A DNA stretch of 64,000 nt from Sphaerolaimus hirsutus (Eukaryota; Nematoda; Chromadorea; Monhysterida; Sphaerolaimidae). The notes below the pieces were generated by a model. The model had not been told where the DNA came from. It did no database searches and was given only the letters and a program-made list of their open reading frames with translations. Positions 1 to 64,000 of the stretch are shown here, in pieces. Each line of letters begins with the position of its first letter. Position 1 is the stretch's first letter. The translations under genes were made by a program, and so were the position numbers. Location of the stretch: contig OZ038451.1 of the NCBI GenBank assembly GCA_964036195.1, positions 12,466,529 to 12,530,528 on the forward strand. Reading direction: 5' to 3'.

Positions 1-5
1 GACTA

Positions 6-449
6 GCAGGATTCTCTCCGACCTTCGGTCGGGTTTTGTGGTTCTCTACAATTAATACCATTGGAGAAAATATGATACTTTAGTTAAGTTTGCCCACATG
101 CTAGGCATGTGTTTTGAAATGCGGTATGTAATCTACCAACAATAACAAGACCAATACCAAAGATGCAATGTTTTGGAATGGATTTTTGTAAACTTCTGTA
201 AAATGGTTGGGCATGAAACTCGGTAGTAAAATGTAGACAGTTTGCGATTTGGTATGATGGTGTGCAGTGTGCATTCTGTGTGGTATAGGTTTTGTGATAT
301 GATAGTGTGGTTTTTGCAAGGTGTCAAACTTTGTTGTAATCTTCAATTGGTTACATTTGTGCTTTGCTGTTCTTTTTGTGTTTGTAAATCCTTGTGGTAT
401 AAATTGTAGAGAACCACAAAACCCAACTGAAGGTTGGACAGAATCCTGC
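6..449. mobile_element. MITE-like element with 48-bp inverted ends
   Basis: Positions 6-53 (gcaggattctctcc...) are the near-perfect reverse complement of 402-449 (...agaatcctgc). No coding capacity is visible. Its right half (about 268-449) is repeated at 805 and 1342 as part of a larger tandem unit. Confidence 0.7.
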
Positions 450-1878
450 TATAGGTACCCACTACTCAGAGGCTTGCAAAAACTGACACCCCAATGGGGA
501 CCCCCCTCCAAATGGCACCCCCTGGGGAACCTCCCAAAAGTGGCACCCCCTGGGAACCGCCCAAAAATGGGACCTCCTAGGGCCCCACAAATATGGCACC
601 CCCTGAGGACCACCAGAAAATGGCACCCCTTAGGGACCCCCCAAAAATGGCACCCCCTTGGGACCCCATAAAAATAGCACCCCCTGGGGACCCCCCAAAC
701 ATGGCACCCCCTAGGAACCCCCACAAAAATGGCACCCCCTGGGGACCCACCCAAAGTTGGCTCCCCCTGGGGACTCTCCAAAAATGGCACCCCCCTGGGG
801 ACCCTGTGCATTCTGTGTGGTATAGGTTTTGTGATATGATAGTGTGGTTTTTGCAAGGTGTCAAACTTTGTTGTAATCTTCAATTGGTTACATTTGTGCT
901 TTGCTGTTCTTTTTGTGTTTGTAAATCCTTGTGGTATAAATTGTAGAGAACCACAAAACCCAACTGAAGGTTGGAGAGAATCCTGCTATAGGTACCCACT
1001 ACTCAGAGGCTTGCAAAAACTGACACCCCAGTGGGGACCCCCCTCCAAATGGCACCCCCTGGGGAACCTCCCAAAAGTGGCACCCCCTGGGAACCGCCCA
1101 AAAATGGGACCCCCTAGGGCCCCACAAATATGGCACCCCCTGAGGACCACCAGAAAATGGCACCCCTTAGGGACCCCCCAAAAATGGCACCCCCTTGGGA
1201 CCCCATAAAAATAGCACCCCCTGGGGACCCCCCAAACATGGCACCCCCTAGGAACCCCCACAAAAATGGCACCCCCTGGGGACCCACCCAAAGTTGGCTC
1301 CCCCTGGGGACTCTCCAAAAATGGCACCCCCCTGGGGACCCTGTGCATTCTGTGTGGTATAGGTTTTGTGATATGATAGTGTGGTTTTTGCAAGGTGTCA
1401 AACTTTGTTGTAATCTTCAATTGGTTACATTTGTGCTTTGCTGTTTTTTTTGTGTTTGTAAATCCTTGTGGTATAAATTGTAGAGAACCACAAAACCCAA
1501 CTGAAGGTTGGAGAGAATCCTGCTATAGGTACCCACTACTCAGAGGCTTGCAAAAACTGACACCCCAATGGGGACCCCCCTCCAAATGGCACCCCCTGGG
1601 GAACCTCCCAAAAGTGGCACCCCCTGGGAACCGCCCAAAAATGGGACCCCCTAGGGCCCCACAAATATGGCACCCCCTGAGGACCACCAAAAAATGGCAC
1701 CCCTTAGGGACCCCCCAAAAATGGCACCCCTTAGGGACCCCCCAAAAATAGCACCCCTGGGGACCCCCCAAACATGGCACCCCCTAGGAACCCCCACTAA
1801 AATGGCACCCCCTGGGGACCCACCCAAAGTTGGCTCCCCCTGGGGACTCTACAAAACCCAACTGAAGGTTGGAGAGAA
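268..1878. repeat. 537-bp higher-order tandem repeat, three copies
   Basis: The block starting tgtgcattctgtgtggtatagg at 268 recurs at 805 and 1342, an exact 537-bp step. Each unit joins the right half of the 6-449 MITE to a run of GGCACCCCCTGG minisatellite. The first two units differ by very few bases. A fourth, headless unit begins near 1853. Confidence 0.85.
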
Positions 1879-2447
1879 TCCTGCTTTAGGTACCCACTTC
1901 TCAGAGGCTTGCAAAAACTGACACCCCAATGGGGACCCCCCTCCAAATGGCACCCCCTGGGGAACCCCCCAAAAGTGGCACCCCCTGGGAACCGCCCAAA
2001 AATGGGACCCCCTAGGGCCCCACAAATATGGCACCCCCTGAGGACCACCAGAAAATGGCACCCCTTAGGGACCCCCCAAAAATGGCACCCCCTTGGGACC
2101 CCCCAAAAATAGCACCCCCTGGGGACCCCCCAAACATGGCACCCCCTAGGAACCCCCACAAAAATGGCACCCCCTGGGGACCCACCCAAAGTTGGCTCCC
2201 CCTGGGGACTCTCCAAAAATGGCACCCCCCTGGGGACCCCTCTCAAAATGGCACCCCATATGGACCCCCCCGCAAAAAAAAATATAGCACCCCCCTGAGG
2301 ACCACCAAAAAATGGCACCCCTGGGGACCACCCAAAAAATGGCATCCCATGTGGACCCCCTTTAAATGGCACCCCCATATGTACCTCCAGAAAATGGCAC
2401 CCCCTGGAGACCCCCCAAAAATGGCACCCCATGGGGACCCCCTCTAA
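478..2447. repeat. GC-rich minisatellite, unit ~27 bp
   Basis: Degenerate copies of tggcaccccctggggacc followed by cccaaaaa fill this stretch. The unit length keeps proline/glycine-rich frames open on both strands, which produces spurious ORFs of 60-210 codons. Confidence 0.9.
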
Positions 2448-5090
2448 ATCCTGTAAACACAGTCCCTAGTTTGGAAACTCCTGTAAACTCAGCCCCTAAT
2501 TTGGAAAATGGTATGAATATTTCAAAAAATCACTATCATCAATCCACAAATGCATCAATTCACAATTTTCAATTTTTTAGCCCCAGGGGTTAGACTTAAA
2601 AAGTTATGGTAATGTAGAGTAGAAATGGAGTGCACATCTCAAATCAGTGCAATAAAAAACCCACAAATGCATCATTTCACAAATTGAAAGTTTTTGTGCC
2701 CAGGGGTTCATTATCAGGGTTTTAGTAATGTGGTGTCAAAATGGAGTGCATATTTGAAATCGCTACAATCAGAAACCCACAAACACATCATTTTATGATT
2801 TGAAAATTTTTGGCCCTGGGGGTTCATTTTCAGGGTTATGGTAATGTAGTGTCAAAATGAAGTGCATATTTCAAATCAAGGCAATCAAAAAGCCACAAAT
2901 GCATCATTTCACAATTTCTAATTTATTAGCCCCATGGGTTCAATTTAAGGCTTACAGTAATGTAGAGTTGAAATTGAGTCATTTCAAATCAGTGCAATTA
3001 GAAACCTGCAAAATGCATCATTTCACAATAAGAAATTTTTGGGTCTAGGGGTTCAATTTCAGGGTTTTAGTAATGTAGTGTCAAAATGGAGTGCATATTT
3101 GAAATCGCTACAATCAGAAACCCACAAATGCATCATTTTATGATTTGAAAGTTTTTGGCTTAGGGGGTTTATTTTTATGGTTATGGTAATGTAGTGTGAA
3201 AATGAAGTGCATATTTCAAATGAGTGAAATCAGAAACCTGAAAATTTATGATTTCACAAATTGAAAGTTTTTGGCTCCAGAGGTTCATTTTCAGGGTTAT
3301 GGTTATGTAGTTTTCAGGGTTATGTAGTGTCAAAATGGATTGCATATTTCAAATCAGTGCAATTAGAAACCCACATCAAATCATTTCACAATTTCTAATT
3401 TTTTAAGCCCTGGGCATATTTGAAATTGCTACACTCAGAAACCCACAAATCCATCATTTTATGGTTTGAAAGTTTTTGGCCCAGGGGGTTCATTTTTAGG
3501 GTTATGGTAATGTAGTGTCAAAATGAAGTGCATATTTCAAATGAGTGCTTTCAGAAACCCGAAAATGCATCATTTCTCAAATTGAAAGTATTTGGCCCCA
3601 TGGGTTCATTTTTAGGGTTATGGTAATGTAGTGTCAAAATGGAGTGCATATATCAAATTGGTGCAATCAGAGACCCAAATTTGAAATCAGTGCAATCAGA
3701 AACCCAAAAATGAATGATTTCACAAATTGAAAGTTTTTGGCTCCAGAGCTTCATTTTCAGGGTTATGGTTATGTAGTTTTCAGGGTTATGTAGTGTCAAA
3801 ACAGAGTGCATATTTCAAATCAGTGCAATTAGAAACCCACATTGAATCATTTCACAATTTCTAATTTTTTAAGCCCTGGGCATATTTGAAATCGCTACAC
3901 TCAGAAACCCACAAATCCATCATTTTATGGTTTGAAAGTTTTTGGCCCAGGGGGTTCATTTTAGGGTTATGGTAATGTAGTGTCAAAATGAAGTGCATAT
4001 TTCAAATGAGTGCTATCAGAAACCCAAAAATGCATCATTTCTCAAATTGAAAGTATTTGGCCCCATGGGTTCATTTTTAGGGTTATGGTAATGTAGTGTC
4101 AAAATGGAGTGCATATATCAAATTGGTGCAATCAGAGACCCAAATTTGAAATCAGTGCAATCAGAAACCCAAAAATGAATGATTTCACAAATTGAAAGTT
4201 TTTGGCTCCAGAGGTTCATTTTCAGGGTTATGGTTATGTAGTTTTCAGGGTTATGTAGTGTCAAAACAGAGTGCATATTTCAAATCAGTGCAATTAGAAA
4301 CCCACATTGAATCATTTCACAATTTCTAATTTTTTAAGCCCTGGGCATATTTGAAATTGCTACACTCAGAAACCCACAAATCCATCATTTTATGGTTTGA
4401 AAGTTTTTGGCCCAGGGGGTTCATTTTAGGGTTATGGTTATGTAGTGTCAAAATGATGTGCATATTTCAAATGAGTGCAATCAGAAACCCGAAAATGCAT
4501 CATTTCTCAAATTGAAAGTATTTAACCCCATGGGTCCATTTTGAGGGTTATGGTAATGTAGTGTCAAAATGGAGTGCATGTATCAAATCAGTGCAATCAG
4601 AAACCCAAATTTGAAATCAGTGCAATCAGAAACCCAAAAATGCATCATTTCACAAATTGAAAGTTTTTGGCCCCAGTGGTTCATTTTCAGGGTTATGGTA
4701 ATGTAGTGTCAAAATGAAGTGCATTTTTCAAATGAGTGCAATCAGAAACCCAAAAATGCATCATTTCTCAAATTGAAAGTATTTGGCCCCATGGGTTCAT
4801 TAACGGGTTATGGTAATGTAGTGTCAATGGAGTGCATATATCAAATCAGTGCAATCAGAAACCTAAATTTGAAATCAGTTCAATCAGAAACGCAAAATTG
4901 CATCATTTCACAAATTGAAAGTTTTTGGCCCCAGTGGTTCATTTTCAGGGTTATGGTAATGTAGTGTCAAAATGGAGTGCATTATATATCAAATCAGTGT
5001 AATTAGAAACCCACAATGCATCATTTCACAATTTGAAAGTTTTGGCCCCGGGGGCCTCACTTAAGGATTATGGTAATGTTATTGTTAACT
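2448..5090. repeat. AT-rich satellite, period ~115 bp
   Basis: About twenty imperfect copies of a unit containing gtaatgtagtgtcaaaatg, aatcagaaacccacaaatgc and gaaagtttttggcccc. Some copies carry internal deletions or a duplicated ttttcagggttatg segment, typical of unequal exchange. No gene is visible. Confidence 0.9.
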
Positions 5091-5290
5091 CCCATAAACT
5101 CAGCCCCTAATTTGGCAAACACCCATCAACTCAACTCCCATAAACTCGGCCTCTAATTTGTGAACTTGTGTCAACAGCCCCTTATTTTTAAACTTCTGTC
5201 AACTCAACCCTAATTTATAAACACCCATCAACTCAACCCTGAATTGTAAACTCAGCCCCTAAAAACTCAAGTCAACCCCCTATACATGTG
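5086..5290. repeat. Degenerate short repeats flanking the satellite
   Basis: Copies of aactcagcccctaatttg with variants. The same motif appears on the other side of the satellite (2446-2510), suggesting the ~115-bp array expanded inside this sequence. Confidence 0.6.
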
Positions 5291-6116
5291 CAATTGCATT
5301 CTTGGGAAGCAACTTTGCCATCTACTAACCCTGTTTGTCAAGATTGTGGATCGTGTTTGTAAAGGGCATTTGTACTAATAAATAGTGACTGCATTGTGTG
5401 CAAAAACACACACGAATTGGGCACAATGATGCCTGTGATTGTGTGTCCTATCTTTTACATTAGGCATACCTAGCACGTAATTCTTTCACAATTGTATATG
5501 TTTTGATAGTGCGCTACCGTGGAATTGTGCGCAGTTTTTTTCCGGTAGATTTTATATCTATTGACGTTAAGTACAAGCTCGAGCAATTGCCGATTTTTTC
5601 GAGACAATTCTCGTATGGATGGCGCAGGGTCGTACTAAACCGTATATTCTCGAATAACTCGTCCCCCCTCAAAACCTCAAATGTTTCCCCCTCGAATAAC
5701 ATTCCCTCTTGTATAACTCTCCCTCTGGGTGAAAAATATGCTACAAAATTCATGAAGATGATCGATGAACATACAAAAGAATGTTAAAGTATGGTAGCGA
5801 CAGTAGATACATAACTGTTCAATACCTGGATTACATGAGTTGACAGAATGCATTCATGCAATGAATCGAGTCCCACACTTCTGAGAAAAAATAACTCTCC
5901 TGAATAACTCCCCTCAAAAACGCTGACGAAAAAACTTCCCTGGGGACTTATTTGAGGATATATGGTATTTTCCTAGTGTAGTAACATAATTCATTCAGTT
6001 TGTTTGTGTTTCAGGATAGTTGGGACTTCTCTTGTTTTGGGCAGTAGCTGCCCAGGTCAAGTTTCTGTGGAAAAATAACTCTATCACTTGAATAACTTCT
6101 CCCCCTTGAATACCCA
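5291..6116. other. No gene seen; fragments of the palindromic CGAAATACCCC family
   Basis: Pieces of the hairpin family occur at about 5650-5735, 5893-5975 and 6073-6116. The last is cut by the retroelement LTR at 6117, and matching sequence resumes after the other LTR at 26976. Otherwise nothing is recognised. Confidence 0.5.
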
Positions 6117-6703
6117 TTTTCTATGTGAAGTCAGACCTATACCTTTACAGGCTCCAACATCCACTTTGACTACGACGAGCTTCAGGAGGAGGACAAAGAT
6201 ACCAGGCAGCTTCACCGATACCATGTGATGTTGTACATGTAGGTTTATTTGATGTGATTTGATTGAGAGCTCTCTAGATGAAGTTGTAGGTTCAATGTCG
6301 TGTTCTGAGTTTCTTGTAAGCCGACGCAGCCGGTCGTTGCCCTTGGACACAACTTTATTGATCGTAAAACACTTAAATATATCAAACACTCACGATACTT
6401 GAAACACACGGCACTGAACTTCCACAGCACCTGCCAAGTATACGGGTTCCTCAAATCCAGTCACGAAGACTTTCAGCTACTATTTTCAGCTGCAGCTTAG
6501 CTTTGCTAGCTTGGTATATCTTCACTATTCCGGTTCCGAACCCCGAATACCTGACAGACGCTCTCTTTTATACGCGCCCATCCGCCCACACAAACTTCTC
6601 GCAATAACAATATTGTCGCATCTGATAATTACCATAATCTTAATCACCACCCTGGACTCATGCCAACATAAATCACCACTGCCTAATAACCATGGCAACA
6701 ACA
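6117..6703 (-). repeat. 3' LTR of the retroelement
   Basis: 587 bp shared with 26389-26975 at a constant offset of 20,272. On the minus strand it begins TGTTGTTGCC. The shared block ends AGAAAA rather than CA. A TATAAAA box lies at 6566-6572 and an AATAAA polyadenylation signal at 6354-6359, both on the minus strand and in the right order for U3 then R. The small ORFs inside it are not credible genes. Confidence 0.9.
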
Positions 6704-6715
6704 GCAATACAATAG

Positions 6716-6729
6716 ATCACCCCCTAATA
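6716..6729 (-). promoter_or_regulatory. Candidate polypurine tract
   Basis: Minus-strand TATTAGGGGGTGATC lies about 12 bp before the 3' LTR, where plus-strand DNA synthesis would be primed. Almost the same sequence recurs near 7188-7200. Confidence 0.4.
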
Positions 6730-7302
6730 GAACTTCTGGTTCCACACAGAAGGGAAATTTACATCAAACAGGAAACAAGTGCCAAGGGATTATCCTACAT
6801 CTAACCTAAACACAAAACACCTACAAACACATCTAAGTTTCCTAAATAAGCCACAATGAGTAAGCATACCACTGCTTTAAGACGATTGGAATGATTATTT
6901 TGCAACAATGAGCAAAATGTCAGATAATGAGCAAAGACCAAACAAAATGAGATTTCAATATTTTTTTGGAGATTTTGAATTTTCCAAACAAAACACAAAG
7001 ACACACTTAAGACAACAAAATTTGGCCCTTATCAATATAACTTGCCCCTTACTCTAACACCACTACACAAAATAAACTAAACAAATGCACTAAAACCTTC
7101 AAATAGTGAAGTAAAACAAACACTCTTAAAATTACAAACTCAAATTATTTATGTATTATGAATAAAAGAATAAGATGATGAAATGGGATCACCCCCTAAT
7201 ACAACTGATGCCGCTCTGCAGGCACAACCATGAAACAAAAAAAATTTCCTCAAAAGTAATCACTGTGCACCTTTCCCACGCAATACACTCCAACCTATCC
7301 AA
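6730..7302 (-). other. 3' untranslated part of the retroelement
   Basis: AT-rich, no credible ORF. It lies between the stop of the last 3' exon (7303) and the 3' LTR and holds the second GGGGGTGATC motif near 7190. Confidence 0.5.
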
Positions 7303-7600
7303 CTACTCTCCTCCGGTCTCCGTCCAAAAGCTGCTATTGGTTTTCCTTCTGAATTTAATTGCTGGATGTCTGGTGGAAATTGCTGAAGGCGGTGGCACTG
7401 ACTCCGTCATTGGCACTGGGATGTAAGTCTGTCTAGCAGCTGTCAACAATCTGTTGCCCGTAGCCAATAAGTGCGGCGTCTGCACACCCTGTGCATAAGC
7501 TCTGGCAATTGGCCTCACTGGGATCATAGACACACTGGAGCGCAAAACAGCAGGCTGGTGATCTTCTGGTTTCAGTGCTGTAGTCAATGAAGCCTCCTCA
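7303..7600 (-). CDS. Putative terminal exon of a spliced 3' ORF of the retroelement
   Basis: An open frame of about 98 codons ends with TAG at 7303 and starts right after a good acceptor (minus TGTGTCGCAG, exon from 7600). The peptide is Pro/Ser/Thr-rich with basic patches near its end and no domain I recognise. Position, 3' of integrase and the CCHC exons and 5' of the LTR, is where accessory genes of complex retroelements lie. That it is spliced to the upstream exons is inferred. It could also be chance, since no conserved family supports it. Confidence 0.4.
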
Positions 7601-8334
7601 CTGCGACACAAAGTCAACAATAAACGTCAGCAAACAGCTTTCCTGGATATAAATTGTAGTTGTTGTGTTGGTGTTGTAGATGGACACTGGTTAAGAGTGA
7701 TTGTCTACTGTGGTAGGGTGCCTTACACTATGTGGGTATGAATGATGGAATGCGGTAGACGATACATAAGTGTAAGTTTAACTAAAGTGAAAACTTATAA
7801 ATTTTTTTTAAATATAAAATATAAATACAAATGACAAAACAGAATGAATTTTAACATATCTAAAAGCCACACTTTCCAATATACTTTCGTATTAATGTGT
7901 ACCCCACATTATTATTGATTTAGTGAATTTAAGAGATAAAATAATTATTGAATTATTTTATTTGAATATGAAAAGGTAAATAAAATTGAAGGTTTTTGAA
8001 AAAAAAATTTTTTTATTTATGTTATGTTTTATTATATAAAATGGAATATTATTAAATGAAGAGAAAAGGAAAAAAAAACACATAGTGCCTGTGACCGTCG
8101 CCGAACTGAGAAAAATTTTAATGAAAGGGAATGTTAAAATTTTCTCAGCTCCAGCTCCTTGAAAAAAAAAACACAAGATTTACATCTAAACACCACCACA
8201 ACCACTACTAAACAAAACCACACTGAACACACATAAAGTCAGTGGTATGCAGCTCGTCTGCAGGGATGATTTTGCCCGTTGTCACCAAGGCGCTCACTTC
8301 ATGAGACTTCCAGCCACCCTGGTCCAATGTGAGC
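7601..8334 (-). other. AT-rich spacer in the retroelement 3' region
   Basis: Very AT-rich with a short inverted repeat around 8106-8153 (CTGAGAAAATTTT and its complement). The minus strand also keeps a 59-codon frame open from about 8388 to 8208, in a different frame from the knuckle ORF above it, which may be an alternative exon. Nothing else is seen. Confidence 0.4.
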
Positions 8335-8685
8335 TTATACATTGCCTCGATGTTTTCGGCCGCGCGCTTGCACATGGCCTCTAGAATTCTGTGGAAAAGA
8401 CTGATTAGATGGGCCTAATTGTGAAATTACTGCACTCATTACCTCAGTCTTAATCTCTTGGGCCAATTGTTGGATATTATTTTTACTGCGTGAATAACGA
8501 GCTTCTCGATCTTCAGTGGCACCAAAAATGCAATTTCCAGCCTTATGGGTGTTTACCTTACATTTAGGACAATACCTATTATTCCTACATTCATGCTGTT
8601 TATGACCCCTCTGCCCACACCTATGGCACGAAAAGGCCCTCACATACTTGCGGTCATTGTCCATTGGTCTGGGCGGCTTGATTGG
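8335..8685 (-). CDS. CCHC zinc-knuckle ORF downstream of integrase
   Basis: Two Cys/His clusters are visible: CHRCGQRGHKQHEC (a classic CX2CX4HX4C knuckle) and CPKCKVNTHKAGNC (CX2CX5HX4C). They imply nucleic-acid binding. The ORF opens at a strong acceptor (minus TTATAATTTTCAG, exon from 8685) in the phase left by the upstream exon 8753-9244, so I read it as the second exon of a spliced accessory gene. A 54-nt GT-AG segment inside it (8389-8442) is stop-free and in frame, like the introns in the main ORF. Stop at 8335. A nucleocapsid-like protein encoded 3' of integrase, in addition to the one in Gag, is unusual. Function is otherwise unknown. Confidence 0.6.
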   Translation of the reverse strand, partial: PIKPPRPMDNDRKYVRAFSCHRCGQRGHKQHECRNNRYCPKCKVNTHKAGNCIFGATEDREARYSRSKNNIQQLAQEIKTEVMSAVISQLGPSNQSFPQNSRGHVQARGRKHRGNV

Positions 8686-8752
8686 CTGAAAATTATAACA
8701 CATTCAATAATACACAATATAAAATGTCATGTACCAAAATAAAACACACCAC

Positions 8753-9244
8753 TGCCGAGCTCCCCAGTGGCTGTGGACGGATGGGAGGGATCTCCCTATC
8801 CACCTCATCACAGGCTAGCCCATCTGCCGGCCAGGGGTGCATCAGCACCTCTTGCCTGCCAGAGCTGGTCCCCGGCGCCGGCGCGCCCACATTCATCACC
8901 TGACCAAACTGTGTTTGCCTGGGGTCCAAACTGATTCTTGGCAACTTGTACAACAGATTTGACTCCCCCAATGCATCCTTGCTGTCCACTGGCCAACTGG
9001 TGCTGCGGGAGTGCCAACTTGACAGAAACGGTCGCACACCCACTGCCCAGTGCCGCACTCCGCCACGCACGCGGATCCACAGCCTTTTCAAATACGGCAC
9101 CTCGTACTGCTGCACACAGTGATGCATTTCTATCATCTCGTTGGATAGGGCGGGCCACCGGTGACATTCCACCATGCCCACCAGAGCTCCATCCTGTGTA
9201 ACCTGAATTGGCACCGCCTGAGTGACTGCCAGCGCCGCGAATGG
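8753..9244 (-). CDS. Accessory exon overlapping the end of the polyprotein
   Basis: 492 nt, 164 codons in phase, bounded by a TTTTTGCAG acceptor and a GTGGTG donor, in a different frame from the end of the 5,002-codon ORF. The peptide has ordinary mixed composition, with aromatic residues and motifs such as WIRVRGGVRHWAVGV, unlike the Gly/Ala-rich tail that the main frame gives here. I therefore think this frame is the functional one after about 9245. It joins in phase to the CCHC exon at 8685. No homologous family comes to mind. Confidence 0.5.
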
Positions 9245-12200
9245 CTGCAAAAATTTTTGGATTTTTGTCAAAATGTAAAATGCAATTTAAAACCTCCATC
9301 CTTTTATTTTTCTTTGCCTCAGCGTCACCTACAACCTTACAAATCCTCCTAAAGGGAATTAACTGAGCAGGGCGATCTGGTTCCCCTATCGCACCTACAT
9401 ATGCTGCGCTATTCAATACACGGCGCACTACCAACGGTCCCAAAAGTTTAGGCAGAAATTTTGCAGTCTGCCCTACTTTTGGCACAAAAACCTGTCTTAC
9501 ATAAACTGCATCACCTACTTGCAATTTATTTTTCTCCAACTCAACTTGCTTGGCAGTAGTTTGTTCGTATTCTAACTTATTTTTAATTGCTGTCTTCCAC
9601 GCCTGATAAATCGACTCTCTGACGAACCCAATGGCAGAGTCATTGGTGCGTAGAGCGAGACTAGGTCGACTCAAAGCATCAGGTAAGAAAAACAAATTTG
9701 GTCTGTGGCCAAACACCACCTCAAAAGCACTCATACCAATACTTGCAGAGTGACTGGTCCTGAGGGCCAGCATCAGCATTGGCAGAGTCTCATCCCAATT
9801 TTCATGACTTCTAGCGTATTGCGTGATCATAATACCTAATGATGTTTTGAAACGATGCCAATTTTCTACCTTATTCGCCTGTGGGTTGGCCAGCAACACA
9901 TTTCTGTGGCCAACACGCAAAAATTTGAAACACTCCCTGAGTGCCATCAAGTTTGCTCCATGGTCACTAATACACACTCTGGGAAAACCTGTGAATGCAA
10001 AAACATGCGTCATGAGCGCTTGTGCAATTGTTATAGTACGCATATCTGACAACGGCGCTGCAAATGGATAACTTGAAAATGGACATATTGCTGTGACCAC
10101 CGCCTTGTATTGACATGTGGCGCTGTAATGCATCACATTGGAAATGTCAAAATACAGCACGTCAAATGGCCTGTCAGCTTGTGGCAACTGGCCTGTTGGT
10201 GACACCACCTGTCCAGTCTGCCCCTTGTGAGCAAAGCACTTTGCACACTTCCGAATATAATCTACCACGTCATTATACGCATTGTGCCAATAAAAGCAGT
10301 GCAACAACCTCTGATAAGTTCTCGCCGCACCTTGATGTGAGCCCCAGCCAGATGCATGGTGCAGCGCCATCACCGAACGTCTCATATCGGAGGGCACATA
10401 CAGCAATAAAGCTGGTTCCAAACCCGGTTTGCGTTTATCGAAATAATACAAAAGGTCATCTTCCATGACATATTGCTGTGCGGCCAAGACTACGCGTCTG
10501 GCCAGGGTTGAACTTACTGGCAAGTTTCCATCAACTAGGAAATCTTTCATGGCGGCACAAAATTCATCTGCCGCCTGTCCGTCACGAAACTTCTGCACCA
10601 CTCCGTCTTCCTCTAAAAAATCAGAAAAATTTTCCTTGTCATAATCTGACGCACTTGGTAATTGACTTCTGGCAATCTGATCTGGCGTCTGGTCGGCATT
10701 CGGGTCATCAGGAATGATCAACGAATGACTGACGCCTTGATCATTTGTCACCACTATATTTGGTTGTGATGTATTCACTGTCGGTGCCGGTGCTCCTTGC
10801 TGCACACCAGCATTGCCCGACGCGCTTTGTGTCGACACAGGCACCGCAGTTGCTTGACTAGCATCCTTGGTGACGCCCTTCGCTCTGCTCCTGGTTTGCA
10901 TCACCTGTAAAAGGTGTTTCTGCACATGATCCTTCACGGTCTGCTGCAATTCACATGAATCTCCGCAATCCTCTCCACAAATCTCCATACGGTCATCATT
11001 CAATATTTCCTCCGATGGATCTTGTACCATTTCTGGCTGTTTTGAAATATCTTTGGCACAAAACTCTCTGGACAACACGTCTGCGGGATTAGTTTTTCCC
11101 GGGGTATATTTTATGTTAACCCCAGGAAATGAACTAATTGCTAATGACCACCTAGCAATTCTGGGATTCTGTGCATGTTTGTCTCTTAGCAGATAACACG
11201 CTGCCGCACAATCAGTGTGCACTTCCACTTTGTAACAATAAATAATGCTGCGCCAATGAATTAAGGAAGACACAATGGCGAGCATTTCGAAGTCATAACT
11301 AGCCATACGCTGCTCCTGCTTGGACAGCACCCTGGAATAATACCCTATGACGTTGTGTCTGTTTCCATCGGCTTTCTGTGACAAAATTCCAGAAATGCCC
11401 TTCTTCGAGCCGTCTGTACGCAGCTCAAATCCCTTATTATAGTCAGGGGCAGCCAAAATTGGCGCCTTTATGAGCTGGTCTTTGAGCCACTGCCACTCTT
11501 CTTGTGCGTCATCATTCCACACGAAGGGTTGATTATCTTTCCCTGTCAACAACTTGTTTAAGTGCCTCGTGTGGATGGCAAAATCCTTGATCCAACTCCG
11601 GTGCCAGTTTGCCATCCCTAGAAAACTGCGCACACCAGTCTTGTCTTTTGGTGGGGGTAATTTACAAATTGCCTCCACCTTTTCTTTGTCCATCTCCCTA
11701 CCTTCTCGACTGATGTATTGCCCTAGCATTTTCACGCGTTTGGCTGCAAAAACAGTTTTCTTCAGCGAAATGCGGAATTTATAATGGGCAAAGCGCTTCA
11801 GTGCGTCTTCCACGTCATGCACATGGTCCTCTACCTTGTCAGACACCGTGCACACGTCATCTACGTACGTCAGAGTTTTTCGACTGTTCCAAAAGATCAC
11901 GGTCATAGCGAGAGAAAATATTGATGTACTCAAGCTGCTCCCCTGTGGTAAAGAATTAAATTTTAAAACACCACGCGCAGTCGAAATTGCGAACAAATCC
12001 CTACTATTCTCTGACAATTTGATCATATCGTAGGCTGACAATCCGTCAAAAGTGGACCAAACCACTCCTAACAGAAGTTTTTCTAACAATTGCTTAAGGG
12101 GTGTTACGTACCCTTGCTCTAAACGGGTCAGCGAGTTAATTTTTCTGAGGTCAAACACTGTGCGCCAATTTTTTATTGTCGGCACCTTTTCCGGCTCTGC

Positions 12201-15200
12201 CGTTGGCTTTCGAACCAAGAAAACTGGGCTCGAGAAACGACTGAGTCCAAATTCCGCTAATCCTAAGGATATCTGCCTTACTAGCCAATGATCTAGGATT
12301 TTTTCCTCAAAAAAACTAATAGGGTAGGGTCGGCTCTGAAAACCGGGATGATTTTCATCCTTAAGCCGGATATCGGCCACGAGGGCACTACATGAGCTGC
12401 GGTTGGCTAATTCTAAGACGAAAACGTCATGATAGCGCAGCAACATCTCTACAAACTCCTGCTTCTGTTCCTCGTTCAAAGCTGTATCCTTGAAATTTGC
12501 ATCCCGCCTGATGATTTCATGTCTTTCCTGCAAACTGAGCTGTGGCACCATTGGTTTTGCCAGATTTGGCAAATTCAAACGATTTTCCCCTTCAAGATTA
12601 GGCTGTACTGTCACCGTAGCGACCGCATTCGGTGAGTCCCTTCTAGCCTCTTCTGCAGCCTTTTTCAGCTCAGAAACTCTTTTCTCTCCCGCGTCCTCGG
12701 CCATGGCGGCTATCGACTCTGGAAAAACTTGCTTTACACTACACTCGTTCAATATCATTGCCGACAATTTTGCTTCAGGATGGATTGTTTGCAAACAATC
12801 TAACCACTCTCCTATTCGTTGCTGGCACTCTTGTCCAGTCATCACTAATTTCCTAAAATTTTTCCCATATTGTGGTGTCAATATCACTGGGACTTGTGTC
12901 CCATTTAGTGTTGTGTGACCAGTCAGGTACACTGGAGTGGACTGTTCCCCTAAATTATTCGGTTTGGTAGGCGCAGAAATCAGAATTTGTTTTTCTGGCA
13001 CCACTCCAAGTGCCCTATGCAATTCTCCGCCTAGTTGAGTAACCTTAATTAAGGGTCTATCACTTGGCACGGTGATGTCACTTCTATTTGGATTGAAAAC
13101 TGGAATTGAGCATGAAAGCATGAAGCACTTTCGCTCACTGTCAAATTGTCTGCTTAAGTCGACCAGTGTGGGATAAATTTTAATCCTATGCACTCTCATC
13201 ATCCTGTCAATCGGAGCTCCTACGTAATGCTTTTCTAACTTTCTATCCTTCAAAACCATTGTCAAAAATTCCTGTGTGACGTCAGGGGCGTATACTGTCA
13301 CTGACGTGACAGCAAGCGGTTTTAATTTTATTCTATCCTTAGTGTGCATGAGCAGAGTGTGATTTACTCCCCGCCCTTTGGGCACATTGAAACGGATTTT
13401 CTTTCCTGTCACAAACTTTATTTCACCCATATCTAGGTTCTTATTCTCGTTATTACGGTAGAATGTGACTTGAAAATCGCCCCATTGTTTCAAAGTTTTG
13501 AAACCTATATATATGTCACTAGTAATTCCCTCTAACACCAATGCATGCACATTAAACAATGTACCGTCTATAGCGAGCTGGAAGTCACATGTACCTAAAG
13601 GCACCATGTCAGCTCCATCTGCCACCGTAATGGTTATTTGTGTGCTTTTGTATGGAATTTTCAACCTATCAATTAATCGCTTATTCAGACATGACATGGA
13701 CGCCCCCGTGTCGATAATACATTGCACTTCGACATCCTTTATCATGCCGTTTGCACCTAACACCACCCCTGTGCCCATAGATGCTAATTTACAATTTATT
13801 GGCAGAGAATTTAGCTGATGAATGCACGTAGTGGCAAAAATCATATGCATACGCCAATGCCATTCATTCACCCGCCACCTTGATCTAACCGTGCTTGTGA
13901 CCTTAATGACACTGTTCTTTTTCACACTCCCTTGCCTTTTCCTCTGCAACAACCGACACCGGACTCGGTTCAATTTGTGCAACCATGTGTCATTTTCTAA
14001 TTTTCCCCATGAATTCATATTTTGCTCTAACACCGGTTCCGTGGTGTTGGTGAATGAAAAGTAACTCAGCAGGGTCGCAGTGCACTTTATGGCCTTCGAA
14101 CGCAAACTAAATTCCGGTTGTGTTTCAAACACATCCACCCCAGCTTCCTCCAGTGACCACTGGTCACTCACTATCTGCGAGACCGGCCGTTGGTCACTCG
14201 CACTCTGCGAAGATGACCACTGGTCACTCGTTTTCTGTGAAAATAACCACCGGTCACTTGCCCTCTGTAAGGTCACTTTCATTTCCCTCTTAAAATCTCT
14301 CCTCTCAGAGAGTTGCTGTGTGGCTTTCTCTCTAGGGGGCGACATGTTGTCTTGTGCCCTACCTACCATTACTACCTTACAACCTACAAGAACCACCGCG
14401 CATATGAATGCAGCGATTTCCCAGCAATGCCTCTTGACAAAATTGACTACTATTCCCACCCAAACACGTTCCTCTGTTTGGTGACAATGAACTGGCGTGA
14501 TTACGGAAATCAATGTCAGCAACACAAGGAAAGACACTTGTCTAGAGAGTCGGGTGCGCATAGATCCAAGCACTTGAGAATGTGCTGCCTCATCTGCATC
14601 GTTTGCTGCACGTGTCTCATGCAACGTGCGCAGCAACTGTGGTCCTAACCGTATTCTGGGTATACGAATTCTATTCCCGGCAACTCCACTTATTCCAGCC
14701 TGCCTTGGGGGCAGATCAAGAGTATCAGGCCGGGCTAACTGTGGCCTGTCAGCACCCTCAGCATTCTGTTGATTCATCCTCCACCTAGCATTCCTCACAT
14801 GTATGTTGTACTGATGAGTGCACCATGTCACGCACGACCTCATCATCATGAAGGGCAGCTTGCATGCAGAAACAACTGCCGCTCTAGCCCATTCATAGCG
14901 CACACACGCATATGTGATTGCCAGCAAGATGGCCGTCACAAAAATAATCCATAAAATATTCAAAACTAGTTGCATGGGTCCCCTTATCGCCTTGGGCACT
15001 GCACTAGTTGTTATCATGTGCACCAAGTCAAATTCATGATCGATGACGCGTCCTGACGCATTCAGCAACAACTCTCCAGCATGAGTGACCATATGTTCCA
15101 GGCCCTGTCCATGCAACATGCTGGCTGTATGGGCACTATCAATTGAGAATAGACTAGTGTAATGAATCAGTCGGTCTAATTTCTCCCTAGCCTCTGCTTG

Positions 15201-18200
15201 GCGCATGTGCAAACTACGCACATTTGCATAAATCATGGCATTTTCCATCGCCATACCTGGCCTAATGAGTGTCCTATTAAATCTGATTCCATCTGTCAAA
15301 AACTTTGGATTCACAAATGCAGGTATCTGATGCATTCGAACCTTAACCATATTGCCGTCTGTTAGCGCTAAATAAGTCCCATTGTTTGTTTTGAACACTG
15401 GCGACTGCAATTGAGAACACGGGATTTGATTTGCATGTTCTACTAAATCAAGTGTTCCTGGTATTTTGAATAACAATTTTCCATGTACACGGACTGGCAT
15501 CATGTCGTAACAGGTATTATTGACCCTGTGTGACATGTAAATTCGGTCAGGCTGTACCTGGTGACAAGCCGTGACAGACAATACGTCACCAGTGTACTCA
15601 GCATTTATATTTTCATCAGCCAACAACAAACGTGCCGCGGCTACTGGTGAAATGTGCGCTAATGCCCTGACCATCAAGGCATTACTTCGTGCTAATACAC
15701 ATATTTGGTGACGTAATGTTTCAAAATTTTGGTGTGCTTGTTGCGTAAGTACCTGATACATGAATTGGTGTTGCGTAGCGGCATTGGGTGTTAAATTGCC
15801 ACTCCAAAACTCGGCAAAGGTCATCCTTATCGTTGACGCACATTTCTTTTTGAACATTATTTGACACATGCTCTCGGTAGATGAATTATCTATCTGTAGA
15901 ATTGCCAACAAAGGGCCTTGATCTGTCAAATATACTGCGGGATCCAGGCACTGAATGTGCACGGGACCTCCCTTAATCGTAAATGCGCTTTGTTCGTGAA
16001 TTAAGATTATTGTTTCGTTCTGTCTCTTCCCTGGAAAGCTTCCTACGAGTTCAAAAGGGCACGCTGCGGGCGCCAGCGTTGACGGTTCCCAGAATAATAC
16101 GCCCCTACTGCTGGTACAGCGCCCAGCAGCTGGGCTACATGTAGGCGCAGAGTCTAAGTCAGTAATCAACCGTTGATTGTCGAATGTTGACACAGTTCCC
16201 TTTGTCATAACGAAATTGTCAACATGCTGTGTGAAACAATCGTTCCATGTGGGGAACTGCAGGTCTATACTATGCATGGTGGACCACACCATAGGTTCTA
16301 TTTGCTTTATACCTTGTGACTGCGTGTCACCAGACAACACTGCGTGGTACAATTCTGCACATTTTTCAATTGACATTTGTACATAACTATCGTGATACTC
16401 GTAAATATAATGTGAGAACAAAGCATTGGTGCACGTGGTTACTTCATGCCTCCTGGCTTGACAAAAGGTAGCGTTGGCAGAAACTGGACGGCGCCTATGT
16501 GCATACACCGTCACCGATACATCATAAACTGGTGACAATTCTGATTCGCCAAACAACGTGGAACTATACAAATTACACGTGGGTATTTCGGGTAAATCTA
16601 GGTACCAGGCCCCCGTGGGCTTGGGACAGACTTGCAGCAGGGGGGGCTCAGCCCCGGAACGGTTCACAAGTGACAAAAGTGACAAAAATGACAAGAACCA
16701 AATCGCCCTACTTTTCCCATTCACTACAAACGTCAAAAGCAGCGCACACACTAGACCAACCAAGTTTTCCTGTCCAGCTGCCCTCTGCTTGTACTGCGGG
16801 TCAAACAGAAGTGGGTCCACATAGGCCATCTGTCTGGATTTCAGGGCAAACTTGTCGCCGTCGGGCAGGTGCACCACTCTCAGCACCTTATTCTCAGTGG
16901 CAATGACCTTCAGTTGTTCGATGCTCATCCCAAAGGTCATTCTGCTCAGGCTGATGGGATACCGATTGTACACAGCAATGGAGATGGCACGGGTCACACG
17001 CCAGCGCAGCGCCAAGGCCATATTGAGGGCACACTTCTCTATATGGTCCCTGAGCACCAACTTGGACACGTTTTTGGGCACAATTTCGCTCCTCAGCACG
17101 GCTGAAAAGGGAATGGGGCTAGTTTCATTTCCTGGCACAGCGCCAGAATCAAACCACTCCTTTTCCAAAGACAACTTTCCACCATAAAACTCACCATTCA
17201 GCGCCTCCGTGGCCGCCGTGACCGTCACCGGCGTCATTTTCAACGTGTGGCACATTGTCATGTGCTCCACACAATCTAGGTATGTGAAACACATCACCCC
17301 AGATCCTGGCACTTTATTGAGAATGTCACTTGGTTTTGCCAAAAAGAAGTACTGGTGCTCGGTGCACACCATTGGGATGCGCCCCAGCACCATTGGCGGG
17401 CGCAGCAGCAAGTCTGCAACAATGATGTGAAATGAAATCCTGACCGTCAAATAAGTGAATTTACTGGCTTCACGCTTGATCCCAATCCTACCTCTTTCAC
17501 ACTTACCTCGAATCAAATGGTCGTTCCCCAATGCTGAGGCCACCATTAAGTTTACTCCCCACCAATAACAATCGGCACCAGTGATATGGCACAGCCGATG
17601 CTTGGAATGCACAAAGTTGATTGAAAAGTCCTTGAATGGCAACTTTTCGTGTGGCATGTGCGGGATTGTGATGTCTATGTCCCCCGACGCCAGAGTAATT
17701 CTGTCTGTTCCGCAGCCACCCAGTAGACACGCCAAGGGAAAGTAGGTGGACTGGTAATATTCCAATGGAAGTCCCACTACGTGCCGGAAGATCGGCACCG
17801 GAGCATCGAAAACCAAGTTTGTAAGTGGCACCGGCCGGTGTGGGACTCGCGCCGCTGCGTAAAGGGCAAAAACTTCGTCACCAATCAATTTGTCATTTCC
17901 TACATCAAGACAACCCCCTTCTCTCGTGTAAAATACCATTTTGAAACAATTATTACACTTCGAAACTTGTTGTTTTATTATTATGTTAGCTTCATATGAA
18001 CTCCCGCTCACAGGTATTACCATGGCCAATCCGGCCACAGTCTTCCACCTACACTCACCTTGATGGTGCCCGTATTCCAGCTCATAATTCATATTGAATA
18101 GCACATTGTTTGTGTCCACACGCTGTGGCACCGTGCACATGGGCCTTGGGATGGCTGGATGCCGCCCAGGGGTGTCGCGCATTTTGATTTTGGGCCCAGG

Positions 18201-21200
18201 GTCTTCATCAGTAGGCGGGGCCTCAACATCAAGTGTCTCAACTGGTTCTTCCCCCATTGGCTCCCCTGTCTGCTTTCCAGCCTCTGGGTGCGGCTCTGAC
18301 GGCCCAGCTGAGTCATCTGCGACGGTAAAACTGCGCTTAAACTTGTTTTCGGTCAGGGAAAACACCCTACCAGATTTTTGTTTCGTAGTTGTCCAGGGGG
18401 ACTCTTGTTGCCTAACGGGAGTAAACCGCAGTAAAACACGTTTATTCTCAGAATTTTCGATTTTTATAAAATACGTGAAAACATTTTTGAAAACGTCAAT
18501 TTTCCACAAATTCACTGTTTTCACGTCCGAAAAGTCCCCCTGTGCAACTCTGATTAGGACTTTGAACCGACTTAGGGTGTTTTCCCGCCTTATGTACAAC
18601 TGTGTGCCCCAGCTTCGGCCTACGTACAACTGTCTCCCCCGGCATTTGCTCGCCGAAGTTATATTGGATTTTACATGCTCTTCGACCTCTAAGCGTACAA
18701 TTCGGTGCCCCTGGGAAGATGTTCTTACCTTGAAAACAATTCTTTCAAACCCTTCCGACAACTCATTCACCGAATTACGTTGGATCTGCCACTTTCTCGG
18801 CGTCACAGGCCCTCGGCCGGCCCTTTCCCGGGTTTTGGGTACGACTGTGGTCAACATGCCATTTTGGCAAGTCTCCAAAATCAATCGATAAACGTTCACA
18901 GGCCTGAAACCGAAAACCTGTGGCACCGAGAAACGATCACAATCGCAACAGTTTTGACCGCCCTGCAGATTTCGAACGCCTCCGGCTTCCACCAGCCCCG
19001 AAAGACGACAGATAGGTGGGTAGGCGTGGGGAACGCAGTTTACAAATGTTTCAGGGTTTTTCAACATCATTTTCGCTGTTTTCGTCTGAAAATTCGTTTC
19101 TGTACTCGATGTTTCAGGGGGTGGTGTTCCAAAAGAAACTGGACAGCGCCTTTTCCTACTTATGTACCTATCCCTTTCCAGATATTCATTCGTGGCGCGC
19201 ATGGCGACGTTGGCCACTGCCAGAGAGCCACCATCGGGACCGAATTCGACTAATCGCCGTTTTTCGTGGACTGTGGACTTTCCTGGACACTTTCTTGGAC
19301 TTAGCCGTTTCACATGAGACACAAAAGGGTTAGTTTGCGGGTTCGAGAGTCCTAGGTTCACTTGGACGGGACAGTTTTTCAGTGTTAGTGGGTGGGGCGA
19401 AAGTGATCGTAAAAATGCGATTTCGGATATTTTACTGTCAATCCACTTCATATACGTACTAGGCACTTTACAGTAAATTCCTGAACAAACGGATTTCACG
19501 CGAAACTTCGTAAAACTACACCGACTATCCCCACGATCTGTTAAGTGTGGCAGTGGCCTTAGTTGACCTCTGAAAACTGCGGATATCGGCCCCAACCTAC
19601 TTTTGTTGTTTCCGTTTGTCCCTAGGAAAGCTGAGACTAGTCCCACTCCCACAATTTTCTTTTGAATTCGATTTTGGCCGCCAAACTTCAATTTTATTTT
19701 ATCTTTCCCACCTGAAATAACCCTTTTGGCACTTTGCCCAACTAAGACACCACCACTCTCAGATCGTAGCGATAATCCACTATCACCACTCTCGCACCTG
19801 CGGCCTGTGCCACCATTTGAGCGCGCAGGTTCCGAGACACTGCGGCGGCTGGTTCTCCGCCCAGCCCGACGGCCATGGCGTCCGGGATTTGCTGCGGGGC
19901 CGTGCCGTGCATTTTGGTGTCGCGGCGCTTGCCGCAGTCGGCGGTCGACGACGACCCGCTGCTTTTTCGCTTGCCTGGAAAGACAGGCGCTTTCTGAGTT
20001 GGCGTATTTGAGCAAATTTTTTTGATTTTTGGCATTTTTTTGCTTGCTTTCCAATTTTCGAGATATGAAGTCACCCGAATGACACTTTACTCCAATATTT
20101 CCCTTTTGCGATGTGTGCTCTCGATTATTTGGTATATTTATTTGCCTGTAGTATTCTCTAGAACCTCCTCTAAGGCCCCCACTTATTTCATAAGGTAGTC
20201 TCGTATTTGATTGATGCTTTACTTTCTGTAAATCGCGCATCTTTTTACTAAATCTGCGCCCATTTTCACCCAAAAGGTAGCACAACATGTAGAACATGTC
20301 CCCCCTTTTCTTGTCCACTTTACGTAAGAAATTTGCGCAAAATCTTTGCGTGCTGTACTGTAAATACTTATACGTTTTTGCACTATTTATTTTACTAATT
20401 CCTTTGCTTTCACATTTCGAAAGTTTCCACCCCCCTAAGTAGTTTTTCTGTACAGCAAGCTTATGATTCACCCCTGTAGCTTCGTTCATATTCTTAGCGA
20501 GCTTACTTTTCAAACAAGGTACGGTATTTACATGCACTTGGCGCCAATCCAACGCTATTTGCCGGCGATCAGCGTGCAATAACATCTCATGAGTCATTTC
20601 ACTTAAGCACCCATTTATACCTTTTATATTGCACGCAGATCGCCGCGCCTGCGCGCCGTGAATTGTATACACGTGTCCGCGTAAACAATGAAAATGCGCC
20701 GCGCAACGTCTGGAGATCTGCCCAGATAAGATTGTGGTTTGAATCGGGAAACGTGTCCCATTCATGTGGCGCCACCCATTGTGTTCAATGAGGCGCAAAT
20801 TCATGGCATTTTTGTCATAATTTAGCTGTTTTCCCCGTGCCCCCTTAATATTTATTTTCAGACTTTGCACGGGCGCAGAAGTAAACCATTTGAGGCGGAA
20901 AAGTGACCTTATATTTGCCTTAGCGCAAATTGTTTCAATAATTTTTCTACTTTCGCGCTTCACTTTATTATTTATTGCTGTAAACCTTGCAAACTTATGT
21001 AAACTTACTGCCAAACCCGAAAATGGCTTACTTTTGGCCGCGTGCGGCATCTTCTCTGTGACTGGCTCGCTGTCCGACTCGGCGGACATGAACGCGCGGG
21101 GCGGGCGTGTCGCCTTCTTGGACCGCTTCGGCCTCGTGTTCTTTCCCCTGCCCGGGAGCAATTTGGGAATGCCTGAGGCGTCGGTTGGCGCCGACTTGAC

Positions 21201-23816
21201 CTTTTCTGCCAGTGAGTCGACTTGATCGACTCCCACACGCGCCGGGTCGCCGCTGTCCGGACCTGAGAGTCCAAGACGTGCCTTATGAAGCCAATGGTTT
21301 TCATAAGGCAGCGTTCGGAACTCACCTCCGGCCTGTGTCGGCACGGCGTCCACTACGCGCTGCCCGACGCGCTGCCCCACGTTCGGTGCTACAATGTAGC
21401 ACGTCCCAGCCACGTCGATGCCTGTACGTGCATCAAATCTTGCAACCAAAATTTGCATAAAGCTCTGGCTGCAACAGAAAGTGCACGCACCTTGCGTGGG
21501 GTAGCCGTCCAGCGTGCGCCCGGGCATCGGCCCGTCGCTTGACACCGGCCCTGTAAATAATTTGCTCAGTTTATGCATTTTTTTGCGCAATTTTCGCATT
21601 CTTTTAATCAATTTACACCCCTTTTTGCTCAATTCATAACCTCCAACTCTCAACATAGCTACATTATTACTATCAATTTCCCATTCCTCATCACAACCCC
21701 TCAAACAGCGCTTACCCGTCTCGCCTGCGTGCAACGACTGCGGCATGTGCATGAGCACGCCTGTCATGCCCCCGCTCGGCTCCGGCGCGTTCACTGGCGC
21801 CATCGGCAATGACGCCACCGGCGTCTGCAGCTGCGTGACCGACACGCGAGCTTCATCTGGTTGGTCGGGCGACATGGGCTCATACATGCCGCTCCACGCG
21901 CCGCCGATATCCATGTCGGGCTCGGGCACGCCGGACTCGGGCTGGGGCATGCCGAGCTCGGGTGTGACAAGCGCGCGGCCGCGCTGGTATTCGGCAAATA
22001 CCTCCGGTGAGGCATCATCGAATAAATTAGCCAGTATTTCGGCCGCACTGGTTTCTTGGGCTGCCGCTGAGCCGCTGGACTCTGCGTGAAACATTTTTTT
22101 ATTGGTAAGAGCCTCACAATACTCATTCATAACTTTTACTTCAGTCAATACATTAATTTTTATCAACTTTGTTTTTGTGTCAACTTCAGTGCCTTTTTTT
22201 CCACCGTAGCACTTAATGTACAGCCTATATATTTCTGTAACAGCCCTTTTTGGGTATACTCTTCCTCCCGGTGCCTTAATTCCATGCGGCAAAATACCTC
22301 CACTTATCTGCATGCACGCCGCAGCTAATTCACCTGGCAACATGCGCGGCGGGCGGTGATCGCTTTCCATCGACCGCACCAGTTCATCAACAGTTGACAT
22401 GCGGTCAACTGCATTTATCATCTGATCTAGCATCGGGTTGGCAGGTGAGTTGGGGCGTGGCTCGAAGAAGTCCGGCGATTCCCGTCGCACAGGCTCCATG
22501 ATATTAGCAAATTTTTTGCTTTCAATCTTGTACAAGTAAGACTGATAAGTCAAGATGCTTAGCGCCGCATATAAGAGCGCAATCGCGGGAAATACCGGGA
22601 TTCTTCGACCTGAATACATGGTATATGATATAGATACGATCTGTCTGCAATTCCACCCCCCATTGTACACCCAGCGTGGCCGCAAGTTAGCTGGTGGCCG
22701 CGGGGATCCATTCATTTGCGGTTGCTTAGGCCGCCGTGCAACCGCCCGCCGCCTCATTTCGTGCGCCGCGCGGCTGCGCCGCCGCTGCATTTCTTGGGCG
22801 CGCATACCGCCGCGCACAGGTGATATTTTGGGATGTGGGCATGTTTTTGTGGCGCAAACGCCATCGCGTACGTGGTATTTCTTGTTTTTCGCGCAGTTGC
22901 ACACGTAAACTACCCCCCCATCCAAACTTGCTACAGCGTGATTTTGCTTATTTTCATTTTCATTTTTATCATTTTCATTTTTAACTTCCGTTAATGCCCT
23001 GTTCTTCTTCGAACTGGCCGCCTTCCCGTTATTGTCACCAAGTCTTGAGAACTTGTCAACACGGTACTCTTTTTTATCAACATAAACAATTTTTTCGCAT
23101 ATACCTTTGTGGCTTTTGACTGTCAAATTATTTGCCAAGTTCTCCTGGCTGGGCCACTTGGGCATTTTACTCACTTTACCTATTTTTTTACCTTGCCGTG
23201 CACCATAACTTTTAACCTCATGCACGCAGGTAACTTCGCGTGTTAATTTTGCCGCGGCCTGTGTATTTTCTGGCGGGGTCGTGTGTTCTCCCTTGGTCAT
23301 GCGCGCTGGGCCCAAATGCACTGGATCAGATTGTAACTGGACCAGCTGCATTGAACTACCTATTTCAGACATTCGTGGCCGCCCTGTATTCAGTGGGTCG
23401 GAGGGCGCAAGGAAAATTTCCTTTTCAATTTTTCCTAATCCCCCCTTATTCTCAAACACATTTTGACTTGTGACCAAATGAGAACATGAGCGCCGCTTAG
23501 TCCCAAAACTCGTGCTGCGCATTATTTTCATAGGATTTTTGCGCACCCCTGAAATTATGGAGAACAGATGCTCCACTGCATTTCCTTCACCTTTATCACC
23601 CTCGAAAGTAACCCCTGCCGCTAATGTAGACAGTGAATGATAAATGTGATTCACTCGCTCAGGCTGCCTGTTTTGTGTGCGTGGAGTTGTGCATGCGCGG
23701 GCTATGTGACCCACCTGGCCGCACTGATAGCACGTGCGCGGTGGACCTGCGCCCTGGCCCGCATTTGGACCTGGCCCCTGAGAGCGATACGGCGCATTCC
23801 ACCCTGTGCCGCGCAT
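8808..23816 (-). CDS. pol: 5,002-codon polyprotein: NC knuckle, env-like region, PR-RT-RH-IN
   Basis: A single frame without stops. Residues 29-42: CX2CX4HX4C zinc knuckle. About 60-1,830: unassigned, alternating basic low-complexity stretches with protein-like blocks; much of it is probably intron. About 1,834-2,340: unassigned Cys-containing protein blocks. About 2,350-2,970: envelope-like region. About 3,090-3,153: second hydrophobic pair. Residues 3,369-3,371: Asp-Thr-Gly of a retropepsin. 3,984-3,987: YVDD of RT. 4,135: first Asp of RNase H. 4,486 on: HHCC of integrase; DDE at 4,557, 4,618, 4,651. All catalytic residues I looked for are present. The true start is not the first Met: the knuckle belongs to Gag, whose ORF lies in another frame and overlaps by 158 bp. 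After about 9245 the frame is probably no longer the real one. Confidence 0.85.
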   Translation of the reverse strand: MRGTGWNAPYRSQGPGPNAGQGAGPPRTCYQCGQVGHIARACTTPRTQNRQPERVNHIYHSLSTLAAGVTFEGDKGEGNAVEHLFSIISGVRKNPMKIMRSTSFGTKRRSCSHLVTSQNVFENKGGLGKIEKEIFLAPSDPLNTGRPRMSEIGSSMQLVQLQSDPVHLGPARMTKGEHTTPPENTQAAAKLTREVTCVHEVKSYGARQGKKIGKVSKMPKWPSQENLANNLTVKSHKGICEKIVYVDKKEYRVDKFSRLGDNNGKAASSKKNRALTEVKNENDKNENENKQNHAVASLDGGVVYVCNCAKNKKYHVRDGVCATKTCPHPKISPVRGGMRAQEMQRRRSRAAHEMRRRAVARRPKQPQMNGSPRPPANLRPRWVYNGGWNCRQIVSISYTMYSGRRIPVFPAIALLYAALSILTYQSYLYKIESKKFANIMEPVRRESPDFFEPRPNSPANPMLDQMINAVDRMSTVDELVRSMESDHRPPRMLPGELAAACMQISGGILPHGIKAPGGRVYPKRAVTEIYRLYIKCYGGKKGTEVDTKTKLIKINVLTEVKVMNEYCEALTNKKMFHAESSGSAAAQETSAAEILANLFDDASPEVFAEYQRGRALVTPELGMPQPESGVPEPDMDIGGAWSGMYEPMSPDQPDEARVSVTQLQTPVASLPMAPVNAPEPSGGMTGVLMHMPQSLHAGETGKRCLRGCDEEWEIDSNNVAMLRVGGYELSKKGCKLIKRMRKLRKKMHKLSKLFTGPVSSDGPMPGRTLDGYPTQGACTFCCSQSFMQILVARFDARTGIDVAGTCYIVAPNVGQRVGQRVVDAVPTQAGGEFRTLPYENHWLHKARLGLSGPDSGDPARVGVDQVDSLAEKVKSAPTDASGIPKLLPGRGKNTRPKRSKKATRPPRAFMSAESDSEPVTEKMPHAAKSKPFSGLAVSLHKFARFTAINNKVKRESRKIIETICAKANIRSLFRLKWFTSAPVQSLKINIKGARGKQLNYDKNAMNLRLIEHNGWRHMNGTRFPIQTTILSGQISRRCAAHFHCLRGHVYTIHGAQARRSACNIKGINGCLSEMTHEMLLHADRRQIALDWRQVHVNTVPCLKSKLAKNMNEATGVNHKLAVQKNYLGGWKLSKCESKGISKINSAKTYKYLQYSTQRFCANFLRKVDKKRGDMFYMLCYLLGENGRRFSKKMRDLQKVKHQSNTRLPYEISGGLRGGSREYYRQINIPNNREHTSQKGNIGVKCHSGDFISRKLESKQKNAKNQKNLLKYANSESACLSRQAKKQRVVVDRRLRQAPRHQNARHGPAANPGRHGRRAGRRTSRRSVSEPARSNGGTGRRCESGDSGLSLRSESGGVLVGQSAKRVISGGKDKIKLKFGGQNRIQKKIVGVGLVSAFLGTNGNNKSRLGPISAVFRGQLRPLPHLTDRGDSRCSFTKFRVKSVCSGIYCKVPSTYMKWIDSKISEIAFLRSLSPHPLTLKNCPVQVNLGLSNPQTNPFVSHVKRLSPRKCPGKSTVHEKRRLVEFGPDGGSLAVANVAMRATNEYLERDRYISRKRRCPVSFGTPPPETSSTETNFQTKTAKMMLKNPETFVNCVPHAYPPICRLSGLVEAGGVRNLQGGQNCCDCDRFSVPQVFGFRPVNVYRLILETCQNGMLTTVVPKTRERAGRGPVTPRKWQIQRNSVNELSEGFERIVFKVRTSSQGHRIVRLEVEEHVKSNITSASKCRGRQLYVGRSWGTQLYIRRENTLSRFKVLIRVAQGDFSDVKTVNLWKIDVFKNVFTYFIKIENSENKRVLLRFTPVRQQESPWTTTKQKSGRVFSLTENKFKRSFTVADDSAGPSEPHPEAGKQTGEPMGEEPVETLDVEAPPTDEDPGPKIKMRDTPGRHPAIPRPMCTVPQRVDTNNVLFNMNYELEYGHHQGECRWKTVAGLAMVIPVSGSSYEANIIIKQQVSKCNNCFKMVFYTREGGCLDVGNDKLIGDEVFALYAAARVPHRPVPLTNLVFDAPVPIFRHVVGLPLEYYQSTYFPLACLLGGCGTDRITLASGDIDITIPHMPHEKLPFKDFSINFVHSKHRLCHITGADCYWWGVNLMVASALGNDHLIRGKCERGRIGIKREASKFTYLTVRISFHIIVADLLLRPPMVLGRIPMVCTEHQYFFLAKPSDILNKVPGSGVMCFTYLDCVEHMTMCHTLKMTPVTVTAATEALNGEFYGGKLSLEKEWFDSGAVPGNETSPIPFSAVLRSEIVPKNVSKLVLRDHIEKCALNMALALRWRVTRAISIAVYNRYPISLSRMTFGMSIEQLKVIATENKVLRVVHLPDGDKFALKSRQMAYVDPLLFDPQYKQRAAGQENLVGLVCALLLTFVVNGKSRAIWFLSFLSLLSLVNRSGAEPPLLQVCPKPTGAWYLDLPEIPTCNLYSSTLFGESELSPVYDVSVTVYAHRRRPVSANATFCQARRHEVTTCTNALFSHYIYEYHDSYVQMSIEKCAELYHAVLSGDTQSQGIKQIEPMVWSTMHSIDLQFPTWNDCFTQHVDNFVMTKGTVSTFDNQRLITDLDSAPTCSPAAGRCTSSRGVLFWEPSTLAPAACPFELVGSFPGKRQNETIILIHEQSAFTIKGGPVHIQCLDPAVYLTDQGPLLAILQIDNSSTESMCQIMFKKKCASTIRMTFAEFWSGNLTPNAATQHQFMYQVLTQQAHQNFETLRHQICVLARSNALMVRALAHISPVAAARLLLADENINAEYTGDVLSVTACHQVQPDRIYMSHRVNNTCYDMMPVRVHGKLLFKIPGTLDLVEHANQIPCSQLQSPVFKTNNGTYLALTDGNMVKVRMHQIPAFVNPKFLTDGIRFNRTLIRPGMAMENAMIYANVRSLHMRQAEAREKLDRLIHYTSLFSIDSAHTASMLHGQGLEHMVTHAGELLLNASGRVIDHEFDLVHMITTSAVPKAIRGPMQLVLNILWIIFVTAILLAITYACVRYEWARAAVVSACKLPFMMMRSCVTWCTHQYNIHVRNARWRMNQQNAEGADRPQLARPDTLDLPPRQAGISGVAGNRIRIPRIRLGPQLLRTLHETRAANDADEAAHSQVLGSMRTRLSRQVSFLVLLTLISVITPVHCHQTEERVWVGIVVNFVKRHCWEIAAFICAVVLVGCKVVMVGRAQDNMSPPREKATQQLSERRDFKREMKVTLQRASDRWLFSQKTSDQWSSSQSASDQRPVSQIVSDQWSLEEAGVDVFETQPEFSLRSKAIKCTATLLSYFSFTNTTEPVLEQNMNSWGKLENDTWLHKLNRVRCRLLQRKRQGSVKKNSVIKVTSTVRSRWRVNEWHWRMHMIFATTCIHQLNSLPINCKLASMGTGVVLGANGMIKDVEVQCIIDTGASMSCLNKRLIDRLKIPYKSTQITITVADGADMVPLGTCDFQLAIDGTLFNVHALVLEGITSDIYIGFKTLKQWGDFQVTFYRNNENKNLDMGEIKFVTGKKIRFNVPKGRGVNHTLLMHTKDRIKLKPLAVTSVTVYAPDVTQEFLTMVLKDRKLEKHYVGAPIDRMMRVHRIKIYPTLVDLSRQFDSERKCFMLSCSIPVFNPNRSDITVPSDRPLIKVTQLGGELHRALGVVPEKQILISAPTKPNNLGEQSTPVYLTGHTTLNGTQVPVILTPQYGKNFRKLVMTGQECQQRIGEWLDCLQTIHPEAKLSAMILNECSVKQVFPESIAAMAEDAGEKRVSELKKAAEEARRDSPNAVATVTVQPNLEGENRLNLPNLAKPMVPQLSLQERHEIIRRDANFKDTALNEEQKQEFVEMLLRYHDVFVLELANRSSCSALVADIRLKDENHPGFQSRPYPISFFEEKILDHWLVRQISLGLAEFGLSRFSSPVFLVRKPTAEPEKVPTIKNWRTVFDLRKINSLTRLEQGYVTPLKQLLEKLLLGVVWSTFDGLSAYDMIKLSENSRDLFAISTARGVLKFNSLPQGSSLSTSIFSLAMTVIFWNSRKTLTYVDDVCTVSDKVEDHVHDVEDALKRFAHYKFRISLKKTVFAAKRVKMLGQYISREGREMDKEKVEAICKLPPPKDKTGVRSFLGMANWHRSWIKDFAIHTRHLNKLLTGKDNQPFVWNDDAQEEWQWLKDQLIKAPILAAPDYNKGFELRTDGSKKGISGILSQKADGNRHNVIGYYSRVLSKQEQRMASYDFEMLAIVSSLIHWRSIIYCYKVEVHTDCAAACYLLRDKHAQNPRIARWSLAISSFPGVNIKYTPGKTNPADVLSREFCAKDISKQPEMVQDPSEEILNDDRMEICGEDCGDSCELQQTVKDHVQKHLLQVMQTRSRAKGVTKDASQATAVPVSTQSASGNAGVQQGAPAPTVNTSQPNIVVTNDQGVSHSLIIPDDPNADQTPDQIARSQLPSASDYDKENFSDFLEEDGVVQKFRDGQAADEFCAAMKDFLVDGNLPVSSTLARRVVLAAQQYVMEDDLLYYFDKRKPGLEPALLLYVPSDMRRSVMALHHASGWGSHQGAARTYQRLLHCFYWHNAYNDVVDYIRKCAKCFAHKGQTGQVVSPTGQLPQADRPFDVLYFDISNVMHYSATCQYKAVVTAICPFSSYPFAAPLSDMRTITIAQALMTHVFAFTGFPRVCISDHGANLMALRECFKFLRVGHRNVLLANPQANKVENWHRFKTSLGIMITQYARSHENWDETLPMLMLALRTSHSASIGMSAFEVVFGHRPNLFFLPDALSRPSLALRTNDSAIGFVRESIYQAWKTAIKNKLEYEQTTAKQVELEKNKLQVGDAVYVRQVFVPKVGQTAKFLPKLLGPLVVRRVLNSAAYVGAIGEPDRPAQLIPFRRICKVVGDAEAKKNKRMEVLNCILHFDKNPKIFAAIRGAGSHSGGANSGYTGWSSGGHGGMSPVARPIQRDDRNASLCAAVRGAVFEKAVDPRAWRSAALGSGCATVSVKLALPQHQLASGQQGCIGGVKSVVQVAKNQFGPQANTVWSGDECGRAGAGDQLWQARGADAPLAGRWASL
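9850..10420 (-). other. Integrase domain
   Basis: Zinc-binding HHCC module (HH at residue 4,486-4,487, then CAKC) precedes the catalytic core. Core residues D4557 (in YFDIS), D4618 (ISDHG) and E4651 (KVENW) give spacings of 61 and 33, as in retroviral and Gypsy integrases. A chromodomain-like or GPY/F-like tail may follow but is not obvious. Appears intact. Confidence 0.9.
11060..12560 (-). other. Reverse transcriptase and RNase H domains
   Basis: RT shows STFDGLSAYDMIKL (first catalytic Asp), a LPQGSSLS block and YVDD at 11856-11867. The connection FLGMANWHRSWIKDFA is typical of Ty3/Gypsy. RNase H follows with D4135 in ELRTDGSKKG, then DFEMLA, VHTDCAA and NPADVLSR, giving the DEDD set. The RT palm motif YVDD is seen in both retroviruses and Gypsy elements. 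Intact as far as can be read. Confidence 0.92.
13400..13760 (-). other. Retropepsin (aspartic protease) domain
   Basis: IIDTGASMSC at about 13690-13720 is the active-site loop, followed by a hydrophobic stretch and SDIYIGFKTL, which fits the ILG-type second motif of retropepsins. It would cut the polyprotein. It lies downstream of the envelope-like region, not directly after Gag as usual. Confidence 0.8.
14140..14285 (-). repeat. Tandem ~11-residue repeat SDQWSxSQ in the polyprotein
   Basis: About four copies of a 33-bp unit encoding variants of SDQWSxSQxxA (plus-strand ctggtcact... steps) just upstream of the protease. Likely a flexible linker that expanded by slippage. Confidence 0.6.
14340..14560 (-). 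other. Second small membrane segment pair in the polyprotein
   Basis: A signal-like hydrophobic run (SFLVLLTLISVITPVHC) is followed after about 20 residues by WEIAAFICAVVLVGC. This could be a separate small type I membrane product released from the polyprotein between the envelope-like region and protease. Function unknown. Confidence 0.45.
14740..16800 (-). other. Envelope-like glycoprotein region inside the polyprotein
   Basis: Residues about 2,350-2,385 have two hydrophobic runs that could be a signal sequence. A ~560-residue ectodomain-like part follows with many cysteines and several N-x-S/T sites (for example near 15895, 16010 and 15535), then a ~25-residue membrane span (about 14902-14978) and a basic cytoplasmic tail. 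The block around residues 2,690-2,790 (NNTCYDMMPV, then IPCSQL) reminds me of the chuvirus-type (class III) glycoproteins captured by invertebrate retroelements, but this is an impression, not a search result. Placement between gag and protease is not the standard position after integrase. No break is seen in this region. Confidence 0.6.
17414..22333 (-). other. Set of candidate in-frame, stop-free introns in the polyprotein ORF
   Basis: Candidate GT-AG introns on the minus strand: 22082-22333 (252 nt), 21551-21715 (165), 21422-21490 (69), 21263-21325 (63), 18317-21031 (2,715), 17900-18058 (159), 17414-17506 (93). Donors include GTAAGT, GTGAGT and GTAAGC. All lengths divide by three and none contains a stop in the ORF frame, so both spliced and unspliced RNA keep the same frame into protease, RT and integrase. 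The peptides encoded by the introns are basic and low-complexity, those of the exons look like protein. No transcript evidence is available. Confidence 0.55.
19742..20000 (-). CDS. Possible alternative exon in another frame
   Basis: After an acceptor (minus CCAACTCAG, exon from about 19998) an 85-codon frame, different from the long ORF, runs to TAG at 19742. Its composition (KSSGSSSTADCGKRR then hydrophobic VVIVDYRYDL) is more protein-like than the Arg-rich peptide of the main frame. It would be a terminal exon for a shorter spliced product within the 2.7-kb candidate intron. Weak. Confidence 0.3.
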
Positions 23817-26061
23817 ACTTTGTTGGTTTTGGTGATTTTGCTGGACGTAATTCGGTGAACTGGGGGGGGGCCGAAGTGAAACTAGAATTCAAATTCTGGT
23901 TTTGGCCGTTTGGGTTCATATTTTGGAAATTTCGATTTGGGGAACTTCCTGAAAAGTTTGGATTTCCTCGATTTGGGGAACCTCCTGGGAAATTTGAATT
24001 TCCTCCCCCCCCCCTGCGAAAAGTAGCCCCACGCACCTGCGTGGAATTTTCCGCCGCTTTTCGTCCTACTTCTAAAATAGCACGCCTCATTTCCGAGGCA
24101 TCATCCCGAAACTGGGCTTCTAACTTATCAACCCTCTCACTACCCTTTTTTATTTCGCCAGAAATTTCGTCCAATTTTTTTGCTATGTCCACACCCCTGG
24201 GGACAGATTCATTTTCTTCATTTTTATGGACTGTACGTGCAGATTGCAACACTTCTGCAGGGCGTTCCAACTGGCTCAGGGGGTCATTTGCCTGGTTTGT
24301 GGAGGCATTGTCGCGGTCTCCATATGGGCGCCTTTCAAACCGCCGCCTATTCAACACAAACCGGCCGCGCGGCACAAAGCCGCCCCGCCTATTTTGATCG
24401 CCCGGTGCACTAGGGCGACCCTCAAATGACGGTGGTGCACGTGTGTCCGTCACTTGGCTTTCATAAGTGGATAGACGCTCTAACAGAGTGTGAAATGGTT
24501 GGTTCTGCTCTACTGGCGACAGGGTTCTATAAAAAATTTGTAATTGGGGGGAAATGCTGTTGGCAAACAGTATTCGAAAGTCACGTTCTTTAGTCATTTC
24601 ATCTAAATGTGCAAATGCAGACGCATGCATATCCCTTAAAATGTGATAAAATTCCTTCACGGATTGACTTTTGAGTTGTTTTGTGCGAGAAAGTTCATCT
24701 CGCGCCCGCATTTGCACTTCAGTATTTTCATATGTGAGCAAAAATTGTCTTTTTAGTTCTTGGTAATTAGCCCTAGTTGCGTCATCCACCCCTGCCAACC
24801 ACCTAAGGGGTTCACCTTTCAAGCGAAGTGACAGACACAGGGGCCACTTCTTTTTCGGGATACAAAGTGAATAAAGTGCTACTTCTAGCTGTTTTATCCA
24901 CACTGAGGGGTTTATAGCTCCCTCTGCACGCTCCCCCCCATATTCGCAACACTTTTGACTTAATGCAGTGATGTAGGGTCCCGTGAGTACTGAATCTTTA
25001 CCCCCCCCCAACTCATAGGGGTTCACGTTGTCATTTAGGGCGGCGCGCTTAGCATGGGCTATTTCAAGTTCCAAATTTTGCAGGCGCTGATTTGTGGCAT
25101 TGCGCAAATACTCGACGGTCTGTTCCCGATCGTCCATGTACCTTTGGTACCACTCGGTACCCCCAGTCATTGGCGCTTTCACATCCCCTACCAGGTCAAT
25201 GGTGGTGCCAGGTCGGTTGGGTACCCCCTGATTTGGAAAGTTTCCCCCGACTCCGCCCCCCTGTGATGACATTGCGCGTGTTGACGCGCTATTATGTGGG
25301 CTCTGGACCCCCGACGAATCCCTTTGTAAAAGTGGTACCCCCCCTGGTGACGTCATACCATTGTTGGTTGAACTAGGGGCTGTAACCATAGTAGTACCAT
25401 GTATGTTGCTCGCAAAAGATCCACTAAATGCGCGGCGGCGCGCAGTTGTCATCACAGTGGTGCGGGGATTCACAACTGTCCCCATCGAACCTTGTGCAGA
25501 GATGGTTGGTGCCGCGCTCGCTGTCGGTGATGTGCTGGCCGTGCCTGGTGGCGGAGTGCGAGGCAGGCCTCGTCCTGGTGGCGGGTTTGCAGCCGCGGGT
25601 GCCGTCGCGCCTCCCGTAAGCGCGCCCCCATTGGGATCGCCGGTCGCCGGAGGTATACTGGGTGGGTTTGTGTTGGTTTCAGGTGGGTTCGCGTTAGGTG
25701 GGTTCGCGTTAGGATCGTTTGTGTTCCCTTTAGACCCCCCTTGTACTTCACCCGGGTCATTTCGGCGTGCATTAGCGCGGCGCAGCGCCTCTTCTGTAAC
25801 CAATGTTTTTTTTACTGCCTTTAACTGGGCTAATAGACCGTCCAATCTAGCTAAATAAGCGCGACATTGTGTGCGCGGGCTTCGATCTTCAAAAGAATAA
25901 TTTTTACTTTGCAGGATTTGCTGCTGGCGAGTGACATTGGCAATTTGCTCGTCCAATTCCTCCATGGTTTTCACCTCTACCACGTTCTCGGGCAGACTGG
26001 GCAGTATCAATTTGCCATCAGCGTCAAACTCGGGCACCAAAGGCGGCAGCTCAAACACCAT
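23659..26061 (-). CDS. gag: Gag protein
   Basis: 800 codons starting at ATG 26061, 327 bp after the 5' LTR. N-terminal coiled-coil-like part (residues 20-90), Pro/Asn/Gly/Ala-rich linker to about 330, then a capsid-like core (about 380-560) with the retrotransposon-Gag pattern WIKQLEVAL, LRLKGEPLRWL and LSRTKQLKSQSVKEFYH. The tail is Arg/Asn/Gly-rich. The CCHC knuckle expected next is in the overlapping frame that starts at 23816, so this frame's own last ~50 codons are probably not used. The frame change coincides with a run of nine C at 23862-23870. A programmed shift, a real indel or an assembly error would each explain it. Confidence 0.85.
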   Translation of the reverse strand: MVFELPPLVPEFDADGKLILPSLPENVVEVKTMEELDEQIANVTRQQQILQSKNYSFEDRSPRTQCRAYLARLDGLLAQLKAVKKTLVTEEALRRANARRNDPGEVQGGSKGNTNDPNANPPNANPPETNTNPPSIPPATGDPNGGALTGGATAPAAANPPPGRGLPRTPPPGTASTSPTASAAPTISAQGSMGTVVNPRTTVMTTARRRAFSGSFASNIHGTTMVTAPSSTNNGMTSPGGVPLLQRDSSGVQSPHNSASTRAMSSQGGGVGGNFPNQGVPNRPGTTIDLVGDVKAPMTGGTEWYQRYMDDREQTVEYLRNATNQRLQNLELEIAHAKRAALNDNVNPYELGGGKDSVLTGPYITALSQKCCEYGGERAEGAINPSVWIKQLEVALYSLCIPKKKWPLCLSLRLKGEPLRWLAGVDDATRANYQELKRQFLLTYENTEVQMRARDELSRTKQLKSQSVKEFYHILRDMHASAFAHLDEMTKERDFRILFANSISPQLQIFYRTLSPVEQNQPFHTLLERLSTYESQVTDTRAPPSFEGRPSAPGDQNRRGGFVPRGRFVLNRRRFERRPYGDRDNASTNQANDPLSQLERPAEVLQSARTVHKNEENESVPRGVDIAKKLDEISGEIKKGSERVDKLEAQFRDDASEMRRAILEVGRKAAENSTQVRGATFRRGGGGNSNFPGGSPNRGNPNFSGSSPNRNFQNMNPNGQNQNLNSSFTSAPPQFTELRPAKSPKPTKYARHRVECAVSLSGARSKCGPGRRSTAHVLSVRPGGSHSPRMHNSTHTKQAA

Positions 26062-26388
26062 CGTGAGTTTTCGAGTGTGAGCGCCCCTTTATCCTTTTAT
26101 TTACCTACTTCACTCAAGGTTTTCCAATCTGTGAGCTTGCACGATGGCAATGGGTGCTTCGCACCTATTGCACCTGCACTGCGGTGTAAATATAGGCACC
26201 AGGTGCCTATCTTCTGTGTCAAAGCGTCAGACGCTTTCTGCTGTTTGCCAAATGTGGCTACTGTCGCCAAAAGTGGCTTCCCCCCAAAATTTTTCAAAAT
26301 TTGACCCAAATTTCAACTGTCAAAAAAAAATAAAAAATTGTAACGTACCAGGGTCGTACCGTTGCGTGGCGCCACAGACGATCACCAC
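26062..26388 (-). other. Retroelement 5' leader
   Basis: Untranslated sequence between the 5' LTR and gag, with the primer-site candidate at 26368-26374 and a short palindromic AAAAATTTTTTATT-like stretch nearby. No ORF of note. Confidence 0.6.
26368..26374 (-). promoter_or_regulatory. Candidate tRNA primer-binding site
   Basis: TGGCGCC on the minus strand, 14 bp downstream of the LTR boundary. Its complement GGCGCCA matches the 3' end of lysine-type tRNAs, used as primers by many Gypsy elements. The gap to the LTR is longer than the usual 0-5 bp, so this is a candidate only. Confidence 0.45.
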
Positions 26389-26975
26389 TTTTCTATGTGA
26401 AGTCAGACCTATACCTTTACAGGCTCCAACATCCACTTTGACTACGACGAGCTTCAGGAGGAGGACAAAGATACCAGGCAGCTTCACCGATACCATGTGA
26501 TGTTGTACATGTAGGTTTATTTGATGTGATTTGATTGAGAGCTCTCTAGATGAAGTTGTAGGTTCAATGTCGTGTTCTGAGTTTCTTGTAAGCCGACGCA
26601 GCCGGTCGTTGCCCTTGGACACAACTTTATTGATCGTAAAACACTTAAATATATCAAACACTCACGATACTTGAAACACACGGCACTGAACTTCCACAGC
26701 ACCTGCCAAGTATACGGGTTCCTCAAATCCAGTCACGAAGACTTTCAGCTACTATTTTCAGCTGCAGCTTAGCTTTGCTAGCTTGGTATATCTTCACTAT
26801 TCCGGTTCCGAACCCCGAATACCTGACAGACGCTCTCTTTTATACGCGCCCATCCGCCCACACAAACTTCTCGCAATAACAATATTGTCGCATCTGATAA
26901 TTACCATAATCTTAATCACCACCCTGGACTCATGCCAACATAAATCACCACTGCCTAATAACCATGGCAACAACA
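26389..26975 (-). repeat. 5' LTR of the retroelement
   Basis: Copy of the LTR at 6117-6703. On the minus strand, TATAAAA at 26838-26844 is the likely promoter for the whole element and AATAAA lies at 26626-26631. Transcription would run leftward through gag at 26061. Confidence 0.9.
26838..26844 (-). promoter_or_regulatory. TATA box of the 5' LTR
   Basis: TATAAAA on the minus strand, preceded by GCG and followed by GAGAGCG, about 130 bp inside the LTR start and upstream of the AATAAA. The same box is at 6566-6572 in the other LTR. Confidence 0.6.
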
Positions 26976-27476
26976 AATAACTCACTGGGGTTTTATTCGA
27001 GGATATACGGTATGCAAGTTCACACATTCTTGCCATCACTGAGGTTTAACAATAAGGTTAAAAACGTTAAAACTGTCCAAATTCTGTGTTAAAAGCTTCA
27101 AATTCAATACGTTTTTCAAAAAAAAATTCGAAAACTAACCAAGAAAATTCAAAAACTACCCAACAAGATTCGAAAACGGCTCGAAAAAGGTTCAAAAATT
27201 CAAAAAAAAAATTTGGGAAAAATTTGAAACTTGATTTTAGAAAAAAAAAACACTTAAAAATTGAAATACTTTTTTCCTGTGTTTGAGTGTTTGCCATCAT
27301 TACATAACGCAAGAAAAGCGTCATCAAATTTCATAAAAATATTGACAAAATAACTCCTGGAAGCTCCGACCAATCCCTCTCAAGATTTGCTGGTGAGATA
27401 ATGAACCCTCTGGGTGTATTTCGAGGAAATATGGCATCTTATTGATATATTTTGTTTACTCTGGAATTGCTTGGGT
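26976..27476. other. No gene seen; broken palindromic MITE ends and A-rich DNA
   Basis: 26976-27012 is the other half of the hairpin MITE interrupted by the retroelement (ends attcgaggatatacggta). 27070-27290 is A/T-rich with runs of a. 27350-27435 is another fragment of the same MITE family. Confidence 0.5.
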
Positions 27477-28089
27477 TGTACATGGTCGGGCTGAAAAGTC
27501 CCTGGGCAGTGCTCGCCATTCGCGCTACGGGTAAGCTACAGTTATAAAATTTTAACACGTTAATATATCAGGTGTTTTGAGTTTTCACCCAAAATTTCAC
27601 CTCTCTAGCTTCACCCACTGCGGAACTGTGGGGGTTACAATTTCGGTCATTTTGTACTGATGTAAACTGCGTTCGGATCAGGTCCGGCAGTCAGTTTTTG
27701 AAGTTGCCGCTGTCGCCGTATCTCCCGCTATTGTGGGATTTAAAATGTCAAATTTGGGGAGGATGTAGCACACATCCACCCCCTACTATATACCAACGCG
27801 GGGGCGCAGGCGACCCACCTAAGTGTCGGCGCCTTAAATGCGGAAAAAATTTCCGAGATTTTTTCTGTCCGCATCAAGTCCGGCACCCGCTGGATTTCAA
27901 CAACTTCGGGTGCCGTAACGCCAGACACGCGGGCGTCACAAACCTGAAACTTAGGGGATAAAGCCAACACCCCCCAACTATTGTACACCGAGTGGTGGGC
28001 GCCAGCAACCCACCAAAAGCGTTGCTCGCCGCGTATAATGTGATTTTTGTGGTGGCCTCATCAGGTCCAGCGCCCATTTGCGATTCACC

Positions 28090-28455
28090 CAGCAAAATTC
28101 ACTTTAAATCGTCTTTTTGGTCGACACTTTTAAAGTTGGTTTAGGATGCCCTCTATGGGAGGGTTTAAGGTAAAAAATTGTGTAAAAGACCATACCCCAA
28201 AAATGCCCCACTAAGGAATTTTAATGGGGGTGAATGTTATCATGTCACCTATGACATCATTTCAGTACAGATTTTGACTGCGATGATGTCATAACTGACG
28301 TCATCACATTCACCCCCATCAGAATTCTTTAGAGGGACATTTTTGGGGTATGGTTTTTTACGCAACTTTATACCTTTAACCGTCCCAAAGAGGGCATCTT
28401 AAACCAACTTTAAAAGTGTCTAACAAAAAATCGATTTAAAGTTAATTTTTTTGTA
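28090..28455. mobile_element. Palindromic MITE inside the foldback element
   Basis: actttaaatcg...cacttttaaagttggtttagg on the left returns as its complement on the right, with ctatggga/gagggcatc and ttttggggtatgg further in. The centre holds gatgtcataactgacgtcatc. Confidence 0.65.
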
Positions 28456-29001
28456 TGCGACTCAAACTTATCGGGGGTAGTGATGTTATCATTGAAATTT
28501 CATTGTGTTCCTGAACATGAAATTTCACTGTATGGTAGGGTAACATGGAATATCAATTACTGAAACATGGTGTTTACTGTATATATCTTCAAAATGTTTA
28601 GCTGCCAGAAAGAGAAATGGAAGGCAGAAAATCGAGATGTGCAGCACTTATTGTGGGTCACTGGTGCTCGCCATATCAGTATACAGTATGGGGGGGTGTC
28701 GCTTTGATCCCCCCAAGATTCAGCTTAATCCTGTCCGTGTATCTAGAGTTACGGCACTCGAAGTGGTCAAAAACCACTGGGTGCCGGACTTGATCCGGAC
28801 AGCGAAAACGGCAAAACATTTCTTAGCATATACGGCGACCGCCACAGGGCGAGTCGCCGTCACCCCTGCATTGGTATATAGTAGGGGAAAATGTCGGCTA
28901 TATTCCCCAAAAATTTCAGCTCTTAACTCCCCCCATAGCGGAAGTTATGTCGTCAGAAGTCAGTGAGGAAAATGACTGCCGGACCTGATCCAAACGCAGT
29001 T

Positions 29002-29554
29002 TACAAATGGTGCTCTAGCTCAACGCTGCTTTAAGTTGTGGTCATGAAACTTTGGTTAGTGTAAGCCACGAGTGTTGGCAATGTGCTGATAGTATTCAAC
29101 ACTTTCATCAACATCATTGCTATTAAGATAAAATTAATATGCAGATCAGGGTGATGTGCAAGAAACGTGGGAACTGTGATGGATGTTTTTGGTGATCGTC
29201 TGAGATCATGTTGTATTGCAGTGATTTTAATGTTGTTTTGAAATATGCAGTAAATTATTATGTCAATTAAATTTCATTTGTGTTTCATTACTAATCTGTA
29301 GTGGACACATTACCTGTGTTCAACAGCAGTGTGCATGAAAAATGCATCCTGTATTAACCTGTATTGACCAACTGTAGAGGCAGAATGATGAATTTGGTAG
29401 TGAGAGTAGTGACAGTGATGGCAATATGGACTAGGCTTATGATATCATAGCTAATGTTGGTTAGTGCTGGCACATTGCCAACACTGGTGGCTTACACTAG
29501 CCAAAGTTTCATGATCACAACTTAAAGCAGCGTTGAGCTAGAGCACCATTTGTA
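29002..29554. mobile_element. TIR element nested in the foldback element
   Basis: tacaaatggtgctctagctc at 29002 is repeated inverted at 29554, with at least 80 bp of terminal inversion (ctgctttaagttgtggtcatg on the left). The interior is AT-rich without an ORF. Confidence 0.6.
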
Positions 29555-29740
29555 CATCAGTACAAAATGACCGAAATTGTAACCCCCACAGTTCCGCAGT
29601 GGGTGAAGCTAGAGAAATGAAATTTTGGGTGAAAACTCAAAACACCTGATATATTAACGTGTTAAAATTTTATAACCGTAGCTTACCCCTAGCGCGAATG
29701 GCGAGCACTGCCCGGGGACTTTTCAGCCCGACCATGTACA

Positions 29741-29967
29741 ATAAATGTTTTTCAGCATTGAGACGCGTGGCCGCCATTGCGATTGTCTGTCAGTTGTGTT
29801 TGGCGCTTTCATTTTTTTTGCGATTGCAGCTAGTTTTGTCAGACAGTCCGCCCCAGGGAACGGGTTTATTCTTTCAAACAGGAATGCATAATTATGTACC
29901 TTTTTCTAAATCGTAATTAGTAAATCGTAAATATAGATATACTACTGTTATTTATGAGATAATGATG
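29741..29967. other. Nothing recognised
   Basis: Short spacer between two mobile elements. A plus-strand ORF crosses it but begins inside the foldback terminus and has no recognisable domain. Confidence 0.3.
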
Positions 29968-30366
29968 TACCGTATTTCCACGAAATACCCCCCCTTGAAT
30001 ACCACCCTCGAAATACCCCCAGGTGTTTTCGAGCTGATGAAAAAGACCCCCGTCTTGAATGATGTATATCATGTATACAATGTACCTACATGATGTATTT
30101 TTGGGATCAAATTAAATCTCATCGCAGCTATACATACAAGTAGTTTGTATAGCTATACGTTGTATGTTTTACGTTTGTATGTTCTATTTAATACGTCCCG
30201 TTTAGTGACGTTTATTACCAGTTTTGGGTATGCAGAAGCTCATTCTTTACTACGGTATTTATGAAAATTTCTGGCGAAAAAATACCCCCCTCAAATAAAC
30301 CCTCCCCCTCAAAATTTCCACTCTGAAAAAATAACCCCCCTGGGGGTATTTCGAGGAAATACGATA
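29968..30366. mobile_element. Palindromic MITE, TACCGTATTTCC family
   Basis: Begins taccgtatttccacgaaatacc and ends ggtatttcgaggaaatacg, with clusters of C on the left and G on the right. Confidence 0.65.
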
Positions 30367-30745
30367 TATAAATTACCTAGGCAAGTTTAACAGCTTTATT
30401 CAAAAACTAGCAGCATTCTCCCCCGGACTTTCTGTCCAGCTTTGCTGTATTCTACATTTTCACACATATTCTTCAACAGACATTAATTATGGATATAAAG
30501 GCACCTTGTATAGGTACATTCAACCCTGTCTTGCCGGTCCGTGGCACTCTCTTCACTATATAGGGGGATATAAAACATGCTAATGCAATCACAAATTGTA
30601 ATAGCCGTAGTGACAGCGGTAAAAAGATTATGCACACTTTTGTTTGAAACACAATGAAACAATAATGCACTGATAAAAATAACAATGCAATTTGATGGTT
30701 TATGCAAATTATCATTAAAATTCACAAGTTCAACAAACAATGCTA
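30367..30745 (-). other. Probable 3' UTR of the 30746-32250 gene
   Basis: Follows the TGA at 30746. AATAAA on the minus strand near 30395-30400 (plus tttatt) would serve as polyadenylation signal. No other feature. Confidence 0.35.
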
Positions 30746-32250
30746 TCAAGCAGCCTCCTCTAGTTCAAAGTAAATGTAAGTCTGGTTGAACGAGAATCCA
30801 AGTGGCATGTCCACGCCATCCTTGACCCACCTGTGCAGCCGGCAGTGGCCGTAATGGGCCGAGTGACTGATGGCCCTGGGGGCACTCCCGGACCCTGTAA
30901 AATGTCACACAAAGTGCTAAACGTCATGCAAAATGCCATGGAAAATGGCAAACGTTTGCCACTTTCGAGGACATTTTACATGACTTTTCACACTTTTAAT
31001 TACAGGACATTGTACAGGGTCTGGGAGTGGCACCTGCACAGCAGCGTGTCGACGCAGCGCTGCACGCAGATGCCCACGTGCGGCATTGCTGTGAAGTCGT
31101 CGATGCGGTAGTTGGGGTCAGTCTCGTAGCCCAATTGATCCCTTGATTTGCCAACGGCGCGCATGGGTCCCCGATACATGCACACTGCCGGGTACATGCT
31201 CCTGTCATCTCTGCATGCACGTTCAGCTATTTATCCTTCCACAAGAAAACTTGCATAATTTGTGAAATTTATCAAACTATGTACTGCATTTCCTCAAAAT
31301 ACCCCCTCGAAATACCGGAAACGGAAACAAAAAAAAATTTTCAGCGGCCGGAAAACGGAACGGAAAACGGAAAAAAATTTGCACTTGGCGGAAAACGGAA
31401 ACGGAAAAAAAATTTCAGCAGCCGGAAAACGGAAAAAGAGGCCGGAAAAACGGAAACGGAAAAATCAAATTTGCACGGAAATGAAAAAACTTGCTGAAAT
31501 TTTGCCGGAAAATGGATAAAATTTGCTGAAATTTTGCTGGAAGTGGAAAAAATTTGCAGTAATTTTGCTGGAAACAGAAATTTTTTTACATCATTGACAA
31601 TCTGCATGAATTTTTACCAGTTTGGCTGATCAGAAAACAGAAAGTTGAGCCAGAAAAAGGTAAAATGAGGCGGAAAAATGGAAAATTGAGATGGAAAATG
31701 GAAAAAAGGCAGAAAAACTGGAAATTGAGGCGGAAAACGGAAAAACAGCGGAAAAACTGAAAATTCAGCCGGAAAACGGAAAATGAGCCGGAAAAACGAA
31801 AACGGAAAAAAAAAGTTGCCGGAAAACGGAACGGAAAACGGAAAAAAAATTTCAGCAGCCGGAAAACGGAACGGAAAACGGAAAAAATTTGCCTGCAGAA
31901 AACGGAAACGGAAAACGGAAATTTGACACCCTAGTTCTGGGCGTTCAAGCAATTCTGGCGAAATAATGAATCCAATCAAAATAACCCCCCTCAAAATTTC
32001 CATTCAAGAAAAATAACCCCCAGGGGTAATTTGAGGAAATACAGTAAGTACTTAGCTGTGTTTTCAACCAACAAATCATTGATGCCCCTAGAATGTATTG
32101 TTGCTATTCCGCAACCGCGCGTGTTGCTTGCAAAGTAATCCGTGATGATAGTGGTGTCTTTGCTCTGGAACCACTTTCGACCATCCGATTGATACCTGAT
32201 CGGGTGGTAAGCGGTTTTTCCGCTATTGAATCCTTCGATGATTGTCAACA
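30746..32250 (-). CDS. Unrecognised gene, last three exons
   Basis: Three exons join in phase: 32052-32250, 31034-31201 and 30746-30875 (stop TGA). Introns are GT-AG: 31202-32051 and 30876-31033. The first is filled by a palindromic element with a GGAAAACGG minisatellite. The second is an introner-like element that splits an Arg codon. The peptide (about 165 residues seen) has several cysteines (VGICVQRCVDTLLCR, HYGHCRL) and looks like a folded, perhaps secreted, domain, ending NQTYIYFELEEAA. I do not recognise the family. Exons upstream on the minus strand are expected; the unrecognised exons between 43566 and 48504 could belong to the same gene. Confidence 0.55.
30876..31033 (-). mobile_element. 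Introner-like element forming a complete intron (158 bp)
   Basis: The intron starts GTGCCACTCCCAGACCCTGTA and ends CAGGGTCCGGGAGTGCCCCCAG, inverted copies of each other around CACTCCCRGACCCTGTA. Its splice sites are the element's ends. The upstream exon ends CAG and the intron ends CAG, fitting a 3-bp target duplication. The middle (gcaaacgtttgcc) is also palindromic. Confidence 0.75.
31283..32045. mobile_element. Palindromic MITE with GGAAAACGGAAA minisatellite
   Basis: Outer ends match the CGAAATACCCC family (left cctcaaaataccccc, right ggtaatttgaggaaatacag). 31313-31930 is a degenerate run of cggaaaacggaaacggaaaa in both phases, ending tttgacaccct. Confidence 0.65.
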
Positions 32251-32652
32251 CTGGTCGAATTCTTGACTATAAATTTCCGGCATTTCATATTTTTCATTTT
32301 CCAGTGATTTTCAGCCAATAGCATTAAAAAGGTGAGGGAAGTAAATAAATAGATTGGGAGTGATGTTTCATATTTAAGATGATACTGGAAGCATATTGGC
32401 AAGGATTTATTCACTGTATGCATTCCTGAAATCGATTCTCCTTACGGCACCCTGGCTTTGTATGGCCTGACACCTGTGTTATCCATTCACAGTTTATCTC
32501 TATTTATGGGATATAATTGGCACTAACCAATACCACAGATTGTCATCATGCTTATACAAAGCAATCCTGGTGTAATGCTCATCAAGTTTTGTCGCGGTGT
32601 CTATTGCCAGCGCATTCTACGATAAACATGAGATATATTATCTAATCGCATT
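32251..32652. other. Nothing recognised
   Basis: AT-rich single-copy-looking sequence upstream of the 32052-32250 exon, presumably intronic. No exon with good splice sites found. Confidence 0.3.
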
Positions 32653-32858
32653 TACCGTATTTCCTTGAAATACCCCTAAGGGTATTATTTGATCATAGTT
32701 GAAGTTTTCAGGGAGCTATTTTAAGGGGGGTCATTATTTTGCCGGAAATTCCTTGAACTCACAGTACTAATTTGTTGTGTGTAACGTATGCAGAAGTAGA
32801 AAAATGCAACAATAACCGCCATATACCTATAAGAGTCTATAGACTTGGTAGTATGTAG

Positions 32859-34619
32859 TAGGGTTCAAACGGGATCCTGATCCCGATCCCAAATCCCACG
32901 AAATTTTGGGTTTTTGTGGTCCCGATTCTGATCCCGATCCTGAAACCTCAATCCCGATCCTGATCCTGATCCCAAAATTTGAAAAAGCCAATCCCGATCC
33001 CGACCAGAGATTTTGAAAATCCCAATCCCGATCCCAAAAAAATGCCCCAATCCCGATCTCGATCCCGGAAAACTTCACAGACACAAAAGGTGCCAGAAAT
33101 GACACTCTTAAAGGACCATTTTGTATGCAGTTTGCAAAAAATTTGCGCGCAAGCGCGCATTTCCCCACCTCCCTTTATATCAATGTTGCGGGGGGATGCA
33201 CACCACTACAAATGGACTCGATACAGTGCCCATTACTGTAGTTTAAGGTTAATACACATGCACAGGGTTGGCAAAATCTCAGAAAAGAATAAAAATAAAA
33301 TAAAAATAAAATGGAAAATTGAAGAATAAAATAAAATAAAATAAAATGGAAAATTTCAAAATAAAAATAAAAATTGTATAAAAATTTGAATTTTTCTAAA
33401 AATTTTGTAAAATTGTATACAAATTCATATTTTTGTAAAAAATTGTATAAAAATTCATATTTTTTGTAAAAATTTACTGTTGTTTATAGTTCAACCTGTT
33501 CATTTGCGGAGCTGGGGCAGTCCCAAGCCATGTAAAGTGTCAAAATGTCATATGAAATGGAATGGAAAGTGTCAATTGTCATGAAAATGTTAAGTGTCAA
33601 TTGTCATGACAAACATAAATTTAAGTGGAAACTGTAAAGCAAATTGTATCCAACTCGTATCTTTTGTATCCAAATCTTGTTGTTTTTGTAACCAAATCTT
33701 ATGTGAACATTTGGATACAAAAACATAAGATTTGGATACCAAAATATAAGGTTTGGATACCAAAACATAAGATTCAGATACACAATTTACACTCTGCATG
33801 ACATTTGTCATGACAATTATACTTTGCTTGACATTTGAGATGCCAATTGACTCTTTACTACATTTGTCATGACAATTGACACTTTGCATGATGTTTTACA
33901 AATGCGCCCAGCACACTCCAGTAAACCTTCTACTGAAAATGCAAACCATTCTTATCGATAATTGTAACTTAACACTTGCAACTAGCTAACAATACCTACT
34001 GCATGCAACTTTTGCAAAGTAATGGAAAAATTTGTCACACGTTTTTCATGTTTAGGTTTAATTATCACATTTTTCTGACCTTGCATGCAAGATTCTGATT
34101 TTTTGTAAAATTTCTGTAAAATTTTTGTAAAATGGTCCATTTTATTATTTTATTATTATTTTGGAATAAAATAAAATGAAACAAGAATAAAATAAAAATA
34201 AAATACATTTTTATACAATTTTTATACAATTTGTATACAAATGATTTTTATAAAACCAACCCTGCACATGCATATATGGTAGACAGTGGTGTGAATGACA
34301 ATGCCAAGCAGCCCATTGTGCAGTGCCTAAATGAATCTATAGCATTGTGTTTGGATGCCAATTTGATCCAACGTTTCTGGCATCCATTGTTTTTGATGTT
34401 TTGGGTCGCTTTGTGAAATGTCAGGAAAAAACCCTGAAAACCAATTTTTTAGGCCTCAATCCTGATCCCGAAAAAACGCAAATCCCGATCCCGATCCCAA
34501 AATCTCAAAAAGCCAATCCCGATCCGAAAAGGCCATTCCCGATCCAGATCACGATCCCGAAATATCAAAAAACTAAACCCGATCCGAATCCCAAAAAGTC
34601 AATCCCATTTGAACTCTAG
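32859..34619. mobile_element. hAT-like element with CCCGATCCCGATCC arrays
   Basis: Left end tagggttcaaacgggatc, right end gatcc...catttgaactcta; the same ends flank 51586-52188. Arrays of cccgatcccgatcc occur at 32875-33070 and 34455-34600. The interior was hit by a second element at 33263-34264. Confidence 0.65.
33263..34264. mobile_element. hAT-like element with exact 8-bp target duplication
   Basis: Ends CAGGGTTGG...CCAACCCTG, flanked by CACATGCA at 33255-33262 and 34265-34272. The interior is rich in aaaataaaat and contains an introner-related segment from about 33513 (ctggggcagtcccaagccatg). Confidence 0.8.
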
Positions 34620-34822
34620 TACATGGTATAATCCCAAAAAGTCAATCCCATTTGAACTCTAGATGGTACAATCCCTGTTTTAACATAACACAGTCATTGT
34701 TTTGATGTGTGTTCCGCATTGCCTGGATAAAAAACCACAGCTTTTGTCATTTACATGCTGTTTGCTCTTGATTTGGGGGTTATTTTGAGGGGGCCTGTGC
34801 TGCTTGGCAGTAGACAGCGGAT

Positions 34823-35090
34823 CAGGGGTTTCCAAGGTTTTGACCCTCGCGGTGGATCATAGAGTGCAAATCACACCTCCAGGATGGATAGATAGCTGAA
34901 AATTATTCTGGGAACTCGCTGGAGCAAAATATATACGATATATGGCAAAATTTACAAAATGGAGCAAAATTTAGTGATTTTGGGTGAAGGTTTGCGAAAA
35001 ATCAATTAACGTTTGCTCCACTTAGATATTAGATAGTTGAAAAATTTGGGGCAGGGCTCAGGGGATAGTAGCCCCATGGGACCCCCACAA
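34823..35090. mobile_element. Partial copy of the GATAGATAGCTG element
   Basis: caggggtttccaaggttttgacc and gatggatagatagctgaaaa match the ends of the elements at 61528 and 62015. The right end is not clear. Confidence 0.45.
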
Positions 35091-35127
35091 CAGGTCTACA
35101 TGCCAAGCAGGTTTACATGCCAAGCTA

Positions 35128-35620
35128 GCAGAGTTGTTAAATGTACAGAATTATTTTCAAAGTAAATGTAAAGTATTTATTTTTATTCACCCCCTGAGTA
35201 CAGAAAACGTTAAGTAAATTTTTTTACTTTTACTCATGAGTAAACATGAGTAAAATACTTTTTTCCACAGAAAATGTAAAAGTGAGTATTTTTGAAGGAA
35301 TTTGTCCCAATTTTCACCCAAAATCACTGATTTTCGTACATTTTTCACCATCTTAGACTTCAAATTCACTAGTTAATGTGTTACTCTGCCTATTTTAAGC
35401 TATTTTTGGAAATGTTGTCCTATTTTTCGCTTTTGTCACTCTTTTTCCATCTATGTTTTGAAAAAGCCTATAACAAAGCCTATCTGAAATACGTTGTTTG
35501 TACTCAAGTACTTTCAAAAAGTATATGTAAAAGCGAGTACTGGTATTTTTTTCAAAGTATACGTAAACGTATTTACTCAGTACTTGAGTATACGTACTTT
35601 TTGAGTAAACATATAGTTTC
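35128..35620. mobile_element. Truncated CAGAGTTGTTAAA family element
   Basis: Starts cagagttgttaaatgtac like the element at 39446, followed by gtaaatgtaaa/gagtaaaa and, inverted, tacgtaaacgtatttactc. The right end is lost. Confidence 0.45.
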
Positions 35621-35817
35621 TTAATTTATAGTGGTCATTTTGAGGGGGGTATTTCGAGGAAGTATGTACGGTATGATGATATTGATGTACACACACAATA
35701 CGTGCAATGCTATTTTATGTACCGTGTTTCTTCAAATTATTCCCTTTGAATTTACCCTCCCCCCTTGAAATGCCCACACCCGGATTATGTGTAACGACTT
35801 TGATGTGAACTCCTCAC

Positions 35818-36067
35818 TAGTGAAGGGAAGGCACCGAGGCGCCGGTGCCCAGGTGCTGGGCACTGAAGGCCACCAGCACCGGTGCTGGTGCGGTGCCCTT
35901 TTTCGAGGGTGCCCTGCCGGTGCCCTTTTTCGAGGGTGCCCTGCCAGTGCTGGTGCCATTTTTTAAGAATAGCACCGGTGCCGGTGCGGTGCGGTGCCAT
36001 TTTTTAAAGAATAGCAGTGGTGCTGGTGCGGTGCAGTGCCATTTTTCCGCTGCCTTTTCCATGACTA
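35818..36067. mobile_element. hAT-like element with GGTGCCGGTGCGGTGCC minisatellite
   Basis: Ends tagtgaaggg...ttccatgacta, related to the TAGTGATGG family. Flanked by ctcctcac (35810-35817) and ctcctgac (36068-36075), a 7/8 match. The interior is a ~30-bp GC-rich repeat. Confidence 0.65.
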
Positions 36068-36075
36068 CTCCTGAC

Positions 36076-36410
36076 GCTACACCGTTTGTGAAGCATCAAT
36101 TTGTAGTTTTTCAAATGAAACGGTCAAAATAAGAAAACATAAATAGACAAACCATGAATGTTTTATCAGAAACCACAGCAAAATCACTCGTGTGTCCTTC
36201 AATCTGATTGCACACGTCTACACCTTTCAAAGAGTGAAAATTTACTTCATCGTAGATGAGGCTAGTCAAAATAAAACAATTGCCCTTGATAAAACTGCTC
36301 TTTGAGTGTGAAAGACATTTTTCCTTGAATGCTGCGAGCAATGAGTTAAGGCATGCGAAAACAGGATCTTCATTTATTTGACACCAAATGTAGTGAAGTA
36401 TTTGCTTGCA
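36076..36410. other. Nothing recognised
   Basis: Spacer between mobile elements. The minus-strand ORF crossing it has no recognisable motif. Confidence 0.3.
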
Positions 36411-36673
36411 CACCATATTTCCTTGAATTACCCCCCGGGGGTTTATTTTTTCAGAGTGAAAATTTTGAAAGAAAAACGTGAAAAATGCAACAATAACCAC
36501 CATTTATAAGATTTTACAGCCTTATATAAGGATGTAGATGGTATAAACGATGTTCTAACGTAACACAGTAAGTGTTTTGAACGTCTGTTATGCATTTCCC
36601 GGACCACAAATTCATAGTGCCGATTTTGAGAGGGGGTATTTCGAGGGGGGGGGTATTTTGAGGAAATACGGTA
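36411..36673. mobile_element. Palindromic MITE, TACCGTATTTCC family
   Basis: Ends accatatttccttgaattacc and ggtattttgaggaaatacggta. The internal sequence (ggatgtagatggtataaacg, catttcccggaccacaaat) matches the inverted copy at 42794-43053. Confidence 0.75.
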
Positions 36674-37140
36674 ATTCCCCGGATGTTTCTATAAACTCAT
36701 TCCACAAAACATGCTTTTTTAGCTTTATAACATGCTTTTTTGTTCAAATTAGACATAACAAATTGATCATATTTATTTATGCCTTAAGGAAGGAATTAGG
36801 TAAAATATTCAAGGGGGAATTATTTTTGATCACTCATCTTACAGGGGGGAATTGTTCAGGGGGGGGGGAATTATTCAAGCAAATACGGTAATTGCAAGAC
36901 CAACTTTTTACTGCCAAGAATTGTCCGATGCAAAGGGAGATCATCAGCGCGCAAGTGAGAACATTTCCATGGAACATCATCATTGACTATTAATAAGGTG
37001 ATAATTAGGTGATACGTGATGCCTGTCGATGTGGGTATAATAAAAAATATTCGATATTTTTCTGCAAGGGTTGCTGGTGTTTTAGTTACACTCCGAACGG
37101 TAGCGCTGTGGAAAAATGTTGGACAACCCCTGAATAATTG
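36674..37140. other. No gene; further hairpin-family fragments
   Basis: About 36810-36893 ends gggggggaattattcaagcaaatacggta, another diverged arm. The rest is unremarkable. Confidence 0.35.
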
Positions 37141-37568
37141 TACCGTATTTCCTCGAAATACCCCCCAGGGGGTGATTGTTTCACGGAGAATTTTTAGGGG
37201 GGTTTAACGAGGGGGTGTATTTCGAGTTGGGGGGCTTATTATTTCGCCATAAATTTTTTGAAATCCCGGTACAAATTTTTTATTTGTAACGTACGCAGAC
37301 GTCAAAAAATACACCAATAAACACTATGTAATAGAGTCTATACACTTACATAAGTATGTAGATGGTATAAAAAGGTTCTCACGTAACACAGTGGTTCTTT
37401 TTAATGTCTGTTCTGCATTGCTCGAATCACAAACCGCAGCTTTAGTCATGTATGTTCCCTTTACATACAATTAGGGGGGGGGTATTTCGAGGGAGTGGGT
37501 CATTATTTCATAGTGTCCATTTTGAGGTGGGGTATTTCGAGACGGGGGTATTTCGAGAAAATACGGTA
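37141..37568. mobile_element. Palindromic MITE, TACCGTATTTCC family
   Basis: taccgtatttcctcgaaatacc at the left and gtatttcgagaaaatacggta at the right. The interior shares cgtacgcagacg and cgtaacacagtgg with other copies. Confidence 0.75.
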
Positions 37569-37599
37569 ACTTTTGGGTCATTTCATTGAAAATTAGTGG

Positions 37600-38104
37600 C
37601 ACCGGGGACCAGGAAACACAGTTGTTAAAATGTACATACATTTACTCGAAAAATACGCATACATGAGTACGCGGTAAATACATTTACATATACTTTTGTA
37701 AAAAGTAATGTACTCACTTTTACGCGTACATTTTAAAAGTACACACGTACAGAGAAAATGTATTTTTTTGCTAAAATCACAATTTTCTGTTGCTAAAATA
37801 ACAAAAAAAAAAGAAGAAATCCATCATTTTTTCTAAAAAATACAAAAAAATCTCTAAAAAAGACATCAAGGTATTCGACATCTTCCAGTGTAAAACGCAC
37901 TCTCACATGTAAAAATTAGTATAAAGTAAAAAGATAGAAAAACATAAGATTTGGATACAATACAATAATATTTGGATACACATGACACTTTACAGGGTCT
38001 TTTACATGACATTTGACACTTTACAGGGTCTTTTACATGTCACATGAAATTTTACAGGGTCTTTCAGGGTCTTACAGAGATTTTTACAGGGTCTGGGAGT
38101 GGCA
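37600..38104. mobile_element. Fragments: GTTGTTAAA element and truncated introner
   Basis: 37611-37760 has acagttgttaaaatgtacat and a tacgcgtac stretch. 37935-38104 carries aacataagatttggatac, repeats of tttacagggtcttttacatg, and an introner end (acagggtctgggagtggcac at about 38084-38104). No exon borders it, so it looks like an element outside a splice context. Confidence 0.5.
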
Positions 38105-39445
38105 CATGATTATAAAATAAATACAGGTATGATACCTGACGGCTTGCAACATTCAAATGATTTGATACTTGATAATGATTTGATCTGATAATGATTTGAT
38201 TGCATTATTCAAATTAGATTGAGTGGTTGGAGGGTGTGACTTTCCAGTCGCTAAATTCAAGTGCCATTCACTAATGTCAGCGACTGCGCGTATATGCGTC
38301 GCCTTGGTGAGGCTAACAGTAGTGATGGAAAAGCGCCAGAAGAAAGGGCGCGATGGCGCCATTCGGAAACTGGGCGCCAAGCGCCAAGAGCGCCACAAAA
38401 AAAGGGCGCCACGGAAAGAGGGCGCCAGGGGCGCCATGGCGCCATTTGAGAAATAGGGCGCCAGGCGCCAGGTTAAATAAGTGCGAACAACACACTATGT
38501 GTGTGCTAAAATATTTCCCTATAACTGTAGTGCACACACTTCGTTTTCCACGTTCTCCAGTATGTAGTGAACAAAAGGAGACTAGCAACGATTTTTGGAT
38601 AAAATCATATTTACCCATGTTCAATTCCAACGCGATGAAAATTGTCATTTGACAAAAAATGTATTCACTTCAAAAAGCGGAAATTATGTTTTCTGTTCAC
38701 AAATGTTTTGTTGAAATGGACGTAAACGGAATTGCAGCAATTTGAACCCGTTGATTTACGGGTTTGCACGTTGGACGGTCCATCATTCTCAGCTTCTGAT
38801 CCGTCAGAAGCATCTGATGTACAAAAGATTTTCATCTAATCGCACCACTTCGTCATTTTCCCAGCAAATTTTGATTAAAACTCGGCGGACTTTTTGGAAG
38901 TCATTGTTCTACGGGATTCTTGTACGAGTGTGACTAATTAAACTTGGCATATGTCCAAGTTTTCGCGTTTCATGCAAAGAAGTTTAACGATGCACGATTT
39001 TTGTTCACGTCGCCAATAATGGCCGCGGAATGCAATTAAGCAAAACTTGTGTTTACTTAATCACATTCAGCGGCCATTATCGTGACGCGAACAGGAATCT
39101 GGCGTCTTTAATCTTTTTGGTATGAAACGCAAGGAATTTGGACGTGTGCCAAATTTCATACGTACTTTTTCGGAGGAATCTATCTGGGCCGCGACGATAA
39201 GATCGGGCCTAATGCCTTACAATCCGACTTTCTGTAACGATATGTCTATCAAATTCATATCGTTCTCTTAGAAAATGTCGGATTGAATTAAATGTATCGT
39301 GAACCGAATGGAATCCGTCCATTCAAGTTCAAATTAAAAAAGATACGTCATTGGGAACCAAGGGCCGAATACCTGATTCGTTTCATGTCCGCCGAGTTTA
39401 TCCACGGCTACGCTTTTTCATTTTTTTCTCAGTTATGCAGCACTC

Positions 39446-41132
39446 CAGAGTTGTTAAAAGGTACGTACGTTTACTCAAAAAATACGCGTACGCGAGTACG
39501 CGGTAAATACGTTTACATATACTTCAAAAAAAAGTAACGTACTCACATGTACGCGTACATTTTTGAGGCATACGCGTAAAGAAAATGTATTTCTGTGAAT
39601 TCAATTTGGCGCATATTTATAAAGTGACTGCGCTGCAATTTACTATATTTCCTTGAAATACCCCTGGGAGTGATTGTTTTATAGTGGCAATTTTGAGGGG
39701 AGTTAAACAAGGGCGGGTATTTCGAGGGGTTTTTTTGCCAGAATTTTTCAGAACTCTCAGCACTAATTCCTTCTTTGTGACATACGCTGAGGTAGAAAAA
39801 TGCAACAACAAGCTCCATGTATAAGAGTATTTTTATTGACTTACGTATATATGTATGTAAATATAGATGGTATACACTCTGTTCTAACGTGACTTGGTCA
39901 TTGTTTAAACATGTGTTCTGCATTTCACATAACACAAACTGAAGGTTTTAATATTTACGTTCCATTTACGTTCAATTTTTTTTTTTTTGGGGGGGGGGGG
40001 CTTTCGACAGGGGGTCAATTATTTGATTCGTAGGGCCATTTTGAGGGTTGTTTTTCAAAAACGTACCCAGTTCTACATATACTATGAAGAAAAGTGCTTG
40101 CTTTTGCATTTTAATGGGAAAAAAATTTTGTACTCACATTTACGCGTGCGTACGAGTAGTGATGGAAAAGCGCCAGAAAAAAGGGCGCCAGGCGCCAATG
40201 GCGCCATGGCGCCATTCAAAAAGTGGGCGCCAAGCGCCAAGGGCGCCGCAGAAAAAGGGCGCCAGGCGCCATGGCGCCATTCAGAAAGCGGGCGCCAGGC
40301 GCCAAGGGCGCCACGGAAAGAGGGCGCCAAGGGCGCCATGGCGCCATTTGAAAAATAGGGCGCCAGGCGCCAAGGGCGCCAGGATAAATAAGTGCATACA
40401 ACACCCTGCGTGTGCTAAAAGTGTTTCTACAGCACCCTAGTACATGCATTCACTACTAAATTTGCGTTCTCCAGGGTGTAATGAACAAAGACAACACTAG
40501 CAACAAAAAAATTCGAGTAAAATTCACATGACAATTCAAACACAATGGATATTGTCATTTGACAACAATCCATTCACTTCAAATTGACTTTTCCAATCAA
40601 TGTTTCCTCAAATGGACAAAAAACGGAATTGCAACAATTTGAATCCGTTGATTTATGATTTTGCAAGTTCAACGTTCCATTGTTCTCGTCTTCTGATCTG
40701 TCAGACACATCTGATGAACCATTGCACAAAAGATTTATACCCACTCACACCACTTCGTCCATTTTTCTGGCGAATTCAGATCATCCATGAATGCGTTTTT
40801 CATCTTTTTTCCATTTATACAGCACTCACCTTGAAACCCTGCTGGCGCCTTTTTTGGCGCCCTTTAAAAGCAGGGCGCCAGGCGCCAAGGGCGCCACGGA
40901 AAAATGGCGCCAAGCGCCAAGGGCGCCATGGCGCCTTTCAGAATGTGGGCGCCAGGCGCCAATGGCGCCACAGAAAAAGGCGCCCTTTGGCGCCCTCAAA
41001 TGGCGCCATTCCATCACTACGTACGAGTAAAAAATAAGTATTTTACGTTTTCGATACTTTGTGGTGAGTAAAAAATAAATACTTTACGTTTACATATACG
41101 TTTAAAAAAGTTCAGTAATTATAACAACTCTG
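39446..41132. mobile_element. hAT-like element CAGAGTTGTT, second level of the nest
   Basis: Ends CAGAGTTGTTAAAAG and ACAACTCTG, flanked by CAGCACTC at 39438-39445 and 41133-41140. Contains tacgcgtacgcgagtacgcg arrays, a palindromic MITE around 39645-40045 and the element 40157-41019. Confidence 0.8.
40157..41019. mobile_element. hAT-like element TAGTGATGG with GGCGCC arrays, innermost
   Basis: TAGTGATGGAAAAGCGCC...GGCGCCATTCCATCACTA, flanked by CGTACGAG at 40149-40156 and 41020-41027. Arrays of gcgccaagggcgccatggc fill 40170-40382 and 40845-41010. The unique interior is homologous to 38473-38900 of the outer element. Confidence 0.85.
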
Positions 41133-41353
41133 CAGCACTCACCTTGAAATCCTGCTGGTGCTATTTTTGCGTCCTTTTATTGCAGGGCGCCAGGCGCCAA
41201 GGGCGCCACGGAAAAAGGGCGCCATGGCGCCTTTCAGAAAGTGGGCGCCAGGCGCCAGGGGCGCCACAGAAAAAGGGCGCCAAGCGCCAATGGCGCCATG
41301 GCGCGGCGCCCTTTGGCGCCATCAAATAGCGCCATTCCATCACTAGCTAACAG

Positions 41354-42790
41354 TCAATTGTCTAAACAGACAAATCCAAAATATTTTAGATATGTGCACT
41401 TAGTTTATTTAGTTACATACTTACCGTATTACCTCCAATTTATTTAGTTACATACTTACTGTATTACCTCCAATATAAGGCATACCTCCAATATAAGGTA
41501 CCCTCTAATATAAGGTATAACTTTTGACTTTTTTGAAGGTGACAAAATAAATATAAGGCATACCTCCAATATAAGGTATACCTCTAATATAAGGCACAGC
41601 TGGCTGCGTGCCAAGACGCGTAAAATCATGCAAACGGTTGCTAAACATGATGGACAACGATGAAAATGGCGCCGAACGGCACCCAGACAACTCTGTGGCC
41701 TGTGCGACTTGTTTTACGCCTGGTTCACTATTTTGTTACATTCCAGTTTGATAAAAAGAATTGCGTTGTTGTTCACTGTTGGTAAGATCGTTAGCAAAAT
41801 CTGGCGAAAACAATATAAGGTATACCTCTAATATAACGTACCCTCTAATATAAAGTACCGTATTACCTCGAAATACCCCCATGGGGGTTTATTATTTCGC
41901 CGGCAAAATTTGAGGGGGGGTTAATTCAAGGGGGGGATAATTCGAGGTAATACGGTATATCAAAACACTGAAAAAAGCTGACGAAATCAATATAAGGTAT
42001 ACCTTGTATTGGAGGTAATATGGTATTTGCTTGAATAAGTAAGTACACATTCACCGAAATACCTAGGTATTATATGCAGAGATTCTGGGGTTTTAATTAT
42101 TGTAACTTTCATAGTCTGAGCCAGGGTCGAAAAAATAAATAAACATGACTGACTAAACATGACAAATAAGTACCTAGTTTTCAAAAAATATTTATTTTCC
42201 CACAGTATGCTCACAGAAAGGGTTGGTTTTATAAAAATTATTTGTATGCCAATTCTATAATAATTGTATTTTATTTTAATTTTATTCTTGTTTCAATTTA
42301 TTTTATTTTACTCCCAAATTTTACTTGTCGACTTTTAGAATCAGACGCCTCAATTAGATTGAGTGGTTGGAGGCTGTGACTCTCCAGTCGCTGAATTAAA
42401 GCTGTAGCAGCATGCATTTTATGAAAAATTTCATGTCAGCGCGTGAGCGTTTGTGCGTCGCCTTGGTGAGGCTAACTGTCAATTGTCTAAACAGATAAAT
42501 TCAAATATTTTAGATATGCTCATGTAATGTATTTATTTACATATTTATTTGCTTTTATGAGTAAATACCTACATTTCTATTGAAATAGGAAAATATGTAG
42601 AGATTCAAGCGTTTTAATTAATTTTCAACGTCTGAACCAAGGTCAATAAATAAATAAATGTGACTAAGACAAATATTTTGTTTTCAAAACATATTTATTC
42701 TCCCACAGTATTCTCACAGATGCAATTGGGCAATTCAAAAGACCTCCTAGCAACAATCGAATCAACCACCATACACCACATTGAAATGGA
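41354..42790. repeat. Segmental duplication with an interrupted and an uninterrupted copy
   Basis: Copy 1 (about 38210-38319, 41346-41421, 42026-42200) is broken by two elements; copy 2 (about 42350-42710) is whole. Both share attgagtggttggagg, tcaattgtctaaacaga and attttagatatg. No coding sequence seen. Confidence 0.6.
41422..42025. mobile_element. Element with TACCTCCAATATAAGG repeats
   Basis: Left taccgtattacctcc, right ggaggtaatatggta. Between are many copies of cctccaatataaggta, direct and inverted. A 102-bp palindromic MITE (41856-41957) is nested inside. Copy 2 of the duplication lacks it. Confidence 0.7.
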
Positions 42791-42793
42791 AAA

Positions 42794-43053
42794 TACCGTA
42801 TTTCCTCGAAATACCCCCCCCCTCGAAATACCCCCTCAAAATGGGCACTATGAATTTGTGGTCCGGGAAATGCATAACAGACGTTCAAAACATTTACTGT
42901 GTTACGTTAGAACATCGTTTATACCATCTACATCCTTATATAAGGCTGTAAAAACTTATAAATGGTGGTTATTGTTGCATTTTTCACGTTTTTCTCTCAA
43001 AATTCTCAATTTGAAAAAATAAACCCCCTGGGGGTATTTCGAGGAAATACGGT
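42794..43053. mobile_element. Palindromic MITE, TACCGTATTTCC family, intact 260 bp
   Basis: taccgtatttcctcgaaatacc at 42794 and its complement ending at 43053. Best-defined copy of the family, inverted relative to 36411-36673. Confidence 0.8.
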
Positions 43054-43565
43054 AAATGTATTTTAGTCGCAGGCTGGTGAAACGCGTTGCGTTTCCAAAT
43101 TATAGCATGTTACACTGCGCGGACATGATGCTCTGCCCTCGCACTGATTTATGTCTCACGTTGGAAGCGTGCCAATGATGATAAAGCCTGCGATTTTTGA
43201 GTAAAAGATGAAAAAATCATTGTTGTGAATAAGTTAACGGATAGCCTTACAACAGAGATGACTTTTTCAACTTTCTGTGAAAATCGCATGCGTAAAAGAT
43301 CGTTGGCACGCTTCCAGGGGGAACCACGGATGCAGGGTGTGAAGTCACTGGGGTATAACTTAAACGCATGAAATTTCACATGAAATAACGCATGAAAAAT
43401 GAAGGTACCCATATCAGGTAGGTATTTTTACATAAATAAACACTATGTAGAAAGTAGACAGCTATTGCAAGAGATAAATGTTGTTTCCAAAGAACAGTCA
43501 CGCCAACATCATCATAAACCAGTGGCAGCAGTTTTTCCAGGGGGTGCAGGGGGTGCAAACGGCAC
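43054..43565. other. No gene; palindromic repeat at about 43110-43340
   Basis: ggaagcgtgccaatgatgataaa at about 43162 and the inverted ggcacgcttcc at about 43307. The same sequence recurs near 63790-63870 with gtccgccgagtata. Function unknown. Confidence 0.45.
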
Positions 43566-43935
43566 CTTGGCCCCACCAGTGGCTCTACCCATCCAGATCA
43601 GATCCAGCACGGGGGTGGCCACATGTTTGAACCTGCGCGACTGGCGCAACGCGTTCTGGCCGCCGCCGCCGCCGCTGCCGCCGCCCGCGTAGAACGGCAC
43701 CGGTTTGTTGCCGCCGCCCGGAGCTGGCGCTGCCGCGACGGCAGAAGCGCCGCTGCCGCTCTTGTACACGGCGCCTGGAACGACCATGGACAGCGCGCCG
43801 GTTTCCATGGTGTCGGCCATGCCGCAGTGGTTCAGGCCGTCGGCCATGGAAAGGGACTTCCATTGTTTGCTGGAGGCTGTTGACACGCTGTTTGCGACCA
43901 AATGGTGCTTTGTTTGGCTCCCGAGAGCGGATGTT
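43566..43935 (-). CDS. Putative Gly/Ala-rich exon of an unrecognised gene
   Basis: GC-rich 370-bp block between an acceptor (minus CTCCCACAG) and a donor (AAG|GTGCCG). One frame stays open throughout and encodes a polar segment, a Gly/Ser run and then a basic stretch ending VLDLIWMGRATGG. A second frame also stays open for most of it, so the reading frame is uncertain. The base composition jump against AT-rich neighbours is the main reason to call it an exon. It may belong to the gene starting at 48504. Confidence 0.4.
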
Positions 43936-44184
43936 CTGTGGGAGGATTGAAAATGAATTGTGTAATTACCATATATATATACAGCATTCACTTTAATGAT
44001 TCTCCCGCCTGTTAGACGAGTGAGCAGTTGATAGAAACATGCTTGAAAATTTTGACAAGATGGTAATCCCCCCTTGAATAATTCCCCCTCAAAAAAGTCT
44101 GACAAAAGAAAACATTTCCCGGGAGAATTATTCGAGTAAATACGGTATAAACAAACTCACCCCCTTGAAAAGCTGCACAGTGTT

Positions 44185-44961
44185 AAGCCGGAATTACAGC
44201 TCAGGGGCGTTTGACGTGAAATGATGACGTTGTAAAATTGATTACATCAAAATAGACAAAGGTACAGCATTGAAATTTCAGAATTACCGTATTACCTCGA
44301 AATACCCCCAGGGGGTTTATTATTTCGCCAGCAAAATTTGAGGGGGGGGGATAATTCGAGGGGGGGGGGTTTCGAGGGGGGGTCTATTATTTCGCCAGAA
44401 ATTTTCGAAAATTCCCCATACGTAGGCGTAGAAAAATCGAACAATTACATAGATGTATGTGTGTTTATAGGCATCTATAACTGTATATACACAAAAACCC
44501 TTCCCTAACGTCACTTAATCATCAGTTTTAACGTGTGTTCTGCATTGTACAGAACACAAACTGCGGTATTTGTCATGTACGTTCACGTTACACTCAGTTT
44601 TAGGGGGGGGTATTTCGAGGGGGGGGGGTTAATTCGAGGTAATACGGTAGATAGTTCTAGTAATTGTGTGTAATGTCCCAAAAAAAATTTATCAAATAAT
44701 CATTATTTAAGTAGTTATTAATATAATGACAAAAATTTTTGGATACGTAAAATGTTTGACGTGAAATGATGACATAGAATGCGTAAATTTTGACGTAAAA
44801 TCCTAATAATTATTTCCTTAATTTTTTTTAGGACATTTCACAAATAACTAGAACTATCAAAATCTGAAATTTCAACGCTGTACCTATGTCTATTTTGATG
44901 TAATCAATTTTACAACGTAATCATTTCACGTCAAACGCCGCTGAGCTGTAATTCCGGCTTT
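44185..44961. mobile_element. TIR element with nested palindromic MITE
   Basis: taagccggaattacagctcag at 44184 and the inverted ctgagctgtaattccggctta-like end at 44961, with about 100 bp of inverted homology (gtttgacgtgaaatgatgac). A TACCGTATTACC MITE (44285-44649) sits inside. Confidence 0.75.
44285..44649. mobile_element. Palindromic MITE, TACCGTATTACC family
   Basis: Ends taccgtattacctcgaaatacc and ttcgaggtaatacggta. Runs of g up to nine long mark the right arm. Confidence 0.75.
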
Positions 44962-45485
44962 AGGCAAATGAAGAAAAGATTACCCCGATTCAATTACTTC
45001 CCAGTTTTTATCACTATTTTATTGTGCGCCATGCTTAAAAAAACGTTTTAAGCCAAATAGGTAAATACCCAAATAACAGATACACTGGGCCTGTGGGCAT
45101 TTCCGCGCACTGTAGAGTGTAAAGTTCATCTAAAAAAAAACGATTTTATTACTGTAATTTTAACACTTTGCATGACAATTGACATATTTTTACTACATTT
45201 TACATGATACTTGACATTTGGGTGACACACTGCCCAAGTTGGAAAAAATGTAGGTATTATAACTTGTGATTTCTTGCTTTCAAGTATCGCCTGCGGGGTA
45301 GAGGCGGAGGCTCAGGTGATGCTTCTCGCTGCGCGGCGCTGTAACGGGGTTCCGCTGAGGTATTATATTTTACACAATTTGACAAATGGACATCGAATAA
45401 CTGTGTAAAAATAGAACGCACATCAAGTCGCATTCGACTCCCTTATCTTCTTTGGGTTTCATAAAGTTATTCCCATTTCCCTCAC
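44962..45485. other. Nothing clearly recognised
   Basis: Contains acatttgacacttt-like words shared with introner interiors (45150-45230), but no ends. Probably intronic. Confidence 0.3.
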
Positions 45486-45699
45486 CAGCCGGGTGCCAGC
45501 ACCAATAACCACTCGAATCCACTGTGTTGCTGCTCGCAGTGCACTGCATACAGAAATCATTGCATGATTGATTGCAACAGCATTTAACTGAGCATGGTGC
45601 CTTTTCACAGCAATTCAAGTTGCCATCATGCCTGTTCCGCACTGTGGAACAGGCACAGGTTGGAATATCGTCCCAATCACGTTCGCAGTCACAGCAACG
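45486..45699 (-). CDS. Candidate Cys-rich exon
   Basis: Begins after the acceptor CACTTGCAG and could end at GCTG|GTGAGG. It encodes about 71 residues with over fifteen cysteines, including CCEKAPC, KCCCNQSC and FCMQC. The CCC pattern resembles the Cys-rich N-terminal part of tectonic ciliary proteins, but one short exon is not enough to assign it. The frame remains open to a stop at 45370 if the donor is not used. The right-hand neighbour is a palindromic MITE (about 45765-45870). Confidence 0.4.
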
Positions 45700-45922
45700 C
45701 TGCAAGTGAGCGCAGTGTATACAAACGATATTATGACTAGTGGGATTCACTCCGGCCTTCGTTCCGAGGGTATTTCGAGGGGGGGTTATTATTTCCTCAG
45801 CCAAATTTTAGGGGGGGGGGTATTTCGAGGGGGGTTTATTCAAGGGGGGTTAATTCGAGGTAATACGGTATAGGTAACGTACGAACAGACAGAAGACATT
45901 GACATAAAGTTTTGTGAACCAC

Positions 45923-45958
45923 CTGCTCTAAGTCAAGACGTGACACGCTGCGCGCCCT
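45923..45958 (-). CDS. Candidate 36-nt microexon
   Basis: CGTCACTTGCAG acceptor, twelve codons in phase 0 (RARSVSRLDLEQ), then GTGGTT. Its phase fits the preceding exon 46221-46336. Too short to be sure. Confidence 0.3.
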
Positions 45959-46220
45959 CTGCAAGTGACGGCATGTGCACATGTCGCCCATTCTGTTTCC
46001 GGCGCTCGGACACAATGACCTCTCATATGCTGTACCTTTTACATTCATGCTGTTTTGTTTGAAGTTCACTTTCATGGATACATTTTCGATGGCGTTCACT
46101 TGCCTGGAATTTGTGCTCGGCGAATGTTGGTTTGTTGGGATAGGTGTCTGTGTGCATGAATTTGGAAGCATTATTAGATGTTGCTAAGTGAGAGAGTGGC
46201 ACAGAAAGAAATATACCTAC

Positions 46221-48504
46221 CTCAACGTGGCTGCGCAATTCCAAATACAGTTCACGTCTGAGCCGAGACTGCTCCGACAATACACCAGCATGTGCTTGAA
46301 ACAATTGCTGTGCTGTTCCATCACCACCCCCACTGCCTGCACAAATAAAACACACGTCACTTCACGATAACAAATGACAATGTAAAATTGAGACAAACCA
46401 AAAGCGCTGTCAGAGTCCATGTCATCATAGCCAATTTCATCAAACGTTTCATCACCCACATCAACTTGCAGCACACAGGCAGCGTTACCATCATACTGGG
46501 GGCACTCCCAAACCCTGTAAAAGACCCTGTAAAGTGTAAAAGACCCTGTAAAATGTCATGTGTCATAAATATAAAAGACCCTGCAAAATTTCATGTGTCA
46601 TGTAAAAGACCCTGTAAAGTGTCAAATGTCATGTAAAAGACCCTGTAATGTGTTATGTACATCCAAATCCTATTTAATCATATCCAAATCTTATGTTTTT
46701 GTTTTCAAATCTTACTTTTTGACATAATATTTGGATAGTAAAACATAAAATTTGGATACAAAAGAATAAGGTTTGGATATACATGACACATTACAGGGTT
46801 TTTTACAGGACCGTTGATACTTTACAGGGACTTTTACATGACATGTCATTTTACAGACTCTTTTACATGATACATGACATTTTACAGGTTCTTTTACACT
46901 TTACCGGGTCTTTTACGGGGTATGGGAGTGGCACCTGGTCATCTTCATGGCTTGTAGATGTGTTTTCGAGAGCTGCATCTACATTTTCAGAAGCTTCTGT
47001 TTGGATTCCATTGCCATTTGTAGGTTCCTCATCTAAATTAGAGGTGAAACCATTTGGCAGCACATTTTTCTGGTCAGTATCAATCTGAAGGACTTCTTCA
47101 GGAAGGAAATCATTTGTATCATCAGCAGTGGAATCTGACTGGGTGAGGGATCTGCTTCAAGGAGAAAAATTTCTGAATTTAGCAAATACCTAGGCAAAAA
47201 TAGTGAAATAATTCACATACTTATGCGTATCATTTTCATTGGCAATCTCCGGCTGGGGCAAGTGTAAAAATCTCGGCAAAACACTGCTGTTTTCGGACCT
47301 CGCATTGGCTCTGAAGACTTGCAGTTGTTCTTCCAATTCATTGCGACGGCGCTGCACTTCGGGCCTCTGCATCAATGCCTAAAATTTCACAGAATTCATC
47401 AAATTTAACTCGTAACATCGTGTCTGCGCACACTATTTTTCACAAGAAATTTCGAAAACTCACAAATCAGCTTAGAGCTTAGAGTTGTCTACAATGAGGT
47501 GGCCGTCAACTACAGTTGACGGAGATGAAAAATGACTTTTTTGTGGAAAAATCAAACACTCATTTATGAGTTTTGGGAATTTTGTGTGAAAACTAGTGTG
47601 CGCAGTGCCATCAAACCAAAAATATTCTTTCAAAAATCACAGTCAAATCGGTATTCAATCTGTCCGCAGTGTTGGGCGCGTCGCAGCGGAAGCAGTGCAG
47701 CTGCAGCGGGTTGCCGCTGGCGGCCAGCAGTTCGAACTCAAACTGGGGGCAGTCCCAGACCCTGTAAATCGTCAAATGTCGTGCAAAGTGTCAAAAGTCA
47801 TGTAAAATGCCCGGTAAGATTGCAAACGTACGTTTGCCATTTTACCGGCATTTTACGTCACTTTTGACACTTTGCACGACATTCTAAAGGGCACTTTACA
47901 GGGTCTGGGAGTGGCACCTGAGGCACGGCGATTAAAATGCAGCACAGCACGTCAGAATGTGGTGCCGGCGCGACGGTTGTGAACGTGATGCAGTGGGCCG
48001 GCACCAGGCTCTTGGCGCACTCCTGCTTTAACTTGCCCGACTTGTTCATGATGGGCACGCTCTGCACCACTTTGATGCCCTTGTAGCCGACTTGCAGCTG
48101 CGACCGGACACCGCGATTACGATAAACACAATGGGATCTATCAAAGGCAGCGGGTGTGATGGAAAAGCGCCATAGCGCTGGCACTAGCGCCAAAGGAAAA
48201 AGCGCCATCGCACTTTTGGGTTCTATTTTGCTGTGGCGCCAGGAACAATGCTTAGCGCTAGCGCCATGCCGCTTTTAGCGCTTGGCGCCGAAATCCTGGC
48301 ACTTTTCCCATCACTAGGCAGCGGTAACCACCCAACCGTGATCTTATTGAGCACGCCTCCATCGGCGTTAGCGTCGAGCAGCCGGTACAGGTGCGGCAGT
48401 ACGTAGCGCATGCCGCGCGGCAACGGCACCTCCGCCTGGCCCAACGCGCACACGTAGTACCGCTTGCAGGTCGGCTTGCCCAAGGACGACAGCCAGCCGG
48501 GCAT
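46221..48504 (-). CDS. Unrecognised gene with PTB-like N-terminus, seven exons
   Basis: Start ATG at 48504. Exons 48337-48504, 47918-48097, 47641-47742, 47221-47378, 46935-47151, 46399-46495, 46221-46336 join in consistent phase and give 346 residues before further exons. Residues about 1-150 (KITLQVGYKGIKVV, HCITFTTVAP, LHCFRC) have the strand pattern of a phosphotyrosine-binding domain; inferred, not proven. A charged helical part (RRRNELEEQLQVFRA) and an acidic Ser/Asp-rich region (DEIGYDDMDSDSAFG) follow, suggesting an adaptor protein. Two of the introns are introner-like elements and another holds a 162-bp hAT MITE and yet another a 182-bp MITE. The C-terminal end is unknown; exons at 45923, 45486 and 43566 are candidates. 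Confidence 0.65.
46496..46934 (-). mobile_element. Introner-like element forming a complete intron (439 bp)
   Basis: Starts GTGCCACTCCCATACCCCGTA and ends CAGGGTTTGGGAGTGCCCCCAG, with CAG ending both the upstream exon and the intron. The interior has many tandem, inverted copies of ttttacagggtc/gaccctgtaaaa and the phrase aaatcttatg, also seen at 33700 and 37940. Confidence 0.75.
47424..47605. mobile_element. 182-bp MITE, CTGCGCACACTA family
   Basis: ctgcgcacactatttttcac at the left, gtgaaaactagtgtgcgcag at the right, centre gtcaactacagttgac. A second copy is at 62989-63181. It lies in an intron of the PTB-like gene. Confidence 0.8.
47743..47917 (-). mobile_element. Introner-like element forming a complete intron (175 bp)
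   Basis: Starts GTGCCACTCCCAGACCCTGTAAA and ends TTTACAGGGTCTGGGACTGCCCCCAG, nearly perfect inverted ends, with CAG on both sides. The centre (caaacgtacgtttg) is palindromic. It falls within the PTB-like domain coding sequence in phase 0. Confidence 0.8.
48155..48316. mobile_element. 162-bp hAT-like MITE in an intron
   Basis: gtgtgatggaaaagcgcc...ttcccatcacta, flanked by GGCAGCGG at 48147-48154 and 48317-48324. Same family as 40157-41019 but short, with TAGCGCTGGC variants inside. It makes up most of the intron 48098-48336. Confidence 0.8.
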
Positions 48505-49271
48505 GGTCAACTGTCAACTGCCACTGGTTGACGGCGTGATGGGAAGTTTGTGCGAGTTGACTTGACGATGGATGGTTTGCGGAAACTAATTGGCGCACTT
48601 AAGACGGCTTCTTTGCTTTTTTTTAAGAAACGATGGAGGAGTGAAGTTTTGATCGAAAAAATTTGCACAACTGTAAGATGGAAAACGATCGCGCTAAATT
48701 ACCGTTCGGGTAGAACAATTGAACAATCGCAAAAATGAAACCTAAATGCGTGGAGCCGGTGGGTCATGAAACACTTGAACGAGTGTATGAAATCCAGAAA
48801 ATCCCGCAGCGGCGAAAACAAGAGTGCAAAACAAACACTTCACACGATTCAGAATTTCATCCGAGAACTTATCCTGTAACAGCACCAAATATGTGCGTGA
48901 CTAGATTTGTTTGTGTTTTTTTCTGTGCAGCCAGTTTTCATAGTATGTTTCAAGTTCATTGTCAAGCATAAATCATTTGGAGACAACGTTCACAAGCAAC
49001 CAATATTCTACGGATCTCATGTGCACATTGAAATTTCATTTCATCTACGTGGGTTTATTTGAATGAAGTTTAACCAGTGCAGGTTGCAACAATACATTTT
49101 ATCGGATATCGATCATTTTTGTTGTCGAATTTCGGCGCCTAAAAAATCTCAAATGTCGATATCGAATAGTGACATCGTTGCAACCCCCCCCCCCCCCCAA
49201 AAAAAAGCATCGATAAAACGACGCGCAAAAGAATGACAAGAAAGCCTAAACCACAAGAATCCGCGCCATTG
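48505..49271. other. Intergenic; probable 5' flank of the PTB-like gene
   Basis: Lies upstream of the ATG at 48504 and downstream of TBCC's 3' end. A c-run and a-run (about 49186-49206) and cgatatcgat-like words are visible. No ORF supported. Confidence 0.35.
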
Positions 49272-49490
49272 GGCCCCCACTAGCTAGTTGACATCGCAAA
49301 TTTTTGTCAACTGAAAGCCAACAAATGTCAAGAAATAACACAAAAATTTCTTTAAAGCATCACACTTTTCACATCACACACAAAAACAATTTAAATTTAT
49401 TGTCGCTATATAAAATTAACGATGCTCTATCACAAAGGGAAATCACATAATCAACCAAAATTTAGTTGACATCCAGCTAGTGGGGGCCAT
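49272..49490. mobile_element. MITE with GGCCCCCACTAGCT ends
   Basis: gggcccccactagctagttgacat on the left, gttgacatccagctagtgggggcc on the right. The interior shares tgctctatcaca with the related tract at 52735-52920. It ends 44 bp from the TBCC stop codon. Confidence 0.75.
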
Positions 49491-49533
49491 TAAAACAAAT
49501 TTAAAAAAATATAAATGCGCGCGGAACGTCATC

Positions 49534-52500
49534 CTAACTGGATTCAAACTTCCAACTTTTCCACTGATCCTTTGGCAATGCCCGCCAATTAGGCGACTGT
49601 TTACCGGCTGCGAGCCAACTAAAATCTTGAATCTCCTTCCACTTGTTGGGCCGGTTGATGTCGAGCCCGGCGGAGCTGAACAGTTCCTTCATTTTCTCGT
49701 CGCCGATGCCATCGAGCAGGTATGGCTGAACCTGCGAAATGGTATGCGGCGATTTGTAGTTGCAACAGCAGATTGGCGGTCCACACAGCAGTTGTCACGC
49801 GTGTGTCAACTGGTCTGTGTCAACTCAGATTACCGCAACACGTCTTCACGCTTAGGGTTGGCCGATGTTTTTTAAACGTTTTTTTTTTAAAAACACGAGG
49901 TCCGAAACGTTGTTTTGTTTAAAACATCGGCCAAAATTTTTAGTACTAAGCAGTAGGTATTTTGCAAACTTTTTGCGCGCAAGCGCGCAATTTCACACAC
50001 AAATTGACATTGGTGGTTGTTTTCATTGGTTTCGTGGCATTTTAAGTATCAAAGCATCCATTTCTATGTGCTACCATGGGTAAATAAGCCGTCATATGTT
50101 GCTGTAGTATATAATATTCAATAAATGTGCTTCCATGTACCTCCACAGTGTGTAACATCACTCCCAAATTAAACACTGTGCTGTGCAGTGGGTCACTGGA
50201 CATCAGAAATTTTTTTTTTGAAAATAGATGCACTGTGGGGCGTGATGTCATAGGTATGCGAAAAAAGAGTGTTCTAATAAAGACGAGAATATGCTGACAT
50301 GCCTCTTCCCACCCCAAAGTAACAACCTCCTTTTATAACCTTGTTTGATCACTATTCCGTCCCAAACTTTACTTGAAGTCACGAACATTCGACTATAAGG
50401 CGATATATGAACATGTCGACAAAAATGGACATTTTTGACACAAATCACCACTTATAATGCTATCCCATGGCTCCACAACCATTAACTGGTCATGTATAAC
50501 ATCACGAGTATTGTCACTTGTCTGATATACCTATATATGATGACCCAGGAACATATATGGGAGCAATAAAAAAAACGTAAAAAAAAAGTTTTTAAAAACA
50601 AACAAACATGGCGTTAAAAAAACGTTTTTTCCAACCCTAGTCACGCTTCATGTTCACAGAGCGATCTCCAAATGCACATGCGGCAATGTTAAAAATAACT
50701 ACCTATTACGGCATTGGAAGATCGCTCTGCGACAAGTGAAGCTGAAATGTGGGTTGACACAGACCAGTCGACACACACGGTGTCAGGGCCGTATCCAGGG
50801 GGGGGCGGGGGGGGGGGCTGCAGCCCCCCCCCTCCCGGGGTGAGACCAAAAAGTGACCGGAAAATGCGACTTTTTCAATGTCAGCGTAAAAAATTTTGCG
50901 CGCAAGCGCGCATTCTTCACCAGACATAAGGTATTATCATCGGATTTGCTCCATGTGGCAACAAATCGTTATAAATACACTCATTGTTGTGTTTTTTGCT
51001 GTTTTTATGTATATTTACATACATATACAGCATTCCATGGCGCTGACGCCAACGCCAATGGCGCCATGGCGTGGCGCCTACCAATGGCGCCAGTGCCATG
51101 GCGCCATTCCGCCACTATGTAGCTAAAATTTTAGGGGGGGGGGGGGCTGAGCCCCCCCCCCCCCCCTCGCCGGCCTCCGTAAACAAGCAGCCCCCCCCGC
51201 TCAAAAATCCTGGATACGTCCCTGCACGGTGTAAAATTCTTGACGCAAAATAATCGGTGCAAAAAAATCCAACAAAGCCCACATCGATCTGGGCGCAGCT
51301 CTCCATGATGGCGGCACCGGTCACGTGCAGGGCCACGGTGCACTCGGAGCTGGTGTGCGCGCGCAGCTGCTGGCAGCACACCACGAACGTGCACCGCACG
51401 CAGTCTTCCACGAAGACAGATGTGCGAGTCTGTGAGGTGTGACGAAAGTTGTGATATTTCCGTTGTAGACATGTAAACACACATCGACATTAAACACCGA
51501 TGTGGTATAAGATAACAAGCATTTTTCCGATGTAAATATCAATGGAGAAACGTTTATCAAAATAACGATATTGGCGAGTCACACATAGGGTTCAAACGGG
51601 ATTGACTTTTCGGGATCGGGATCGGGATTCACTTTTTGAGATTTCGGGATCGGGATCGGGATTGGGATTGGGGTTTCGGGATCGGGATCGGGATCGGGAT
51701 TGGTTTTTTGAGATTTCGGGATCGGGATCGGGATCGGGATTGGCCGGGATTGGGGTCACGGGATCGGGATCGGGATTGGGATAGGCATTTTTCCGGGATC
51801 GGGATTGGGTTCTAAGGATAGATATTTTGGCCATTTTTCTGGCATTCACAGTTGTTCATAAAGGTCTCAAAACACTGTTGGATGCCAGAAAAGTGGCATA
51901 AAATTGACACTGGGGGTTTGCATCCACTTTTTTGCATGCAAAAACGTCATTATTTCACTTTTTATTATTTCCACTAATTTTTCCGGGATCGGGATCCCGG
52001 ACTTGGGAGTTTCTCGGGATCGGGATCGGGATTTGAAAACTTTCGGGATCGGGATCGGGATTGGTATTTTTGAGATTTCGGGATCGGGATCGGGATTGGG
52101 GTTTCGGGATCGGGATCGGGATCGGGACTGGTAAATCCCGGAATTTCACGGGATCCGGGATCGGGATCGGGATCCCGTTTGAACCCTAGTCACACACTAG
52201 GTGCATGTTTTCCAACTGGTCTGTGTCAACTAAGATTCCAGCTTCACGTGTTGTTGAGCGATATTGCAATGCACTTGCCGTAATATTTATTTTTCAACAT
52301 TGTCGCATGTGAATTTGGAGATCGCTCTGCGAAACGTGAAGGCGAAATCCGAGTTGACAAAGACTAGTTGACACACAAGTGTCAACAGTGTGCGGGCCGC
52401 CATCGACGTGTCACACCACCAACAACCCTATCAACGGCAATCTTCACACTCATTTCATCAAAGCTCCAACGCACCGGCGCCGCAACCAGCACACATCCAA

Positions 52501-54363
52501 CACATCTGGCCACGTGCAGCGTGCCCGCCCCGCCCGGCAGAAACACGCGACAATCAGTCAAATCGGCCAGCGTAACGTCGCGCCCGTCGGTCGCCTCGGC
52601 GGGCAGCGTGTGAGACCCGCCCGACAGGTTGGCCAGGTCGCACGGCGTGCACAGAGCGGACACCAACGCCGACATGCCCGTTGACTGTGGGTGGTTTGCA
52701 AATTTGGGGGTATTTGGGTCCACATACACTAAATAGTTGACATCAAATGTTGTGTCAACTAAATTTTGGTTAATTTTGTGATGTCAACTTTCCTATGTGA
52801 TAGAGCATAGTTAATTTTAAATAGTGACACTTAATTTCCATTGTTTTTATCATGTGTGATGCATTAGAAAATTTTTTGGTGATATTTAGTTGACATTCAG
52901 TTGACACGAATTTTCGATGTCAACTGGTGCGTGTGACCTTTATGGACACTAGTCGAATGAGCAAGCGGTGAGCTCAGGCGCAAGTGCGTTAAACACATTT
53001 CAGAGCACGAAATGATGAAGCTATTGGTCTCACTAAATAGTTGGACAAAAATGCTTTCAAATAAATACGCTCCGTTCCCGTCAACTAAAATGCGTTGAAA
53101 ATAGATTTGAGGTTTGCGTAGCCGACGACCACGTAGCCAGTCATGTACCCATTTACTTCAAAGTATACTGCTGAAATAGGTGCAAACCCACCTTCTGTTG
53201 GGCTTCAATCGGTTTGGGAGCGTCACTTTTCTTCGCCGGAGGGTCAGACCTCGGCTTGAACGAGAATCCGGTTTTTGGTTTATATTCCCGCTGCATAGCC
53301 ACATACGCGATGCGCACCTGTAAAAAATAGGGACAGTACAGAGCCTGACAGGTGATAGAATGTGGGGAAAACTAGGGTTGGCAAACGTAGTAAATCTTCA
53401 ACATTCAAAAAATAGTAAATCTTTAACATTCAAAAACTATTTTTATCGAAATTACAACAACAACAACATTCAAAAAAGCCAACTTCCTCAAGCTGCTGTA
53501 GCGCCTTGCGCGCATCATAAGATGGCAATATGGCTTCATTTTCCCCGATCAACCCAGCCATGGCATCTATCTCAGCGCCGAGCTTAGCCAATGACTCTTC
53601 CAAATTGGCTCCGCCTTCTTTCTGGGATTGCGCGATGGCTTTAGCGTTCTCGTGGCGCGATGCGAACGAATTCAGGAAGTCGACGAGCAGGGGATCGCGG
53701 CCAACTGTCCCAGCTGGTTCGGCTGAGATGATTTGAGGCTTTTTTTCTAAACTAAAAGTCGACAAAATGCGATTTTGAGTCAATCGCATTTAGTGTCAGA
53801 TCCAATTCACAGCCTGTGGTGATGTCCAATTTGGCTCTATCATGCCTACACTAAGTTCCATATGTTGACAATAAAGTGTCACATTTTGAGCCTTTGAGTC
53901 ACTCACACTCTCAACGTATATGTAAAAATGGGGTGTCCATAAAATTCCATTCGCAAGTGCAAAACTGTTTTGGGGAGGGAAATGGACTTTTCGACTACTT
54001 GCGCGCGAGAACATATTTGTTCCCGGCGACGCTGAGGCTGCCTTATGAACAATTTATGGACTTGCCGACGTTTGCCAATTTTCCCTCAAAAATGTCAAAT
54101 TTAGCACTATCATATGATGTGATGTCAAAAAATTAAAGTAAAATTATAAAACATGTAAGGGAGTAGCCCCAAATGACGTTTCTGAGTCTAAATAGAAATT
54201 CTCATATTTTGCACTTGTCGAATTTTTGGACCGCCTCATTTACAATTGGACATTTCAGCGGTGGCCGTGCAAATTCCTAGAACTCACCGCTATCGGTCTT
54301 GGCGACATTCCTTGCCTCTAGACGAGCGATCATTTTGGCCCGCTTGTCATCTATCGACGCCAT
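49534..54363 (-). CDS. TBCC: Tubulin-specific chaperone C (tubulin cofactor C)
   Basis: Six exons in perfect phase: 54288-54363, 53484-53746, 53192-53317, 52475-52684, 51283-51429, 49534-49731 (stop TAG), 339 codons; human TBCC is about 346. Exon 2 gives the N-terminal helical, tubulin-binding part (FLNSFASRHENAKA). Exon 3 is the basic linker (FSFKPRSD). Exons 4-5 form the beta-helical C-CAP/cofactor C domain, with CCQQLRAH carrying the Arg finger (about R248) that with cofactors D and E triggers GTP hydrolysis by tubulin. Exon 6 has the typical end (DFSWLAAGKQSPNW). The protein acts in the cytosol in folding alpha/beta-tubulin dimers. All introns are GT-AG and several hold hAT-type MITEs. 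The start ATG is preceded by an in-context GTTAACC. Confidence 0.93.
49853..50639. mobile_element. hAT-like element in the last TBCC intron
   Basis: tagggttggccgatg...tttttccaaccctag. Flanks ttcacgct (49845-49852) and gtcacgct (50640-50647), 7/8 identical. Contains the palindrome tgcgcgcaagcgcgca near 49974. Related copy at 59736-60220. Confidence 0.75.
50784..51224. mobile_element. hAT-like element in the last TBCC intron, exact 8-bp duplication
   Basis: CAGGGCCGTATCCAGG...CCTGGATACGTCCCTG, flanked by CACGGTGT at 50776-50783 and 51225-51232. Inside: g- and c-runs, tgcgcgcaagcgcgca near 50897 and a short GGCGCC element at about 51030-51118. Confidence 0.85.
51586..52188. mobile_element. hAT-like element with GGGATCGGGATCGGG arrays
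   Basis: TAGGGTTCAAACGGGAT...ATCCCGTTTGAACCCTA, flanked by GTCACACA at 51578-51585 and 52189-52196. Two arrays of cgggatcgggatcgggattgg surround a short unique centre. Lies in TBCC intron 4. Confidence 0.85.
52735..53180. other. TBCC intron 3 with a repeat related to 49272-49490
   Basis: 52737-52925 has agttgacatc words, tgatagagcat and an end-to-end inverted layout like the 49272 MITE. The rest is unremarkable. Confidence 0.45.
53790..54285 (-). other. TBCC intron 1
   Basis: GT-AG intron between the first two coding exons (53747-54287). No repeat ends seen; AT-rich. Confidence 0.5.
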
Positions 54364-54967
54364 GGTTAACTAATGGATTACGTGCTTAAATGTAAAATTT
54401 TAATAGGAAAAACAATTGAGCTTTGACGACCAGTTTCAAAAATAATATTGACCTAACAGAAAATAAAATCCGCCTAAATTACAGGACAAAAATGCGTCAC
54501 TACATGCAGAACGGTGCACCTATATTTACAGAACACAATTTTGCTTGCTTAGTGGGTTTCGGTCTGTCCGCGCGGCGCCAGTCCCAGTCGAATGTTAGAT
54601 GTCTGCTGGGTGCGAATTGGGTACCACGGCAGAAGGATGTCCCGGTATTTACGCCCGCTTTCTGTGGGTGGAGGATTTGGGGTTTTCATTTTGCATATTG
54701 ACACGTAAAAGTAAAACTATTCGCAATTTGTTTTCAGATACCACCTTTACTCTGTGGACGCAAAGTATGCGCAGAATGCTACGATAATTTAATGAATAAA
54801 TCTTGTGATAAATTTCGTGATTAACTGTTCCATAGTAAAACCGAATTATTATTATGCAAAAACTGTATAAATTTTGGTTCATTATTCAGATAAATAGGTT
54901 ACGGTATGTTTCCATAGAAGTGTGATGTCCGCCGAGTACAGTACACGCATGGGATCTCAAAATCTAC
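54364..54967 (-). promoter_or_regulatory. Spacer between NDUFC2 and TBCC
   Basis: 604 bp separate the NDUFC2 stop codon from the TBCC start codon on the same strand. It must hold the TBCC promoter and the NDUFC2 3' UTR; minus AATAAA-like words occur near 54790-54800. No TATA box stands out. Confidence 0.35.
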
Positions 54968-55963
54968 CTACTCATTTAAAATGTAAAACGTGCGACCAAA
55001 CACACCAGGATTCAGGTGCTCGAAATCTTGTGGATGCAACTGTACGTAGTGATCGATGATACGGTCCCTCAATCCCATATGATAATCGTAGAACTGCCCA
55101 AGGAAGTAGGACGCGCCCACAATTGGTATACCCCAGGCGGTTTTGGTCAGCAACCCTGCAAATTATGAAATGAAATGATGAAATGAAAAGCGGGTGTTTT
55201 GAAAACAGCATTCAAAATATCGACTCGGCGCTTCTAAATTACCGTAAACCCTCGATTAGTTCCCTTGAACACTTCCCCTTACCGCCGGGCGAGAAAATAA
55301 ATCCTTCTTGAATAGTTAAATAAGATAAATAACATGAATCATTAACGATTGATGATGCCAGGCAGCAAAAGACCCTTGAGTGATCCGATTCACAGAAAAT
55401 GAATCGATGAACATTAATTTTAGTCATAAATATTATAAATTTGTTGAATTAATTAATCCTGCAGCGAATCGGCAGACCATCCTCTCTCTCGACAGACTAC
55501 AAAATGTGGTTGCAAATTTTGAAGAAAAAATCTAGTCCCCCTTGAATAGTCCCCACTCGAATTTTTCTACTGCAAAAACCACCCAAGGGAACCAGACGTC
55601 TAGATACCCAACTCATTAGGTTTATCTAGTCAGTTGCTCTCAACCAGAATCCATGCCCAGACATAACTCACCAGTAAACGCCGGTTGTTTAGTCAGGTGC
55701 GTTCTAATGTAATGGGCAGCAGAGTAGGCGATCGCTGTGTAAAGGCCGCTCCTGCCGCCTGTTTGCCACGTAAACGGATCGTACCTGAAAAGTGTGTACA
55801 GAAATGATTTTAGAATCTTTTTGGAACGATGCCAAATGTGTGAGTGAAAGTGATCGCGAAAAACGGACCACGTCCACACTCCCGTTGGGCCGCTGCGATG
55901 CCTCAAAGGTTCGTCTTTAAGTTTACGCAGCCAGTGCACGTCTCTGTCGACTTCCGAGCCCAT
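54968..55963 (-). CDS. NDUFC2: NADH dehydrogenase (complex I) subunit NDUFC2-like
   Basis: Three exons in phase: 55869-55963, 55672-55784, 54968-55155 (stop TAG), about 131 codons; human NDUFC2 has 119. Exons 2 and 3 show the conserved pattern: an N-terminal hydrophobic helix, LTKQPAFTG before a second helix, then RDRIIDHYVQLHPQDF, matching the RDRE...KLHPEDF end of animal NDUFC2. It is an accessory subunit of the membrane arm of mitochondrial complex I. Exon 1 (MGSEVDRDVHWLRKLKDE) and its GTCCGT donor are less certain; GTGTGG and GTGGAC nearby are alternatives. Only the C-terminal half strongly supports the assignment. It sits head-to-head with PP1c, 1,049 bp between start codons. Confidence 0.75.
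55200..55620 (-). other. NDUFC2 intron 2 with hairpin-family remnant
   Basis: 55242-55300 (accgtaaaccctcgattag, gaacacttcccctt) and about 55535-55590 resemble a diverged, TACCG-type palindromic element. No exon. Confidence 0.4.
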
Positions 55964-57012
55964 GAGTTACCGCCGCGGAAGCAAAAAACACAACAGGCAA
56001 ACCGACACCGGAAAGAAATCTTGGCGGCGTGCCAAGGACAGAGATTTCGTGATCTTTTTGCGCGCATCAACTCGGTTACGGTATGATGTTCGTCAGCACA
56101 AGGTTCAATAGACTTTAAAAAAGTTTGATAGAGAATGTCGGATATTTCGGTCATCGTAAATAACCGTAAGCTTATCGACCATACACTGTGGCAGCTGGTG
56201 GAAATGGCGAAATAACGTTGACTGGTGAGTCACTTTACCTGGAAAAAATAACTTTATTGTGGCTTATGGACCTCACTGCAGAAAAATACAAATAAGGTAA
56301 TAACCAAACTTATGGCAAATGTAGAATGTACCTCAAGAAGCTATGATCGGACACGAAAAGCCTAGGAGGCATTTTCTATAATTTTCGAATTAACACCACC
56401 AATCTTATAAGCACAATGAATCGTGAAAGATATGGTCTGACTGTATTGCTTTGGGGATATAAGTCTGTTGATACTTATGTACCCAGTAGAAATGTCCGTA
56501 TACTCATCCACTGATGTCTGGCACGGACCAGCTTGTGTTTGGGTAAATTCAGCTTAAAACGTGAAATTTTATTGATTGCGTCGCCCTTTATTTAGGTTGT
56601 TAATAATGTGCTTCTGTCAAATGGCTCCGACGGATGAGTGTCAGTAACTGTTCAAAAAAATAAATTATTTTTGCTTTTTTTGTTGTCGTCTAGCCGTCGC
56701 GTGGTAGTGCCAATATTATGCCTTAATCTGTGCATCATTTGTGTCACCGCAAACGTTTTACACCCGATCTGGTAGTTCGCGCAAAGCACTATATGCGCTT
56801 TGAAAGACACGCCCTCTACCTGCGCAGTTTCATCCAGTCAACAAATTTCACATTTATTAGTCAGGTATATTTTATCGACACGTCTGGAACGATCGTTGAT
56901 GCAGCTCCGACAAAAATTCCTGCCGCCATCCCGCTCAATTTCCTGACGCGCGTCTCTGCCATCAATAATTCGCTGGGCCTTTTTTATTTGAGCGGCATAT
57001 CAGCGCCCGGCG
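55964..57012. promoter_or_regulatory. Shared 5' region of NDUFC2 and PP1c
   Basis: Divergent start codons at 55963 (minus) and 57013 (plus). The region is free of recognisable repeats, unlike most of the window, which suggests it is functional. Minor ORFs on either strand (for example minus from 56154) lack recognisable domains and may be upstream ORFs. Confidence 0.45.
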
Positions 57013-58857
57013 ATGGCAGAGGCGGATAAAATTAATTTAGACAGCATTATAGCACGTTTACTGGAAGGTCCGTGAGTCTTGGCTGAGTGCCAATTGTTTT
57101 CTGGCCTCTTGCATTATTTTGGCACCGAAGCTACTTAGGCTGAGTAACAAATTGCTGTTTCCCCTTGGAATCTTACGGTTTCTTTTATTGTCGTAAGAGG
57201 GTAAAGGTGTTGAGTAATTCAAGTGCAAAAAAGGGTGGCATCTCTATTTCCACAGTAATTGAATTTCCACTTGAATGCGTCCCATCATTTCCGCGAACTA
57301 CAGAATTTCCAGAAGCCAAATATTTACCACTTAAGTACTTGATCTTATTTAAAGTTTCCATAACCTCAATTAATCCCCATGTTTACTGCTCCCTTCCTTC
57401 GCAGTACGTGGTTCAAAACCGGGCAAAAATGTGCAACTCACTGAGAGCGAGATCAAAGGTCTGTGCCTCAAGTCGCGGGAGATTTTCCTGTCACAGCCCA
57501 TCATGTTGGAGTTGGAGGCACCCCTCAAAATTTGCGGTTGGTTTGTTCTATGGTGTCACATGTGCAATGCTATGTGCAAATTCCTGGTTACCCATTCGAT
57601 TGTTTTGTTCGGGCACGATTTCTATCTGAGCTATGTGTAGCTGCGGTTCAAATTGGCGGCCATTAAGACATGTATATTGCATTATTCCATGCATGTCGAG
57701 GGGTGTTTACTCTTTTCTCAGCTCGCTCAGACCTGAGGGTATTTCGAGAGAGGTTAATTCAAGGGGGTATTTCGACTGGGTAATTAATTCAAGAGGGTAT
57801 TTCGTGGGGGGCGGCTAATTCAAGGGGGTACTTCCAGGGGGTTGATTCAAAAGGGTATTTCGACAAAAAAAGGTGTGTTCTTTTTTACTCTGCAAAAAAA
57901 CGTTTGAATTAACATTGCCAATTTGCGCCAGTACGGCAACTTCTGCCACTGCTGCAGCCCATCTGGATACGACTTTGATGACTAAATAGCCGATGACAAA
58001 AGCAATATTTAGTCCTTTATTCGAATGGTATACGGTAGATTCCACTACGAAGGTAACTATATGCAATTTGAATATTTACATATCGCTCGCAGGTGACGTC
58101 CACGGTCAGTACTACGACCTCCTGCGACTGTTCGAATACGGTGGCTTCCCTCCGGAGTCAAATTATTTGTTTCTGGGCGATTACGTTGACCGCGGTTTGT
58201 GCTAAAAATTTTTTTGTAGTTGTCCTTTGATCTCTTACACTTTCATACCCAAAAATGAAATTGAAGAAACTACTTGATTACAAAGTTTCGTGGCGTTTTG
58301 TATACATCGATTTTTCGACGGGTGCAAATCCTTTCACGAAAAACCCATTAATTTTCAGTTTTTGAGTTTTCAGTTTCATTACGTGGTGATCTCTCATTTA
58401 CCTTTTTCGTTTGATTTTGGTCTGTGAGAAAGCATCACGATTAGCGTTCCAAACATGGGTGTTTTTCAGAAAATATAATGTCCGCAAATCTCTCAAAAAT
58501 TAAATATTAAATCTCCCTGAAAACCTCCGAGAAAATAAAAATAAATATTTATATTTTCTCATAAAATAAATATAATCAAATCTCTGCAAAAGCCAGGAGA
58601 AAATAATAAAAAATAAAAAAATTTTATTATATTTTCTGAGATTTAAAAATACAAATCTTCCCGATTTTTCAACCCTAATCACGATCCATCATTTTTGTAC
58701 GCAACTCTTAACTTCTCCCACTTTACAGGCAAGCAGTCATTAGAGACCATCTGCCTGCTGCTCGCGTACAAGATTAAGTACCCGGAGAACTTTTTCTTGT
58801 TGCGCGGTAACCACGAGTGCGCCAGCATCAATAGGATATACGGGTTTTATGACGAAT
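57013..58857 (+). CDS. PPP1C: Protein phosphatase 1 catalytic subunit, first four exons
   Basis: Exons 57013-57067, 57405-57536, 58093-58194, 58729-58857, all GT-AG and in phase, encode residues 1-139 of a ~330-residue enzyme. Seen: [27 protein letters not shown], then the metallophosphatase motifs GDVHG (residues about 62-66), GDYVDRG and RGNHE, which bind the two catalytic metals. The enzyme is the Ser/Thr phosphatase of many cytosolic and nuclear PP1 complexes. Exon 1 uses an unusual GTCCGT donor. GDVHG instead of the common GDIHG is a conservative change. The exon that should begin after FYDEC is not found up to 64000, so the gene continues past the window through a large, repeat-filled intron. 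Confidence 0.95.
57720..57870. mobile_element. Palindromic-family fragment in PP1c intron 2
   Basis: Repeated ggtatttcga/taattcaaggg words at 57738-57860, one arm of the CGAAATACCC family. Confidence 0.5.
58195..58728 (+). other. PP1c intron 3
   Basis: AT-rich; 58495-58660 has inverted aaaataaatata stretches and ctccgagaaaata / ttttctgagat words, a degenerate palindromic repeat. No exon. Confidence 0.45.
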
Positions 58858-58929
58858 GTGAGTCTTGTTATTTTATGCGATTGGGAATACATGCGAACGT
58901 AGTTGCCAAAGTCTTGCCACCGTTCATCG

Positions 58930-59420
58930 CAACGTAGTCGTTTAAACGTAATTACGTTTACTCGAAAAATACGTATACTTGAGTACTGAATAAATACGTA
59001 TACGTTTCCCCCAGAAACAATATCAGTACTCACATTTACGTCGACTTATGGAAGTACGCGAGTACAGAAAACGTAAATTCAGAAATTTGTTGAGGGAGTT
59101 TGGGGTGTTTTTACAGATAGAAACGGCTCATACGGCTACGAAAATGGCACCGGAAATAATCAGAATTGCGACGAGTATGGTGACCGATCACCCCCACTAT
59201 TCTTTTTTTTCACTTTTACATTTTCCTGGGTACAAAATTGGAAAATACCCACTTTTGCGTCTTTCCTGAGTAAAAATACTCGTTTTCCGTTTACTCACAT
59301 TTTACGCAGTGTAAAAGTAAAAAAAATTTACTTTACGTTTTCTGTATCCAACGGTGAGTAAAAATAAGAGTTTACGTTTACTTTCAAAAGAGTTAACTAC
59401 TTTTAACAACTCTGCATCTC
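58930..59420. mobile_element. GTTGTTAAA family element, diverged
   Basis: tacgtttactcgaaaaatacg near 58957 and the right end cttttaacaactctg at about 59400-59414 match the 39446-41132 family. The left end is unclear. In PP1c's open intron 4. Confidence 0.5.
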
Positions 59421-59735
59421 ACGCTTGGCCGCGGTGCAGCGCACACGTGATAACTGATTAAAGCTGGTCTGCGTGTGCCGTCTTAGCCGGCCGCCGGCGG
59501 TCACGCGGCTGGGCGCATGAATTGAAACTTGCTTGCATTCAGACGTCTAAATAGCGCGACCATTTTGCCGTCTCCCTTTACCCTTCAATGCTTTTTTGTT
59601 GTGTTTAATAGACGTTTACCCGGGCTGCGTGACTTGTTTAGATCCGGTGCAACTGCATCAATGCGGCTGATTATGTTAGCCCGCTGCCGGTTTTGTGTCA
59701 GTTTTGTTCGCCATCGGCGCTGGTACCGGGTGGGG
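59421..59735. other. Nothing recognised
   Basis: Intronic position. A GC-rich patch at 59430-59520 has no credible ORF. Confidence 0.3.
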
Positions 59736-60220
59736 TAGGGATGGCCGAGAGATTTTTAAATGGTTTAAAAAACGCTGTTTTTAACGAATTTAAAAACGCC
59801 AGCATAGATACTGTTTTTTAAACGCAGCCAAAAGTTTGTACTTCACTAGGTATTTTGCAATTTCACATACCATTGTTGGTTTTTCAATTGTTTATACATT
59901 TTTATCTTAAAAGCTTCCATTTTCTAATGCTAGTGTGTGTAATAAATGAAGCTGTAGTATAAGGTGGCGTAGTATAAGGTAATCCTGCCAATGTGCTCCC
60001 ACATACTTCCACAAGTGAAACACCCTTCATGTCCTTTAGTATAACCTTATTTAAGCACTTATTTATGCCCAAATTCACTTGAAGTCACAAACATTCAACA
60101 AAATGTTATCATATACGCAACGAGCCGACAGAAAATTGGATTTTTGGGCAGAAATGACCAACTTTGGTAACTTTCAAAAAGGGATTTATTTAAAAAAAGA
60201 GCGTTGGTTTTCCATCCCTA
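59736..60220. mobile_element. Copy of the TAGGGTTGG element
   Basis: tagggatggccgagag...ttttccatcccta, with tttaaaaaacgctgtttttaa near the left end as in 49853-50639. No matching flank duplication seen. Confidence 0.6.
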
Positions 60221-61519
60221 AGTTTGCGCTCGCGCTCAGAAAAATTGCAGATAATTTGCTTGCATTTGAAAAAAAGTTTTTCAAAAACGCGGTTGAAATA
60301 AAAACTCCGGTCACCCGTGGCCGTTGCATTGCAATGCACATTCAATTGCGTGGATGCGTCGATGCGTCGCGCGGTACTATGCGCTGCGGCGCTCGGCGTG
60401 TTATTATTGCGAGTGGGAAACGCTTCTGTATGGGACAAGCCTAATCTCCTACGGCCTCGCCGTGGGCCAATTGTATGCGGAGGTGATAGATGGTCGCTTG
60501 CCGCCGGCCGCGGCTACATTTTCACTTTGTTCCGCATTGTGCCGGGTGCCGTTTTCGGGCTCGCACGCAGGTTTTTGCGGGCTATTTCTGTGTTCTGTGC
60601 TGAATTTAGATTGGTTACATGGGTACAGTACGGTATAATAAAAACGGTTCGGTGGACTGGAATTCTCATAGACCGGGTGCCAGTACCGTGGCCTCGTTTG
60701 AAAATCCAGAAAAAATGGTGCGGTCAGGTGCTCATCTATCATGTTTAGCCTGACTGAAAATTTGCCGCATGATACTGGTTGTCCAGTGAGCTACGCAACC
60801 GTTCACGTGTAAAATGCATTGCTTCTGTGCAAAGGAATTGCGCCGTTGGAGCTTTGAGCTCAAATACCTGTGATTAGAATATAGCTGCGCTGTCGCAGTG
60901 CGCGAGTTGCATGCATTGCTAACTGCCGCCAGTTGTGTCGTGCCGGCGCTGTCTTGCTACTTGAGAAATATGTAGTGATGGGAAGAGGGAGACGTGGGGC
61001 ACGGATGTTGTGTATTTTACTCTGCGTGTCGCACGCTATGCATTTTCCTGAAGGAAACATTCCATCATGACGTCATCACTAATAAAATCAAAATTGTTCC
61101 AGCAAAAAAAGAAAAACCGTTTCAGGAAAAAAGCATTCATCGCTTTACGTGACTTCGCCTTTTTCGTTTTATATATTTTTTTGTGAAAGTGCGTACATAA
61201 GTATCCTGCTCGTGCGTTATCGACCAAGACGTAGTGATTTTGGCCGCATACCTTGCGGTCCACCGAGCACACGTGTTTATTTGATAGTTTCACCATAAGT
61301 TACGTATTTAGGAAATTCTGAATCATGGAACCCAGGAAGTGTCCATGTGCCGCCATATTGAACTTTTTCCATCTCCACTCGTGGCGACTGCGTCGTTGGC
61401 TGCCCAACTGACGAGCTTCCAGTCACGCAAATGGGGCACGGCTAGTTATGCGCTTTTCAAATGCAACCGCCCACCGCTGATATTGATTATGCATTGTGCG
61501 TGCTCGTCCCTTTCATTGT
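60221..61519. other. No gene supported
   Basis: 60300-60640 is GC-rich with overlapping ORFs on both strands, none with a recognisable domain or convincing splice sites. The rest is mixed intronic-looking sequence. Confidence 0.3.
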
Positions 61520-61527
61520 ATTTAAGC

Positions 61528-61973
61528 CCCGGGGTTTTGTAAATTTGGACCCCCGCGGGGGTTCATATAGATAGCAAATAGCTCCTCCGGAGGGATAGAT
61601 AGCTGAAATTTTTTTTTTTTTTTGGGGGGGGGGGTCAATATATATAGGTTTTTCCGAGAAAAGGGGAAAAAATCGCTAAAAGTAGGTGAAAAAGGCTAAA
61701 AATAAGTATATAAGCACATATATAGCCAAAATAGGCGATAATGAACATGAACAAGTGATTTTGGAGGTGAAAAACTATAAAAAGGTACAAAAATTAGCGA
61801 TTTTGAGCGAAAAATTTTCAATGATCGCTCCAGATAGATAGATAGCTGGACGATTTGGGGAGGGGGTTTAGGGGATAGTAGCCAGAAACTTTGCCTCTGG
61901 GATAGATAGATAGGTGGCGGATTTGGGGGGGGGGGTAACCCCCCCCCCAACCCCGCCCTCTACTAAACCCCTG
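61528..61973. mobile_element. hAT-like element with ATAGATAGCTG repeats, first of a pair
   Basis: ccggggttttgtaaattt...ctaaacccctg, flanked by ATTTAAGC at 61520-61527 and 61974-61981. Contains gatagatagctg words and g-/c-runs. Confidence 0.8.
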
Positions 61974-62014
61974 ATTTAAGCGTCCATTTGCGGTCATTTT
62001 GTAAAGGTTTCCAG

Positions 62015-62487
62015 CAGGGGTCTCCTAGGGGGGGGGGGCTGCCCCCCCCAAATCGGCCAGCTATCTATCTATCCCGGAGGACGCTCAGCTATCTATCTAC
62101 CCCCAAAGACCCCCCCCCCCCCAAATCGCTCAGCTATCTATCTATCTGGAGTGGTTTTTGAGAAATTTTGCCCTAATTTTCGCACAAAATCACCAATTTT
62201 CGCACCTTTTTATAGTTTTTCACCTTCAAAATCGTGCTTTCCGGCTATATACATGGTTATATACCTATTTTTAGCCATTTTGTACCTACTTTTGGCTACT
62301 TTTAACTGATTATTAGCGATTTTTTCCCCTTTCTGCCTTCTTAACCTTGAAAAAGCCTATATATTGTGTCCCCGCCAGCCCCCCCCAAGCCCCCCCCCCA
62401 GAAAATTTTTCCAGCTATCTATCCCTCCGCAGGAGCGATTTGCTATCTATCCAGCCCCCGCGAGGGCCAAAATCCTGGAGACCCCTG
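62015..62487. mobile_element. hAT-like element with CTATCTATC repeats, second of a pair
   Basis: caggggtctcctaggg...tggagacccctg, flanked by GTTTCCAG at 62007-62014 and 62488-62495. Opposite orientation of the repeats relative to the first copy, 41 bp away. Confidence 0.85.
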
Positions 62488-62495
62488 GTTTCCAG

Positions 62496-62988
62496 GGCTT
62501 CAGAAATCGAATATCAATTATTGATATCGAAAATTTTGAAAAATTATAGCTATCGATATCGAAAACTGAATCGTTTAACCCTAGCTAGCGTCAGGTAGTT
62601 TTGACAACTTCAACTTTCCCGTCGCTCGCTGACACATTCATTTCGTCGCGTGCCGCGCATTTTATGGTAGTGATAAATTGTTACGCCGTTCGCTTTGCAC
62701 GCACGCTGGCCGCCGATGTTTCAAGTGGAAGGCAGCAAGGGGGGGGGGGGGGTCGCGCGGCGCGATTGTTTGTAGCCGGTGCCGCGGCGGCGCGTCCATT
62801 TTGTATTTCGTGGACAATTTTCGCCACTTGTCGTGACGCATCGCGTATCGGTGTTGTAGCGCGTGGAACCGGCGCATTGCAGCGCGAATGTTCTGCCGAG
62901 ATGAGAATAGACACCATTGGTAGTCTCAATTCGCTGTCTTCGCAGTGTGACAAATGTACTGCGAAATCTGTCCGCGTTTGCATTGTGC
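62496..62988. other. No gene supported
   Basis: 62500-62590 has tatcgatatcgaaaa inverted words. A g-run at 62740-62752 and a GC-rich block follow, with ORFs on both strands but no domain. Confidence 0.3.
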
Positions 62989-63181
62989 CTGCGCACACTA
63001 GTTTTCACACGTAATTTCGAAAACTCAGAAATCAGCTTATAACGCATTTGAGTTTTCTACAATGAGGTGGCCGTCAACTACAGTTGACGGAGATTAAAAA
63101 TGACTCATTGTGGAAAACTCCAACACGTTTAAAGCTCATTTATGAGTTTTTGAAATTTTGTGTGAAAACTAGTGTGCGCAG
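62989..63181. mobile_element. 193-bp MITE, CTGCGCACACTA family
   Basis: ctgcgcacactagttttcac...gtgaaaactagtgtgcgcag, centre gtcaactacagttgac, as at 47424-47605. Confidence 0.8.
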
Positions 63182-63198
63182 GGCCAATAGGCGTCCAT

Positions 63199-63410
63199 GC
63201 AACGGCGGCTCATTTATCACGCCGGTGCCGCGCGCAAGCTGACGCACCTGCGGCAGCGTTCCGTTCGCGCCGCGCGGCGCACAAACAGCCGCGACACCGG
63301 GCCCGCCCTTCAAATCGATGCGCCGCTCCGCCCAGAAGTGCGGAACGAAACTCGCGCTCTTGTCTGCCCGTACGGGGACTCGTTTGGCTGCCAGCTAGGT
63401 GAATTCAATA
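63199..63410 (+). CDS. Possible first exon of an unknown gene
   Basis: CpG-rich block with ATG at 63197-63199 region and a frame of about 68 codons (basic, Arg/Ala-rich, then CPYGDSFGCQL) up to a possible donor GTGAAT at 63400. A second frame is also open. No family recognised; the CpG-rich composition against AT-rich surroundings is the only support. Confidence 0.2.
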
Positions 63411-63419
63411 GAATTTTAT

Positions 63420-64000
63420 CTATCTAGGGTAGTATTCATGTTGCTTGTGTTATTTATGTTTGCGGCTGTGTGAATTAAACCACTGTTTTTTTTGTGTGGG
63501 TTTAATGCACTCACAGTAATGGTATATTGACCATTACTAATTTACAGTGCAGTGGACCATGAATTTCACTCTTTATGTCTTGATGTTTCAAGAAACGTCG
63601 GCTTTGTTAGCCCAGTTCATATCAATATTCGCGTATTCACGTTAGCGTGCATTAACGTAATTAACGTTAATGTACTGCTAACTAAAGCTTGAGTAAAAAG
63701 AAACCAAATGGTCATTCATGAGACATTTTTGTTGTACATACTCTATGATATACTCCAGTTACTTTACAACCTTTTCATTTTTTTACAAAAATCGCATGCT
63801 TTATCATCATTGGCACGCTTCCAATGGATACATAAATGAGTGCGAGGGTAGAGTATCATGTCCGCCGAGTATACTGGGTTGAGTAACTTGTGTCATATGA
63901 CATGCTACTTAGAAGCTATTTTAGAACGTAGTTACTTACTACTGGAGACTGTGATGCATGGAGATGGAAGTTGTCAGCAATTTCATTCGCACAGTGGCTT
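63420..64000. other. No gene seen
   Basis: AT-rich. 63640-63690 has ttaacgttaa palindromes, and 63780-63890 repeats the gcacgcttcc / gtccgccgagtata sequence also found near 43110-43340 and 54925. Confidence 0.35.

What the first reader, a model, noticed from the sequence alone, without database searches (positions are those of the whole stretch)
47743..47917. Introner-like element creating an intron inside a conserved-looking domain
The 175-bp intron is one inverted-repeat element: GTGCCACTCCCAGACCCTG at the 5' splice site and its inverse, ending CCCCCAG, at the 3' splice site. CAG ends both the upstream exon and the intron. Together with 30876-31033 and 46496-46934, three introns of the same strand share these ends, which points to intron gain by a DNA transposon whose target CAG supplies the splice signal. 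Introners of this kind are known from a limited number of lineages.
Basis: partly seen in the sequence, partly recalled or inferred. Interest (0 to 1): 0.92.

Follow-up and report, generated by a model that had tools for sequence, protein, structure and literature searches.

The report
Jumping DNA that becomes introns
A small hairpin-shaped mobile DNA element has inserted many times across this animal-like genome, and several copies sit inside protein-coding genes just where a removable intron would lie, so the genome looks like a natural record of how new introns are born.

Summary
47743-47917 is a 175-bp inverted-repeat element whose ends coincide exactly with a GT..AG intron (minus strand); 30876-31033 and 46496-46934 do the same. 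The window lies in a 348-Mb assembly where one exact 19-mer end occurs 1,399 times (reversed control 0). In 28 preset 10-kb samples I found 20 two-ended copies. Seven of the 20 lie inside recognisable coding domains (DNA primase large subunit, trypsin, an IGF2BP-like KH domain, four in one receptor gene); removing exactly the element rejoins the domain. Flanks are mostly CAG or CTG (36 of 55 ends), as for the CWG-target NuwaI group of Harbinger-like transposons. Best model: a non-autonomous element carries the GT donor in one end; the target CAG, found on both sides, ends the upstream exon and supplies the AG acceptor. Three of eight domain-supported insertions end in CTG, so exact removal would need GT-TG splicing. 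No RNA data, orthologues or species name were available; duplication of the target is only moderately supported (12 of 16 pairs), and 13 of the 20 sampled copies showed no domain-level coding support.

The parts
47743..47917 (-). introner-type intron e1, 175 bp, GT..AG, phase 0, foldback element
   Evidence: if retained, a stop 57 nt into the intron
47918..47920 (-). CAG ending the upstream exon (5' copy of the putative target triplet); its partner CAG is 47743-47745, the 3' splice site
46496..46934 (-). introner-type intron e3, 439 bp, same gene, phase 0, longer foldback with internal repeats
   Evidence: if retained, a stop 69 nt into the intron
30876..31033 (-). introner-type intron e2, 158 bp, phase 2, inside a PAN_1-like domain
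   Evidence: PAN_1 matched only when the two exons are joined (E 8e-4, 19.6 bits, below the curated 21.4); if retained, a stop 31 nt into the intron
46221..48504 (-). host gene of e1 and e3: exons 48504-48337, 48097-47918, 47742-47641, 47378-47221, 47154-46935, 46495-46399, 46336-46221; 347 aa open; start, ordinary splice sites and 3' end are my choice by eye
   Evidence: no named domain; no homologue found with a slightly different 306-aa model
30746..30875 (-). last exon of the PAN-like gene, ending at a stop codon
48098..48336 (-). ordinary intron of the same gene holding an unrelated inverted-repeat element inside its splice sites (contrast case)
   Evidence: about 20 nt from the donor, read by eye
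47379..47640 (-). second ordinary intron holding an unrelated inverted repeat inside it (contrast case)
   Evidence: inverted repeat read by eye
37979..38108 (-). half copy: donor-type end GTGCCACTCCCAGACCCTG flanked by CAT, other arm lost
33511..33901 (.). degraded long relative of the family

Best explanation
The three introns are copies of a non-autonomous inverted-repeat DNA transposon (a foldback MITE) that creates introns on insertion. Its target is CWG, which seems to be duplicated. One end begins GTGCC and supplies the 5' splice site; the other end reads ...CCCC and is followed by the second target copy. When the target reads CAG in the sense direction, the transcript holds CAG|GTGCC...CCCCCAG|, so one triplet ends the upstream exon and its twin is the 3' splice site, and removal restores the interrupted reading frame. 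The whole intron can fold into one hairpin that brings both splice sites together. Shown here: repeat family, exact coincidence with frame and domain interruptions, CWG flanks, hairpin potential. Inferred: duplication rather than mere target preference, actual splicing, a Harbinger/NuwaI-type transposase, gain rather than replacement.
For: Both ends coincide with GT..AG at 3 of 3 window loci; frames rejoin, and each intron would bring an early stop if kept. PAN_1 seen only when exons are joined. In the genome, the domain profile continues across the exact excision point: primase halves match positions 202-240 and 242-266, joined 202-266 at E 7.9e-13; trypsin 178-220 at 1.2e-12, no gap at the junction in the three alignments shown; KH_1 7.5e-12; a receptor with four such junctions 7tm_1 1.2e-9 over residues 10-213, the junctions lying after residues 53, 115, 167 and 194, none of five tested pieces alone giving 7tm_1. 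All 8 domain-supported insertions (5 genes) have the GT end upstream (two-sided p 0.008); ten further joined frames of non-supported copies, 7 of them in the opposite orientation, gave no domain. 36 of 55 ends are flanked by CWG with no flank criterion against 2.8% background; 12 of 16 pairs with CWG at both ends have the same triplet. 1,399 exact copies of one end, reversed control 0. NuwaI elements have CWG duplications and occur mainly in animals (PMC4482050 passages).
Against: No RNA evidence. 4 of 16 both-CWG pairs differ in the middle base, and outside the window the agreement (9 of 13) is not significant, so CWG could be a target or terminal preference without duplication. 13 of 20 sampled two-ended copies had no domain-supported coding context. 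Three of the 8 supported insertions would need a TG acceptor. The KH alignment has small gaps next to the junction; PAN_1 is below its curated cut-off. The receptor insertion L028 9221-9545 is a weak copy (29.7 and 22.5 bits for its halves; reversed-sequence control reaches 28.3) and its two triplets differ. No transposase was looked for. Copies are 74% alike over their length (e1 against e2), so the gains need not be recent.
Confidence: 0.85

Rival explanations
1. The element inserted into introns that already existed and the remaining old intron sequence was lost, so nothing was gained.
For: Unrelated inverted-repeat elements do sit inside two ordinary introns of the same gene (by eye), so insertion into introns happens here.
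Against: Those two lie inside their introns, whereas the family's copies end exactly at both splice sites in 3 of 3 window introns and at the domain junctions in 4 further genes; repeated loss of every flanking intron base on both sides is unlikely.
Confidence: 0.06
2. Copies spread as RNA by reverse splicing, as proposed for Micromonas introners, and the inverted repeat is incidental.
For: The 8 copies in coding domains are all in the splicing orientation; reverse splicing was proposed in PMC3879977 (passages).
Against: Inverted-repeat ends, CWG flanks, copies flanked by CTG (not the end of a usual spliced intron) and copies without coding support fit DNA transposition better.
Confidence: 0.05
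3. The gene models are wrong: the elements interrupt pseudogenes or untranslated sequence and are not removed.
For: No transcripts available; insertions with CTG cannot be removed by GT-AG splicing at the element ends.
Against: Eight insertions in five genes interrupt otherwise open, domain-bearing frames exactly; the joined frames used have no stops across the junctions.
Confidence: 0.04

Closest known systems
Introners with DNA-transposon features (Gozashti et al. 2022, PMC9860276; abstract, Results and Discussion, method sections 15, 23, 26 and passages seen)
   Same: Introns alike to near the splice sites, terminal inverted repeats, flanking repeats that contribute a splice site; [quoted passage not shown] copepods are among the hosts.
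   Different: Here the target is CWG and the same triplet ends the exon and gives the acceptor; 15 of the 36 CWG-flanked ends read CTG. I did not see the supplementary family tables, so this family may be listed there.
NuwaI group of PHIS (PIF/Harbinger-related) transposons (PMC4482050; abstract and passages seen)
   Same: 3-bp CWG duplications, mainly in animals.
   Different: No transposase or terminal match was tested here; in the passages I saw these elements are not described as introns.
Micromonas IE-B/IE-D introner elements with GT-TG splice sites (PMC3879977; passages seen)
   Same: Repeat introns with GT-TG boundaries.
   Different: Different lineage, no CWG target in the passages seen; GT-TG is only predicted here.
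Eurytemora affinis private introns with GA/GG donors (PMC5714493; main text read)
   Same: A crustacean genome with an explosion of private introns and unusual splice sites, AG obligate at the exon end before those donors.
   Different: There the donor is unusual and RNA reads prove it; here the acceptor would be unusual and no transcripts were available.
Maize Ds insertions that are spliced as introns (recalled, no call)
   Same: A DNA transposon whose target duplication helps to form splice sites.
   Different: hAT element with 8-bp duplications; single alleles (recalled).

Membership tests
Introner (intron-generating repeat) | Several introns alike up to both splice sites | tested here: met
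   3 of 3 named window introns, 26-nt ends 88-96% alike
Introner (intron-generating repeat) | Not explained by paralogous genes | tested here: met
   Hosts differ: PAN-like, unnamed 7-exon gene, primase, trypsin, KH, 7tm; e1 and e3 lie in one gene at different places
Introner (intron-generating repeat) | Insertion at a place without an intron in relatives | not testable with these tools
   Tool says this genome has no relatives held; no homologue in the protein collection
Introner (intron-generating repeat) | Spliced in RNA | not testable with these tools
   No RNA data
DNA transposon / MITE | Terminal inverted repeats | tested here: met
   22, 21 and 21 of 26 terminal bases agree between the two ends of e1, e2, e3; e1 arms 82%
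DNA transposon / MITE | Target site duplication | tested here: inconclusive
   12 of 16 both-CWG pairs identical, one-sided p 0.038; 9 of 13 without the window, p 0.13
NuwaI (PHIS superfamily) | CWG at the insertion site | tested here: met
   36 of 55 ends, no flank criterion
NuwaI (PHIS superfamily) | Harbinger-like DDE transposase with the same ends | not tested
   Genome search tool was mostly busy; no family search was made

The most novel reading that the evidence does not exclude
Because the target is CWG, insertions into CTG (sense) create introns bounded by GT and TG, and this animal's spliceosome removes them, so one transposon family generates two classes of intron, canonical and GT-TG, decided by the middle base of the target. 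The trypsin (L020), receptor (L028 9624-9818) and primase (L005) insertions would be such introns.
Probability: 0.45. Interest if true: 0.88.

Novelty: new variant of a known kind. Interest (0 to 1): 0.77.

Why it matters
How introns arise is a long-standing question, and in the 2022 survey only two animal groups had introners (PMC9860276). Here one family with thousands of recognisable ends in a 348-Mb genome (2,183 CAG-flanked donor ends and 1,185 CTG-flanked acceptor ends) suggests a simple route: an element with a built-in GT and a target triplet that is itself a splice signal. CAG and CTG insertions form a natural experiment on what a 3' splice site must be, and each insertion's effect could be read from one RNA-seq set.

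Tried and rejected
Homologues of the spliced products: none (306 aa, PAN-like 97 aa). A weak PDB match of the e1/e3 gene to a bacterial protein (E about 0.03-0.08) was dismissed as chance. That the e1 region is a PTB domain was my recall of the fold and got no support. Exact 19-mer hits in viral contigs (2 loci with one match each, read) were taken as chance; two other end patterns gave 0 and prokaryote contigs 0. Rfam gave nothing in the window at gathering scores. The receptor had no PDB sequence match at 1e-3 but matches 7tm_1. Reversed sequence gives 20 hits to the element model, up to 28.3 bits, block-shuffled sequence 0, so the weak clusters among the 53 are not counted as copies. In one search three end coordinates were off by 1-2 bases; the corrected table is. 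Literature: introner with Harbinger gave 1 paper (listing only); with introns and target site duplication added, 0; the library holds open-licence papers only.

Full report
What is at the place. On the minus strand, 47743-47917 reads CAG|GTGCCACTCCCAGACCCTG ... GGGTCTGGGACTGCCCCCAG|TTTGAG. It is 175 bp, not a multiple of three, and if kept would bring a stop after 57 nt. Its arms are 82% alike and as RNA it can fold into one hairpin (-98.9 kcal/mol against a shuffled mean of -41.25, z -13.5). The introns 30876-31033 and 46496-46934 have the same ends (26-nt ends 88-96% alike) and fold alike (z -11.9 and -24.5). Chance is excluded for the ends: 7 matches in the window, 0 in 100 shuffles.

Gene context in the window. 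47743-47917 and 46496-46934 interrupt one gene for which a 7-exon, 347-aa open frame can be written from 48504 to 46221 (ordinary splice sites chosen by eye). Its spliced models have no Pfam match (first model, two core segments at E up to 10) and no homologue in the protein collection (first model); one single-exon frame had a sub-threshold match, E 0.023. 30876-31033 interrupts a PAN_1-like domain: the two exons joined match at E 8e-4 (19.6 bits, cut-off 21.4), each alone does not match. Two ordinary introns of the first gene (48098-48336, 47379-47640) hold unrelated inverted repeats that stop short of the splice sites (by eye; coordinates), in contrast to the family, which ends exactly at them.

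Genome. The window is C2:12466529-12530528 of an assembly of 348,482,957 bases in 762 contigs; GTGCCACTCCCAGACCCTG occurs 698 + 701 times, its reversed control 0. I fetched 28 stretches of 10 kb at preset positions on five contigs (274.6 kb without N). They hold 20 two-ended copies (corrected ends). The four in L007 are not independent: two share the left flank and two others share a coding-like right flank. Extrapolated, 20 in 274.6 kb would mean of the order of ten thousand or more copies; this is an inference from few stretches.

Copies in coding domains. Removing exactly the element rejoins: DNA primase large subunit (L005 9319-9501; joined PF04104 E 7.9e-13, halves matching profile 202-240 and 242-266; 21 of 22 PDB matches are primase large subunits, no gap at the junction in the three alignments shown); trypsin C-terminus (L020 5630-5800; 1.2e-12, no gap at the junction in the three alignments shown); a KH domain nearest to IGF2BP proteins (L018 1005-1199; 7.5e-12, with small gaps beside the junction); and a rhodopsin-family receptor with four insertions (L028 8282-8477, 8879-9067, 9221-9545, 9624-9818; 7tm_1 1.2e-9 over residues 10-213 of 233, junctions after residues 53, 115, 167, 194). 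The third of these is the weakest copy (29.7 and 22.5 bits for its halves). With 30876-31033 that makes 8 domain-supported insertions in 5 genes; in 8 of 8 the GT-bearing end is upstream (two-sided p 0.008). L009 7062-7216 (sub-threshold match only, E 0.075) and the two insertions of the 7-exon gene have open joined frames without a named domain. Of the other copies I tested joined frames of L008, L009 932-1118, L011 and L022 (none at 0.1) and, mostly in the opposite orientation (7 of 10), of L007, L008, L009 and L017 (none at 0.01). L004, L026, L028 843-1018 and L007 6148-7333 were not sent to Pfam: the first three showed no long joined frame, the last I did not choose. So 7 of the 20 sampled copies are supported as coding and 13 are not.

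Target. Scanning for the 19-nt core alone (up to 4 mismatches) in the window and the 28 stretches, 36 of 55 ends are preceded, four bases further out, by CAG (21) or CTG (15); the background for these two triplets is 2.8%. Among 25 two-ended copies (with L031 and the window) 38 of 50 ends are CWG; 16 have CWG at both ends and in 12 the two triplets are the same (one-sided p 0.038); without the window 9 of 13 (p 0.13). The model that found these ends had the flank positions in it, so 38 of 50 may be biased upward; 36 of 55 is not. On the first 11.8 Mb of C1, 22 of 44 listed 19-mer donor ends have CAG, and of 100 CAG-flanked donor ends 1 has a strict CTG acceptor end within 700 bp; the matching CAG acceptor list could not be obtained, so this says little. 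CWG duplications characterise the NuwaI group of Harbinger-related transposons (PMC4482050 passages); membership was not tested by transposase.

Mechanism. The element brings GT in its asymmetric end; the target triplet serves as the last bases of the exon and, in its second copy, as the acceptor. CAG gives CAG|GT...CAG|. CTG gives CTG|GT...CTG|. Of the 8 domain-supported insertions 5 end in AG and 3 in TG (L005, L020, L028 9624-9818). The nearest upstream AG lies 8 nt (L020) and 11 nt (L028) before the element end, which would shift the frame, and 9 nt (L005), which would add three residues. In human genes TG acceptors are alternatives, and the authors infer that they depend on a nearby AG and cannot work constitutively (PMC2374985, outline and section 7), which speaks against the bold reading; GT-TG is reported for two Micromonas introner classes (PMC3879977 passages), which speaks for it. 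Whether TG is used here is open; an unspliced or damaged allele is the alternative.

Comparison. Introners with TIRs and duplications that lend a splice site are known (PMC9860276), animals being represented by two groups in that survey. Crustacean relevance: copepods are named there, a copepod has many private introns with odd donors (PMC5714493), and the best PDB match of the trypsin piece is a 'hepatopancreas trypsin', which I recall as a crayfish entry. None of this identifies the species, and the family may already be in tables I could not read.

Noticed in passing
window 6112-26683: A roughly 20-kb LTR-type element (300-nt stretches 6112-6411 and 26384-26683 99% alike) with a gag frame (Retrotrans_gag) and one uninterrupted 5026-aa frame in which a match to class III viral fusion proteins lies upstream of protease, reverse transcriptase, RNase H and integrase matches: an unusual order.
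   Followed up: partly
L028 8125-9935: One receptor gene with four introner-type insertions plus one ordinary intron within about 2 kb.
   Followed up: yes
L005 3270-3489, L014 8314-8554: A sibling family with the same outer ends but another core (GTGCCAGTTCCGCAAATTGAGAA), flanked by CTG or CAG.
   Followed up: partly
window 38313-41304: Repeats rich in GGCGCC; by eye a similar stretch lies in the ordinary intron 48098-48336.
   Followed up: no
window 1-5080: Long tandem arrays with 27-nt and 116/145-nt units.
   Followed up: no
window 52385-53789: Minus-strand frames matching tubulin binding cofactor C (TBCC_N E 1.4e-6; TBCC E 8e-4, below its cut-off).
   Followed up: no
window 30876-31033, 46496-46934, 47743-47917: The family's acceptors have only a few C before CAG and no long pyrimidine tract; two of the four ordinary acceptors of the same gene are T-rich. 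The hairpin may compensate.
   Followed up: no
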